From the NCBI RefSeq assembly GCF_002127325.2, contig NC_035448.2, positions 90,162,546 to 90,226,545 on the forward strand: 64,000 nt of DNA, read 5' to 3'. The stretch's first letter is position 1; every line of letters begins with the position of its first letter. The notes under the pieces were generated by a model, which saw nothing but the letters and a program-made list of their open reading frames with translations, did no database searches and was not told the DNA's origin. A program made the translations under genes and the position numbers. Positions 1 to 64,000 of this stretch are shown here, in pieces. The DNA is from Helianthus annuus. Lineage: Eukaryota > Streptophyta > Magnoliopsida > Asterales > Asteraceae.

Positions 1-768
1 CGTTGTAATAAAGTTGGCGAATTTAAATGGTTTCGGCTGCTCCCTAACTTTGGTAAACATCTTTAGGATACACGGTGTATGATCCGAGACCCGAAACGGA
101 TGGTAAAACACAAACGCTTCAGGGTACAACTCAAAGTACTTCATGTTTCCCATAACCCGGTCTATCTTTTTCAGCAACCCAACACCGTTTTTAGGCTTTT
201 GACTCCAAGTGTAATGAAGGCCATGCCCCTTAATATCCATAAGTTCAGTAAACTGAACGCAATCATGAAACTCACGCATGCCAATCGAGGTGGAAGATGG
301 ACCATATAACGAATCATTATAGTGCAAGGCAACGTTAAAATCCCCCATAACAACCCAAGGCTTATCATGACACAAGGCTTTATGCCTACAAAGATTATCC
401 CACAAAGATCTTCGTTCCTGATACGTATTTCTTGCATAAACAAACGAGCAAAAGAACGATTTATTTTCACGCTTATGCCGGATTTGGGTGTGGATAACTT
501 GGTCCAGTTGAGACAAAACCATAAGATCAACCACATCCTCATTCCAACCCAATATAATTCGAGTACCTCGATCACACAACGCACCATTAGAAGTCCAAGC
601 CCAAGACCGGAAGACAGTTTTACAAACCTTGTCAAGGTTCAGTAAATCTACATGAGACTCCAGAAGACCACAAACAGCTAATTTATTTTCCGAAATAATA
701 TTACGAACCTCCGTTTGTTTCAGGGGCTGGTTCAAGCCCCTAACGTTCCACGAAGCTATACTATCCAT
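1..768 (-). CDS. L1a ORF2, endonuclease part (partial)
   Basis: N-terminal part of the LINE ORF2 protein, which nicks target DNA and reverse-transcribes the element RNA. The frame starts at the ATG at 766-768, overlaps the end of ORF1 by eight bases in another frame, and stays open to the window edge (256 codons). Apurinic endonuclease (APE) motifs appear in order: WNVRGLN near residue 7, LLESHV near 35, GDFN near 140 and SDHTPC near 228. The sequence after the endonuclease (KPFKFANF) matches L1b and L1c. No lesion is visible. Reverse transcriptase would lie beyond the left edge. Identification as L1-clade ORF2 is firm. Confidence 0.9.
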   Translation of the reverse strand, partial: MDSIASWNVRGLNQPLKQTEVRNIISENKLAVCGLLESHVDLLNLDKVCKTVFRSWAWTSNGALCDRGTRIILGWNEDVVDLMVLSQLDQVIHTQIRHKRENKSFFCSFVYARNTYQERRSLWDNLCRHKALCHDKPWVVMGDFNVALHYNDSLYGPSSTSIGMREFHDCVQFTELMDIKGHGLHYTWSQKPKNGVGLLKKIDRVMGNMKYFELYPEAFVFYHPFRVSDHTPCILKMFTKVREQPKPFKFANFITT

Positions 769-2257
769 TCAAACCGTTTAGACCGGGAGTGCTTGCCCCC
801 TCAGAACCTTTACGCTGATCATTCTTCATAAAGTTAGACATTTCCGTTGGTAACTTCTCTACTACCTCTTCTACGGGTTGGGTGTTCTTCCCATTCCCTG
901 CCTTCATATTCCTTCTATCCTCCTTTTCCATCCCAACCCCATCGACTACAGATTCCCCATCCTCCTTAGACAACGCATCAAATGAGTTCCTGGTCTTGAC
1001 AGGCTCAGAATTCTTACCTCCCGTGCGAACCTCTGAATTATCAATTTTTGTACCCGAAGTACTGGCCCCCATATTCACTCCCTTTGGCCTGTAAACAAAC
1101 TTTTGTTTTTGCTTCCTTGGCATCACTCCAAATCTAGCCGTTCTCCTTTTATCAGTTACAAACCCATCCTCATCCACCACAACTTGCTTCTCCTTCTTAT
1201 TATTCATGTTTTTAGGACATGTCTGATCAGAATGACCGAACACACAACAGACCGAGCAACGATGAGGTTTCCATTCATATTCAATTTTGATTCGTTCAGT
1301 GATATAACCCTCCTCATCCAGCTTGGGAATAGCAACAGTAACATATTCCTTAATATCAGAATCCGCATTAATCTCAATTAACGCCCTGGCAAAGCTACTC
1401 CGACCCCAGTTATCACAACACATGTCAGCGGTATACCCGTCAAGCCGCTTTGGAGTCCCTAGTTTAGAAGCTAACAAGCTCAACCCGTCATCAGTATACA
1501 CCGCTATGGGAACATTATGCATTTTAACCCAGACTGGGACAGTCTTAATACCCTCCTTCCTAAGGCTAACCGATGGGGTCCAAACATTCAGAAACAAAGG
1601 CACTTTCCTAATCAACCAAGGACCATTCTCTAACACTTTAGACATACCCTCCTTAGAGTCAAATTTGAAGAAAAAGAATCCATCCGAGTTCATCATAATT
1701 TTCGAAAATCCATGCCTAGCCCAAACGTTTTTAGCGTAATATTCCACCACCGGAAAGGGAAGCCGATTACCCAAGAAATAACCATACAAAACATTTTCAA
1801 ATTTATCTTGGACCTTTCGAATTACCTCACGGGGTATAACTACATCAGCATCTTGACAAGTTTCCGTCGTCTCCATCCACCTGAAATTAACTTCCTTCTT
1901 CGTGTGAACACTAGTCTTGACCTTGTCCGCATACGAGTTGAGACTTGACCTAAAAACATGCATATCCTCCCTACCGCCCATGTTATTCCCCTCTGATTGA
2001 ACAGGAACCGTAATTTTCTCTAGCTCGTCAATAACGTTGATCACATTCGTACTGCCATGACGAGGCAATACAGGGTTGCCGTCAATTCTTATAGGGTTAC
2101 CAAATAATGACGACTTCCCTATAGGATCCGATATACCCACTACCTTCGGCTCGCTATTACGTATGAACACATCTCCATGCAAACGTTCAGAGAAGGATTG
2201 AAACCCAAGATCCTCTAATCCTGGGTCACGATTTCTTTCCATGAATGCAGCCGCCAA
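761..2257 (-). CDS. L1a ORF1, DUF4283 and CCHC nucleic-acid-binding protein
   Basis: LINE ORF1 protein, expected to bind element RNA and form the ribonucleoprotein with ORF2 product. Open for 498 codons. A plant-L1-type DUF4283 region lies at about residues 140-310 (NVWARHGFSKIM, GPWLIRKVPLFLNVW, PVWVKMHNVP), followed by one zinc knuckle CSVCCVFGHSDQTC (CX2CX4HX4C) at about residue 335 and a charged, low-complexity tail. The true start may be the ATG at 2242, because from there the N-terminus (M-x-x-NRDP-x-LE) matches the ORF1 of L1b. The stop TAG at 761-763 lies within the start region of ORF2. Confidence 0.9.
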   Translation of the reverse strand: MAAAFMERNRDPGLEDLGFQSFSERLHGDVFIRNSEPKVVGISDPIGKSSLFGNPIRIDGNPVLPRHGSTNVINVIDELEKITVPVQSEGNNMGGREDMHVFRSSLNSYADKVKTSVHTKKEVNFRWMETTETCQDADVVIPREVIRKVQDKFENVLYGYFLGNRLPFPVVEYYAKNVWARHGFSKIMMNSDGFFFFKFDSKEGMSKVLENGPWLIRKVPLFLNVWTPSVSLRKEGIKTVPVWVKMHNVPIAVYTDDGLSLLASKLGTPKRLDGYTADMCCDNWGRSSFARALIEINADSDIKEYVTVAIPKLDEEGYITERIKIEYEWKPHRCSVCCVFGHSDQTCPKNMNNKKEKQVVVDEDGFVTDKRRTARFGVMPRKQKQKFVYRPKGVNMGASTSGTKIDNSEVRTGGKNSEPVKTRNSFDALSKEDGESVVDGVGMEKEDRRNMKAGNGKNTQPVEEVVEKLPTEMSNFMKNDQRKGSEGASTPGLNGLNG

Positions 2258-2664
2258 AAGTTTTGCACATGCACACGTAAACCCTAATCAGCCGATTAAG
2301 AAACCACAACAACCTTCAAACCCTAATCGGCCGATCACAAGAAATCACCAAGAAACAAGCCGCTAATCCAAATACCGAATGAAGCAAACTTGTGTAAATG
2401 AAACCCTAATCTGCCACCAATCAGCAAGAATCAACAAACCCGAATAGTGAATAACCAGAACGATTTAGCAGTAAACCCTAGTAGTAAAAACGAAAAAGAA
2501 AGAACCCTAAACCTGATTTCAAAAGATTAGGAACCACGGTAGAAGTCTAGAACCTTACTCAGAAGGATCGACAACACCACAATTACTAACCCAGATCAAT
2601 CAAGATTAAGATCAGGATGAACAAATCCACTAGGGTTTCTTAGGGGAGCCAAAATCGCCCAGAA
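2258..2664 (-). other. L1a 5' UTR with telobox-like motifs
   Basis: Non-coding leader of L1a. On the plus strand it contains AACCCTAA/AACCCTAG motifs (about 2279, 2320, 2401, 2473, 2502) and one in the opposite sense near 2633. The section 2520-2620 resembles 15725-15825 of L1b, which supports a common 5' UTR. No ORF of note. Confidence 0.6.
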
Positions 2665-5143
2665 CCATGTTGGTATGTATCCTCAAGGATGGGGGTTTTA
2701 ATACATGCGCGTTCGTAAGATTCGAAATATATTATTAAGTCTCACTTAACATATATTTTATTTCTAACTCCAAAATATAAATATTTTTCCCAAAAATATT
2801 ATATTTTAATCCTTATAGTTTTCCAAAATAATACCTTTGTCAAAATACGCGTTCACTAGTATTTTTCCGAAAATGCGTAAGTTACGGATATAGGTTGGGT
2901 GGTAATAATTATACCGTTGTAACTTAAATATTTATTGTGAAGGCGTTCGTATTAGTTTGGAATCGTTAACATTTGGTAATATTATTTTTACCCTAAAAAT
3001 AATATTTGCATAGTTCACAAAATAATCATAAAAATTCACAAGTGTTCTTACGGAAAATATATATACTAAATATATATTTTAACAAGTTTTATTTTGTGCA
3101 AATCCCACCTCCGATATTTAGAAATTTCGTAATAAAAATCGTTGCGAAATTTATATTTTTGAAAACAAGTTAAAAATGTATTTCTAACACTAGTGATGAA
3201 AATATTTCCAAGTGTTAGGTTTTTGGAAAAATTTCGCCAGAGTTTCCCCTGTAACTGGAGGTGGCCACGCTTTCAGGCGTATCATTTTCTTTTATAATTC
3301 AAATCAACAATTTTCTCATTCACAACAACAATTTCCAAACCATCAAACTAGTCAATATATATGTAAATCGCAGAAATTACATGAACTTGTGGTTTGTCCA
3401 AAATATGTAGTAATTTCCATTACTTTCAGTGGATCTTTGCAATAATCTACTTGGTTTCTTGTGAATCTCGTTTTTAAAGAAAATATATTTTTACATCTTC
3501 TTGTAAAATTTGACAAAAATAGTTCTTTGTCGAAACTTAGTGTTACACAAGTGTTTACACTCTTGTTCATGAAAGATCCGGTTTTAAAATATGTTTTCTT
3601 TGACGCTTGGTTCTTTGAAAATACCACTTGTAGATCCGTAGATCTACTAGTTTTGAACACTATTTCATAAGAAAAATCGATTTTACACAAGTTCATGTTT
3701 CTTAAGTGGTAGTGTTCATCATTTAACCCCTTTTTACACTTAAACATACTCTATGTCATGATCCATGAACATGACTAATCCGGGTTAGATGATGATCCAT
3801 GCTACCACAACATAGATCGGCACTAAATATTGACACAGAACAAGTCTTACAAGATTTACACAACATCATAGCTTTTAACCAACATATTCATCATTTTAGT
3901 AAACTTTTAACATGCATTCTTGTAAGTTCATGACTTTTAACCGACAAAGTTCATTTTAACCACTTTAAATTAGATCAAGAGTGTGTTTGAAGTCACTTAC
4001 TACTAGCTCGAGGCTAGGGAAGAAACTAGTCGAAAAACGCGTGGATAAAAGCAATGAAGTGAGGTTCTTCACGATCCGAACGCACCAAGCTCCTTTGTAT
4101 GAGTTCCTTGACACTTGTAGACACTTGGAAATGAAGATCAAAATCGAAAAGTGGATGTGTGTGGGTGTGTGTCTTCGGCCGAGAGGGAGCAAGGAGAGGG
4201 AGAGAGTAGTTGGTTTGTTTAGTGGGTTATGAAGATGGAATGTAATCCTTCATGTATTTATAAAGTCCATCCATACAAATTATCCATAGGTTATTATGTA
4301 AGCTAGATATTAGGCAAAAGGATTACTTTAATCAACAAAGGACATGGGAGTGTCCCCCTAGGGGACGAGTTCGTTGGATGGGGGGGGGTCACTTGGTTAG
4401 TTTCCAACTAATTAGTTAGGATAAGGTTAAGTGATTAGGAGGTTAACTCGGTTACTAGCGTGTTATGCATTATATCCGGGTGTTAGGGTATTCAGGGACC
4501 CTAACTGGTTCAGAAAAATAAAAACAGTGTAAATGGCAATATTTTTATGTTCCAGGTAAAGTCCGGTTGTTTGGTTGGATAGTGATCCGTTAAAGTGCTT
4601 AACAAAGCTTTAAAGTGTCGTTATTATTATTTTTAGTGACACAACTTATTCCCGACACTTTGGAAAGTGTCTAGTAGTATTTTTCTCATGTTTTGGCACT
4701 TTATTAGTTAGCTAAATGCTGAATTTATAATTAAAGTGCTGAATTTTGTACTTAGAGTACGTTTTAGGCACATCCGGTCACTGTAACTCATACCTAGTGA
4801 CGCAGTTCTACAACCCTTATATCCCTACACTCTCTACTAGTGTAGCAAACTATCTCTGGCTCAAACAGGCCTTAGAGGCAGTGTCTGCCTGATGCTGGCT
4901 ATATCAGCATGTTAAATGGGTTATCCGTTTATTGTGCTACTGTGCTTTTGTGCATCACGTTTGTCACTAAAGTTCTGTATGTAAATCATGGAGTGACAGC
5001 AAAGAAAGTATGATGCAAGTAAGTGTACGTATCAGAATTCAAGTAGCAGTTTATCCACAATTTCAAGCAAGCACAGTAATTAAGCAGTAATTAGTTATCA
5101 AATTAAGTCGTACGGATACCTGATTTAGTGAGGGTTGTCACAG
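2665..5143 (-). mobile_element. F: LTR-like block, minus orientation, in the 5' LTR of B
   Basis: About 2.5 kb of AT-rich non-coding DNA. Read on the minus strand it begins TGTGACAACC at 5143, the same kind of terminus as the A and G LTRs. It has a TATA-like box (TATAAATA) at 4262-4255, followed by a CT-rich leader near 4190, the usual layout of an LTR promoter. Immediately right of 5143 the sequence matches the B 3' LTR at 29684 onward (GAACT...CTCGGACAG), so F interrupts the B LTR and GAACT may be its target duplication. The other end is hidden by L1a. Some segments (near 4000) resemble the G LTR near 44840. Family not recognised. Confidence 0.55.
4255..4262 (-). promoter_or_regulatory. TATA box of the F LTR (minus)
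   Basis: TATAAATA on the minus strand, 880 bp inside the LTR start, followed about 60 bp downstream by a CT-rich stretch (near 4190). Placement fits an LTR promoter; no experimental support. Confidence 0.45.
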
Positions 5144-5712
5144 AACTGTCTCGGACAGTCAACCCGCAGTCATTGGTATCAATAGATCCATGTCGATAAT
5201 TAACATGCTTCGTTTTCCTCTATGTACGTGCTGGTTATGCGTAAACTATTCAAACTCTATTATGCTATTATCAAGCTTGTATGCTCACCTTTACATTATA
5301 TGTATTGACTTTATTTTAACGTATGTGACAGGTGTTTAGGTTGTTTGCTTGCTAGGAAAGCGAGGCTAGAATAAAGCTCTAGAGCCCCCAACAAATAGTT
5401 GTCGGTCTGGAACAAGCGTCTAGGGCATAATTGTCTGTAGATCTTGTTCTTGGCTCAAATTGCCAGGAAGTCAATAGAATAGGGGTCTTTAGAACAACAA
5501 ACAATGTTTATTTGTTTTTATTTAAATCTGAGTTGTCGGAACAGAATTACTTGACTGATTGTTATCTGCAATAATTTATTGTATTATTTGGGATACGGTA
5601 TGGGACGTATCATTTAACTAAATAGTATTAATAGTTGTTATGGAAACTTCTGGACAATCTGTTTCGCTCAGTGCCATGCCCCGATGATTCCGCCATCGGT
5701 TGGGGTGTGACA
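5144..5712 (+). repeat. B 5' LTR, 3' part
   Basis: Matches the B 3' LTR (29684-29928 continued at 39456-39781) with scattered differences, ending GGGGTGTGACA directly before the PBS. The upstream part of this LTR is displaced by F. It preserves the empty site of C: the run of five C at 5393-5397 is where C inserted in the other copy. Confidence 0.85.
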
Positions 5713-5715
5713 GAT

Positions 5716-5730
5716 TGGTATCAGAGCCAT
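5716..5730 (+). other. B primer-binding site (initiator-Met tRNA)
   Basis: TGGTATCAGAGCCAT three bases after the LTR end, complementary to the 3' end of plant initiator-methionine tRNA, the usual primer for minus-strand synthesis in gypsy elements. Confidence 0.9.
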
Positions 5731-6520
5731 AACTATAGGGAATTAGGCAAGACACGACCTAGATCGGGTCGCTGTCTTAGAGACCTAGACTATAGTTAGG
5801 AACCAACAGACCAAGTTTAGGAGCTATAACCAGTTACTCTTCACTATCGCTGCACTCGAATTTTCAAGTAGAATCAAGCGATTTAGTCAGGATTAGGTGT
5901 GAAAACCGCAAACTCCCGACTAAATTACTTGATCGATGCCGATTTTGTCGATTTATCTATGATTTCCTCTTTATTTTCAACAACAAACGAGGAGAATAAT
6001 ACCAAATCAGGAGTGAAATCCATATTTTGATGAATAGTCTCCTCAAATTTTACTAAAACAAGGAAGAAATTGCTAAGCCAGGGGTGAAACCCTAACCTTG
6101 GCAGTTTGTTCCGAATCTTATTATTCTCACCAAAGCCTCGACGGACTCCAACTACCTGAACTCACGAGTATGACCTACGGAAAGCGTGTTGAATGCCCAA
6201 GAATCGAGGCAGAAACACGATCCCGAAAGTTGAAAAGTGACCACAAGTCTACTGTGAATAGTCGAATCGCTTTGGATAGTCAAAGTCTAGTAGCCGCAGA
6301 CAATCCATCTCTCGATTTTATGTGTTTCGATTCTAAACCCGCTCTTGCCTACTCTGATAATTTGTCGTTTTGTGTTTTTTATGTATTTACCTGTTTATGT
6401 GTTAAAATTTTTGGGAGCATGACCTTTACTATCACCTCGATCGACACACACGATCCGCATTGCCTTTTGATCGGACTATCGCGCTCCGGTCAAAGATAAG
6501 ATTTATAAGCCCAAATTACC
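5731..6520 (+). other. B leader region, no convincing gene
   Basis: Follows the PBS. It includes the phrases GGAGTGAAATCC and GGGGTGAAACCC near 6010 and 6080, which read as leader sequence. The 133-codon frame at 6098-6499 has no recognisable Gag feature and I do not call it a gene. The expected N-terminal gag of this family is absent or destroyed. Confidence 0.5.
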
Positions 6521-7483
6521 CTTAACAATGTGTTAGTGGTAGCAAGGGGTCGAACCACGAAGAGTATGTGGATTCGATTGAATTATTAAAAGTGTCACGA
6601 TTATGAAGCTTACTAGAATAATTTTTGTGTTTTTGTTTAATTGAAAGATATGATTTTAAACTAGATGAATTGATGAAAATGATTAACAACTACTAATTAA
6701 CAATTGCAAGAAAATTGGTTACTAGAACAATAATAATAAAAAGGAATCACGCTCGGTTTCGGTAATTGTTAACCTAGGATTTCTACAAGTTTTAGTTTCA
6801 ACTCAAATGCATTCGATTAACGGATTTAGTGTACCGTGACTTAGGTGCTACTAGCTATCAACGTCCCGAAGAACGGACAAAAAGACACTTTGTAGTCGAC
6901 ACAAGTAAATCCTATCAACGACAATGTACAATTACATATCACCATTTCGTAAAGTCATAACTTTTAACATCGTTCGACAATTCACGAATTCGTAACAAAT
7001 GTAATACTATTGTCAAAAGTTTCAAAAACCAAACACAAATTGTCACTAAGATGAAACAAGAACAATTCGAAACACTACAATTAACAACTACCTACACCGG
7101 GGTGAAACCAAGATGATTAGCCGCTCATGGTTGAAGAAGCTTGATCACCGGATGTTTGGAACGCGAGTGAAGACATCTTGAAGCTTGATGACTGAAGGAA
7201 TGATGGATGATTAGGGTTTATGGAATGGTTGATGATGATGAAGTGGTTAATGGATGGAGAATTAGGGTTTGAATGGTGAATGTGAATGATGATGATCTTC
7301 ACAATTCGGGTTGTAGATGTTGTAGAGGATTGAATGGTAGGTGATAGATGATGATTAGTGGCTCCAAGATCAAGTTCAAACCTTCAAAATTAGTGTAACC
7401 CCCCACATCAATGCTCCAAGACCAATAGCCATCGAGTTTGACCCTTCGTTAACAAAAATTCGCGTTTCCAGTTTTGACAAGCT

Positions 7484-7513
7484 GTCGCCGACGGCCCTCA
7501 ACCCGTCGGCGAC
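7484..7513. repeat. GC-rich hairpin 1
   Basis: GTCGCCGACGG and CCGTCGGCGAC pair perfectly over 11 bp around an 8-nt loop. The same arms recur 111 bp downstream. Confidence 0.75.
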
Positions 7514-7594
7514 GGGCTTTGGTTTTCCGGTTTTCGTCCGACGGTTTAATCATCTGGATACGGAGTTTTGGTGGCGACGGTTGTTTCTGGAAGG

Positions 7595-7626
7595 CGTCGC
7601 CGACGGCGCCCAGGCCGTCGGCGACG
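7595..7626. repeat. GC-rich hairpin 2
   Basis: CGTCGCCGACGG and CCGTCGGCGACG pair perfectly over 12 bp around an 8-nt loop of different sequence from hairpin 1. Both hairpins are followed by GGGCT. Confidence 0.75.
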
Positions 7627-8180
7627 GGCTCTCGTTTGCGAGATTTCTGTTTTTCGCTCCCAACACTCCCGGTTGACCCGTAACGCATCCTGGTGCTCCG
7701 GTTTTCGACCCGGTGACCCGTAAAGCTCCCGAAAACCTCCTTAAACTTCGTTAAACCTGCATAAACACAAATCTAATTAAAAGTAGGCCATTCAAGATTA
7801 AAACTCATATAAAAATATAAAGTTATACAATTACGGGCACCGGTTTTCAACCACGTATCACCTTTCTACCTCAAAACGATAACAAATCGCTACGAATCTA
7901 GACGAAGTTATGCTACAATATACGATTATACTATGCTCGAAATTCTATACGACTATACTATACCACTCGATATGCACTCCGAACGATACGCGAGCTTTGA
8001 ATAATAGGTTTCTGTATTCTGACAAGCGGGTGAAGTCTGGTTTTTGGGATAAGCATACCAAGTCTCTGCACCAAGCCACCACCACATCGCCCGTCAACAC
8101 CACCACTGCTCAACCCTCCAAGTCATCAAGAAGAAAGAAGAAGCACAACAACAGCTCCAGCAACAAGAACTGTGCTGTGA

Positions 8181-8636
8181 CAATAACTGCTGCCCCTCTG
8201 CAAGCCGTACCGGCTCAGCAGCAGACTCACCACCGACAAGCTCCAGATTAATGCGCCGCCAGCAAAGCGCGCTTACACAGGTCCCCACCCGCTCTGCCCG
8301 ACATGCTCATACCATCTTCCAGTGGGAATCGCCTGTCGTTTCTACGACCACTGTAACCTCTACGGGCATTTCACTGCGAACTGTCGCTATGGTCCCCGTC
8401 AAGCCCCAGTTCAAGCCGCCGCTCATCAAGCTCTACTCCCAGCCCCTCAAGGCCAACCTGCAGCTCAAGCACCTGCGGTCAATGCTCGAGTCTGCTTTGC
8501 ATGTGGTGATCCTAACCACTTTGCAAACATGTGCCCGAACAGGGTTGTGAAACAAGAGCCCCAACAGCAACAACAGCAGCCTCAGCAACAACAGCAAGCA
8601 ACCCGTGCCAGAACCTTTAACATCAACGCCCGTCAA
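8181..8636 (+). pseudogene. B gag, C-terminal zinc-finger fragment
   Basis: Open segment of Gag, the RNA-binding capsid precursor of B. It begins after a TGA at 8178-8180. It encodes a cysteine/histidine cluster (CPTC...CRFYDHC...GHFTANC, about 8282-8386), then a canonical CCHC knuckle CFACGDPNHFANMC (about 8490-8535) and a glutamine-rich linker. It is cut at NINARQ by the insertion of A and continues at 23960. The acidic/glutamine-rich sequence just upstream lies in another frame, so a frameshift near 8180 is likely. The N-terminal capsid part is missing. Confidence 0.75.
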
Positions 8637-8900
8637 TGTGACACCCCAGGAAAACCATGCAACTTAACTAGCTTCCTCAGTGAGTATGTACCAAATTTCG
8701 GGACGAAATTTCTTTTAAGTTGGGGATAATGTGACAACTCGTAATTCGAACCTACTTTGTGTAACGTTACGTGATTATGTGAACTTTATTTGAATAACCT
8801 GTTATACGTGCCTTGTGTAAATTGTGTAATGTACGAATGTTATGTTATGTGTATATGCTTGTATGATCCGATCGCACAACAACCATCACTCGATCGCACA

Positions 8901-9060
8901 AGCCCATTTGGGCCGTATTGCTTGTAACCGAAACCAATAGGCAGCCGGGTGGGGCTCGGCCCATCTTGATGTTCACATAACACTTAGGGGTAGTAACCAC
9001 CTCTCACTTTTATCAAAAATCACAACACACACAAAACCCTAGCTCTCTCTCTCTCTCCCT
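8901..9060 (+). promoter_or_regulatory. Probable LTR promoter of A (site II, telobox, CT-rich leader)
   Basis: GCCCA/TGGGCC pair at 8902-8914, GGCCCA at 8958-8963, a weak TATA-like TTTTATC near 9008, telobox AAACCCTA at 9034-9041 and (CT)n to 9057. The same set recurs at about 21880-22045 in the 3' LTR. Site II plus telobox is an architecture known from plant ribosomal-protein and growth-related promoters; its use here is inferred. Confidence 0.45.
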
Positions 9061-9648
9061 CATGAACCCGACGGCAACACTCCTTGGCAATCGAAGATTT
9101 TGTTTTCATTCGGATTTGCCTTCCTTGTTTCACCTACAAATCGGTTAGTGTTTTGTTATTGATTTCTTGTTGAATGATGTTATGATTCTATGCTTTGATT
9201 AAAACGATTAGGGTTGTAGGTATGATGAACAATAATGAACCATATGTTGATGTTCTTGTGAATCGGATTTGCATGAGAATAATTTAAAACCGATTAGATG
9301 TTGCTAGGATATCATGTCCTGTTTTTCGGATTAGTTGTGCGATGATTTAAGATTGAATGAATGTAATCGGTGGTGTGTCTATAAACCGGACCGAATCATA
9401 TGAGTTGTAGTTATTGTTTATGCTTTGGTTATGATTAGGGTTCTTATGAATCAGTTGATAATTGCCCTGTTTGATCGATGGTATGCTAATCGGATGGTTG
9501 GAAATTTGTTAATTGATATGAATGTGTTTGAATTCTGAATTGAATGTTGATTGATCTGAATTGTGAAACTGCTAAATCTGTTTGTTAACATTACGGAATT
9601 GATTGAGCTGGAATTAAGGAAATCAGGAAAATCGGTTACACTTCATAG

Positions 9649-9871
9649 TCTCGACAAGGGATTGCGAGTCGAGACCCCACTGTCTCGACTCGAGACCGCA
9701 ACACCCACACACAAACAGCACAACCCGAGACCACGGTTGCGGGTCTGGTTGCGACTTGAGACCGTGTAGTCTCGATTAGTACATGATGACCCGAGACCTC
9801 CTTGTTGCGACTCGAGACCATGAGGCCAACACAACTCGAGATCTCTAGTCTCGACTCGAGACCCTTAACAC
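9649..9871 (+). repeat. CG-rich motif array in A 5' LTR (GACTCGAGACC type)
   Basis: About ten imperfect copies of GACTCGAGACC, its inverse GTCTCGACTC, and related GAGTCGAGACC and GGTTGCGAC phrases in 220 bp. It is repeated at 22628-22850 in the 3' LTR, and related arrays occur in C and D. Confidence 0.8.
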
Positions 9872-10212
9872 ATGCACATCGTTTTGGACTTTGCACACTG
9901 TTACGAGCCCAATCTTTTGGGCTGCATACTTGGACCATATTTACGTGACCGTTATTGATCTGCCATGATTATACGTGTATGCTATGGTCACTACTTGTGT
10001 ACAATACGTGTAGAATATACGTGCACTACTTGAATATGAACCTGACTTGTATGGTAACCATGGTAGGACGTGGTTGACCACCCTATAGCTTGACCGACTT
10101 TCTGTGTATCTGCCGAGCAAACCAAGGTGAGTTCACACAGCCAAGGCATGGGATTCCCGGGTTGGGAATGGGTTGGAAGGTTTGAAATGGATAATTACTT
10201 GTACTTTTTTTT

Positions 10213-10228
10213 GGGTAAAGGGATACCC
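10213..10228 (-). other. L1b 3'-terminal stem-loop before the A tail
   Basis: On the minus strand GGGTA pairs with TACCC directly upstream of the poly(A). Equivalent hairpins occur in L1d and L1c. In LINEs that need their own 3' end for reverse transcription, such a hairpin is the recognition site for the reverse transcriptase. Confidence 0.6.
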
Positions 10229-10421
10229 CGATGAATTTTATTGAAAAACAAAAAAAAGCACAAGGGTGTGTCAAAACAACATACCAACTAGACTTGACAT
10301 GCCAAGCCTAGGACACCACACAACACAATCCAAAACCAAAACACACTAACAACACAACCAAAACAAAAGACAGCCAAGACAAAGCACAAAAGCCGACTCC
10401 ACACCAAGACCCGAAGACCTA

Positions 10422-13400
10422 CTAGCCCGGATCCACTAAGTCGTAGTTACTATCTTCAATCTGCCAATCCTTGAAAATCCGTTCCCTAGCCGAATTCACA
10501 CGAAATCTGAAGCCCATCAGCCGCAACCGAACCACGCCTATAATCTTCTCAACAAGTTGGTCGACCGTCCTCTTGTTATTATTGAACAACCTGTTATTCC
10601 TTTCTTGCCAAATGAAATACGAGGCTGCTGCTATCACCAACTTACACACAATATGATCAACATTTTTCGATCGTGAGTGTTGCTCCACCCACGTTAGAAT
10701 TGACAACCAAGTAATATCCACATTCGTCAAGTTTACCTTCAGCTTCACTTTACTCCACACTTGGGCCGAGAAGTTACATTGGAAAAATAAATGGTCACGA
10801 CTATCCCGGTCAAAATTGCAAAGCGGACAACACATAAGGTTAAGATTTGTTTGACTACCTGCTTCCCAAACTGCCATCATATCCTGTGTCTTTAACTTAT
10901 TTTTAAACGCCAACCACATATGAAACGCATGCCTAGGAATACATTGAGAAAACCAAACCATGTTTGCCCATAAAGCTTGATGCTCTCTGCTTCGAATAGT
11001 GTTCCAAACATGCGCCGATTTAAACTCACCTTTCTTGCCATCCAAGTCATTCCAAACAAGCCGGTCCACTGCATTAGGATCTAAAGTTGGAACCGTTATA
11101 GTGATTAAGACCGGGAACAAATCCAGCCACGCTTGAGGCCATTTCCAATTCCCATTCTGATCAATAACCTCCGCAACCGACGTCTGAAGGTTAAACCCAG
11201 CATTAGTGATGTGCCTTGGAGTTATAAACGACCTAAGCGGGCTGACCGTACACCACATATCACTCCACACATTAGTTTGTAACCCATTCTTTAAAGAAGA
11301 TCAGATGTGAGGACGTATAATACTCCGGATAGACAAAATTTTCCTCCATCCCCAGCTCATACTCCCCCTACAAGGAACTTCCCAAAAATTCCTACCTTTA
11401 AGCTTGTACGTATGAATCCATCTCACCCAAATAGACTCACTATTGGTAATGATACTCCAAATATGGTTTGCCATAAGGGATTTATTAACATCCGAAATAT
11501 TTCGAATACCCAAACCACCTTCATCTTTAGGCAAACACACATCTTTCCAAGCAACCTTAGCACGAATCTTGCCATCCGAGCCCGCATTCCACAGAAAACG
11601 GCGAATTCTTTTTTCAAGCTCGATAATGACCCTAGCTGGGATGACAAAAACAGACGCCCAATAGATGTGCATAGAAGAAAGAACCGAATTGATAAGCTGC
11701 AACCGGCCCACAAAAGATAGTGACTTTGTCACCCAATTAACAATCTTTTTCTCCATACGCTGAATTAGGACTTCACAATCTTTGTATAACAATCTCGAGG
11801 AGATAAGGGGAACTCCAAGATACCTGACCGGAAGTAAACCCTCCTGAAACGGCATAATGCCAAGAATTTCCTGCCTGATCATAGGGGGAACATTACAGAA
11901 AAACACTGTACTCTTTGCTGGACTAGGGGCTAACCCTGAAATATTAGTAAACGTTTCCAGCGCTTTCTTTATTTTCCTCACCGAAACCACATCACCATGA
12001 ACAAAAATGAATAAGTCATCCGCAAACGATACATTAATAATTTTCTCCTTTGCTCATAGGGCATGGTATTTAAAAGAGCTGCTGGCCGCATGTCGCAACA
12101 AGAGGGATAAGACCTCCATAATTAACGTGAAAAGGTAAGGCGACATCGGATCCCCCTGCCTAAGCCCACGTTTCCCCCTAAAATACCCATGAAGATTTCC
12201 ACTAATACTTAATGAGTACGACACTGTGGTAACACACGTCATAATCCACTTTACCATTTTCTGATGAAGGCCAAAGCATGTGAGAATTAACTCCAAAAAA
12301 TCCCAGTTAACTGTATCATAAGCTTTCTGAATGTCAAATTTAAAAGCACATCTAGCTGGGCCTCTGTTCAGGTGATAATTATGCATCAATTCCTGCGTGA
12401 GGAGGATATTATCTGAAATGTTTCTACCCGGTACAAATGCAGACTGATTAATACTAACAAGAGCCCCCAAACATGTTTTCAACCGATCCGTAAGAATCTT
12501 GCTAATGCATTTATACAAAACATTGCAACAAGATATGGGTCTATAATCCACAACCGAATCCGGAATCTCTTTTTTTGGAATTAAAGCAAGTATCGTGTGA
12601 TTAACTTGATTAAGAAGTTTACTGTTTTCAAAAAACTGCAAAACAGCATTAGTCACCTCGTTACCAACAATATCCCAAGAATGCTTGAAAAAAGCCGACG
12701 TGTACCCATCCGGACCCGGGGCCTTATCCTCACCAATACTAAACATGGCTTGCTTGACCTCCTCCCGAGTAACTTGGCGGACCATGTGGTCCGCAACTTC
12801 ACTACTAAGCACATTAGTAAACAGATTGTCTAAATTAGGCACTTGAACCGGATTCTCAACACCCAAAAAATTCATGTAATGCGACACCATAGCATCAGCT
12901 ACATCATCACCTTCATATCTATTTCCCAAGGAATCCATAATACTATAGATTTTGGTTCTAGCATTTTTAACTTTAACCGTATTGTGAAAAAACTTTGTAT
13001 TTGAATCTCCCGCAAAAAGCCACTCGACCTTTGATTTCTGTTTTAAAAAACAGTCCTCATCATAAGCTGCTGACTGAAAATCCTTGAGGCATTGAGCCTC
13101 CAGTTGCCTCAGCCGAGAATCCAAAGGGTCCCGATCCACTTGAACATGAATATCATCTAGCTTTTTCCTCAAATCATTCACCTTGACATGCAAGTTCCCT
13201 TGGTCGAACAATATTTTTCTCAACTTTGGCTTTAAATTCCTCAGCTTCTTCACTATCGAAAGCATAGTAACACCCTCAATATTCTTCTCCCATTCAGATT
13301 TGACACTATCCTTAAATCCAGGTTTCGTGACAATAAAGTTTGGGAACTTGAAAGGCCTTGGTCGAAAACCATTATTGCTCAGCATTTTAAGAAAACACGG

Positions 13401-14093
13401 AGTATGATCCGACACACGAAAAGGATGAAACATAGCATAGGCTGAAGGATAATGGTCTAAAAACGTGACATTGCCCATAATTCTATCTATTTTCTTCAAC
13501 AAACCTGCACCACTCTTCGGCTTTTGATTCCAAGTATACTGGAGCCCATGAGCACTTATATCAATCAAATCAGCTTGATGAACACATTCATCAAATTCCC
13601 GCATGCCAATAGATTGTTTAGAGGACCCATATAACGAATCTTCAAGGTTGAGAGCAGAATTAAAGTCGCCCATTACCACCCACGGCTTATCATGACAAAA
13701 CACTTTATGTTTGCATAAATCATTCCAAACCACTCTCCTATTATGATACTTATTTTCAGCATAGACAAACGAACAGAAAAGAACTTTCTTGCTGGTTTTA
13801 AAGAGAATTTGAGTGTGAATAATTTGGTCCGTTTGATAGAGAACCATAACATCAAGGTTGTCCGCATTCCACCCCAAAATAATTCTAGTTCCCCGACTAC
13901 AAACCCCACCATTTGAAGTCCAATTCCACTATCGAAAAACATACTTACAAACTTTATCCAACTTGCTAACATCAACATGTGATTCGAGAATAGCACACAA
14001 TTCAACATTATTGGCTGACATAAGATTTCGAACCTCAGCTTGTTTCAGGGGATGGTTCAAGCCCCTAACATTCCAACACATAAAACTATCCAT
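10422..14093 (-). pseudogene. L1b ORF2, endonuclease-reverse transcriptase with three stops
   Basis: Frame of 1223 codons from the ATG at 14091-14093, with no frameshift but three internal stops: TAG at 13929-13931 (codon 55), TGA at 12054-12056 and TGA at 11301-11303. Motifs in order: WNVRGLN and ILESHV, GDFN near codon 140 and SDHTPC near 228 (endonuclease); KAPGPDGY, IPKK, RPISCCN, QKAYDTV, GLRQGDPMSPYLF and FADD near codon 688 (reverse transcriptase); a zf-RVT zinc finger CCPLC...DHLFFQC near codon 1088. The second stop falls just before the catalytic FADD box. Long open sub-frames such as 12054-13877 are fragments of this one gene. Confidence 0.95.
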
Positions 14094-15651
14094 TGACAAC
14101 CTTGGAACCAGGAGTGCTTGCCCCCTCAGAAGAGTCTATGTGCCGTTCATTTGACATAAACTTCGCCATTTCAGTCGGAGTTACTTCCAAAATTTCATCA
14201 GCTACCTGTGACGTTTTATGCGGCTTCCCATTCATACCATCATTATTAACACCAGTATCCTCATACCCATCACCATAATCAGCATCTAATGCCTCAAAAG
14301 CATTGGATGTTTTAACGTTAGGCTCATTCACATGTGTACCAGAATCCTTCTTCGTACCCGAGGTACTCGCTCCCGACTTGTTCACTTTTTGTCTATACAC
14401 AAATTTTGCTTTCGGTTTCTTATTCATCACTCCAATCTTTGCAACCTTTCTATTATCTGTAATAAAACCATCAGCATCAACTACAACTTGTTTAGGAGTA
14501 ACATTCTGATTTTTCGGGCAATTTTGATCATTGTGGCCAAAAATACTACACGTCGCGCAGCGTTGTGGCTTCCACTCATACTCAACCTTGATTTTTTCCA
14601 TAGAAAACCCATCCTCATCAAGTTTCGGGATCGCAACAACTATATGGTCTTTGAGCTCATTATCCGCATTAACTTCAATCAAGGCACGAGCATAACTACT
14701 CCTACCCCAACTATGAGCACACATATCAGCTGTATAGCTATCCAATCTCTTTGGAACTCCAATTTTGGACGCCAGTAAACTTAATCCGTCATCAGTATAG
14801 ATTGAAATCGGAACATTATGGAGCTTAACCCATGTAGGAACCGATTTGATACCCTCTTTTTTTAAACTGATGGATGGAGACCATATATTAAGAAATAACG
14901 GCACTTTACGAATTAACCACGGCCCTCCCTCCAGCGCTTTATGCATACCTTCTTTAGAATCAAACTTAAAGAAAAAGAAGCCTTCCGAGTTCATCATGAT
15001 CTTAGAAAATCCAAACTTTGCCCAAACATTTTTAACGTAGTACTCGACAACCGGAAACGACAATCTATTCCCTAAAAAGTAACCAAAAAGAACATTATCA
15101 AACCTATCTTGTACCTTCTTAACAACCTCCTTTGGAATCACAACATCCGCCTCTTGGTGTGTTTCCGTATTCTCCAGCTTCCTAAAGTTCACTTCGGTCT
15201 TAGGCCTCGTGTTACTCTTCAACTTTTCAGCGTATGAAATTGGTTGCGCAGATTGGTTTGTCTTCTCCAATTGTTGACTATCCAAATCAGATCGACCAGA
15301 ATAGTTAACCTTCTCCAAATCATCAACAACTGGCTGAACCGGCTGAACTGGAACCGTAATCTTCACCAACTCATCGATGACATTGATAACCTTATGATCT
15401 TTCTGCACAACACCCCGACGAGGCATCAGAGGGTTTCCATCAATCTTAATCGGCTTACTAAACAAGGAGGATTTATTTCGCATATCCTGAACATTAACTG
15501 ACCCCTTGGAAGTAATGAGAACATCTTCATGCATCCGCTCCGAGAAAGACTGAAACCCTAATTCCTCCAAACTTGGATCACGATTACTTGCCATGCATAA
15601 AATAACGTTGAAACACAGCAAGACGACAAAGCATGCAAACCGAAACAGCAA
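14086..15651 (-). CDS. L1b ORF1, DUF4283 and CCHC protein
   Basis: Intact LINE ORF1 of up to 521 codons. The more likely start is the ATG at 15594 (M-A-S-NRDPSLEEL), because from there it aligns with the ORF1 of L1a; the 19 residues before it are hydrophobic leader-frame translation. DUF4283 core (NVWAKFGFSKIM, GPWLIRKVPLFLNIW, PTWVKLHNVP) and knuckle CATCSIFGHNDQNC (CX2CX4HX4C). The ORF ends AATGGATAG, within which ORF2 begins. ORF1 is preserved while ORF2 is broken. Confidence 0.9.
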   Translation of the reverse strand: MLFRFACFVVLLCFNVILCMASNRDPSLEELGFQSFSERMHEDVLITSKGSVNVQDMRNKSSLFSKPIKIDGNPLMPRRGVVQKDHKVINVIDELVKITVPVQPVQPVVDDLEKVNYSGRSDLDSQQLEKTNQSAQPISYAEKLKSNTRPKTEVNFRKLENTETHQEADVVIPKEVVKKVQDRFDNVLFGYFLGNRLSFPVVEYYVKNVWAKFGFSKIMMNSEGFFFFKFDSKEGMHKALEGGPWLIRKVPLFLNIWSPSISLKKEGIKSVPTWVKLHNVPISIYTDDGLSLLASKIGVPKRLDSYTADMCAHSWGRSSYARALIEVNADNELKDHIVVAIPKLDEDGFSMEKIKVEYEWKPQRCATCSIFGHNDQNCPKNQNVTPKQVVVDADGFITDNRKVAKIGVMNKKPKAKFVYRQKVNKSGASTSGTKKDSGTHVNEPNVKTSNAFEALDADYGDGYEDTGVNNDGMNGKPHKTSQVADEILEVTPTEMAKFMSNERHIDSSEGASTPGSKVVNG

Positions 15652-15840
15652 AAAACAAAAAAAGGCGGCAATGAAACGAAACAGAAACCCTAATCACAAA
15701 AGAAACGAAAATCCTAATTCCAACTTCAAAAGATTAGAAACCAGGGTAGAAGTCTAGAAACCTTACTCAGAAGGATCGACAACACCCCAATACCTAACCC
15801 AAATCAATCAAAATTAAGAATGAAAGATCAAGTATTAGGG

Positions 15841-16609
15841 TTTACGCTATTGCTAGACTATATACCATCGTCCTCAGGTTAGTCAGGACACTTACGTAAA
15901 ACCTACGTAAATTAGTATCTACCACTGCCTCCCGGGTCGGGAGGACACTTACGTAAAACCTACGTAAACTCATACCTACTACTGTCTTCCGAGTCGGAAG
16001 GACACTTACGTAAAACCTACGTAAACCCCACGCGTACCACTGTCCTCGGGGAAGGGCACTCACGTAAAACCTACGTGACCTTGTACGTATACCTGTTCTC
16101 GGGCTAAGAAGAACACTCATGGTTATAGATAGTCTAGTAAGTATAAACATGGGAATCCCCCACTGGAATTAAATGTAATCATGGGAAACCCCCACTAGTA
16201 GTACATTCATACATGGGAAGCCCCCACTAAATGAACATACGTTTTGCTATTACGAACTTACTTTCTGTGAACTCGCTCAACTAGTTGTTGACTCTCTGCT
16301 GCATGCCTTGCAGGACCTTAGGTACTTATGGAGCTTGCACAGGGAGGAGCAGGTCGTTGTGGGACATGGATCATGGATGCCATGTTAAACGTTTAAACAC
16401 TTGAACTTATGATTTACTTTGGGTTTACATACTTATGCTTCCGCTACTCAAATTATGCTTTGTTTGGTTTGAACATCAATTGTATTGAGTTGGGTTTACG
16501 AACTACTATAATTATTATACACTATGTTCAATATGATTGGTGGCTTGATCCTGGTCATGTCACGCCTCCAAGCGGTGGTACTCCGCGTGTGGATTTTGGG
16601 GGTGTGACA
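15841..16609 (+). repeat. A 5' LTR, second part
   Basis: Continuation of the A LTR after L1b, carrying the hairpin array 15869-16226 and ending GGGGGTGTGACA at 16609, directly before the PBS. It matches 23190-23954. Confidence 0.95.
15869..16226 (+). repeat. Pentaloop hairpin array, A 5' LTR copy
   Basis: Four units of about 56-60 bp, each a variable hairpin followed by a stem of type TTACGTA/TACGTAA around AAACC, then three TGGG/CCCA hairpins with loops AATCC, AAACC and AAGCC. Same arrangement as in the 3' LTR (23215-23571). Confidence 0.85.
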
Positions 16610-16612
16610 GAT

Positions 16613-16630
16613 TGGTATCAGAGCCATTGG
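16613..16630 (+). other. A primer-binding site (initiator-Met tRNA)
   Basis: TGGTATCAGAGCCATTGG, three bases after the end of the 5' LTR. Confidence 0.95.
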
Positions 16631-16914
16631 TTATAGAGAACTTGGTTTTAATATGGGGAAAACGTTTTTATTAAAACCAGACTATAACCAGAACAGTGCT
16701 TTCAACGATCCATAACGACGCTTCGCTCCACGTGCAAGACTCAACATCCTAGGTAATATGGTTTATGTTTATTGCCTACATGCTAGAATTACATAGAACT
16801 TTGCTCGTAGTATGCTTAGATACACACGACCCTATTGCATGAGAACACCTATGTGCTTACACTCTTCTGTCATCGTACTACTCGCGAACCATTCTCACTT
16901 ATGCTACTTTTACT
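16631..16914 (+). other. A leader between PBS and gag
   Basis: About 285 bp without an ORF; homologous in outline to the D leader 52043-52304 and, inverted, the C leader 36873-37166 (phrases such as AACCAGACTATAACC). Confidence 0.7.
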
Positions 16915-17014
16915 ATGAAGATCATGTCTGGACGTGTTAACATGACTCAAGCCCAGTTGACGGCTCTCATTAACGAACAAGTTGCTGCGGCACTTGCAGC
17001 CGCACAAGCAGGAG

Positions 17015-17109
17015 GTATATCCTGTAGTTATAACTCACACTAGGATCTTTAGGTCCTACACTCCTAGACCAACTCTTGTGTTTAACTTTGCCCTATTCGT
17101 ACACAATAG
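17015..17109 (+). other. Putative intron in A gag (95 bp)
   Basis: GT at 17015 and AG at 17108-17109. Joining the flanks in phase 1 gives AQAGGQHAPQPVCTFKNF, which aligns with C gag. Unspliced, the first frame stops just inside. D has an intron at the same place and phase. Confidence 0.75.
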
Positions 17110-20100
17110 GTCAACACGCACCGCAACCAGTTTGCACTTTCAAGAACTTCATGGACTGTCGTCCAAGTACGTTCAGTGGTACGGAAGGAACAGTGGGACT
17201 ACTCCATTGGTTTGAGAAGCTCGAGTCAGTATTCGAGATGTGTGAATGCCCTGAGGCTCGCAGGGTCAAGTACGCCACTAGCACGTTAGAAGGAATTGCG
17301 CTAACTTGGTGGAATGCGCAAGTTCAGATTTTAGGGTTGGCAGCTGCTAACGCCACCCCTTGGAACGATTTTAAGGAACTGATCAAGCAAGAATACTGCA
17401 CGCGTGATGACATCCACAAGTTGGAAGTGGAGCTTTATCACCTGAAGATGACGGGGTCAGAAATCGAAGCTTACACGAAACGGTCGAACGAACTGGCTAT
17501 CTTGTGTCCAACTATGGTGGACCCTCCAATTAAGCGCATTGAGTTGTACCTCAAAGGTCTAGCGCCAGAAATCCAGAGCCACATGACATCGGCTAACCTC
17601 GACAACATCCAGGATATTCAGCGACTCGCTCATCGTCTCACTGATCAGGTAGTGGATCAGGACAAGCTACCCAAACGTATCAGCGCTACTACTGCTACCA
17701 CATCAGCCGCTACTCCTGCTACCCCCAGTGACAACAAAAGAAAGTGGGAAGGGGATTCTAGCAAGGGTTCAGCAACAGTTCAGTCTCAGGCTCAGCAGCA
17801 GAAGACTGACCATTACCAGAGTCCTAGTCAGCAGTCTTCTGGTAGTCGTGGACAGAGAAGATATCAAGGATTTCACCCCAAGTGTCACAACTGTAACAGG
17901 CACCATAGCGGCCAGTGCAACAAGGGTCGTTGCCAAAGGTGTCTCAAGATGGGCCACGAGGCCAAAGACTGTAGGAGCCCACGGCCTGCGAATCAAAACC
18001 AGCAACCGCAACTACCAGCTCCACAGAACCAGCAACAGCAGCAACAGCGAGGCAACAGGGGATGCTTTCAGTGTGGTGCTGAAGGCTATTTCAAACGTGA
18101 TTGCGCTCAATTGAACCCGAACTAGAACCGCAACAACAACAATCACCAGCGCAACGGGAACAACAACAACGGCAACGAAGCTAGGGGTTGTGCTTTCGTG
18201 CTGGGTCAGGGCGACGCAAGGAATGATCCCAACGTAGTTATGGGTAAGTTTCTTCTTGACGACTTTTACGTTACTGGTTTGTTTGATTCGGGTGCGGATA
18301 CAAGTTATATGTCTTTGAAAGTTAGCCAAATGTTAAAACGTGCACCCACGCTTCTGAACACTAAGCACGTCGTAGAGTTAGCTAATGGTAAGAGTCTAGA
18401 GGCCACACACATAGTTCAGGGTTGTAACCTTATCCTCGCAGGTCAGACTTTCTCCATCGACCTCATTCCTATAGTTCTGGGTAGCTTTGATATCGTCATT
18501 GGCATGGATTGGTTGTCCAAGCAGCAAGCAGAGATCCTATGTAAGGAGAAGATCATTCGTATACCTCGTTCTGGTCAGGAACCTCTCGAAGTTCAAGGCG
18601 ACAAGAGTGGTGCTGTGGTTGGCATCATCTCCTTTCTAAAGGCTCAAAAGTGTTTACGCAAGGGCCACACTGCCATGCTGGCACTTGTCACCGATGCATT
18701 AGCAAAAGAAAAGAAGTTGGAAGATATTCCAATAGTTCGTGACTTTCCTCAAGTGTTTCCAGAGGAGTTACCTGGTCTACCGCCTCATCGCCAGGTCGAG
18801 TTTCAAATCGAGCTAGCACCAGGAGCAGCACGAATAGCACGTGCACCGTATCGATTAGCTCCATCAGAGTTGGAAGAACTCTCTACGCAACTACAAGAGC
18901 TCTTGGATAAGGGCTTTATTCGACCTAGCTCTTCGCCTTGGGGAGCCCCAGTACTATTTGTGAAAAAGAAGGATGGTACCTTCCGTATGTGCATTGACTA
19001 CCGTGAACTGAACAAGGTGACGGTGAAGAACCGTTATCCTCTTCCGCGTATTGACGACTTATTCGACCAGTTGCAAGGGTCGTGCTACTACTCCAAGATA
19101 GACTTGAGGTCAGGTTACCATCAGCTGAGAGTCCGGGATGAGGACGTCTCCAAAACAGCATTCAGAACTCGCTACGGCCACTACGAGTTCCTAGTCATGC
19201 CATTCGGGTTAACGAACGCACCGGCAGTCTTCATGGATCTTATGAACAGGGTGTGCAAACCCTACCTGGATAAGTTTGTGATTGTTTTCATCGACGACAT
19301 TCTGATCTACTCCAAGAGTCAGGAGGAACATGACAGCACTTACGGCTTATCTTGGAACTTCTTCGAAAGGAACAACTGTACGCCAAGTTTTCCAAATGCG
19401 ACTTCTGGCTTCGTGAAGTCCACTTTCTAGGCCATATGGTAAACAGGGATGGGATTCATGTCTATCCATCCAGGTAGATTCGATCAGGAACTGGCCTGCA
19501 CCGCGTACACCAACGGAAATACGCTAATTCTTGGGTTTGGTGGGTTATTACAGACGATTCATTAAAGATTTCTCAAAGATTGCACAGCCGCTTACGCTAC
19601 TGACACAGAAGGGTGTCACCTACCGTTGGGGAAATACTCAGGAAACTGCTTTTCAGCACTTAGAGGATAGACTTTGCAGTGCACCTATCCTCTCATTGCC
19701 AGAGGGCACGGACGATTTTGTGGTCTATTGTGATGCATCGATACAGGGGCTTGGTTGTGTATTGATGCAACGGGATAAAGTTATTGCTTACGCTTCGCGC
19801 CAACTCAAGGTTCACGAACGGAACTACACGACGCACGACTTAGAGCTGGGAGCTGTTGTTTTCGCACTTAAGATATGGCGACACTACCTGTACGGTACCA
19901 AGTGCACTATCTACACCGATCACAGGAGTCTTGAGCATATCTTCAAGCAGAAGGAATTGAACATGCGTCAACGTCGATGGGTTGAACTACTGAACGATTA
20001 CGAATGCGCTATCAAGTACCACCCAGGCAAAGCCAACGTTGTGGCTGACACTCTCAGTCGAAAGGACACTCTACCTAGACGCGTGCGAGCACTACAGCTT

Positions 20101-21604
20101 ACTATTCAATCCAGTCTTCCTGCACAGATACGAGATGCTCAGGTAGAAGCACTGAAACCAGAAAACGTAAGGGCTGAAGCCTTTCGTGGCTCGAGGCAAC
20201 GATTGGAACAGAAGGAAGACGGCGACTACTATGTAACGGGGCGTATTTGGGTCCCATTATATGGCGGTTTACAAGAACTCGTGATGGATGAAGCACACAA
20301 ATCTCGCTACTCGGTACATCCAGGGTCGGATAAAATGTACCACGACATCAGGACTACGTATTGGTGGCCTAGCATGAAGGCCCACATTGCCACTTATGTC
20401 GGCAAATGCTTGACTTGTGCAAAAGTCAAGGCAGAATATCAGAAACCAGCAGGCTTACTTCAGCAACCAAAGATACCACAGTGGAAATGGGAGGAAATTT
20501 CCATGGATTTTGTTACAAGCCTACCTAGATCCCAGCGTGGGAACGATACTATTTGGCTGATCGTGGATCGACTCACCAGGTCTGCTCACTTCTTGGCAAT
20601 CAAAGAAACAGACAAGTTCTCCACGTTAGCAGGCATATACTTGAAAGAAGTGGTCTCAAGGCACGGGGTGCCCACCTCTATCATTTCGGATCGAGATGCA
20701 CGATTTACATCAGAGCTATGGCAAGCAATGCATAAGGCTTTTGGCTCTTGATTAGACATGAGCACGACTTATCACCCTCAGACGGATGGGCAGTCTGAGC
20801 GCACGATTCAAACTCTAGAAGACATGCTTCGAGCATGTGTTATCGATTTCGGCAACAGCTGGGAAAAGCATCTCCCTTTGGTGGAGTTCTCATACAATAA
20901 CAGTTATCACACCAGCATTCAAGCTGCTCCATTCGAGGCATTGTACGGGCGTAAATGCCGGTCACCTCTCTGTTGGGCAGAAGTGGGGGATAGTCAGATC
21001 ACGGGTCCAGAACTTATAGTGGACACCACGGAAAAGATTGCACAAATACGACAACGCATGGCGGCAGCTCGCGACCGTCAGAAAAGCTACGCGGATAAGC
21101 GTAGGAAGCCATTGGAATTTCAGGTTGGGGACCGGGTTTTACTCAAAGTCTCACCCTGGAAGGGTGTGGTTCGTTTTGGCAAACGGGGCAAGCTCAATCC
21201 GCGGTATGTCGGACCATTCGAAATCATAGAAAGAATAGGCAAAGTAGCCTACAGACTAAACCTACCAGCTGAACTCGGTGCAGTTCACAATGTTTTCCAC
21301 GTGTCGAATCTGAATAAGTGCCTGTCAGATGAGACCCTCATAGTTCCTCTGAAGGAACTCACTATCGACGAGCAGTTGCGATTCGTCGAGGAACCAGTAG
21401 AAATCACGGACCGGGATGTTAAGGTCCTCAAAAACAAGAGAATCCCTCTTGTTCGAGTTCGTTGGAACTCCCGTCGTGGCCCAGAGTTCACCTGGGAACG
21501 AGAAGATCAGATGAAAGAAAAGTACCCCCAATTGTTTGTGACCAGTACAACTACTACTGAGGCTGAAGCTACCACGGAATTTCGGGACGAAATTCCAGAT
21601 CAAC

Positions 21605-21614
21605 GGGGGGAGGA
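21605..21614 (+). other. A polypurine tract (outer)
   Basis: GGGGGGAGGA directly before TGTGACACCCC at 21615, priming site for plus-strand DNA. It lies inside the pol frame. A second candidate, GTTGGGGATAA, precedes TGTGACAACTCG at 21708. Confidence 0.85.
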
Positions 21615-22627
21615 TGTGACACCCCAGGAAAACCATGCAACTTAACTAGCTTCCTCAGTGAGTATGTACCAAATTTCGGGACGAAATTTCTTTTAAGTTG
21701 GGGATAATGTGACAACTCGTAATTCGAACCTACTTTGTGTAACGTTACGTGATTATGTGAACTTTATTTGAATAACCTGTTATACGTGCCTTGTGAAAAT
21801 TGTGTAATGTACGAATGTTATGTTATGTTTATATGCTTGTATGATCCGATGGCACAACAACCATCACTCGATCGCACAAGCCCATTTGGGCCGTATTGCT
21901 TGTAACCGAAACCAATAGGCAGCCGGGTGGGGCTCGGCCCATCTTGATGTTCACATAACACTTCAGGGTAGTAACCACCTCTCACTTTTATCAAAAATCA
22001 CAACACACACAAAACCCTAGCTCTCTCTCTCTCTCTCTCCCTCACGAACCCGACGGCAACACTCCTTGGCAATCGAAGATTTTGTTTTCATTCGGATTTG
22101 CCTTCCTTGTTTCACCTACAAATCGGTTAGTGTTTTGTTATTGATTTCTTGTTGAATGATGTTATGATTCTATGCTTTGATTAAAACGATTAGGGTTATA
22201 GGTATGATGAACAATAATGAACCATATGTTGATGTTCTTGTGAATCGGATTTGCATGAGAATAATTTAAAACCGATTAGATGTTGCTAGGCTATCATGTC
22301 CTGTTTTTCGGATTAGTTGTGCGATGATTTAAGATTGAATGAATGTAATCGGTGGTGTGTTTATGAACCGGACCGAATCATATGAGTTGTAGTTATTGTT
22401 TATGCTTTGGTTATGATTAGGGTTCTTATGAATCAGTTGATAATTGCCCTGTTTGATCGATGGTATGCTAATCGGATGGTTGGAAATTTGTTAATTGATA
22501 TGAATGTGTTTGAATTCTAAATTGAATGTTGATTGATCTGAATTGTGAAATTGCTAAATCTGTTTGCTAACATTATGGAATTGATTGAGCTGGAATTAAG
22601 GAAATCAGGAAAATCGGTTACACTTCA

Positions 22628-22850
22628 TAGTCTCGACAAGGGATTGCGAGTCGAGACCCCACTGTCTCGACTCGAGACCGCAACACCCACACACAAACAG
22701 CACAACCCGAGACCACGGTTGCGGGTCTGGTTGCGACTCGAGACCGTGTAGTCTCGATTAGTACATGATGACCCGAGACCTCCTTGTTGCGACTCGAGAC
22801 CATGAGGCCAACACAACTCGAGATCTCTAGTCTCGACTCGAGACCCTTAA
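22628..22850 (+). repeat. CG-rich motif array, A 3' LTR copy
   Basis: Same set of GACTCGAGACC / GTCTCGACTC motifs as at 9649-9871, with only isolated substitutions. Confidence 0.8.
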
Positions 22851-23214
22851 CACATGCACATCGTTTTGGACTTTGCACACTGTTACGAGCCCAATCTTTT
22901 GGGCTGCATACTTGGACCTTATTTACGTGACCGTTATTGATCTGCCATGATTATACGTGTATGCTATGGTCACTACTTGTGTACAATACGTGTAGAATAT
23001 ACGTGCACTACTTGAATATGAATCTGACTTGTATGGTAACCATGGTAGGACGTGGTTGACCACCCTATAGCTTGACCGACTTTCTGTGTATCTGCCGAGC
23101 AAACCAAGGTGAGTTCACACAGCCAAGGCATGGGATTCCCAGGTTGGGAATGGGTTGGAAGGTTTGAAATGGATAATTACTTGTACTTACGCTAATGCTA
23201 GACTATATACCATC

Positions 23215-23571
23215 GTCCTCAGGTTAGTCAGGACACTTACGTAAAACCTACGTAAATTAGTATCTACCACTGTCTCCCGGGTTGGGAGGACACTTACGTA
23301 AAACCTACGTAAACTCATACCTACTACTGTCTTCCGGGTCGGAAGGACACTTACGTAAAACCTACGTAAACCCCACGCGTACCACTGTCCTCGGGGAAGG
23401 GCACTCACGTAAAACCTACGTGACCTTGTACGTATACCTGTTCTCGGGCTAAGAAGAACACTCATGGTTATAGATAGTCTAGTAAGTATAAACGTGGGAA
23501 TCCCCCACTGGAATTAAATGTAATCATGGGAAACCCCCACTAGTAGTACATTCATACATGGGAAGCCCCCA
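23215..23571 (+). repeat. Pentaloop hairpin array, A 3' LTR copy
   Basis: Stem pairs around a 5-nt loop: TTACGTA/TACGTAA at 23237-23255, 23294-23312 and 23351-23369, TCACGTA/TACGTGA at 23405-23423 (all loop AAACC); GTGGG/CCCAC at 23494-23508 (AATCC); TGGG/CCCA at 23527-23539 (AAACC) and 23559-23571 (AAGCC). Between them lie variable hairpins bounded by GT...AC: GTCCT/AGGAC near 23215, CTTCCG/CGGAAG near 23331, GTTCT/AGAAC near 23440. Confidence 0.85.
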
Positions 23572-23959
23572 CTAAATGAACATACGTTTTGCTATTACGA
23601 ACTTACTTTCTGTGAACTCGCTCAACTAGTTGTTGACTCTCTGCTGCATGCCTTGCAGGACCTTAGGTACTTATGGAGCTTGCACAGGGAGGAGCAGGTC
23701 GTTGTGGGACATGGATCGTGGATGCCATGTTAAACGTTTAAACACTTGAACTTATGATTTACTTTGGGTTTACATACTTATGCTTCCGATACTCAAATTA
23801 TGCTTTGTTTGGTTTGAACATCAATTGTATTGAGTTGGGTTTATGAACTACTTTAATTATTATACACTATGTTCAATATGATTGGTGGCTTGATCCTGGT
23901 CATGTCACGCCTCCAAGCGGTGGTACTCCGCGTGTGGATTTTGGGGGTGTGACAGTCAA

Positions 23960-26900
23960 GCCCAGGCTGACAACAACGTGGTTAATGGTACGTTCCTTGT
24001 GAATGGTATTTATGCATCATGTTTGTTTGATACTGGATCCGATAACTGCTTTGTGTCGTTTGAATTCGAGAAGCTCCTTAGTCGTAAGCGCTCTTATCTT
24101 CCCTCGTCATTCGAAGTAGAAGTTGCCACAGGAAGAACTGTCGCCGTTAACTCTGTTCTTCGTGATTGTACCCTCGAGCTCAACAATCACATCTTTCCAA
24201 TCGACCTCATTCCGATGCAACTCGGCAGTTTCGACGTCATAGTAGGCATGGAGTTTCTTCGCGAAAACCATGCTGAAGTTGTGTGCTTTGAAAAGATGAT
24301 TCGATTCTCGCTAGCGAATGGTGATCTACTATGTGTATACGGTGAAACAGCTTCAAAAGGTCTCAAACTCATGTCATGCGTCCAAGCTAGCAAGTATCTC
24401 CGCAAGGAATACAGCGCTTTCTTGGCCAACATTGTAGTAGCGGAGAAGGAAAAGAAAAAGAAGGCCGAAGTCAAAGACGTTCTAGTGGTTCGAGAATTTC
24501 CTCAGGTGTTCCCTGATGATCTTCCCGGGCTACCGCCAAGTCGTGATATCGACTTTCGTATCGACCTCATTCCTGGAGCTAACCCTGTTGCCAAAGCCCC
24601 TTATCGACTCGCGCCATCTGAAATAAGGGAACTCTCAAACCAACTCCAGGAGTTACTTGAAAAAGGCTTTATTCGCCCGAGCACCTCTCCTTGGGGCGCA
24701 CCAGTCCTTTTCGTCAAAAAGAAGGATGGGTCGTTCCAGATGTGTATCGACTACCGGGAATTGAATAAGTTGACCATCAAGAACCGTTATCCTCTACCTC
24801 GAATCGACGATTTGTTTGATCAACTACAAGGTGCATCGTGTTTCTCGAAGATCGATCTACGCTCAGGCTATCATCAGTTACGCATACAAGAGGAAGATAT
24901 ACCCAAAACAGCCTTTCAAACTCGATACGGCCATTACGAATTTGTTGTCATGCCATTTGGTCTAACTAACGCACCCACAGTTTTTATGGATCTAATGAAT
25001 CGCGTGTGTAAGCCTTATCTTGACCGTTTCATCATCGTATTCATCGACGATGTCCTGTTTTATTCCAAGTCGAAAACCGAACACGCGCAACATCTACGTT
25101 TTGTTCTCGAGTTACTCCAGGGGAACCAACTCTATGCCAAGTTCTCCAGGTGCGAATTCTGGCTGGAGGAGGTTCAGTTTCTGGGTCACATCGTGAATAG
25201 TCAGGGTATTCATGTCGATCCCGCGAAGATTGAAGTAGTTAAGAGCTGGATTATGCCTAAGAACCCGTCTGAAGTCCGATCATTTCTTGGATTACCGGGT
25301 TATTATTGACGATTTATCGAAGGATTCTCTAAGATCGCTGTGCCGCTTACCGCACTTACCCATAAGGACAGGTCTTTTGTTTGGGGAACTGAACAAGAAT
25401 CTGCTTTTCAAACCCTTAAGCGGAAGCTCTGCAACGCTCCTGTTCTCACATTGCCGGACGGAAACAACGATTTCATTGTCTATTGTGATTCTTCCAACCT
25501 TGGTCTTGGCTGTGTTCTCATGCAGCAGGACAAGGTTATAGCTTACGCATCTCGTCAGCTCAAAATCCACGAGAGGAACTACACAACCCACGATCTCGAG
25601 CTAGGCACAGTTGTTTTTGCATTGAAGATTTGGCGACACTACCTGTATGGTACCAAGTGTACGATCTTCACCGATCACAGGAGTTTACAGCACATCTTTA
25701 ATCGGAAAGAACTTAACATGCGTTAACGCCGATGGGTAGAACTTCTTAACGATTACGACTGTGAGATTCGTTATCACCCAGGAAAGGCAAATGTTGTTGC
25801 CGACGCGCTCAGCAGACAGAGTTATGTGCTCAGTATTTGCAATACCCAAGCCCAACATAACCTCGAAGCCCTCATCCGCGAAGCCCAACATGCTTGTTTT
25901 AACGAACGCACTTTGAAGAAAGAGAGGATTTATCACGATGGAGCTCAGCTTGTAAGCAAAGCAAATGGGATTTTCTATTATCTGGACCGAATTTGGATCC
26001 CTAAGCGAACCGATTTGCGAAAGATTATAATGGACGAAGCCCACAAATCCCGCTACTCTATTCATCCCGGTGCTGATAAAATGTACCAGGACCTTCGTTA
26101 CAAGTACTGGTGGCCGGGTATGAAACGGGATATTGCCCTCTATGTTGGAAGTTGCCTGACTTGTGCGAGAGTCAAGGCTGAACATCAACGACCTTCCGGC
26201 TTACTCGAACAACCTCCAATCCCCATATGGAAGTGGGAGAGTATAGCTATGGATTTCATAACCAAACTTCCGCCCACGCCATCAGGTCACGACAACATTT
26301 GGGTCATAGTTGATCGTCTGACCAAATCAGCCCACTTTTTACCAATACGGGAAGACTATAAGGTAGAACGACTAGCCCAAATCTACACCGACGAGATCAT
26401 TTGTAATCATGGTACGCCTCGTGACATCATTTCAGACCGGGACGCTCGGTTTACTTCGCGATTATGGGAAACGTTTCAAGCGGCTCTTGGTACGTCGCTT
26501 AACCTGAGTACTGCATTCCATCCTCAAACTGACGGACAGACTGAAAGAACGATCCATACTCTTGAAGACATGCTCCGTGCATGTGTCATAGACTTCGGTG
26601 GTAGTTGGAACAAGTACCTACAGTTAGTCGAATTCTCGTACAACAACAACTATCATACCAGCATACAGATGGCACCATTCGAGGCTTTATATGGAAGAAG
26701 ATGTCGTTCGCCTATTGTATGGCACGAGATCGGTCACTCGCAATTAACCGGTCCCGAGTTACTACAAGAAACGACTGACAAAATCCTCCAGATTCGAGAC
26801 AACTTGTCGAAAGCTAGGGATAGACAGAAAAGTTACGCCGATAGAAGACGCAAGCTCCTTGAATTTGACGTTGGCGACTACGTACTCCTAAAGGTATCAC

Positions 26901-27289
26901 CTTGGAAGGGTGTGGTCAGATTCGGCAAGAAAGGGAAACTAGCGCCTCGATATGTTGGACCTTTTAAGATTCTGGAAAGGATCGGAAAAGTCGCCTACAG
27001 ACTCGAACTACCAGAGGAACTCAGTAACGTCCACCCAACTTTCAATGTGTCAAACCTCCGAAAATGCCTAGCTGATCATGACTCGATTGCGCCCCTCGAC
27101 GATCTTCAGGTAAACGAAACGCTACACTTCGTGGAAAAGCCTGTCGAAATCATGGATCGCCAAACCAAGCAACTCTGACGCTCTCGCATCCCTATCGTGA
27201 AAGTCCGATGGGAAGGCAAACGAGGCGCGGAGTTCACTTGGGAACTCGAAAGCGACATGAAGGCTAAGTACCCGCAGTTGTTCAAATGA
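23960..27289 (+). pseudogene. B pol (protease-RT-RNase H-integrase), three stops
   Basis: Continuation of the B gag frame after A. Protease DTGSDN near codon 24; [20 protein letters not shown] and FIDD near codon 362; RNase H YCDSS and TDHRSLQH; integrase HHCC zinc region, SMDF-type catalytic Asp near 26250, SDRDARF near 26435, HPQTDGQTERTI near 26540; chromodomain-like VKVRW...FTWE...YPQLF before the final TGA at 27287-27289. One reading frame throughout, interrupted by TGA 25307-25309, TAA 25724-25726 and TGA 27176-27178. By comparison with A, C and D all three are explained by C-to-T change of CGA or CAA codons. No indels: age-related decay. Confidence 0.95.
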
Positions 27290-27365
27290 AGATCTGAAGC
27301 GTAAAATTGGTAATTCACGGTGCTGTGCAGCTTCGAGCCTAATTTCGGGACGAAATTCCCTAAAC

Positions 27366-27375
27366 AAGGGGAGGC
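27366..27375 (+). other. B polypurine tract
   Basis: Purine-rich AAGGGGAGG just before TGTAACACCCC at 27376. It follows the phrase TTTCGGGACGAAATT found before the 3' LTRs of A, C and D as well. Confidence 0.8.
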
Positions 27376-27398
27376 TGTAACACCCCGTGTTTTCGAAT

Positions 27399-27446
27399 GT
27401 CAAAGTCAAAGTCAAAGTCCAAGTCAACTTTGACTTCTTTGACTGT
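27399..27446 (+). promoter_or_regulatory. W-box cluster and inverted repeat in B LTR
   Basis: GTCAAA three times in tandem (27399, 27405, 27411), GTCAAC at 27423, then TTTGACTTCTTTGACT, giving at least five TTGAC cores on both strands and a potential hairpin. TTGAC is the core of the WRKY-binding W-box; function is inferred. Confidence 0.5.
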
Positions 27447-27934
27447 AATTAGTCTATTTTTATGTTTTATTTGTATTATGTGGAGTAAGAGTTGTAACCA
27501 AGGAAGAACCGAAGTAATCGAATGTTTTATCGACGCGGACCGATTTACGACTGTGAATTGTAGGAAGTAACAATGCGATAAAGCTAACTAATCAGTAATC
27601 AAACCGAACGAACAATCATCGAACTCGAAACTCGAACTATGCGAATTTGGTATTATATTACTTGTGTGTGTGCCTTATGTGTTACCAGCGCGTGTTTACT
27701 TTATGTTTTGTGTGGTATTCAATCGAATCAATCGAAACTCGAATCGAAACTCGAAAGCAATCGAAATCGAATCATGGTAGTTAGTGGAAAAGAGGCTATG
27801 CGAGATATAGATGATTGTATGTTAGATATAGTGGTTGGGACTAAAAGTAATTTGACTAGGGAACTCTATCGTACACGTATCGTCTTCAATCAAAACCGAA
27901 ACGTCAAAAATCGTCGCACCGAACACTCGAACCA

Positions 27935-28065
27935 GGCTGTGGATCGATCAGGCTGTCATCCGATCGAACAGCCCAGCCGATCGGACGGACTGTCCGATCG
28001 AGCAGGTTGTCCGATCGAGCAGGCTGTCCGATCGGGATGCCTGGCCGATCGGCCAGCCCTTTCCT
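27935..28065 (+). repeat. CCGATCG-rich array upstream of the B TATA box
   Basis: About nine copies of CGATCG or CCGATCG in phrases such as CTGTCCGATCGAGCAGG, ending with the perfect 16-bp palindrome CTGGCCGATCGGCCAG at 28041. Further copies occur at 28745-28805, 28970-29065 and 29195-29295. Confidence 0.8.
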
Positions 28066-28077
28066 CTTTGGGAAGCC

Positions 28078-28086
28078 TATAAATAG
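28078..28086 (+). promoter_or_regulatory. TATA box of the B 3' LTR
   Basis: TATAAATAG about 700 bp inside the LTR, directly downstream of the CCGATCG array. A good match to plant TATA boxes; transcription start expected near 28115. Confidence 0.65.
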
Positions 28087-30293
28087 GGTTGTCATTGTCA
28101 TTCTTTCCACTTTTGGAAACTCTCTGACCGACCAGCTCGTGCTCCCCTTCTTTTCTCAGATTTCTTCTGATTCCGGTAAGTTTTCATCCTAAATCTTGTA
28201 CTTTCTTGATCAATATATACTCCTACACCTTTCTATCTTTCAAATCTTGATTTCTAACCGTGAAATCATCAAGATCTAAGCATTTTAGGATGATGTCATC
28301 ATGGTGTTCTTCAAGATCATGTTTTGGCCTCATTCCACCATGAATATCTTGGATCTAACCGATTTCCACATAAACAAGCTAAGATCTACCACAGATCTGA
28401 ACATTTACATGGTGTAAAGGATTGAAAGAAGGATTTCCAACTTTCTTTGAACTCTTTTACACTCAATGCTTTCAAAACCAGAAGAAACGGAGCTTGAACC
28501 AACACACTAACCATTCTAACAGTTGTGTGGTTCAAGATTCGGATTCTATCTACGAGGTTCACCGATTTCGGGTTAAACGTTAAACTCCAGTTCTGAACCG
28601 TTCACCGGCCGGATTTGGGTGGTTCCTGTCCGAGCAGGAGGAACAAGTAAGAATGAAAGTGTTATGGTTCAGCTCGATGTCAAAATGCCTCGATATAATG
28701 TCAAAACTATCATAACAGCCAAGTGTTAGACGAAAAGGCCGACCAGGTCCAAAAGCTGACCGATCGGACATGTCAGCCGATCGACCAGGCCAGCCGATCG
28801 GCTAGCATATGGCCCCACAATTTGATAATTTCATGAAGTATGGTATTGAACGAGGTGATGTCCGATCAAACGACTGATTGGTAAACATTACTTCTCAGAT
28901 CATGAGATACTATGCTTCAACCCTTAATCGATTTTCAACTCGTCTGACGTAGTGAAGTGCCACCCGATTAAACATGCTGTCCGATCAGGTGACATCTCCT
29001 TGAGAACTCAACCAGAAGTGCCTAACCGATCGGTTGAGCTGGCCGATCGAACATACTGTTCGATCGATCGACCTGAAAGGTAAGAACACTTTAGTGTTCT
29101 CAAATGCTGCAACGAAAGCTTCGAAAGGTCAAACCATCATAAACAAACACATCCTACACAAAGGAAGAAACAACCCACTCGAACAGTCCAACTGATCGAG
29201 CCTACCGGCCGATCGAACGGACTGTCCGACGGATTGTCTAACCGAACGGACACTCTGTCCGATTGAACCTGCAGTTCGATCGACCAGGCTGTTCGACCCA
29301 CCAACACTTGTACTCGTTTCACGTGTTACTCATCGTTATGCTATCGAACTGTTCAGGCTAACCCCACTCTCAAGCGCTCCCTTCAATCCATAAATCAATC
29401 GCTGTGAGTATACTCGATCCCTTTTTGCTTTTAGCACTTTTGGGTGTTACATACGTTACTTATATCAAAACACAATCGATCACACTACTCGAACTATTTG
29501 AACGCTAACCAATATGCATGTATTACGTGACTAAATGAATGCTTGTTGATTGTATTTACACGTGGAATGCTGTCTACATGCCTTAACGACGTAGTACTAT
29601 AGTTTGGACTCAGCACCCGTTCACACGGGGGTTGTTAAGGACAATTACTTGCATGGATTACAGTGGTAATCATGTATTGCGAACTTTCTCGGACAGTTAA
29701 CCCGCAGTCATTGGTATCGATAGATCCATGTCGATAATTAACATGCTTCGTTTTCCTCTGTGTACGTGCTGGTTATGCGTAAACTATTCAAACTCTATTA
29801 TGCTATTATCAAACTTGTATGCTCACCTTTACATTATATGTATTGACTTTATTTTAACGTATGTGACAGGTGTTTAGGATGTTTGCTTGCTAGGAAAGCG
29901 AGGCTAGAATAAAGCTCTAGAGCCCCCCTGTCACACCCCCAAAATCCACCCGCGGAATACCACCGCTTGGGAGCGCGACTGACCAGGATCAAGCCATCAA
30001 TCATATCAAACATAGCATTTAATAATAATAAAAGTAATTAACGTAAGTCACCATGACATGATTGATGTTTCAAAACCAAATACTGTTTTAAGTAGCGGAA
30101 GCATAGTAAAGTAAATTCAAAACGAGTTATGAGTTCGACATCATTAACGATCCATCTGCCCACAACGACCTGCTCCTTCCCTGTGCAAGCTCCCAAGTAT
30201 ACCTAAGGTCCTGCAAGGCATGCAGCAAATAATCAACAAACTAGTTGAGCGAGTTCACAGAAAGTAAGTTCATAACATGCATAAGTGTAGCTA

Positions 30294-30655
30294 GTGGGGG
30301 CTTCCCATACTAGTGTGTACTAAAGGTGGGGGCTTCCCATGTTCATCCGGGTTAATGAGGGCTTCTCATTAACGGTACTTACTAGACTAACTTCCGACCA
30401 TGTGTTCTTCTTTACCGAGAACAGGAAAACGTACAGGGTCACGTAGGCTTTACGTGACGTGCCCTTCCCCGAGGACAGTGGTACGCGTGGGGGCTACGTA
30501 GGCTTTACGCAGCGTGGCCTTCCGACCTGGAAGCCAGTGAATGGTATTGGGTTACGTAGGCTTTACGTAACGTGTCCTTCCCGACCCGGGAGACATATGG
30601 CAAGTATACTGGGTTACGTAGGCTTTACGTAACGTGTCCTGACTAACCTGAGGAC
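30294..30655 (-). repeat. Pentaloop hairpin array, C 3' LTR copy
   Basis: Seven hairpins all with loop AAGCC in the sense (minus) strand. Plus-strand positions: 30294-30308 and 30326-30340 (ATGGG with CCCAC), 30351-30373 (9-bp GTTAATGAG/CTCATTAAC), 30438-30458 (GTCACGTA/TACGTGAC), 30493-30513 (GCTGCGTA/TACGTAGC, one G-U), 30551-30571 and 30613-30633 (GTTACGTA/TACGTAAC). Interspersed GT...AC hairpins: GTTCT/AGAAC near 30403, GGC-TTCC/GGAAGGCC near 30516, GTCCT/AGGAC at 30636-30655. Confidence 0.88.
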
Positions 30656-31127
30656 GATGGTCTATAGTCTGGTATATGCGTAAGTACGAGTAACTCATTT
30701 TACAGTAACAAATCCAACCCAATTCCCAACCCGGGAATCCCATGCCTTGGCTGTGTGAACTCACCTTGGTTTGCTCGGCAGATACACAAAGAGTATAGAT
30801 AAGCTAGTAATTTGTCAATCACGTCCTAGCATGGTTGTTATACGAGTCAGGTTCGTATATAACACGTATGTAGTAATCACGTATAGTCATGGCAAACATG
30901 TACGCACGTAAGCAGATAAGACATAACATGTGAGGATCCAATTGTCTAAGTCCAACAATGCCCGGTCCAATAACATAAGCAGCCCAATAATATAACAATC
31001 CAGATTCCCAATCGGCCCAAGTAGCAAACACATACAAGTCCATTAGCAAAACAGTCCACAATTCAAATCGTTGGGCTCAATAGATTGGGCCCGTGACAGT
31101 GAAGGCCCAACAGTGTGCGTGTAAACG

Positions 31128-31330
31128 ATGGTCTCGAGTCGCAACGGAGATCTCGAGTCGCAACCGGAGATTACGAGTCGCAACAGCTGGTTGCGAGTCG
31201 CAATGGAGATCTCGGTTCATCATGGTCTGGTTACGAGTCGCAACGGGACTCGCAACCGTGGTTTCGGCTGGTGCTGTTTGTGGTCTCGAGTCGAGACGGG
31301 GGTTTCGACTCGCAATCTGAGTCGCAACCG
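31128..31330 (-). repeat. CG-rich motif array in C 3' LTR
   Basis: About ten copies of GTCTCGAGTCG, GAGTCGCAACC and GACTCGCAACC in 200 bp, related to the arrays in A and D. The same array is at 38416-38618. Confidence 0.8.
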
Positions 31331-32243
31331 GCTGTGTAACTGATTTCCATAATTCTAGTCAATTAAACTCCGTGATTTCAGCAAACATATTCAACAGTTT
31401 CGGAAACAGATCAAACACCGAAAATAGCAGTTTCATAGCAATCTTCAAACATGTTCATATGCTTAAACAAAACAGCCTAGATAACAATCAATCGGATCAT
31501 CAAACAGCCTAAACCGAATCATGCAGAAACGTTTTGATTAATCAATTTCATGACAGCCTATAACCATGCACCTAACCGGTTCGAATCAAACAATAAGTCG
31601 AGCATAAAACGTAACCGTACATGTTATCCGATTAACAAACATCACTATTATAAGTACCCGCATCCAACATCAACAACCAATCAATATTACAAGCATACAC
31701 CTTAGTTACATCACCTAACAGAATGATAGCAATCACATAATATCATAAATAATCCAAAAACATAACATCATCACTAACCGGATGAAGGTAGAGGATCGAT
31801 TCGTTTCACAAGCTTCAAAGTGTGTGTGTGTGTGCCGTCGGGTTCCAAGCAAGCCGAGAGAGAGCAAAGCTTCTAGGGTTTGTGTGTGTGTGTTTGTGAT
31901 TTGCAAAAGTGGTGAAACAAGCCCCTTGTTCCGGTTTTGTGTTGCGAATGGGGAGTGGGCCGGGCCCACTCGGTTGTCTAATGGACCCGAGAACAAGGAG
32001 TGGCCCCAAGGGCTTTGTGTGGCCGGTTCACATACATACGACATACATACACACATAATGCATATAACATAACATATATCATGAAATCAATTAATCATTC
32101 GGGTTTATAAAATCACATATCGTGCACAAACGTTACATCAAGCAAGCCTAAAGTTCGAGTTGTCACATTATCCCCAACTAATTGGAAATTTCGTCCGGAA
32201 ATTTGGTATGCACTCACTGAGGAAGCTAGGTAAACTGTACTGT

Positions 32244-35200
32244 TCACTGGTTTTCCTGGGGTGTCACATCCTCCCCCCGTTGATCTGGAATTTCGTCCCG
32301 AAATTCCGAAGTAGTAGCTTCAGCCTCAGTAGTGGTTGCCTTGTTCCCGAATAACTGGGGGTACTTTTCTGTCATCCTGTCTTCGCGTTCCCAGGTGTAC
32401 TCTGGGCCACGTTTGGAGTTCCAACGAACTCGGACAAGAGGGATTCTCTTGTGTTTGAGGACCTTCACATCCCGGTCCGTGATTTCAACTGGTTCCTCGA
32501 CGAACTGCAACCGCTCGTCGATAGTGAGTTCCTTAAAAGGAATGATGAGTGTTTCGTCTGATAGGCACTTCTTTAAGTTCGATACATGAAAGACATTGTG
32601 AACTGCCCCGAGTTCAGCTGGTAGTTTCAACTTGTAGGCTACCTTGCCAATCTTTTCTATGATTTCGAATGGTCCGACGTACCGCGGATTCAGTTTGCCC
32701 CGTTTGCCAAAACGAACCACACCCTTCCAGGGTGAGACTTTCAATAAAACCCGGTCCCCGACCTCAAATTCCAATGGCTTTCTACGCTTATCCGCGTAGG
32801 CTTTCTGACGGTCGCGTGCTGCCGCCATGCGTTGTCGTATTTGTGCAATCTTTTCTGTGGCGTCCACTACAATCTCTGGACCCGTGATCTGACTATCTCC
32901 CACCTCTGCCCAACAGAGAGGTGACCGGCATTTACGCCCGTACAATGCCTCGAATGGAGCGGCTTGAATGCTGGTATGGTAACTGTTATTGTAAGAAAAC
33001 TCCACCAAAGGGAGGTGCTTTTCCCAGCCGTTGCCAAAGTCGATAACGCATGCCCGAAGCATGTCTTCGAGAGTTTGAATCGTCCGCTCAGACTGCCCAT
33101 CCGTCTGAGGGTGATAAGCCGTGCTCATGTCTAACCTTGAGCCAAAAGATTTGTGCATTGCTTGCCAAAGTTCTGACGTGAATCGTGCATCGCGATCCGA
33201 AATGATAGACGTGGGCACCCCGTGCCTCGAGACAACTTCTTTAAGATAGACGTCTGCGAGAGTGGAGAATTTGTCCGTTTCCTTAATCGGTAGGAAGTGT
33301 GCAGACTTGGTGAGTCGATCAACTATGACCCATATTGTATCATTTCCACGCTGGGATCTGGGTAAGCCTGTAACGAAATCCATGGAAATTTCTTCCCATT
33401 TCCACTGAGGTATCTTAGGCTGTTGAAGTAGGCCAGCTGGTTTCTGATATTCGACCTTGACTCTCGCACAGGTTAAGCATTTTCCAACATACGTAGCAAT
33501 GTGGGCCTTCATACTAGGCCACCAATAAGTAGTGCTGATGTCGTGGTACATTTTATCCGACCCTGGATGTACCGAGTAGCGAGACTTGTGAGCTTCATCC
33601 ATAACAAGTTCGCGTAAACCGCCATAAAGTGGGACCCAAATCCGGCCCGTTACATAATAGGCGCCGTCTTCCTTCTGTTCCATTTGTTGTCGTGAGCCGC
33701 GTAAGGCTTCAGCCTTGACGTTTTCGGGCTTCAGTGCTTCTGTCTGAACAGCTCGTATCTGAGCAGGAAGGCTAGACTGAATCGTAAGCTGTAGCGCTCG
33801 CACGCGCCGTGGCAAAGTGTCTTTTCGACTAAGGGCATCAGCCACAACATTGGCTTTGCCTGGATGGTACTTGATGGCGCATTCGTAGTCATTAAGTAAC
33901 TCGACCCATCGTCGTTGACGCATGTTCAAATCTTTCTGCTTAAGGATATGCTCGAGACTCCTGTGATCGGTGTAAACCGTGCACCTGGTACCGTACAGGT
34001 AGTGTCGCCATATCTTAAGCGCGAAAACCACAGCTCCCAGCTCTAAATCGTGCGTCGTGTAGTTCCGTTCATGAACCTTGAGTTGACGAGAGGCGTAGGC
34101 AATCACTTTATCCCGCTGCATCAATACGCATCCCAGACCCTGTATTGACGCGTCACAATATACCACGAAGTCATCCGTGCCCTCTGGCAATGAAAGAATA
34201 GGTGCACTGCAAAGCCTATCCTTTAGATACTGAAAAGCAGTTTCCTGCGTGTTGCCCCAACGGTAGGTGACACCCTTCTGTGTCAGTAGTGTGAGTGGCT
34301 GCGCAATCTTCGAGAAATCCTTAATGAACCGTCTATAATAACCTGCCAGACCCAAGAATTGTCGTATTTCTGTCGGCGTACGCGGTGCAGGCCAGTTCCT
34401 GATCGAATCTACCTTGGATGGATCGACATGGATCCCATCCTTGTTCACCACGTGGCCTAGAAAGTGGACTTCACGAAGCCAGAAGTCGCATTTAGAAAAC
34501 TTAGCGTACAGCTGCTCCTTCCGAAGGAGTTCCAAAATGAGGCGAAGATGCTGCTCGTGTTCCTCCTGACTCTTGGAGTAAATCAGGATGTCGTCGATAA
34601 ATACAATGACGAACTTGTCAAGATAGGGTTTGCATACCCTGTTCATAAGATCCATGAACACCGCGGGCGCGTTCGTTAACCCAAACGGCATGACAAGAAA
34701 CTCGTAGTGACCGTAACGAGTTCTGAAGGCTGTCTTGGAGACGTCCTCATCCCGGACTCTCAGCTGATGATAACCAGACCTCAAGTCTATCTTCGAATAG
34801 TAACACGACCCTTGCAACTGGTCGAATAAGTCGTCGATGCGCGGAAGAGGATAACGGTTCTTCACCGTCACCTTGTTGAGTTCTCTGTAGTCTATACACA
34901 TCCTGAACGTACCGTCTTTCTTCTTCACGAAAAGTACTGGAGCTCCCCAAGGCGAAGAGCTTGGTCGAATAAAACCCTTTTCCAAGAGTTCTTGCAGTTG
35001 CTTTGACAATTCCTCCAATTCTGATGGAGCTAGACGATATGGTGCGCGAGCTATGGGTGCTGCTCCTGGAGTGAGCTCGATCTGAAATTCGACCTGACGA
35101 TGAGGCGGTAAGCCAGGTAAGTCTTCAGGAAACACCTGAGGGTAATCACGTACAATTGGAACATCCTCCAATTTCTTTTCCTTTGTTGATGCGTCTGTAA

Positions 35201-36872
35201 CGAGAGCCAGAATGGCTGTGTGACCCTTACGTAAACATTTCTGAGCCTTCAAGAAAGAGATGATGCCAACCACAGCACCACTCTTGTCGCCTTGAACTTC
35301 TAGAGGTTCCTGACCCGAACGAGGAATGCGAATAACCTTTTCGCTGCATAAGATTTCTGCCTGGTGTTGGGACAACCAATCCATCCCAATCACGACGTCG
35401 AAGCTACCCAAAACTATGGGAATGAGATCAATAGAGAAGGCTTGACCAGCTAGGATAAGATTACAACCCTGAACTACGTGCGTGGCTTCTAGACTTTTAC
35501 CGTTAGCTAACTCTACTACATGTTTGGTGGGTAAAAGTGTTGGTGCACGTTTTAGCAGTTGACACATTTTCACAGACATATAGCTTGTATCCGCACCCGA
35601 ATCAAACAAAACAGTAACGTAAATATTGTCGAGGAGAAACTTACCCATAACAACGTTGGGATCGTTCACTGCGTCACCTCGACCTAGCACGAATGCACGA
35701 CCACGAGCTTCATTGCCGTTGTTGTTGTTGTTCCCGCCGTTGTTGTTGCCGTTGCCCTGGTTGTTATTGTTGCGATTCTGGTTTAACTGAGGACAATCGC
35801 GTTTGAAATGACCTTCAGCCCCACACTGGAAACACCCCCGGTTTCCACGCTGTGGCTGCTGTTGCTGCTGCTGGTTCTGTGGAGCTGGTTGCTGAGGCTG
35901 CTGATTCTGATTCGCAGGACGAGGGCTCCTACAATCTTTGGCCTCGTGACCCATCTTGAGACACCTTTGACAGCGACCCTTGTTACATGGGCCGTGGTGA
36001 TGCCTGTTGCAGTTGTGGCACCTAGGTTGACTACCCTGATATCTCCTCTGCCTGTGACCACCAGAGGATTGCTGACTGGGACTCTGATAGTGATCAATCT
36101 TCTGCTGCTGAGACTGTGGCTGAACAGATGCTGAACCTTTACTGGAATCCCCATCCCATTTTCTTTTACTGTCACCAGATGTAGCAGGAGTAACTGAGGT
36201 GGTGACGTTAGCAATAGCATTAACACGCTTGGGCAGTTTATTCTGATCCACTGCCTGATCGGTGATACGGTGAGCTAGGCGTTGGATTTCCTGGATGTTT
36301 TCGAGGTTAGCCGACGTCACGTGGCTCTGAATTTCTGGCGCCAATCCCTTGAGATACAACTCAATGCGCTTGTATGGAGGGTCCACCATAGTTGGACACA
36401 GAACGGCCAGCTCATTGGACCGTTTGGTATACGCTTCGATTTCCGATCCAACCATTTTCAAGTTATAAAGCTCATCTTCCAGCTTGTGTATGTCTTCCCG
36501 CGTGCAATACTCACGCTTGATGAGTTCCTTAAAGTCGTTCCATGGGGTGGCGTTAGCAGCTGCCAACCCTAAGATCTGCACTTGTGCGTTCCACCAAGTG
36601 AGCGCAATCCCTTCAAGTGTGCCAGTGGCGAACTTCACCCTGCGAGCCTCAGGGCATTCGCACATTTCGAAAACCGACTCGAGCTTTTCAAACCAGTGGA
36701 GGAGTCCAACTGCTCCCTCTGTGCCACTAAACGAGCTAGGACGACATTCCATGAAGTTCTTGAAGGTGCACCCAGGCTGCTGCTGAGCGGGTTGACCTGC
36801 TTGGGCGGCTGCAACTGCCGCAGCAATGAGAGCCTCTAGCTGGGCTTGAGTCATGTTAATTCGTGCGGCCAT
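32244..36872 (-). CDS. C gag-pol polyprotein, intact (1542 aa)
   Basis: Single open frame encoding the whole replication machinery. Gag (residues about 35-205) with three Cys/His knuckles: CHNC-type near 284, [14 protein letters not shown] near 300, [14 protein letters not shown] near 345; protease DSGADTS near 424; RT with [18 protein letters not shown] and FIDD near 761; RNase H with YCDAS near 907 and TDHRSLEH; integrase with HHCC zinc region ([11 protein letters not shown]...CLTC), catalytic Asp near 1164 and 1226 and Glu near 1259; chromodomain-like VRVRW...YTWERED...YPQLF near 1487. All catalytic motifs are present. Gag has no intron, unlike A and D. The last codons overlap the polypurine tract and extend 25 bp into the outer LTR start. 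Confidence 0.97.
32269..32278 (-). other. C outer polypurine tract
   Basis: GGGGGGAGGA on the minus strand before TGTGACACCCC at 32268, identical to the tract of A. The inner tract AGTTGGGGATAA (32179-32168) precedes TGTGACAACTCG, the terminus actually present at the 5' end of C. Confidence 0.8.
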
Positions 36873-37187
36873 TGATCTTCATAGTAACAAGTAGCATACA
36901 TAAGAATGGTTCGCGAGTAGGGCGATGACAGAAAAGCGTAGGCATATAGGTGTTCTCATGAAATCAAAGCATGTGTATCTAAGCGTAATGCGAGCAAAGT
37001 TCTAAGCAGTTCTAGCAAACAGGCAATAAACATAAACCTTATTACCTAAGATGTCGAGTCTTGCACGTGGAGCGAAGCGTCGTTGTGGATCGTTGAGAGC
37101 ACTGTGCTGGTTATAGTCCGGTTTTAATAAAAACGTTTACCCATATTAAAACCAAGTTCTCTATAACCAATGGCTCTGATACCAATC
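36873..37187 (-). other. C leader and primer-binding site
   Basis: On the minus strand TGGTATCAGAGCCATTGG (37184-37167) follows the 5' LTR and is complementary to initiator-Met tRNA. The rest, to the gag ATG at 36872, is non-coding leader similar to that of A. Confidence 0.9.
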
Positions 37188-39455
37188 TGTCACACCCCCA
37201 AAATCCACCCGCGGAATACCACCGCTTGGGAGCGCGACTGACCAGGATCAAGCCATCAATCATATCAAACATAGCATTTAATAATAATAAAAGTAATTAA
37301 CGTAAGTCACCATGACATGATTGATGTTTCAAAACCAAATACTGTTTTAAGTAGCGGAAGCATAGTAAAGTAAATTCAAAACGAGTTATGAGTTCGACAT
37401 CATTAACGATCCATCTGCCCACAACGACCTGCTCCTTCCCTGTGCAAGCTCCCAAGTATACCTAAGGTCCTGCAAGGCATGCAGCAAATAATCAACAAAC
37501 TAGTTGAGCGAGTTCACAGAAAGTAAGTTCATAACATGCATAAGTGTAGCTAGTGGGGGCTTCCCATACTAGTGTGTACTAAAGGTGGGGGCTTCCCTTT
37601 ACCCAAAAAAAAGGTGGGGGCTTCCCATGTTCATCCGGGTTAATGAGGGCTTCTCATTAACGGTACTTACTAGACTAACTTCCGACCATGTGTTCTTCTT
37701 TACCGAGAACAGGAAAACGTACAGGGTCACGTAGGCTTTACGTGACGTGCCCTTCCCCGAGGACAGTGGTACGCGTGGGGGCTACGTAGGCTTTACGCAG
37801 CGTGGCCTTCCGACCTGGAAGCCAGTGAATGGTATTGGGTTACGTAGGCTTTACGTAACGTGTCCTTCCCGACCCGGGAGACATATGGCAAGTATACTGG
37901 GTTACGTAGGCTTTACGTAACGTGTCCTGACTAACCTGAGGACGATGGTCTATAGTCTGGTATATGCGTAAGTACGAGTAACTCATTTTACAGTAACAAA
38001 TCCAACCCAATTCCCAACCCGGGAATCCCATGCCTTGGCTGTGTGAACTCACCTTGGTTTGCTCGGCAGATACACAAAGAGTATAGATAAGCTAGTAATT
38101 TGTCAATCACGTCCTAGCATGGTTGTTATACGAGTCAGGTTCGTATATAACACGTATGTAGTAATCACGTATAGTCATGGCAAACATGTACGCACGTAAG
38201 CAGATAAGACATAACATGTGAGGATCCAATTGTCTAAGTCCAACAATGCCCGGTCCAATAACATAAGCAGCCCAATAATATAACAATCCAGATTCCCAAT
38301 CGGCCCAAGTAGCAAACACATACAAGTCCATTAGCAAAACAGTCCACAATTCAAATCGTTGGGCTCAATAGATTGGGCCCGTGACAGTGAAGGCCCAACA
38401 GTGTGCGTGTAAACGATGGTCTCGAGTCGCAACGGAGATCTCGAGTCGCAACCGGAGATTACGAGTCGCAACAGCTGGTTGCGAGTCGCAATGGAGATCT
38501 CGGTTCATCATGGTCTGGTTACGAGTCGCAACGGGACTCGCAACCGTGGTTTCGGCTGGTGCTGTTTGTGGTCTCGAGTCGAGACGGGGGTTTCGACTCG
38601 CAATCTGAGTCGCAACCGGCTGTGTAACTGATTTCCATAATTCTAGTCAATTAAACTCCGTGATTTCAGCAAACATATTCAACAGTTTCGGAAACAGATC
38701 AAACACCGAAAATAGCAGTTTCATAGCAATCTTCAAACATGTTCATATGCTTAAACAAAACAGCCTAGATAACAATCAATCGGATCATCAAACAGCCTAA
38801 ACCGAATCATGCAGAAACGTTTTGATTAATCAATTTCATGACAGCCTATAACCATGCACCTAACCGGTTCGAATCAAACAATAAGTCGAGCATAAAACGT
38901 AACCGTACATGTTATCCGATTAACAAACATCACTATTATAAGTACCCGCATCCAACATCAACAACCAATCAATATTACAAGCATACACCTTAGTTACATC
39001 ACCTAACAGAATGATAGCAATCACATAATATCATAAATAATCCAAAAACATAACATCATCACTAACCGGATGAAGGTAGAGGATCGATTCGTTTCACAAG
39101 CTTCAAAGTGTGTGTGTGTGTGCCGTCGGGTTCCAAGCAAGCCGAGAGAGAGCAAAGCTTCTAGGGTTTGTGTGTGTGTGTTTGTGATTTGCAAAAGTGG
39201 TGAAACAAGCCCCTTGTTCCGGTTTTGTGTTGCGAATGGGGAGTGGGCCGGGCCCACTCGGTTGTCTAATGGACCCGAGAACAAGGAGTGGCCCCAAGGG
39301 CTTTGTGTGGCCGGTTCACATACATACGACATACATACACACATAATGCATATAACATAACATATATCATGAAATCAATTAATCATTCGGGTTTATAAAA
39401 TCACATATCGTGCACAAACGTTACATCAAGCAAGCCTAAAGTTCGAGTTGTCACA
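37188..39455 (-). repeat. C 5' LTR (2268 bp)
   Basis: Starts on the minus strand with TGTGACAACTCG at 39455, that is, without the about 100 bp that lie between the two TGTGACA starts at the 3' end. Apart from a 29-bp insertion at 37597-37625 I see no difference from the 3' LTR. Hairpin array 37553-37943, CG-rich array 38416-38618, telobox 39162-39169. Confidence 0.95.
37584..37625 (+). mobile_element. 16-nt LINE tail insertion with 13-bp TSD
   Basis: Relative to 30325-30340 of the other LTR, this copy carries CTTTACCCAAAAAAAA (37597-37612) flanked by GGTGGGGGCTTCC at 37584-37596 and 37613-37625. The inserted bases equal the last bases of the LINEs here (TTTACCC plus A tail). Confidence 0.85.
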
Positions 39456-39781
39456 CCCCCCAACAAATAGTTGTCGATCCGGAAAAAGCGTCTAGGGCAT
39501 AGTTGTCTGTAGATCTTGTTCTTGGCTCAAATTGCCAGGAAGTCAAAAGAATAGGGGTATTTAGAACAACAAACAATGTTTATTTGTTTTTATTTAAATC
39601 TGAGTTGTCGGAACAGAATTACTTGACTAGTTGTTATCTGCAATAATTTATTGTATTATTTGGGATACGGTATGGGACGTATCATTTAACTAAATAGTAT
39701 TAATAGTTGTTATGGAAACTTCTGGACAATCTGTTTCGCTCGGTGTGCCCCGATGATTCCGCCATCGGTTGGGGTGTGACA
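39456..39781 (+). repeat. B 3' LTR, second part
   Basis: Matches 5393-5712 and ends GGGGTGTGACA at 39781. The next bases (AATGC) would be the right target duplication; the left copy is outside the window. Confidence 0.9.
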
Positions 39782-40901
39782 AATGCAATGAGGGAGTTGT
39801 AGCATGGCTCATGCCATACTATCCCTTTGGATAGGACAAATGTCAAATGACGGAATTTATTGTATTCATTTCCAATAAGTAAGATAAGGTGCTATAGACA
39901 CCAAGGAACCAACTCATGTACAAGAATTCTAGAATGTTGAGGAAAGATCCTCCATGAGTGGTTAACAAGTTTTGTTTGTTTAGATGACTAGTCTCGAACA
40001 ACTCGTGTTATAGATCAAATGTTTAGACGCGAATGAATACGTATCGTCTTCCTGTATTGTATTGTAGGGTGTTATAGTAACTATCTCGGTTAGTGTTCTA
40101 CTGGATAGAAACTTGAACACTTAAGAATTTTGAATGGACAGTGATCATTAGCTTGACCCACAGAGTCCACCAGAATTTCCATGCACTACAAGTTATTATT
40201 ACGGGGGGCCCCGTAATAATAAATTGTCTTGCATGGTCACCCTAGCATTCTCTCGTTTAGAGCAGGCGATCAGTCAGAGAGAGGATACTATTGTCTATAT
40301 ACCTTCAACATAGAAGGAAACTTCGTGATAGTTCACGTGTCAACGTCCGTTGTCATTACTCGCAGAACGGCATGACGTTAGATGAAATAGGAATAGAGAG
40401 AATTTGTAAAAATAACAACTGGAGAGGCACCTTTAAGATGAGTACTTCATCTTCCTTGTCTGGACAAGAGTGTCATCAATTATGATTTGTATGAGCCACA
40501 GGGACCTCATCCCACTAATGGAGTTGTTGTCTAAGGCTGCCACCTCCGCCTCATCATCACCACTGAAGTCAGGTATCTCAGCATCCGCGAGAAAGCAACC
40601 ATCTTCCACGGGATCAATACTTTATGGTCTCACTTAGGAACCACGTTAGTCATAAGCTCCGCAATAGACATCAGGTCGATATTCTCATGGAAGATATATT
40701 GTATAAAATATGTCATGTTTGAAAATAGAGTATCATATCTTGTGTAAAAGATGTCGTGTCTTAACCATGTTATGTGTGTCAAGGATAACAATGGAATTCG
40801 AAGTCGAAGGCATTTTGTTCTTGCCACAATATTCCTTAGAACACATATATAAATCATTTATATATAATCACATAAAATCCTATCTAACAAGGATTTCTAT
40901 C
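39782..40901 (-). other. G internal region, left of L1d; nothing recognised
   Basis: About 1.1 kb with short frames only. A minus-strand stretch near 40510-40620 reads acidic (PDFSGDDEAEVAALD) and may be relic coding sequence, but no family is recognised. Confidence 0.35.
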
Positions 40902-41897
40902 TTTTTTGGGTAAAGGGTTACCCCGGTGAATTTTATAAAGAATCAAAGAACAGGGTGTGACAAAGAGTTCGACACACACTAACTAGGCTTGACAGGCCAA
41001 GCCTAGGCAAAACAAAAACTACAAAACCAACAAAAACACAGCCAAACCAACACAACCCGAACCACAACACAAAACTACACTACACTCGCTAACTCAACAT
41101 CGCCCTTAGCCCGGATCGTCCACCTTGATTTCCCACATATCCAAAAGCTTCCTGCTCTTCACGTCCCGACCGATCTTGAACCCCATTATACGAAATCGAA
41201 CCGTATCAAAAATAAATTGAGCCACCATCTCTTCCTTATTGCGTATGTTAGAAAACAACCGATTGTTCCTTTCTTTCCATATGAAGTATGAAGCCGCCGC
41301 AAGGACAAGCTTACTTACAATGTGGGCCAGCGTATTTGAATTCGTATTATGTTCTATCCATCCCACAATAGAGCCCCAATCGTCACCAACATATCTCAGG
41401 TCCGTTCTCATCTTGACAATATTCCAAACTTTAGTCGAAAAAGAGCATTGAAAGAACAAGTGATCCCTCGAGTCCCGTCCATAGTTGCAAAGAGGGCAGC
41501 ACATAAGTCTTAAATTTGTCTCACTCCCAGCTTCCCACACCGCCAATCTATCCTGCGTCTTGAGTTTATTTTTTAGAACTAACCAAAGGAGGAAGGCGTG
41601 CCTTGGAATGCATTGGCCATACCACACCATATTCGCCCAACCCACCTTGTTATCTCTTAACCGAAGGTTGTTCCAAGCTTCCCAGGAACTAAAGTGCACA
41701 ATATTACCTTCCACAGTTTTCCAACCCAGTCTATCACTCGACCCAGGAACAAGATGAGGGACCGTAACATTTATGAGAACCGGGAATAAGTCATACCATG
41801 CCTGAGGCCACCTCCAATTGCCCTCCGCATCTACAAGCTCATCAACCGTAGTATGCAAATTAAATCCAGCTTGGGCTATTCTCCTCGGCGATCTTGC
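40902..41897 (-). mobile_element. L1d: 5'-truncated LINE
   Basis: Minus-strand LINE 3' end of about 1 kb: end of ORF2 (41897-41106), 3' UTR, hairpin GGGTAA/TTACCC around a 4-nt loop (40923-40908) and a tail of six A (40907-40902). The 5' end near 41897 is a truncation inside the ORF2 segment between RT and zf-RVT. No convincing target duplication found. Confidence 0.9.
41106..41897 (-). pseudogene. L1d ORF2 C-terminal fragment (zf-RVT)
   Basis: Open to its natural stop, aligning with the last 260 codons of L1b ORF2: SPRRIAQAGFNLHTTVDEL, CIPRHAFLLWL, KLKTQDRLAVWEAG, zinc motif CCPLCNYGRDSRDHLFFQC, ASYFIWKERNNRLF. The endonuclease and polymerase parts were never inserted (5' truncation). No internal stop. 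Confidence 0.9.
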
Positions 41898-42216
41898 ATA
41901 AGCTGAACTTGTAAATCGTTTATAATGCGTAAACTGATAATGTAATGTATTGTAGGCACATAGTCTGTTAATGTAATGTGTCTATTTCCCATAGACTTCA
42001 CCCATAGAAATGTCCTCGCTTGATTTATGTGAAGTGAATTTTTGTTGTAGTGGACCTTGAAAAATGTTTATGCAATGAAAACCTTTTGACCTGTCCAATT
42101 TTATTTATAATCTGTTCAACATGAACATGAGGTTTTCGTGAGAGGTCCCTAGTGATTGTAGACTTAGACGCGAGAAAGAATCCTGATTCACTACAATCGA
42201 TGCTTTGATACCAATC
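41898..42216 (-). other. G leader with PBS-like sequence
   Basis: On the minus strand TGGTATCAAAGCATCG at 42213-42198 follows the LTR end by three bases. It differs from the other PBSs by one base (TCAAAG for TCAGAG). The rest is non-coding. Confidence 0.65.
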
Positions 42217-43317
42217 TGTCACACCCGCTCAAAGCGGAAGCGCGAGGTGTGATCTGATCGGTTCTCATTGCATAACAATATAAGTGAACATACTAAAGAA
42301 TAAAAACAAGCTCCAATGCCATTGTCATAATCGTTTCAAAAGAACGCAACATAAGTTAAATCTATTGGTTACAAATCATCAAATGAAAATAAGTTGTCAT
42401 TGTTTTATACATCAAAATGTAAGTCTTAAAATGTCAAGGCTTTGACCACTATATCACCGCAAAGAGGCGGTATATAACGGGCAAGCCCTTCAAATGGTGG
42501 CATGGAGTCTTGATACTTGCTTTCCTTGACTGAAATGTCTGCATGGTCCACTAATTTCCTGAAATACATGTTAAGTTTGAAAACATCAACAAAAGTTGGC
42601 GAGTTCATGCAGTTTAGTTGTATGAGATGTATCTATAAAATCTGAGTTGTATAAAATGTATCTGTAAAATGTGAGTTGTATAAAATGTATCCATAAGATG
42701 TGAGTTGTATAAAATGTATCCATATGTAATGATGTAGTATGTAAAGCGTCAATGAAATCGTTGATCATTAATGTTTCGCGAGGACATTAATATGTGTGAC
42801 GAATTAGGAAGCAATCCAAACCTAGACGATTTCGTGTCGACTACTATCGACTGGGACACAAACGCACTCTTCTGTATGGGTCCACGACCAAGAGTGGGGC
42901 TCGCCAATACCCATTAGATCTAACCACTTGTACCTAGGTCCAAAATGGATTAATGGTGCTTAGATGTATAACCCTAATTCGCACATGATCTAAGGTGTTT
43001 CATTCCCTAACTTTAGCATACAATTAAACATGTATCTTCCCCGATAGTTGTAAAGTTGTAAAACATTTAAATGAATAGGGGACATGAACTCACAGAATTA
43101 CGTCCGTGAATGGTAAGTCACTGTGATATGACGTACGGTCGTCCTGAATATTGTCACGACCTACAAACGTTCTATATTAGTTAGACACTTCGGTCTTTAT
43201 AAATGACTTGAGTACAAGTCTTGTGTCTTAAATATGTGTAAGAATTGTATGTCTTTGTTGTTCGTTGAACTGTGTTTTAGATGTATGATTTGTTAAACTG
43301 TTATAAATATATTTCAC

Positions 43318-43320
<3 letters not shown>

Positions 43321-43370
<50 letters not shown>
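43321..43370. repeat. (AT)25 microsatellite
   Basis: Uninterrupted AT dinucleotide repeat in the G LTR; the ORF across it is spurious. Confidence 0.98.
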
Positions 43371-43376
<6 letters not shown>

Positions 43377-43449
43377 GAAATCTTGTATCTTGTGAGTTGT
43401 ATCATTGGGTCTTGTCTAAATAAATTGTATAATTGTATTTTCAATAATT

Positions 43450-43725
43450 ATATGTCATTGGGCCGAGCCCCCCATGTCTTAATGTTATTGGGCCTAGCCC
43501 AAGAATTTATGTTATTGGGCCCAAATGTTATTGGGCCTAAATAGTATTGGGCCTAAATAGTATTGGGCCTTAAGAGTATTGGGCCTACATAGTATTGGGC
43601 TTAATGTTATTGGGCCTTGGCCCATATGTTTGGTATTGGGCTTAGCCCATAAATTTTTGATATTGGGCTTAGCCCATGTATTTATGTTAAGCCCATTTAG
43701 GAAGATAAGCCCATTTAGTAAAATC
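43450..43725. repeat. TATTGGGCC(T) minisatellite in G LTR
   Basis: About a dozen phrases TTATTGGGCC, AGTATTGGGCCTAAAT and ATTGGGCTTAGCCCA at spacings of roughly 16-35 bp. Each contains TGGGCC or TGGGCT, the site II consensus. Confidence 0.85.
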
Positions 43726-46012
43726 TTGTAATTTATATAAAAATCACCAAGTTTTAGTTAATAAAAACATAATAGTTTTTATAAGTTTCAAAACATCCGG
43801 ATATTGTTTTTGGTGATTTATATGTATTCGCGTCGAATGATCGCCTAAGCGTCGTAGTAACTCCTCGGAATGGCGATATGTTCATAGATTCGCCCGTCGT
43901 CCGTTTTGACCATAAGTTGTGTCCGAAAGCTCGAAATGTCCATAAGTTGTTTTTAAGGCGTGTTTACGTGTAGTCTTTAAGACTTTACTCGAGATGTACA
44001 TTGTGTTTATTTGTACCATTGTATTCAAGTTCCTAGTTATAATACATATAACTGATACAAACAAATAACACATAGCACTTAAGTTGTTAAGTTAACTAAA
44101 TATATATTTTCTTAAAAATATATATTTATATCAAACTTTGCTTTTATAAAAACTATTCTTTAAAATCTTTTTAATCTAATAAAGATTTTGTCAAAAATAA
44201 TAGTTTTCATAACTTATGATTTTTAAGAAAAATTGGCCATATTTCATTAGAAATATGGACTTTGCCATGTTTAATAAAACTTTTCAAAATCACCAACAAT
44301 TTACTCATAATATTCTTAACAAAAACATATGAGATTTATAACATAAACTTAACAAGATGAACTCTTAATCATGTAGGGTTTTGGTATGATCTTTACATAT
44401 GTTTACTAGTTCAAAAATCATACTTTACTTCTAGTTTTATCAAACTTTTATACAAAACCCATCTTGTATGCTTCTTTTTATAAATATTGTAAAAACATTA
44501 TTTTTAGTTAAATACTTTATGTACTTTAACAATACCAAATATTATGATCATCCATTAAACCTTATGTTTAACAAAAACCCTTTTAACACTTTCATGTACA
44601 CTTGTTAGATCATGTTTTTAAACATCATCTAACAAGTTATTTGTATGATATTCATCAATACTAGATCAAATATGCAAGAAATAAGCTTTAAATCACAACA
44701 TAAACAATCTTATATATCATGATTTTTATTATGCTTCTTTGTATCTTCATCTTATTTTGTATGATTGTTTTAGTTATAACTTGTTCCTTAAACAATAAAT
44801 ACATAAATAAGTATGAAAAAAAGGATTTAGAAGGCTCACTTCTAGCTCTTGGCTAGGGATGATCTAGGTGAAAATGAAAAGCAAAGAAGATGAAGATTTG
44901 ATTGTTGAAAGCTCTTAGATGGATGAGAAAGCTTGCTTCAACTTATGTATGCCTTAGATCTTCTCAAGTTCCATGAAAATGCATCTTGATCATCAAGAAA
45001 GTGGCTAGAAAAATGAAGGTTTTTGGTGGGTGTTCTTGGCTAAAATGATGAAGGTTGAGAGAGTCTTTAAGTGTGTGTTATGAAAGATGAAAAGTGATGG
45101 AAATGTGCTAGTAAACTAGTGAATCAAAGTGTTATAATCTTTCACCATATTCACCAACTTGTCCCACTTGGTAAACAACTTGCAAACTAGGTAAATATCA
45201 AAGATATTTGTGGAGACAAGGTAAAAAAAAGGGTCCCACAAGTGGAAAAAATGTTGTAACTTGTATCACTAGTTAGTGTTAGTTTTTATTAGAAATTGTT
45301 AGAAAAAGCTTAGATGTTTAAGTGTTTAAGTGTTTTCAATGTGTTAAGTGACCATTACTAGACCAAACTGATCCAAATAATGTTAGATGGTCACTAAAAA
45401 AAGATTTGATATCATTCGGATATTCGTTTCGCTTTGTTTCCGTTAGTCGTTAATTGAATGCTAGGTTGTGTAACTTGTGTGAATTGATCTAGTTATTGGT
45501 TCGGATGATACCCGAAAGTATCCTCACATGAATTCTATGTTAGATAGCATTTTTATATGTTGTAAAAATATTAGAAAGCTGATTTCTACAGAATTTCTGC
45601 GGAAAAGTGTTGAAATCGTCGCTTTTAGTGCTTTTCGGGCAATTTTTAGTGTTGTCGGACTTTGGAAAGGTTTTAAATCAAACCCTTGCATTCCTATTTA
45701 GGGTTTAATAAATATTAGACGTTGGACTTTCATCTTAGTCCTAAAGATGTCATTTAGATGGTTTCTGCGGATCCTGCGTTTTCGTCAGAATACTAGTTTA
45801 CTAGGTGTTTTTCTAGTAGTTTCGATACATTGTTTAAACTGTTTCAAATGTAGTTAATAAAAATGAATCATATGCATCCTAAGTAAGTATTCCATGAGTA
45901 TTCTAAGTGTATGTCACGAAATAGGCAGTTCGAGTGTTCAAAATGCATAAAAATGTAGCTAAAATGAGTACTTTAAGTGTAAGAAAGTTACCAAAAAGTG
46001 GCAGTTGTCACA

Positions 46013-46417
46013 CCAAGTACGTCACGTATCGTAGTAAACATAATATCTATTATTTTTATACAAAAATTTCCCAATGTACTATTTTTATTGGTTTTCATAC
46101 GACCATAGATTCTCGTATGGAAAACGTGTTCATGCTTATAAAATAAATAAATATCTCAACCAGAGTCTGTAACTCGTCTCGAACGCAAATAAATAAATAT
46201 ACAAATTATATTTATTTTAGGAAAAGTATAATTTCAAATACCATATATATCCATGTAGATAAAATATCTAAAATATTTCTACATAAATATAAGTTTCCAA
46301 ATATGTTATACTCGTACAAAAATATGCATTTTGCTTCATGGGCAACCCCTTTTTTTAAGTCATAAACTATTCTTTGAACATAAAACCTTTAATTTCACCC
46401 AACACATATAATTTATC

Positions 46418-46496
<79 letters not shown>

Positions 46497-47920
46497 GGTA
46501 ATGACCAAACATAATATTTATATCTATTTTAGAAACAAACCCCAAAATACATATTCTAGTCTATTACAGACTATATTTGTTTTTGTGAACAACCACACTT
46601 ATACTAAAAATAGATATATTTTCTAAAACATTTAGTATTTACCTTTTCGACGTAAAATGTCATGAAACTTGTCAAAATATGTAGTTTTCATCACTAATCG
46701 TTTTTTAGGGCTTATAATCCATATTTCTATATACAAAATATTATCATTACACAATATCCAAATGTATGTCACTTTCTAGATACTATTTATTCCAAAATAT
46801 ATGTAGTCATAAAACTTCAAGAAACATAAATATATTTCCCAACCTGGGTAAAGATGACCAATATATCTTTGTCTATTTTTTTCTAACACTTCCATGGAAA
46901 ATACATAAAACACCAATGCACGAACTCTGCAAAACTCATGTATAAACCTTAATATAGCACTAGTTATTTCAATAAAACTATGCTGGTTAGAAGATGATCT
47001 TTGCCAAATCACAAGCTTTAGACAAACTAACACTACTACTTGGGTGAATCCTATACATGTTTAATTAGTAAAAAGAAAGAGTTTTACTAAGAAAACTTAC
47101 ATAGATCGAGTAAGAATGGATGATTAAGGATAAAGAAAACTTAGATGGCTTGAACTTGAAAACTCACTTGAAAATCCAACAGTTGTATAGATTTGTTCTT
47201 GAAAAAAAATGCAATATGAGGGTGGTATGGGGGGACTACGGCCAAGATGTAGAGAAAGAGGGATTTGGACGTTATACATTTTGAGATGTAGCCGTAAGTA
47301 GTAGTACATGGGTTTCACCAATTTCATAAACAAACGTTAAGTAATGGTGTGGGTAAATGATAATTTTTTTTGTCATGGCATTGAGTTTGAGAGAGTTGTT
47401 GTGGGTTTGGGATTTGTTTACTCTAAAGTTGGTGAGGAGTTGGAGTGATAGTTTGGACAATGTTAAAAACCAACTAGAAAGTCTCAACTAAAAATTTGGT
47501 TTTACATAAAATTTCGTTCTATAAAAATAGGCTCGCTATTATGTAAATTACACCCATGTGTTTGTCCATTTTATATATGTTTACCTATAAATATATAGCT
47601 ATACACACATGTTGGATATGCAAAACTAAAATCGCTTTAATTCTTATAAATAAAAGTATAAATATAAAATTCAAACACATTGAATTTGTATACACTTTTA
47701 TGGAATTATCGAATTTATCTCCAACATTCGTGTGTGTCGGGTTAATTCGTGAGTGATCCCGTAATTTCTAAAAATTACCAAACGAAAGTTGTGACACGAA
47801 TAGAGATTGCTATGCATATGACGACCCAATTAATAAAAATTAAAGTCTAAAATGTAAGATCACGATGTGTTCGAGATTTGAGTTTGTACGGACGTTGGTC
47901 TGGATTTGACGGTTGTTACA
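46013..47920 (-). repeat. H 3' LTR, first part
   Basis: Starts on the minus strand with TGTAACAACC at 47920, directly after a polypurine tract, and runs left to the G insertion. It contains (AT)35 at 46421-46490. It should match the H 5' LTR, most of which is outside the window, so its extent is partly inferred. Confidence 0.6.
46421..46490. repeat. (AT)35 microsatellite
   Basis: Uninterrupted AT dinucleotide repeat within the H 3' LTR. Confidence 0.98.
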
Positions 47921-47930
47921 TTCTCCCCCT
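47921..47930 (-). other. H polypurine tract
   Basis: AGGGGGAGAA on the minus strand before TGTAACAACC, preceded by TTTCGAGAACGAAATTT, an inverted-repeat phrase comparable to TTTCGGGACGAAATT at the same place in A-D. Confidence 0.75.
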
Positions 47931-49716
47931 GTTACAGAAATTTCGTTCTCGAAATTTAGACTATGTTATCTCCTCAGGGTTATGACGTTCCTAGGTAAGT
48001 CCGAATAATACCAAAGTGAATGACCGTGTAATCGAACCAAAACTTGTTCAGATTACGTGATTGCAAGAACATTTTGCATCAATAGGAACCCAACGGTTTA
48101 ACTGAGTTTGTTCTAGAAATCGATGTCAAGTGAATGAGATGTGGTGATACTATCACCAATGTGACTAGGTTTATTGGGTTCAACAAAAGAGGAAATTCAA
48201 CCAATGAAATTCCAAATGAACGTTCACAACTGCAAATCAATTTTTGAAACAACAGAATTTACTACCAACGGAATCTTACGTTAGTTGTTATATAGTTGAA
48301 ACTCAGAATCAATAATCTCAAATGGATAGAATCATGAAATGATTTGTCAACTATTGAACCAATAAATGAATAAGATAAAATCAACGTGTTGTCATTGTTA
48401 AGTTGCAAGGATACACCGAAATGAAATACAACCGAACCTGGTGTATCATTGTTTTAATACATAGTTGCCTTAAGACTACTTAAATGAGGTGTCAAACGAA
48501 AAGCATATATAGTTTCGCATGAGACGGTTGACCGTGATTAGCACAAGCTACAAGTTTATATCGATGCCACAAGGTGTCGTAGTGAATGAAACAATTCAAT
48601 AATAGCAGTGATCGAACAAATATCACCTGTGTTTTGCATGAAACGCTCGATCATGATTAGCCCAAGCTACAAGTTTATACCGACACCACAAGGTGTCGTG
48701 GTGATCGAAATAATTCAATAATAGTGGTGACCGAACAAGTATCACCGTGTTTTGCATGAAACGCTTAATAATGATTAGCCCAAGCTACAAGTTTATACTG
48801 ACGCCACAAGGTGTCGTAGTGAATGAAACAATTCAATAATAGCAGTGATCGAACAAGTATCACCGTGTTTTGAAATCAGATGCAAAGTTCAACGAAGTAA
48901 AAACAAATCTCATAGGATTTTCAATTGATATTGAAACAACAACCCAATAATGTTCTTGATCGAAGATGAAAAGAAATGAATATCACAAAATGTTCGATCA
49001 ATGTTGAAAGAATCGTTAAGAGGTACACCGAAATATGACATGAACTTGTGTACCATTATCTTAATACACGATTGTATTAAGACTACTTTAATAGGATAAT
49101 TCAGCAAAACGGATTTAATATAATAAACAAAAAAATAAACAACTAAATCCGTACATGATGTGTGCAAATGAGATTAGCGCAAGCTTCAAACTTGTGAAAA
49201 ACGTCACCACAAGGTGATCGTGATCAAAGAAGCGATTCAATGAAGTCGAAGACCAAACAAGCCTGATATGGTTCAAAGCAAATGAAGTGCTTGTTGGGAT
49301 TATTTCGAATATGATGGCCTCAATCCATCATATGGAATCTTGAATCGAATATATATTACGAGCAAGTTCAATCAATTGAACTTGGTTGAAACACAATCCA
49401 ACAATGAATTCATGTATCAATAAGAAAGTTTCGACATGGTTACAACGAAAAACCATGTATGCCTCTCAAAAGAAGATGAGTTTTCCAAGAAATCCGTCAA
49501 CTCGATATCAAGGAGTCAACACTTTGCAATAATACGAGTCATCTAGATCACGATGCAAAGATTGAGTATAGCGAAATAATATTTGAGATGTTGACAAAAC
49601 AACCATTCAAAGTGAAACCACATGCGTAACAAACAACGCATGTGTAACATAGCGTATTCGCCAAGAAATCCATAAATGAATTTGTCAAGAAATAAGTAAA
49701 TGAGTATTCGCTATTA
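47931..49716 (-). other. H internal region, left of D: non-coding with tandem repeat
   Basis: About 1.8 kb without credible ORF (48910-49167 is AT-rich and lacks any domain). Main content is the 119-bp tandem repeat 48511-48868 with a diverged fourth copy near 49150-49260. Confidence 0.6.
48511..48868 (-). repeat. 119-bp tandem repeat with ACAA-loop hairpins
   Basis: Three units at exact 119-bp spacing, sharing GATTAGCMCAAGCTACAAG, a hairpin, and ATTCAATAATAG. Hairpins around ACAA (plus strand): CGATGCC/GGTGTCG 48562-48579, CGACACC/GGTGTCG 48681-48698, GACGCC/GGTGTC 48800-48815; a fourth, TCACC/GGTGA, lies at 49204-49217. Confidence 0.85.
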
Positions 49717-49897
49717 TAAAATGTGACACTCTAGGTTTTTCCGAACGAACACCTTGTAATATTTTGTGTATATAAAGGTTATTTAATGAAAACGTGATCC
49801 TTATTTGCATAATGTGTGTTGTATGTACGTATTATATATATTTATGAGAGCCGAGACCACGACCCGAGACCATGACTCGCAACCACTCGGTTGCGAG

Positions 49898-49986
49898 TGG
49901 GCCACTCGGTCTCGAGTGGGCCTTTGGGCCGTAACCGGTTTGGGCCGAAACCCCAAGCCAAACTCAAAGACCCCTTGTATATAAAT
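49898..49986 (+). promoter_or_regulatory. D LTR promoter: four site II motifs and TATA box
   Basis: TGGGCC at 49898, 49917, 49925 and 49941, then TATATAAAT at 49978-49986; transcription start expected near 50015 (TTCATTTTACAC). The promoter lies only about 260 bp inside the LTR, so most of the LTR would be transcribed leader. Same set in the 3' LTR with TATA at 57066-57074. Confidence 0.65.
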
Positions 49987-50750
49987 CCCACCTTTCCCCA
50001 CTTCCTTCATTTTACACACACACTTCTCCTATTCTCTCTCCACTAGAAACCCCAAACAACAACAACCCATTCTCTTCTTCCAACTTTCGGATTCAAGCAA
50101 GGAATCTCGGACAAGAATCTCGGACAAAGTTCATCACTCGGACACTTCATCTTCCCTCATTTTCTTCCTTTGTTTTCGGCTCCTTCTTCACAAACCGGTT
50201 AGTGTTACATATGTGTAATGGATGCCTTGTATGAAATGTTTTTGAACTAGAAAGTGCTTGGTTAGAAACATTATGCATGATTCTAGGATGATTTGTGAAG
50301 TTGACTATATGTGAAAACCATTTATGTATGAATACTTGCTAACATGTTTAAAATGACTAACAAAAGGTAGTCTAAGAATAATTATGGCTAACCATACCAT
50401 GCTTCTTTATTTCTTGCAAAAATGATGATGATTAAACATAAGATTTCGGCTATATAATGTATGTTTTCTTGTTTTGCATCATGATCTTGTCAAAAATATG
50501 TAAGTTTTGGTTCAAGAAGGTGTGATTATGTTTGACATGAAAACCCTAAAAATGATGAACATAGGATGAACTTGTTTGAATATGATTGAAGATTTCAAAA
50601 TGGCAAAGTTTGATCTATTTTTACTAATAGTCAGATTAGGCAAAGTTGTTAGTGGAACCTCATTGGCCGTTTCCCGATTTGGGCCTGAATACATGGTACA
50701 AATTGGACTGATGCATCTGCATCATCACGTGTACATGAAAGGGACAGCAT

Positions 50751-50950
50751 TCCGACTCGCAACCGCACCGTTGCGACTCGCAACCAAGGCATGACAACTC
50801 GAAACCACGTGATTGCGACTCGAGACTACGACGGTTGCGACTCGCAACCACAACGTGACAACTCGAGACCACACGGTTGCGACTCGCAACCACAGCGTGA
50901 CAAGCCGAGACCTCCTGGTTGCGACTCGAGACCGCCTGGTTGCGAGTGGG
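50751..50950 (+). repeat. CG-rich motif array in D LTR (GACTCGCAACC type)
   Basis: About ten phrases of type TTGCGACTCGCAACC, GACTCGAGACC and GACAACTCGAGACC; copy at 57839-58038. Two short runs also lie upstream of the TATA box at 49851-49925. Confidence 0.8.
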
Positions 50951-51282
50951 CTGTCCATTTTGGTTATTGGGCCGATATGTGTAATATGGGCTATCTGTTG
51001 ACTGGACTATGTATTACTGTTTGATTTCGTATATGATAAGGCCGGCCCAGTAACCCACTGTTTACTTGTATGCATGATACGTGTTAGTTATGTGTAAGTT
51101 TTTACGTGAATGCTTGTACACCAAACCTGACCTATACCGGTAACCATGTTAGGACGTGGTGACCAACGTATTTGACAAGTGACCTAATCTGCCGAGCAAC
51201 CCAAGGTGAGTTCACACACTAAAAGCATGCGTTCCGCGGAGGGACACGAACAAACTACCAACTTTGGGAAAAACATTTTGGA

Positions 51283-51623
51283 CCCATTACTCCGGGGGAA
51301 ACAGAATGGGTAATTACTATCTCCGGGGGAGATACGTTTGGATATTATTTATAAATCACAACTAGCCATGCTAAACGAAACTCTATCACCTTAAGTCCCT
51401 GCTTACAGTACCGATTAATCGCCGGGGGCGAACGGGTTATTAGTTGATAGCGCTATTAGGTTTGACAACCTCACACCGTGACCGGGGGGATCGGGCGTGA
51501 ACTAGTAGACCTTGCAACATGGTCAATGACGATAGACATTGACTCGGGGCACGAATATTTATATTCCGTCAACAGTTTCGGTATCCACAGTTTAGTGAGC
51601 TTACAGATGGGGTAGCTCCCCAT
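51283..51623 (+). repeat. Hairpin cluster in D LTR (GGG loops)
   Basis: TATCTCC/GGAGATA around GGG at 51318-51334; TCGCC/GGCGA around GGG at 51419-51431; CCCATT/AATGGG enclosing TCC-GGG-GGA at 51283-51310; ATGGGG/CCCCAT around TAGCT at 51607-51623. Copy at 58371-58711. Confidence 0.7.
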
Positions 51624-52021
51624 AACGTGATTATAAATGCTTTATCTAAACAACTTAAGTTTTTGGTAAACTAAAACTGGACAACTAGTGAACTCACTCA
51701 GCATTATTGTTGACCCCTTACTGCATGCTTTGCAGGTGATCAGTGACTTAGGAGCTGCTGCTTGGGGATGTGTAGTGTGCGTCAAACCCGTGTGTTGGGT
51801 TAATTATTTCGAACTAAGAACTATCTTTTGAACTACTTTGGTTTATGCTTCCGCTGTTTTGTTAAACTAATTACCGAACCTAAACTCTGATGTTGCTAAT
51901 TACTTCGGATATTAAATATTTCTACAATTAATTAAATGCTCAGTATAATTGGTGGCTGGATCCTGGTCAGTCACGCCCTCGAAGTGGGTGTTATCCGCAG
52001 GTGGATTTTGGGGGTGTGACA

Positions 52022-52304
52022 GATTGGTATCAGAGCCATTGGTTAGTGAACTTGGTTTTAAAAAGGGGAAAAATCTTTTTGGAGAAAACCAGACTATAAC
52101 CCGTGACTCGCGACGACACTACACTCCAAGTACAAGGCTCGACACATTTGACCTCATAGCTCGGACCAGTGTTTACTTGTTTGCTTACCTTATGTTTCCT
52201 GCTTTACTATACGTACTAGTGTGCCTAATTAGATAGATGCACCTCTCTCTTCTATCTCATTCTCGCTACATTACGACATCACACTCATACTGTGTTTTCT
52301 GGTT
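52022..52304 (+). other. D primer-binding site and leader
   Basis: TGGTATCAGAGCCATTGG at 52025-52042, then non-coding leader to the first gag ATG. Confidence 0.9.
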
Positions 52305-55300
52305 ATGAAGACAATGAGTGGACGCGGAAGAGGAAACATTAACATGACACAGGCTCAGTTCACTAACCTGCTCAACACAGTGGCTGCAGCTTTCGCAGCT
52401 CACCCTATAGGTAAGCTCGTTGTTTTAGGATGTTTAGATCCTACCGTCACATCGTCTTTTCGCCTCTAAGTCTATACGCTTCGCTTCTCACGAACAGGTC
52501 AGCATGCACCTGCGCAACCACCCGTGTGTACTTTCAAAACTTTTATGGATTGCAAGCCTCTCCCTTTCAACGGCACTGAGGGTGCCATAGGTCTTCTGCA
52601 TTGGATTGAGAAAATTGAAGTTGTCTTTGCTGTCTGTGAGTGTCCCCCTGCAAATTGGGTGAAGTTTGCTACTGCTACGCTTGAAGGAAGCGCGCTTTCC
52701 TGGTGGAAGGCGCAGATTCAGATGTTTGGGTTGGAAACTGCTAATGCTACTGCGTGGGAGGATTTCAAGGACATGATTAGGGAGGAATACTGTCACCGGG
52801 ATGACATCCACAAGCTTGAGAACGAGTACTATGCGCTTAAGATGGTTGGGTCAGAGATTGAAACCTACACCAAACTGTCCAATGACTATGCTGCTCTTTG
52901 CCCAAATATGTCTCGAACTATGTATCGAAGAATCGAACTGTACATCAAGGGTTTGGCTCCAGAAATTCGAAGCCATGTAACTTCAGCCAACCACACTACC
53001 ATTCAGCCGATCGTTCGACTTGCTCACAAACTCACTGATCAGGCCGTAGAGGAGGGCAGGTTGCCCAAAAGGATCAGTGCTACTGTCGGAACTTCTAGTG
53101 ACAACAAGCGTAAGTGGGAGGGAAATCAAAGCAAGGATGCTAACCCCACTCAGGCCCCAGCGCAGCAAAGGAAAACCGAAAGCAACAAGGGCGCTCAACA
53201 ACAGGGTGGCTATCGCGGTAACCACCCCAAGTGCAACAAGTGCAATCGACATCACAGCGGGCAGTGTGTGAAAGGTCAGTGTCAGCGATGTAACAAAATG
53301 GGGCATGAGGCCAAGGACTGTAGGAGTCCACGTCCCGTGGGGCAGAACCAGCAGCAACAACATCACGGGAATGCCAAGGGTTGTTTCCAGTGTGGAGCTG
53401 AGGGGCACTATAAGAAGAATTGCCCTGAACTGAACCAGAACCGCAACAACAATCAGGGAGCTGGAAACAACGATCAGAACAACAATGCTGGGAATGGTGC
53501 TAGAGGAAGAGCTTTTGTGATTGGAGCTGGAGAAGCAAGGAATGACCCCAATGTCGTGGCGGGTAAGTTCCTACTCGATGATCGTTATGTTTCTGTATTA
53601 TTTGATTCTGGAGCCGATGCTAGTTATGTGTCTCTACGTATTAGTAAGAAGCTTAAGCGTCCGCTTTCGTTACTAAGTTCCCCTCATATCGTCGAGTTAG
53701 CCAATGGTAGAAACATCGAGGCCTCACATGTTATCAAAGGCTGCAAACTAGAGTTGTCTGGTCAGACATTTAGTATCGATCTTTTCCCTGTTACTCTTGG
53801 AAGCTTCGACGTCGTTATTGGTATGGATTGGTTATCCAAGCATCGCGCTGAGATCCTCTGTCAAGAGAAAGCAGTTCGTATTCCCCGCCGTTCTGGCAAA
53901 CCCCTCATTGTACAAGGCGGCAAAGGCGGAGAAATCTCCGGCGTTATCTCTTTCTTAAAGGCCCAGAAGTGTTTACGAAAAGGGCACACCGCTATCTTAG
54001 CACTTGTCACCAACACGCAGGAAAAGGAAAAGAGGATTGAAGATTTTCCGGTAGTGCGTGACTACCCCGAGGTATTTCCTGAGGAGTTACCTGGACTCCC
54101 TCCCCACCGTCAGGTTGAATTTCAAATCGAGCTAGCTCCCGGAGCAGCGCCCATAGCTCGTGCACCTTATCGACTAGCCCCCGCAGAATTGAAGGAACTC
54201 TCTATTCAACTACAGGAACTATTGGACAAAGGGTTTATCCGCCCTAGTTCATCACCCTGGGGAGCACCGGTACTCTTTGTTAAGAAGAAGGATGGCACGT
54301 TCCGAATGTGCATTGACTATCGCGAGCTGAACAAGGTTACCATCAAGAATCGTTACCCTCTCCCGCGAATCGACGACCTATTCGATCAGTTGCAAGGATC
54401 GAGCTACTATTCTAAGATTGACCTGCGATCAGGCTACCATCAGCTGAGGGTCCGAAATGAAGACGTCTCCAAAACGGCATTCAGAACTCGCTATGGTCAT
54501 TATGAATTTCTCGTTATGCCTTTCGGAATGACCAATGCCCCTGCAGTGTTCATGGATCTTATGAACAGGGTGTGCAAACCCTACCTCGACAAGTTTGTGA
54601 TCGTGTTTATAGACGACATCCTGATCTACTCGAAAAGTCAGGAAGAGCATGAACAGCACCTACGCCTTATCCTCGAACTCCTTCGCAATGAGCAACTGTA
54701 TGCCAAGTTCTCGAAATGCGACTTCTGGCTTCGGGAAGTCCATTTCCTGGGGCACGTGGTTAACAAGGATGGAATCCACGTTGACCCTGCAAAGATCGAC
54801 TCTATAAAGAATTGGCCTACCCCTAAGACTCCGACCGAAGTCCGCCAATTTTTGGGACTGGCGGGATACTATCGAAGATTTATCATGGGATTCTCAAAGA
54901 TCGCTCAGCCTCTCACGGCTCTTACTCAGAAGGGTATGGTTTACAAATGGGGTGAAGCTCAGGAAACCGCGTTTCAGAAACTAAAGGATAATCTCTGTAG
55001 TGCTCCTATTCTCTCGTTGCCTGAAGGCACTGACGACTTTGTGGTTTACTGCGATGCATCCATCCATGGGCTCGGTTGTGTGTTAATGCAACGCGAGAAA
55101 GTTATTGCTTACGCCTCTCGCCAACTCAAGACACACGAAAGGAACTACACTACGCATGACTTGGAACTAGGAGCAGTGATCTTTGCGCTTAAGATATGGA
55201 GACATTACCTGTACGGTACCAAGTGCACCATTTACACCGATCACAGGAGTCTCGAGCATATCTTCAAGCAAAAGGAATTAAACATGCGACAGCGTCGATG

Positions 55301-56717
55301 GGTCGAACTTTTGAATGATTATGAATGCGCCATCAAGTACCATCCGGGCAAGGCCAATGTCGTGGCAGACGCCCTCAGCCGAAAGGACACTATACCAAAG
55401 CGCGTGCGAGCATTGCAACTTACCATCCAGTCTAACCTCCCTACCCAGATTCGAAATGCTCAGATTGAAGCTCTGAAACCGGAAAACATCAGGGCTGAGT
55501 CCCTGCGAGGATCGAGACAACGACTAGAGCAAAAAGAAGACGGCGCCTACTATGTGGCAGGGCGTATTTGGGTCCCACTTTACGGAGATCTACGAGAACT
55601 GGTGATGGACGAAGCCCATAAGTCCCGTTATTCAGTACATCCTGGTTCAGATAAGATGTACCACGACTTAAGAACCACATACTGGTGGCCTGGCATGAAA
55701 GCCCACATAGCAGCCTACGTTGGCAAATGTTTGACCTGCGCAAGAGTCAAGATCGAGTATCAGAAACCAGCAGGCCTACTACAGCAACCGGAAATCCCGA
55801 AGTGGAAATGGGAACAGATTTCCATGGATTTTGTTACGGGGCTACCTAGATCCCAACGCGGGAATGACACTATTTGGGTGATAGTAGATCGATTGACTAA
55901 GTCTGCACACTTTCTGGCCATTAAGGAAACAGATAAGTTTTCTACCTTGGCAGAAATCTATTTGAAGGAAGTAGTCTCCAGGCACGGGGTGCCAACTTCT
56001 ATTATTTCTGACCGAGACGCTCGTTTTACTTCCGAGTTGTGGCAAGCTATGCACAAATCCTTTGGCTCACGTTTGGACATGACACCTCTTTGCTGGGCGG
56101 AAGTCGGTGATAGTCAACTCACAGGCCCAGAACTAGTGGTAGAAACAACGGAAAAGATTTCCCAGATCAGGCAACGCATGGCGGCAGCTCGTGACCGTCA
56201 GAAAAGCTACGCTGACAAGCGTAGGAAACCGTTAGAATTCCAGGTCGGGGACCGGGTTCTACTTAAAGTCTCACCCTGGAAGGGTGTGGTCCGTTTCGGT
56301 AAACGAGGCAAGCTGAATCCACGATATGTTGGACCATTCGAAATTACCGAGAAAATCGGTAAGGTGGCTTATAGATTGAACCTGCCTGCAGAGCTGAGTG
56401 CAGTGCACAATGTCTTTCACGTGTCTAATCTGAAGAAGTGTCTGTCAGATGAAACACTCATAATTCCTTTCAAGGAACTCACTATTGATGAACAGCTACA
56501 CTTTACTGAGGAACCGATTGAGATCACGGATCGAGAGATCAAAACCCTCAAACGTAGCCAGATACCTCTCGTGCGAGTTCGTTGGAACTCACGACGTGGC
56601 CCAGAGTTCACCTGGGAGCGGGAAGACCAGATGAAGTCCAAGTATCCCCAGTTGTTCCCAAACGAAACCCCCAGCACTGAAGCTACAACTGAATTTCGGG
56701 ACGAAATTCCAAACTAA
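52305..56717 (+). CDS. D gag-pol polyprotein, open but integrase-deleted
   Basis: Exon 1 from ATG 52305 (or 52314) to 52410, exon 2 52498-56717 in one open frame (unspliced reading can start only at 52524). Gag with knuckles [14 protein letters not shown] and [14 protein letters not shown]; protease DSGADAS near 53604; RT FIDD near 54609; RNase H YCDAS and TDHRSLEH; integrase HHCC, Asp near 55826 and 56008; chromodomain-like FTWERED...YPQLF near 56610. After SRLDM (about 56079) it jumps to PLCWAEV: relative to C, 67 codons are missing in frame, including [11 protein letters not shown] with the catalytic Glu. Integrase should be inactive. The stop lies before the polypurine tract, unlike A and C. 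Confidence 0.93.
52411..52497 (+). other. Putative intron in D gag (87 bp)
   Basis: GTAAGC at 52411 and CAG at 52495-52497. Joined in phase 1 it gives [20 protein letters not shown]. Same position and phase as the A intron at 17015-17109; the intron sequences themselves are hardly alike beyond a TTTAG-GATC phrase. Confidence 0.78.
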
Positions 56718-56809
56718 CGGGGGGATGATGTGACACCCCGTTGAAACACTCTAGCTTGACAGTGGCTGCTTTAACTTTCGGGACGAAAGTTCTTAAAACT
56801 TGGGGATAA
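56718..56809 (+). other. D double polypurine-tract region
   Basis: CGGGGGGATGA before TGTGACACCCC at 56731, and CTTGGGGATAA before TGTGACACTCT at 56810. D's own 5' end uses the second. Confidence 0.8.
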
Positions 56810-59109
56810 TGTGACACTCTAGGTTTTTCCGAACGAACACCTTGTAATATTTTGTGTATATAAAGGTTATTTAATGAAAACGTGATCCTTATTTGCATAA
56901 TGTGTGTTGTATGTACGTATTATATATATTTATGAGAGCCGAGACCACGACCCGAGACCATGACTCGCAACCACTCGGTTGCCAGTGGGCCACTCGGTCT
57001 CGAGTGGGCCTTTGGGCCGTAACCGGTTTGGGCCGAAACCCCAAGCCCAACTCAAAGACCCCTTGTATATAAATCCCACCTTTCCCCACTTCCTTCATTT
57101 TACACACACACTTCTCCTATTCTCTCTCAACTAGAAACCCCAAACAACAACAACCCATTCTCTTCTTCCAACTTTCGGATTCAAGCAAGGAATCTCGGAC
57201 AAGAATCTCGGACAAAATTCATCACTCGGACACTTCATCTTCCCTCATTTTCTTCCTTTGTTTTCGGCTCCTTCTTCACAAACCGGTTAGTGTTACATAT
57301 GTGTAATGGATGCCTTGTATGAAATGTTTTTGAACTAGAAAGTGCTTGGTTAGAAACATTATGCATGATTCTAGGATGATTTGTGAAGTTGACTATATGT
57401 GAAAACCATTTATGTATGAATACTTGCTAACATGTTTAAAATGACTAACAAAAGGTAGTCTAAGAATAATTATGGCTAACCATACCATGCTTCTTTATTT
57501 CTTGCAAAAATGATGATGATTAAACATAAGATTTCGGCTATATAATGTATGTTTTCTTGTTTTGCATCATGATCTTGTCAAAAATATGTAAGTTTTGGTT
57601 CAAGAAGGTGTGATTATGTTTGACATGAAAACCCTAAAAATGATGAACATAGGATGAACTTGTTTGAATATGATTGAAGATTTCAAAATGGCAAAGTTTG
57701 ATCTATTTTTACTAATAGTCAGATTAGGCAAAGTTGTTAGTGGAACCTCATTGGCCGTTTCCCGATTTGGGCCTGAATACATGGTACAAATTGGACTGAT
57801 GCATCTGCATCATCACGTGTACATGAAAGGGACAGCATTCCGACTCGCAACCGCACCGTTGCGACTCGCAACCAAGGCATGACAACTCGAAACCACGTGA
57901 TTGCGACTCGAGACTACGACGGTTGCGACTCGCAACCACAACGTGACAACTCGAGACCACACGGTTGCGACTCGCAACCACAGCGTGACAAGCCGAGACC
58001 TCCTGGTTGCGACTCGAGACCGCCTGGTTGCGAGTGGGCTGTCCATTTTGGTTATTGGGCCGATATGTGTAATATGGGCTATCTGTTGACTGGACTATGT
58101 ATTACTGTTTGATTTCGTATATGATAAGGCCGGCCCAGTAACCCACTGTTTACTTGTATGCACGATACGTGTTAGTTATGTGTAAGTTTTTACGTGAATG
58201 CTTGTACACCAAACCTGACCTATACCGGTAACCATGTTAGGACGTGGTGACCAACGTATTTGACAAGTGACCTAATCTGCCGAGCAACCCAAGGTGAGTT
58301 CACACACTAAAAGCATGCGTCCCGCGGAGGGACACGAACAAACTACCAACTTTGGGAAAAACATTTTGGACCCATTACTCCGGGGGAAACAGAATGGGTA
58401 ATTACTATCTCCGGGGGAGATACGTTTGGATATTATTTATAAATCACAACTAGCCATGCTAAACGAAACTCTATCACCTTAAGTCCCTGCTTACAGTACC
58501 GATTAATCGCCGGGGGCGAACGGGTTATTAGTTGATAGCGCTATTAGGTTTGACAACCTCACACCGTGACCGGGGGGATCGGGCGTGAACTAGTAGACCT
58601 TGCAACATGGTCAATGACGATAGACATTGACTCGGGGCACGAATATTTATATTCCGTCAACAGTTTCGGTATCCACAGTTTAGTGAGCTTACAGATGGGG
58701 TAGCTCCCCATAACGTGATTATAAATGCTTTATCTAAACAACTTAAGTTTTTGGTAAACTAAAACTGGACAACTAGTGAACTCACTCAGCATTATTGTTG
58801 ACCCCTTACTGCATGCTTTGCAGGTGATCAGTGACTTAGGAGCTGCTGCTTGGGGATGTGTAGTGTGCGTCAAACCCGTGTGTTGGGTTAATTATTTCGA
58901 ACTAAGAACTATCTTTTGAACTACTTTGGTTTATGCTTCCGCTGTTTTGTTAAACTAATTACCGAACCTAAACTCTGATGTTGCTAATTACTTCGGATAT
59001 TAAATATTTCTACAATTAATTAAATGCTCAGTATAATTGGTGGCTGGATCCTGGTCAGTCACGCCCTCGAAGTGGGTGTTATCCGCAGGTGGATTTTGGG
59101 GGTGTGACA
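56810..59109 (+). repeat. D 3' LTR
   Basis: 2300 bp, about 99.7 percent identical to the 5' copy by eye, followed by TSD TAAAA. ORFs in it mirror those of the 5' LTR and are not genes. Confidence 0.97.
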
Positions 59110-60083
59110 TAAAACAACCTCATGGTACAATGACCATTAGGAGGAGTAGAACTGTGAGAATCCACTCACTATATGCAAAAATCAAAATTTCAACAAAAGA
59201 AATTTGAGGATCTTACCTGGAATTTCGTGTGATAGCTGGTTGTTAGGTGACATTACCATGGAATGTCGAACATAGCGTATTCGCTATAAATGAAATAGGG
59301 GGAATGCAAAGGCATGTGACTTCTTTTGCAGCACCAACAACTGTGAGTCTCTTTAGACTAAGTACTGACTGTTGTGAAATCTTGTTCTAACGTACCTTAA
59401 CGAGATTCATGTCGTTTACATGATCGCGTGGCAAAGTGCCGCATCTCGGTCGGTAGTTCTCCCGCTACCGGGATTAGCATCGCGGTTATCGTGCCCGATC
59501 ATGTTTTCCAAAGGCCTTGCCTCGAAAGTCGTGTATGATATACTTCGACGTCCGCTGATGTATAGTTTGAGTTTCAGGTATACTTGTGCACTAGCATTTC
59601 GTTCTGCGTAGAATGTGATGTGCTCCGACATCCATGGACGTATAATTTGAGTTTCATGTATTCTTGTGCACTACCATTTCGTTCCGCGTAGGTTACCTGC
59701 TCGGGTAAATAAGATAGCATGGACGACAGAATATAATGGCGTTTACCGGAGTTAATAGTCGCAGTTCCTACATAATGACCTTTAATGGATATTTGACATA
59801 AGTTCCCCAAAGGTCCTAGATGCATGTTATCAAAACTCTCAAGGTTTTTCTTTCTGTATGTAATCGTTTCATGTACTGTGTATCAAACATAACTCTTGTG
59901 CATGTTTAAGATCAAAACTATTGACTCATTGTTCTTGGCAACGGTTGGAACCTATATTCGAGTCCTAGGTGTTCTGTATGTGTTCAAGTCTTGATATCTA
60001 AGTCCCCAGAGGATAGTGAGGCTAAAGCCTAGGTATCTCTACAGAAACCTAATTCGCTGAAACCTATAGCTCTGATACCAATC
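59110..60083 (-). other. H internal region right of D, with PBS
   Basis: Non-coding. PBS TGGTATCAGAGCTAT on the minus strand at 60080-60066. A two-copy tandem repeat of about 80 bp at 59541-59700 (phrases TTTGAGTTTCAKGTAT and TTGTGCACTA-CATTTCGTT). No gene seen. Confidence 0.6.
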
Positions 60084-60491
60084 TGTCACACCCTGAAATA
60101 TCAGAGCTTGGTGTGACTGGACCGGTATCTTCATTGCACAGTAGAAGCAAATAAGCTAAGACTTCTATAAATGAACGTCGCTAAGTACTCGAATCCCCAT
60201 GGGTTCTCCTATTCCAACCGTTCCATAGTTTTGAGAATGCAACCTAGAAAGAAACATGCGAAAAATCAACGTAAAGTTGAGCGAGTTCATAGTTTGTTTG
60301 TTAAATATCAAATGTGTTTTAAAACACTTGTAATCTTGCATTTGAAAAACCGGTTTGTGAGATCTTAATATCTCAAAGCATTTGAAATGTCGTCTTTGTA
60401 TATCGGTAACGAAATGTTTTATGTTATGTTTATAAACCGATATATGTAACTATTGAGTTTGTAAACCAGTAATGAAATGTTTTCTATCGTA
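60084..60491 (-). repeat. H 5' LTR, terminal part
   Basis: Begins on the plus strand with TGTCACACCC next to the PBS and runs right until L1c. The rest is beyond the window. Confidence 0.65.
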
Positions 60492-60503
60492 TTTTTTTTT
60501 TTT

Positions 60504-60520
60504 GGGTAAAGGTTTCACCC
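60504..60520 (-). other. L1c 3'-terminal stem-loop
   Basis: GGGTGAA pairs with TTTACCC around ACC (one G-U pair), directly before the A tail; equivalent to 10213-10228 and 40908-40923. Confidence 0.6.
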
Positions 60521-60722
60521 TGGTAAATTTTATATCACAACAAAACCAAAAAGGAACAAGTGGTAGACAGAGACGACTACCAATTCAAATCCCCGACATG
60601 CCGGGGAAATGTACAACCAAGAAAGAAAAACATCTAACGCACGAACCACAACTAGACACCAAACAAATCAGACTAGCATCCTAGACGAACACTAATTAGA
60701 TCTGAGCATTAACACAACCATA

Positions 60723-63702
60723 TTAGCCTAGTTGATCGTAAATTACTAGCCCTTTCGGCAGCTTCCAATCTTCAAGAATTTTCACCACTTGTCTCGAATC
60801 CTTGAACTTCAAAGTTACCAACTTCAATCGAACCGAGGAGTTGACCGCATCCGCAACTTGCTGAGTTGAGCGTTGCGTGCTCGCAAACAACCTGGAATTC
60901 CTTTCTAGCCAAATCTGATAAACGGACGCTGCAACCAGAATCCTTCCAATAACGTGCTTTGCTAATTTTGAACCTGATGTGAGAACAAGATGCTGAAAAA
61001 TGTCCTCCCACTTATCCGAGATGTGTTGCATTGCTCCCATGGGTTTAACTATCATCCACACTTGTGTCGAAAAAGGGCATTCGAAGAATAAATGCGTTCG
61101 AGAATCAATACCGTGCTGACACAAAGGACAACACATCAGCCGCAAGTTTACGGGACCACCAACCTCCCAAGGCTTCAACCTATCTTGCGTCTTCAGCTTG
61201 TTCCCAATCACTAGCCACATGAGAAATGCATGACGCGGTATACACTGAGAAAACCAAACTACTCGATACCAGTTTACACTTGGGTTGCTTAACCGAAGTG
61301 TATCCCAAACATTCTTGGATGAGTATGTTGTTTCCTTTCCGTTATTATCAATCCAGGCAACGGTGTCTTTTTTATTTGGCGTTAAACTCGGGATCTACAT
61401 ATTTGCTAGAGCCGGGTATGTGTCTAGCCAAACCTCCGGCCATAACCATTGACCATCATTCACCACTTCCGCTAGCTTTGTGTTAATGCCAAAACCCGCT
61501 TGTTGAAACATCCTTGGCGTAATAAAGCTCCCAATTGGATCCGCATGGGACCATTTATCATACCAATCGAATGTCGCCATGCCATCTCCTATCTTTGACC
61601 ACACATGCTCACGGATAATCGGTCTAAGCTTTAAGATTTTTCTCCACCCCCACGTATTTCCTTGCTTAATCGGAACATCCCAAAAACACCTTTGTTTCAG
61701 CTTATATGTGTGAATCCACTTAACCCAAAGAGACTCTCGATTAGTTAAGAGGCTCCACACATGAAAGGTCATCAAAGCCTTATTCACATCGTCTACACGT
61801 TTAATCCCCAACCCCCCTTCCTCTCTAGGCCGACATATAGTTTTCCACGCAACCTTTGCCTTACCTTTCCCTACTGAGCCGCTTTTCCATAGAAAATCTT
61901 TCATTTTCCTTTCGAGCTCCTTGGTAATACGCTTTGGCAAAATAAAGACAGATGCCCAATAGACGTGCATAGACGACAGAACTGATCTGATGAGTTGAAG
62001 TCTTCCCGCGAATGAAAGAAACTTGTTTCCCCAATACGTGATTCTATTTTCCATTTTTTCAACAAGAATCTGGCAATCTTTATACACTAACCGTGAGGAA
62101 ATAAGGGGAACGCCAAGATATTTAACAGGAAGGTGACCTTCTTTGAACGACACAAGGTCCAGAATCCTTTGTTTAACCTGGTTGGTCACGTTAGCAAAGT
62201 AAACCGTGCTTTTATGGATGCTTGGAACTAAACCTGACATGTTTTTAAAACTTTCAAGAGCTTCTAGCACAAGTTTGACCGATTTAATCTCGCCTCTTGC
62301 AAACATAAACAAATCGTCAGCAAAACATAAGCTCACAATTCGTTGATTATCACATTTATTATGAAACCGAAAATTCAATGAAGAAGCAACCATGTGATCA
62401 AGCCGAAGAGTAAGAACTTCCATCACGAGGGTAAACAAGTAGGGCGACATCGGGTCGCCTTGTCTGAGCCCCCTTTCACCTTTGAAAAAACCATGCAAGC
62501 TACCGTTAATGCTCAACGAGAACGTAGTGGATGAGATACACTTCATAATCCATTCAACCATACGGTCATGGAATCCGAACCCTATGATGATTCGTCTCAA
62601 AAAACTCCAATCAACTGTATCATATGCCTTCTGAATATCGATTTTAAAAGCACATCTAGGCGGTCCCGTATTTCTGTGATAATTATGCATCAGTTCTTGC
62701 GTGAGCATAATGTTGTCAGTAATTCTCCAGCCCGGGATAAATGCCGATTGGTTTATGCTAACCAACTCCTGCAACCCTTGCTTGATTCTATTGGTGATTA
62801 TTTTACTCAGACATTTGTATATCGTGTTGCAGCAAGATATTGGTCTATAATCCGTGACATACTCCGGAGTGGACTTTTTAGGGATTAGAGCAATGATAGT
62901 ATGGTTTACCTCCTTTAAGAGTTTACCATTCCTGAAAAATTCCCTAACCGCAAGACAAACATCGCTCCCTACCGTGTTCCATGCTTTTTTAAAGAAGACA
63001 GACGAGAACCCATCCGGGCCCGGAGCCTTATTGTCCCCAATATCAAACATGGCATTCTTTATTTCCTCATTCGTCACCTCCCTCACCATCAACTGAGCTT
63101 TGTCAGGGTTCAGCTTTTTGACAAAAAGTTCAGGGGTAGGGTTCACCAAATTATTTACTCTTTGGCCAAGAAAGTTTTCATAGTGATCTAGGAGCGCTTT
63201 AGCAGCATCTATACCTTCATGTTGCGTCCCATTAACATCCTTAACTATCTCAATTCTGCTGCGATGGTTTTTGCTTTTGAGTGAGTTGTGAAAAAACGTT
63301 GTGTTCGCATCTCCAGCCCCGAGCCATTCAACTTTAGCTTTTTGTTTGAGGAAACATTCTTCATCACTTGACGCTTCCATAAAATCTTTGTATGTCACGG
63401 CCTCCTTGTCTCTCAACTCTACATTATTCGGATCACTATCTAACTGGATCTGAATTTTATCCAGTTCTTTGCGTAAATTATCCACCTTCTTGTGTAAATT
63501 GCCTTGGTCATGAAGCAACTTCCTAAGAGGCACCTTTAACGATCTCAGCTTCGACGTTAACCTGAACATATGACACCCAATCACTTCCTCATTCCACTTA
63601 TCGGTCACTACTTCCAGAAATTCTTTCTTATTTGCAATGAAGTTTGCAAATTTGAAAGGTTTTGGTTTTTCTTTCGACAAGGATGGAATTTTTAGTATAC
63701 AT
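60723..63702 (-). pseudogene. L1c ORF2 (reverse transcriptase part) with one stop
   Basis: About 990 codons in one frame with a single stop, TAG at 61395-61397, between the RT and zf-RVT domains. It starts mid-endonuclease (C-I-L-K, then KPFKFANF); RT motifs KAPGPDGF, IPKK, RPISCCN, QKAYDTVDW, GLRQGDPMSPYLF and FADD near 62310; zf-RVT CCPLC...THLFFEC near 61120; end near QIWLERNSRLF. Related to L1b but clearly diverged. With only one lesion in the visible part it is less decayed than L1b. Confidence 0.94.
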
Positions 63703-64000
63703 TGTCACACCCCCAAAATCCACCTGCGGAGTATCACCGCTTGGGAGCGTGACTGACCAGGATCAAGCCACCAATCATATCGAACATGTAAGTAATATCA
63801 AATATAATAAATGTAAACCAATCATTCAATATGATAGGTGTTCAAAACATAATCATAGTTTATAAGTATAGCGGAAGCATAAGTACGAAAGCCCAAATGT
63901 GTAACATAAGTTCAATAAGTTCAAAACATAATCCATGCTCCACAACGACCTGCTCCTCCCTGTGCAAGCTCCATGTATCTAACGACCTGCAAGGCATGTA
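63703..64000 (-). mobile_element. I: C-family LTR, partial, at right edge
   Basis: TGTCACACCCCCAAAATCC followed by sequence parallel to 29929-30230 and 37188-37490, diverged from C. In this orientation it is the 3' end of a minus-strand LTR, so the element extends right. TACAT at 63698-63702 should be its target duplication. Confidence 0.88.

Follow-up and report, generated by a model that had tools for sequence, protein, structure and literature searches.

A hairpin array between splice-like sites in LTRs of Helianthus annuus Ty3-type elements: a possible packaging domain

Two Ty3-type retrotransposons, A and C, in a 64 kb stretch of Helianthus annuus DNA (the window, i.e. this whole stretch) carry in each LTR a tandem array of small hairpins, about 360 nt long, which lies between a donor-like AAG|GTGAGT that can pair with a downstream GTGAACTC and a YAG|G acceptor-like site. 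The array, its covariation, this frame with its splice-like sites as well as a gag intron and the precise losses of this intron are read from the sequence. The fold of the array is quite probably a selected RNA structure. As the best explanation of its role, which we regard as possible rather than probable, the array may provide the unspliced leader with a multivalent RNA domain that marks genomic RNA for packaging. Such a domain would open at the donor-like AAG|GUGAGU, which also supplies the 5' arm of stem P1, closing the domain, would contain a hairpin H0 followed by a family-specific row of hairpins, and would end with the 3' arm of P1 and the YAG|G acceptor. One protein would occupy the recurring loops (AANCC in both A and C) in many copies, and its most likely identity is the Gag of the element itself, binding via its zinc knuckle (a zf-CCHC domain is detected in E). 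RNA keeping the interval would become the packaged genome, with RNA without the interval going to translation.

Nested elements and the array of A and C

The window contains the nested Ty3-type elements A, C, D and E (table 1), which presumably belong to the Tekay clade. A and E have TG..CA LTR ends, PBS, gag, protease, RT, RNaseH and integrase as expected for Ty3-type LTR retrotransposons, where the domain scan detected integrase only in the pieces of A and covered E in part. The top matches of a gag-pol piece of E (best 120 of 3112) are from Helianthus and other Asteraceae, and reach at most 91% identity, with 61% of the query aligned. Family A has many copies, with 2693 candidates, 40 of which were scored at 94–100%. 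If the clade assignment given above is right, expression of these elements may be rare, since Tekay-clade elements are missing from the set of expressed elements in sunflower as presented in the available text of PMC7730604.

A LINE (DUF4283 and reverse transcriptase, approx. 10206–15842) is inserted in the 5' LTR of A between H0 and the array; it splits the array from the upstream LTR part with the promoter region, so that this copy cannot normally be expressed. Two starts with a purine-rich stretch and TGTGACA, 93–101 bp apart, are seen at 8637, 8730, 21615 and 21708 (plus strand) and at 32167 and 32268 (minus strand); the A LTR begins at the upstream TGTGACA (target duplication GTCAA) and the C LTR at the downstream one, and the LTR border has therefore shifted between the families. 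The initial annotation had placed the array downstream of an inferred promoter and upstream of the PBS. The copy that precedes the PBS is the one in the 5' LTR of A; the array at 23215–23571 is part of the 3' LTR, with no PBS after it. A position in a transcribed leader is suggested by E, where TATATAAA at 57066 forms a box approx. 1.2 kb upstream of the leader interval; for A and C, we infer it from their homology with E.

The bounds 23215–23571 are exact, the first interleaved hairpin marking the start and the last GGG-AAGCC-CCC hairpin the end. Seven hairpins with a fixed pentaloop had been claimed per LTR, and seven were indeed counted in each of the four arrays (A3, A5, C3, C5) when a perfect stem of at least 4 bp and an AA[AGT]CC loop were required, compared with means of 0.0125, 0.0095, 0.006 and 0.007 and maxima of 1, 2, 1 and 1 in 2000 dinucleotide shuffles per array. 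The loops follow the family as described earlier, i.e. all seven are AAGCC in C, and in A, where AAACC was said to dominate, there are five AAACC, one AATCC and one AAGCC; in both families the AARCC loop is on the coding strand, C being a minus-strand element. Of the stems cited as examples, GCTGCGTA/TACGTAGC is not perfect and contains a G.T wobble. In A, the H1 hairpins (GTC..GAC with variants, a bulged G in some) number five and alternate with four H2 hairpins of the TTACGTA-AAACC-TACGTAA type; three H3 hairpins (TGGG-AANCC-CCCA) follow. The units are in tandem, with a period of 57–62 nt. The order in C is the same, every H2 stem being one G-C pair longer than in A and the first H3 (H3a) being replaced by GTTAATGAG-AAGCC-CTCATTAAC, a hairpin with a 9-bp stem.

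Further palindromic features were observed elsewhere in these elements. Further upstream in the LTR, another palindromic array (22640–22850, plus strand; 31130–31340, minus strand; 50753–50945 and 57841–58033, plus strand) consists of 20–21-bp units GGTTGCGACTCGCAACC / GTCTCGACTCGAGAC, often with mixed half-units (TTGCGACTCGAGA), and reaches fold z-scores down to -4.5. A hairpin with an AATCC loop is present in the pol frame, with a perfect stem of 8 bp in A (21433–21453, plus strand) and of 7 bp in C (32434–32452, minus strand), and is not kept in E. The 5' LTR of C contains a 29-nt insertion, TTTTTTTTGGGTAAA, and a repeated GGGAAGCCCCCACC (37570–37630, minus strand); its similarity to the LINE end in A suggests that a LINE may have inserted here as a very short piece, duplicating its target at an H3 hairpin.

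A covariance-model search against Rfam (window 21600–24000) gave no match up to E 1. Among viral_contigs, the ACGTAAARCCTACGT pattern occurs in 48 stretches, none of which has a second copy, GGGAADCCCCCA or the acceptor block; the donor-block pattern has nine matches there, and the RT piece no relative. In bacterial assemblies, the RT piece matches eight loci, where array and splice motifs occur only as scattered matches with three mismatches. Neither such an array nor an intron in an LTR leader is described among the matches listed in a search of open-licence texts.

Table 1. Coordinates of elements, array units, frame and gag introns (window numbering).
Feature	Position	Strand	Remarks
A, 3' LTR	21615..23954	+	carries the array analysed; TGTGACA ends; target duplication GTCAA on both element flanks
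A, 5' LTR	start 8637	+	interrupted by LINE
C, LTRs	39455-37188 and 32167-29929	-	
E, LTRs	49722-52021 and 56810-59109	+	
D	begins 63703	-	continues past window edge
Distal donor-like site (donor 1)	22126..22132	+	G|GTTAGTG; switch from C-rich to T-rich, C-poor; same in A, C, E
Proximal donor-like site (donor 2) and P1 5' arm	23109..23119	+	AAG|GTGAGT; arm GTGAGTTCACA, pairs with 23611-23621
H0	23135..23151	+	ATTCCC-AGGTT-GGGAAT; GTCCC/GGGAC in E
P2, inner long-range helices, 5' arms	23183..23213	+	GTACTTAC, CTAGACTAT, ACCAT; predicted in MFE of A and C, refined by eye
H1 unit 1	23215..23234	+	
H2 unit 1	23237..23255	+	TTACGTA-AAACC-TACGTAA, also CGTN7ACG
H1 unit 2	23271..23292	+	bulged G
H2 unit 2	23294..23312	+	
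H1 unit 3	23328..23349	+	TGTC/GACA (C: TGGC/GCCA)
H2 unit 3	23351..23369	+	
H1 unit 4	23387..23402	+	one U.G pair
H2 unit 4	23405..23423	+	TCACGTA-AAACC-TACGTGA
H1 unit 5	23439..23460	+	TGTTCT/AGAACA
P2, 3' arms	23464..23489	+	
H3a	23494..23508	+	GTGGG-AATCC-CCCAC; C counterpart: GTTAATGAG hairpin, 30351-30373 (-)
H3b	23527..23539	+	TGGG-AAACC-CCCA
H3c	23559..23571	+	TGGG-AAGCC-CCCA
P1 3' arm	23611..23621	+	TGTGAACTCGC
Acceptor-like site	23645..23659	+	TTGCAG|G; TGCAG|G in A, C, D, E
A, 5' LTR copy of array	15870..16226	+	ahead of PBS (16613)
C, 3' LTR array	30294..30655	-	
C, 5' LTR array	37553..37943	-	
E, 3' LTR interval	58294..58823	+	other hairpins: 58319-58333, 58406-58422, 58507-58519, 58695-58711
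E, 5' LTR, corresponding interval	51206..51735	+	
A, gag intron	17015..17109	+	GGAG|GTATAT ... AATAG|GTCAAC; absent from C
E, gag intron	52411..52497	+	ATAG|GTAAGC ... ACAG|GTCAGC

Covariation of the stems and readings at the DNA level

Whether this fold is selected can be approached through the changes that its stems have undergone, and the earlier argument that double compensating changes speak for selection is supported both between A and C and within another family. With the A structure laid on a MAFFT alignment of A and C, 69 of the 73 stem pairs are kept, compared with 64.5 expected when the same changes are permuted at random (p 0.00025), and two pairs have changed on both sides (p 0.013); the columns that differ are 12 of 146 in stems, 12 of 70 in loops and 51 of 137 elsewhere. 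The four pairs scored as broken are all in H3a, because the gapped MAFFT alignment is out of register there; aligned on the loop, H3a is intact, and its counterpart, the 9-bp hairpin of C, shows two compensated changes from G-C to A-T. The interleaved hairpins covary too, as had been stated, with the third unit being TGTC/GACA in A and TGGC/GCCA in C. In the D-type array of LTRs outside the window, i.e. tandem UUCGCA..GCGA hairpins with a variable upper stem (GCCAA/TTGGC, GCCTT/AAGGC, GCCT/AGGC, GCCA/TGGC, ACC/GGT), doubly changed pairs are found at the fourth upper position, which is paired in 12 of 13 units (A-T 4, T-A 6, G.U 2, broken 1; p 0.005). These units were collected by their lower stem and their arms entered by hand; 15 of 19 distinct units were used, with four near-copies of the same or a nearly identical upper stem being dropped, and the comparison of the fifth pair covers four units.

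Compared with one another, the 12 loop-centred hairpins have 78.1% of cells paired, against 58.0% in shuffles (reached in 0 of 500) and 33–44.4% in slid registers, and their covariation score and cells changed on both sides are above all 500 shuffles; two of the five measures lie within the shuffles (doubly changed pairs 87 of 500, further pair types 352 of 500), and these shuffle tests treat the units as unrelated, i.e. ignore the kinship among the sequences. In the H1 hairpins, one pair is G-C in eight, A-T in three and G.U in one, and another is C-G in eight and T-A in four (bulged base of units 2 and 3 omitted, arms entered by hand); here only the variety of pairs counts, because the units were found by requiring paired arms, which makes the pairing itself uninformative. 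A hand tally of about 8 G.U to 3 A.C pair types is not significant. The z-scores of the domain fold range from -1.8 to -3.4 on the sense and from -2.2 to -4.2 on the antisense strand, a modest excess of stability that is not strand-specific, and sliding-window z-scores do not single out the array. Kissing of the H1 loop (RGGTY) with AARCC was dropped as a candidate interaction, since by eye it offers at best four pairs, uncompensated between A and C.

Tandem units with a regular period and a multi-copy family could also mean that the array has no function as a fold, its palindromes having stayed similar through unequal exchange and recent amplification. We give this a slim chance, because homogenisation alone would not produce compensating changes in both arms, let stems evolve more slowly than the spacers between hairpins or preserve H0 from family to family. 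A DNA cruciform bound by a protein would suit the mostly perfect H2 inverted repeats and the equal stability of the antisense fold, but the bulged H1 stems, the internal loops of the D-type hairpins and the G.U pairs are better suited to RNA, and we lend this version very little credence.

The main rival, a possibility that the initial annotation had not raised, is a DNA-level enhancer in which the H2 hairpins are palindromic sites for NAC dimers, with the 5-nt spacer reflecting the dimer spacing and the symmetry of the stems that of the half-sites. The NAC palindrome is given as CGTN7-8ACG with the core T[G/A]CGT (available text of PMC4081100), and the H2 stems with their spacer match both: each array contains six CGTN7-8ACG (24 in all four), compared with 0.12 expected per 360 nt, whereas the rest of the window has 21, with 21.0 being expected for the whole window. 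ACGT occurs 11 times versus approx. two expected in the A and C intervals, and the CGTA/TACG core of the H2 stems is invariant in five distinct A and C sequences and looks like a sequence-specific site; the A-to-G change in C keeps a NAC core. However, the palindrome fits only hairpins with an ACGT stem and leaves the other hairpins of the array unexplained: H0, H1, H3 and the D-type hairpins lack such a core and still show compensated variation, and hairpins with unrelated stems share AANCC loops. Furthermore, ACGT is not enriched in the E interval (2 versus 2.0), and two Q-type arrays (L099, L100) have multiplied H1 while losing most H2. As an account of the array, NAC binding therefore seems rather unlikely to us; for H2 the match is strong, and it may hold in addition to the RNA reading.

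A common frame with different arrays

The sequences that flank the array are shared more widely than the array itself. Across A, C and E, no LTR block is better conserved than CTGCCGAGCAANCCAAGGTGAGTTCACACA with the consensus donor AAG|GTGAGT (29 of 30 columns), and the block TTGTTGA..TGCATGCYTTGCAGG with the consensus acceptor is conserved in 23 of 30 columns, behind two LTR-end blocks with 26. P1 could form by pairing of GTGAGTTCAC with GTGAACTCRC, 37 nt before the acceptor, and is part of the MFE structures of A, C and E; it is absent from the MFE of the untrimmed D domain, and in trimmed domains the cut itself favours P1. The leader splice-site consensus is conserved with tolerated variation, i.e. 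AAG|GTGAGT at donor 2 and CAG or TAG at the acceptor, which by eye reads TGTAG|G in a G-type and TCTAG|G in an F element; in L090 it is TGCAT. In element F (60230–60300, minus strand), TGAACTCGCTCAAC and then TTTCTTTCTAG|G precede the LTR end and the PBS as a module of P1 arm and acceptor, with a LINE-like RT frame upstream.

A second donor-like site, donor 1, sits 983–1014 nt upstream, where the C content drops sharply from 30–35% to 5–9% in A, C and E. Some other LTRs have GTTAGTA or GTAAGTG, and several with enough upstream sequence have no recognizable donor 1. GGTTAGTG is present in nine of 40 rows, six of them within the window and one (L072) without the composition switch; among the 31 rows without it, 12 extend less than 700 nt upstream. 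An ATG-poor first exon was rejected as evidence for donor 1: A, C and E have ATG-free spans of 209, 262 and 339 nt, and the 200 nt before the site contain no fewer ATGs than dinucleotide shuffles (P 0.65, 0.26 and 0.87), so that only the composition switch was counted.

Donor block and P1 are common to A, C, E, D and 12 further intervals in the next 200 kb that were selected for them. When 20 donor-block matches (up to three mismatches) were queried for the P1 3' arm of A, C and D, it was present in 12, matched only with three mismatches in one (L101) and not found in seven; G-type copies make up three of these seven, and the one that was read has a variant arm, with a 9-bp P1, H0 as GTCCC/GGGAC and the acceptor given above (L097, by eye). 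H0, for which no interval had been selected, is at the same place in 17 of 17 intervals. In the D LTR outside the window and in the 12 further intervals, this H0 is accompanied by arrays other than that of A and C. E has hairpins such as TATCTCC-GGG-GGAGATA and TCGCC-GGG-GGCGA, and the Q-type (L089, L099, L100) has H1 stems TGTCCT/AGGACA, TATCCT/AGGATA and TGTTCT/AGAACA (only their variety is informative, as the search required pairing) and one broken H2 stem. In the minus-strand L099 and L100, the multiplied H1 hairpins, seven in L099, are spaced at approx. 35 nt.

Uniform loops within A and C together with different arrays elsewhere suggest that the loops and their presumed protein reader change together; array sequences that differ between families are expected if ligand and loop co-evolve. 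A bolder extension of the packaging proposal, to which we would assign a rather low probability, is a modular and rapidly rewritten loop code, in which a fixed frame (P1, H0, donor and acceptor) holds a swappable array read by the element's own Gag, such that the same tag would check both the unspliced state and the family identity of an RNA before packaging.

A frame closed by a stem could also serve ribosome shunting, in which a scanning ribosome skips the P1-closed domain as in plant pararetroviruses. The long leader with its many ATGs, the closed stem and a short conserved upstream ORF, ATGNTAGGACGTG, before P1 are in line with this, but this ORF ends 49 nt (A) or approx. 30 nt (E) from P1, and the corresponding distance in the CaMV shunt is shorter. 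Moreover, a shunt over the domain alone would miss gag, because many ATGs also follow downstream. This mechanism thus appears very unlikely. The upstream ORF comprises five codons, ATGNTAGGACGTGRTTGA, at 23042–23059 (plus strand), and is longer in E.

Introns, packaging and significance

The packaging proposal implies an RNA that is spliced or not, and an intron does occur nearby. In A and E, gag requires one, because the frame and the protein (..G-Q-H-A..CTFK) join only when an AG|GT..AG|GT segment is removed, and in C precisely this segment is missing (near 36800, minus strand). Among eight gag starts matched in 264 kb, six have the intron (L091 by its junction only) and two do not, i.e. C and a D-type element in L087 (minus strand); L093 (minus strand), with a D-like block after the acceptor, has it. 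Both elements that lost the gag intron retain the leader interval, and RNA without the gag intron has therefore probably been reverse-transcribed at least twice with the interval present. A rule that only interval-bearing RNA is copied would account for this, and a leader that never undergoes splicing would do so equally well. An exact leader exon junction was found at none of 13 places (14 rows, with one D LTR counted twice) in approx. 267 kb, the block after the acceptor still being joined to the intron side.

If the leader sites are used, the domain might instead control splicing and export, hiding or joining the putative splice sites and letting some RNA exit the nucleus unspliced, with Gag binding being unnecessary. 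The donor is indeed within P1 in A, C, D and E, the acceptor follows 37 nt after the P1 3' arm in A, and analogous transport elements exist in the mouse retroelements IAP and MusD, with the occurrence of CAR-like export motifs in plant LTR elements being described as unclear in the relevant part of PMC12786077. Uniform loops in A and C alongside other arrays in other families would be left unexplained, unless a host protein had changed as well, and we regard this possibility as rather unlikely. The packaging proposal would have the same splice sites separate the two RNA fates, with a loop-binding protein, by our inference Gag, choosing the unspliced form.

Parts of this scheme resemble known systems. 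The pregenomic leaders of CaMV and RTBV are likewise long and structured, with a stem-loop containing a splice donor and presenting a packaging signal and with the primer site downstream; they have, however, one large stem-loop and a purine-rich signal as described in the available part of PMC5902531, whereas here family-specific small hairpins are arranged in tandem in an LTR retrotransposon. Barley BARE makes separate RNAs for translation and packaging, one pool being spliced, which resembles the two-RNA scheme proposed here; it differs in splicing just past the end of gag and in having two TATA boxes, and the account of BARE in the available text of PMC3735527 contains no hairpin array. Ogre and EVADE are plant LTR elements with functional introns, as the elements here would be, and are presented as notable exceptions in PMC12786077, the available account of which includes neither an LTR-leader intron nor a hairpin array. 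Retroviral Psi is a structured element of the 5' leader that is bound by the NC domain of Gag, with unspliced RNA being selected (available text of PMC5035971). Psi and the array would thus both be structured leader elements, with Gag binding being a proposal for the array. We know of no sequence relation between the two.

Little is known of how plant LTR retrotransposons select the RNA that they package, and BARE uses other means (as far as described in the available text of PMC3735527). A fixed frame with interchangeable arrays, in a family that is multi-copy in one genome, represents a natural mutagenesis set that allows covariation, co-evolution of loops and Gag as well as intron loss to be counted throughout the genome; short RNAs and recombinant Gag would permit a direct test of the packaging idea. 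If it is true, introns would be placed in LTR leaders of plant elements, for which a recent review calls introns exceptional (in the part of PMC12786077 available).
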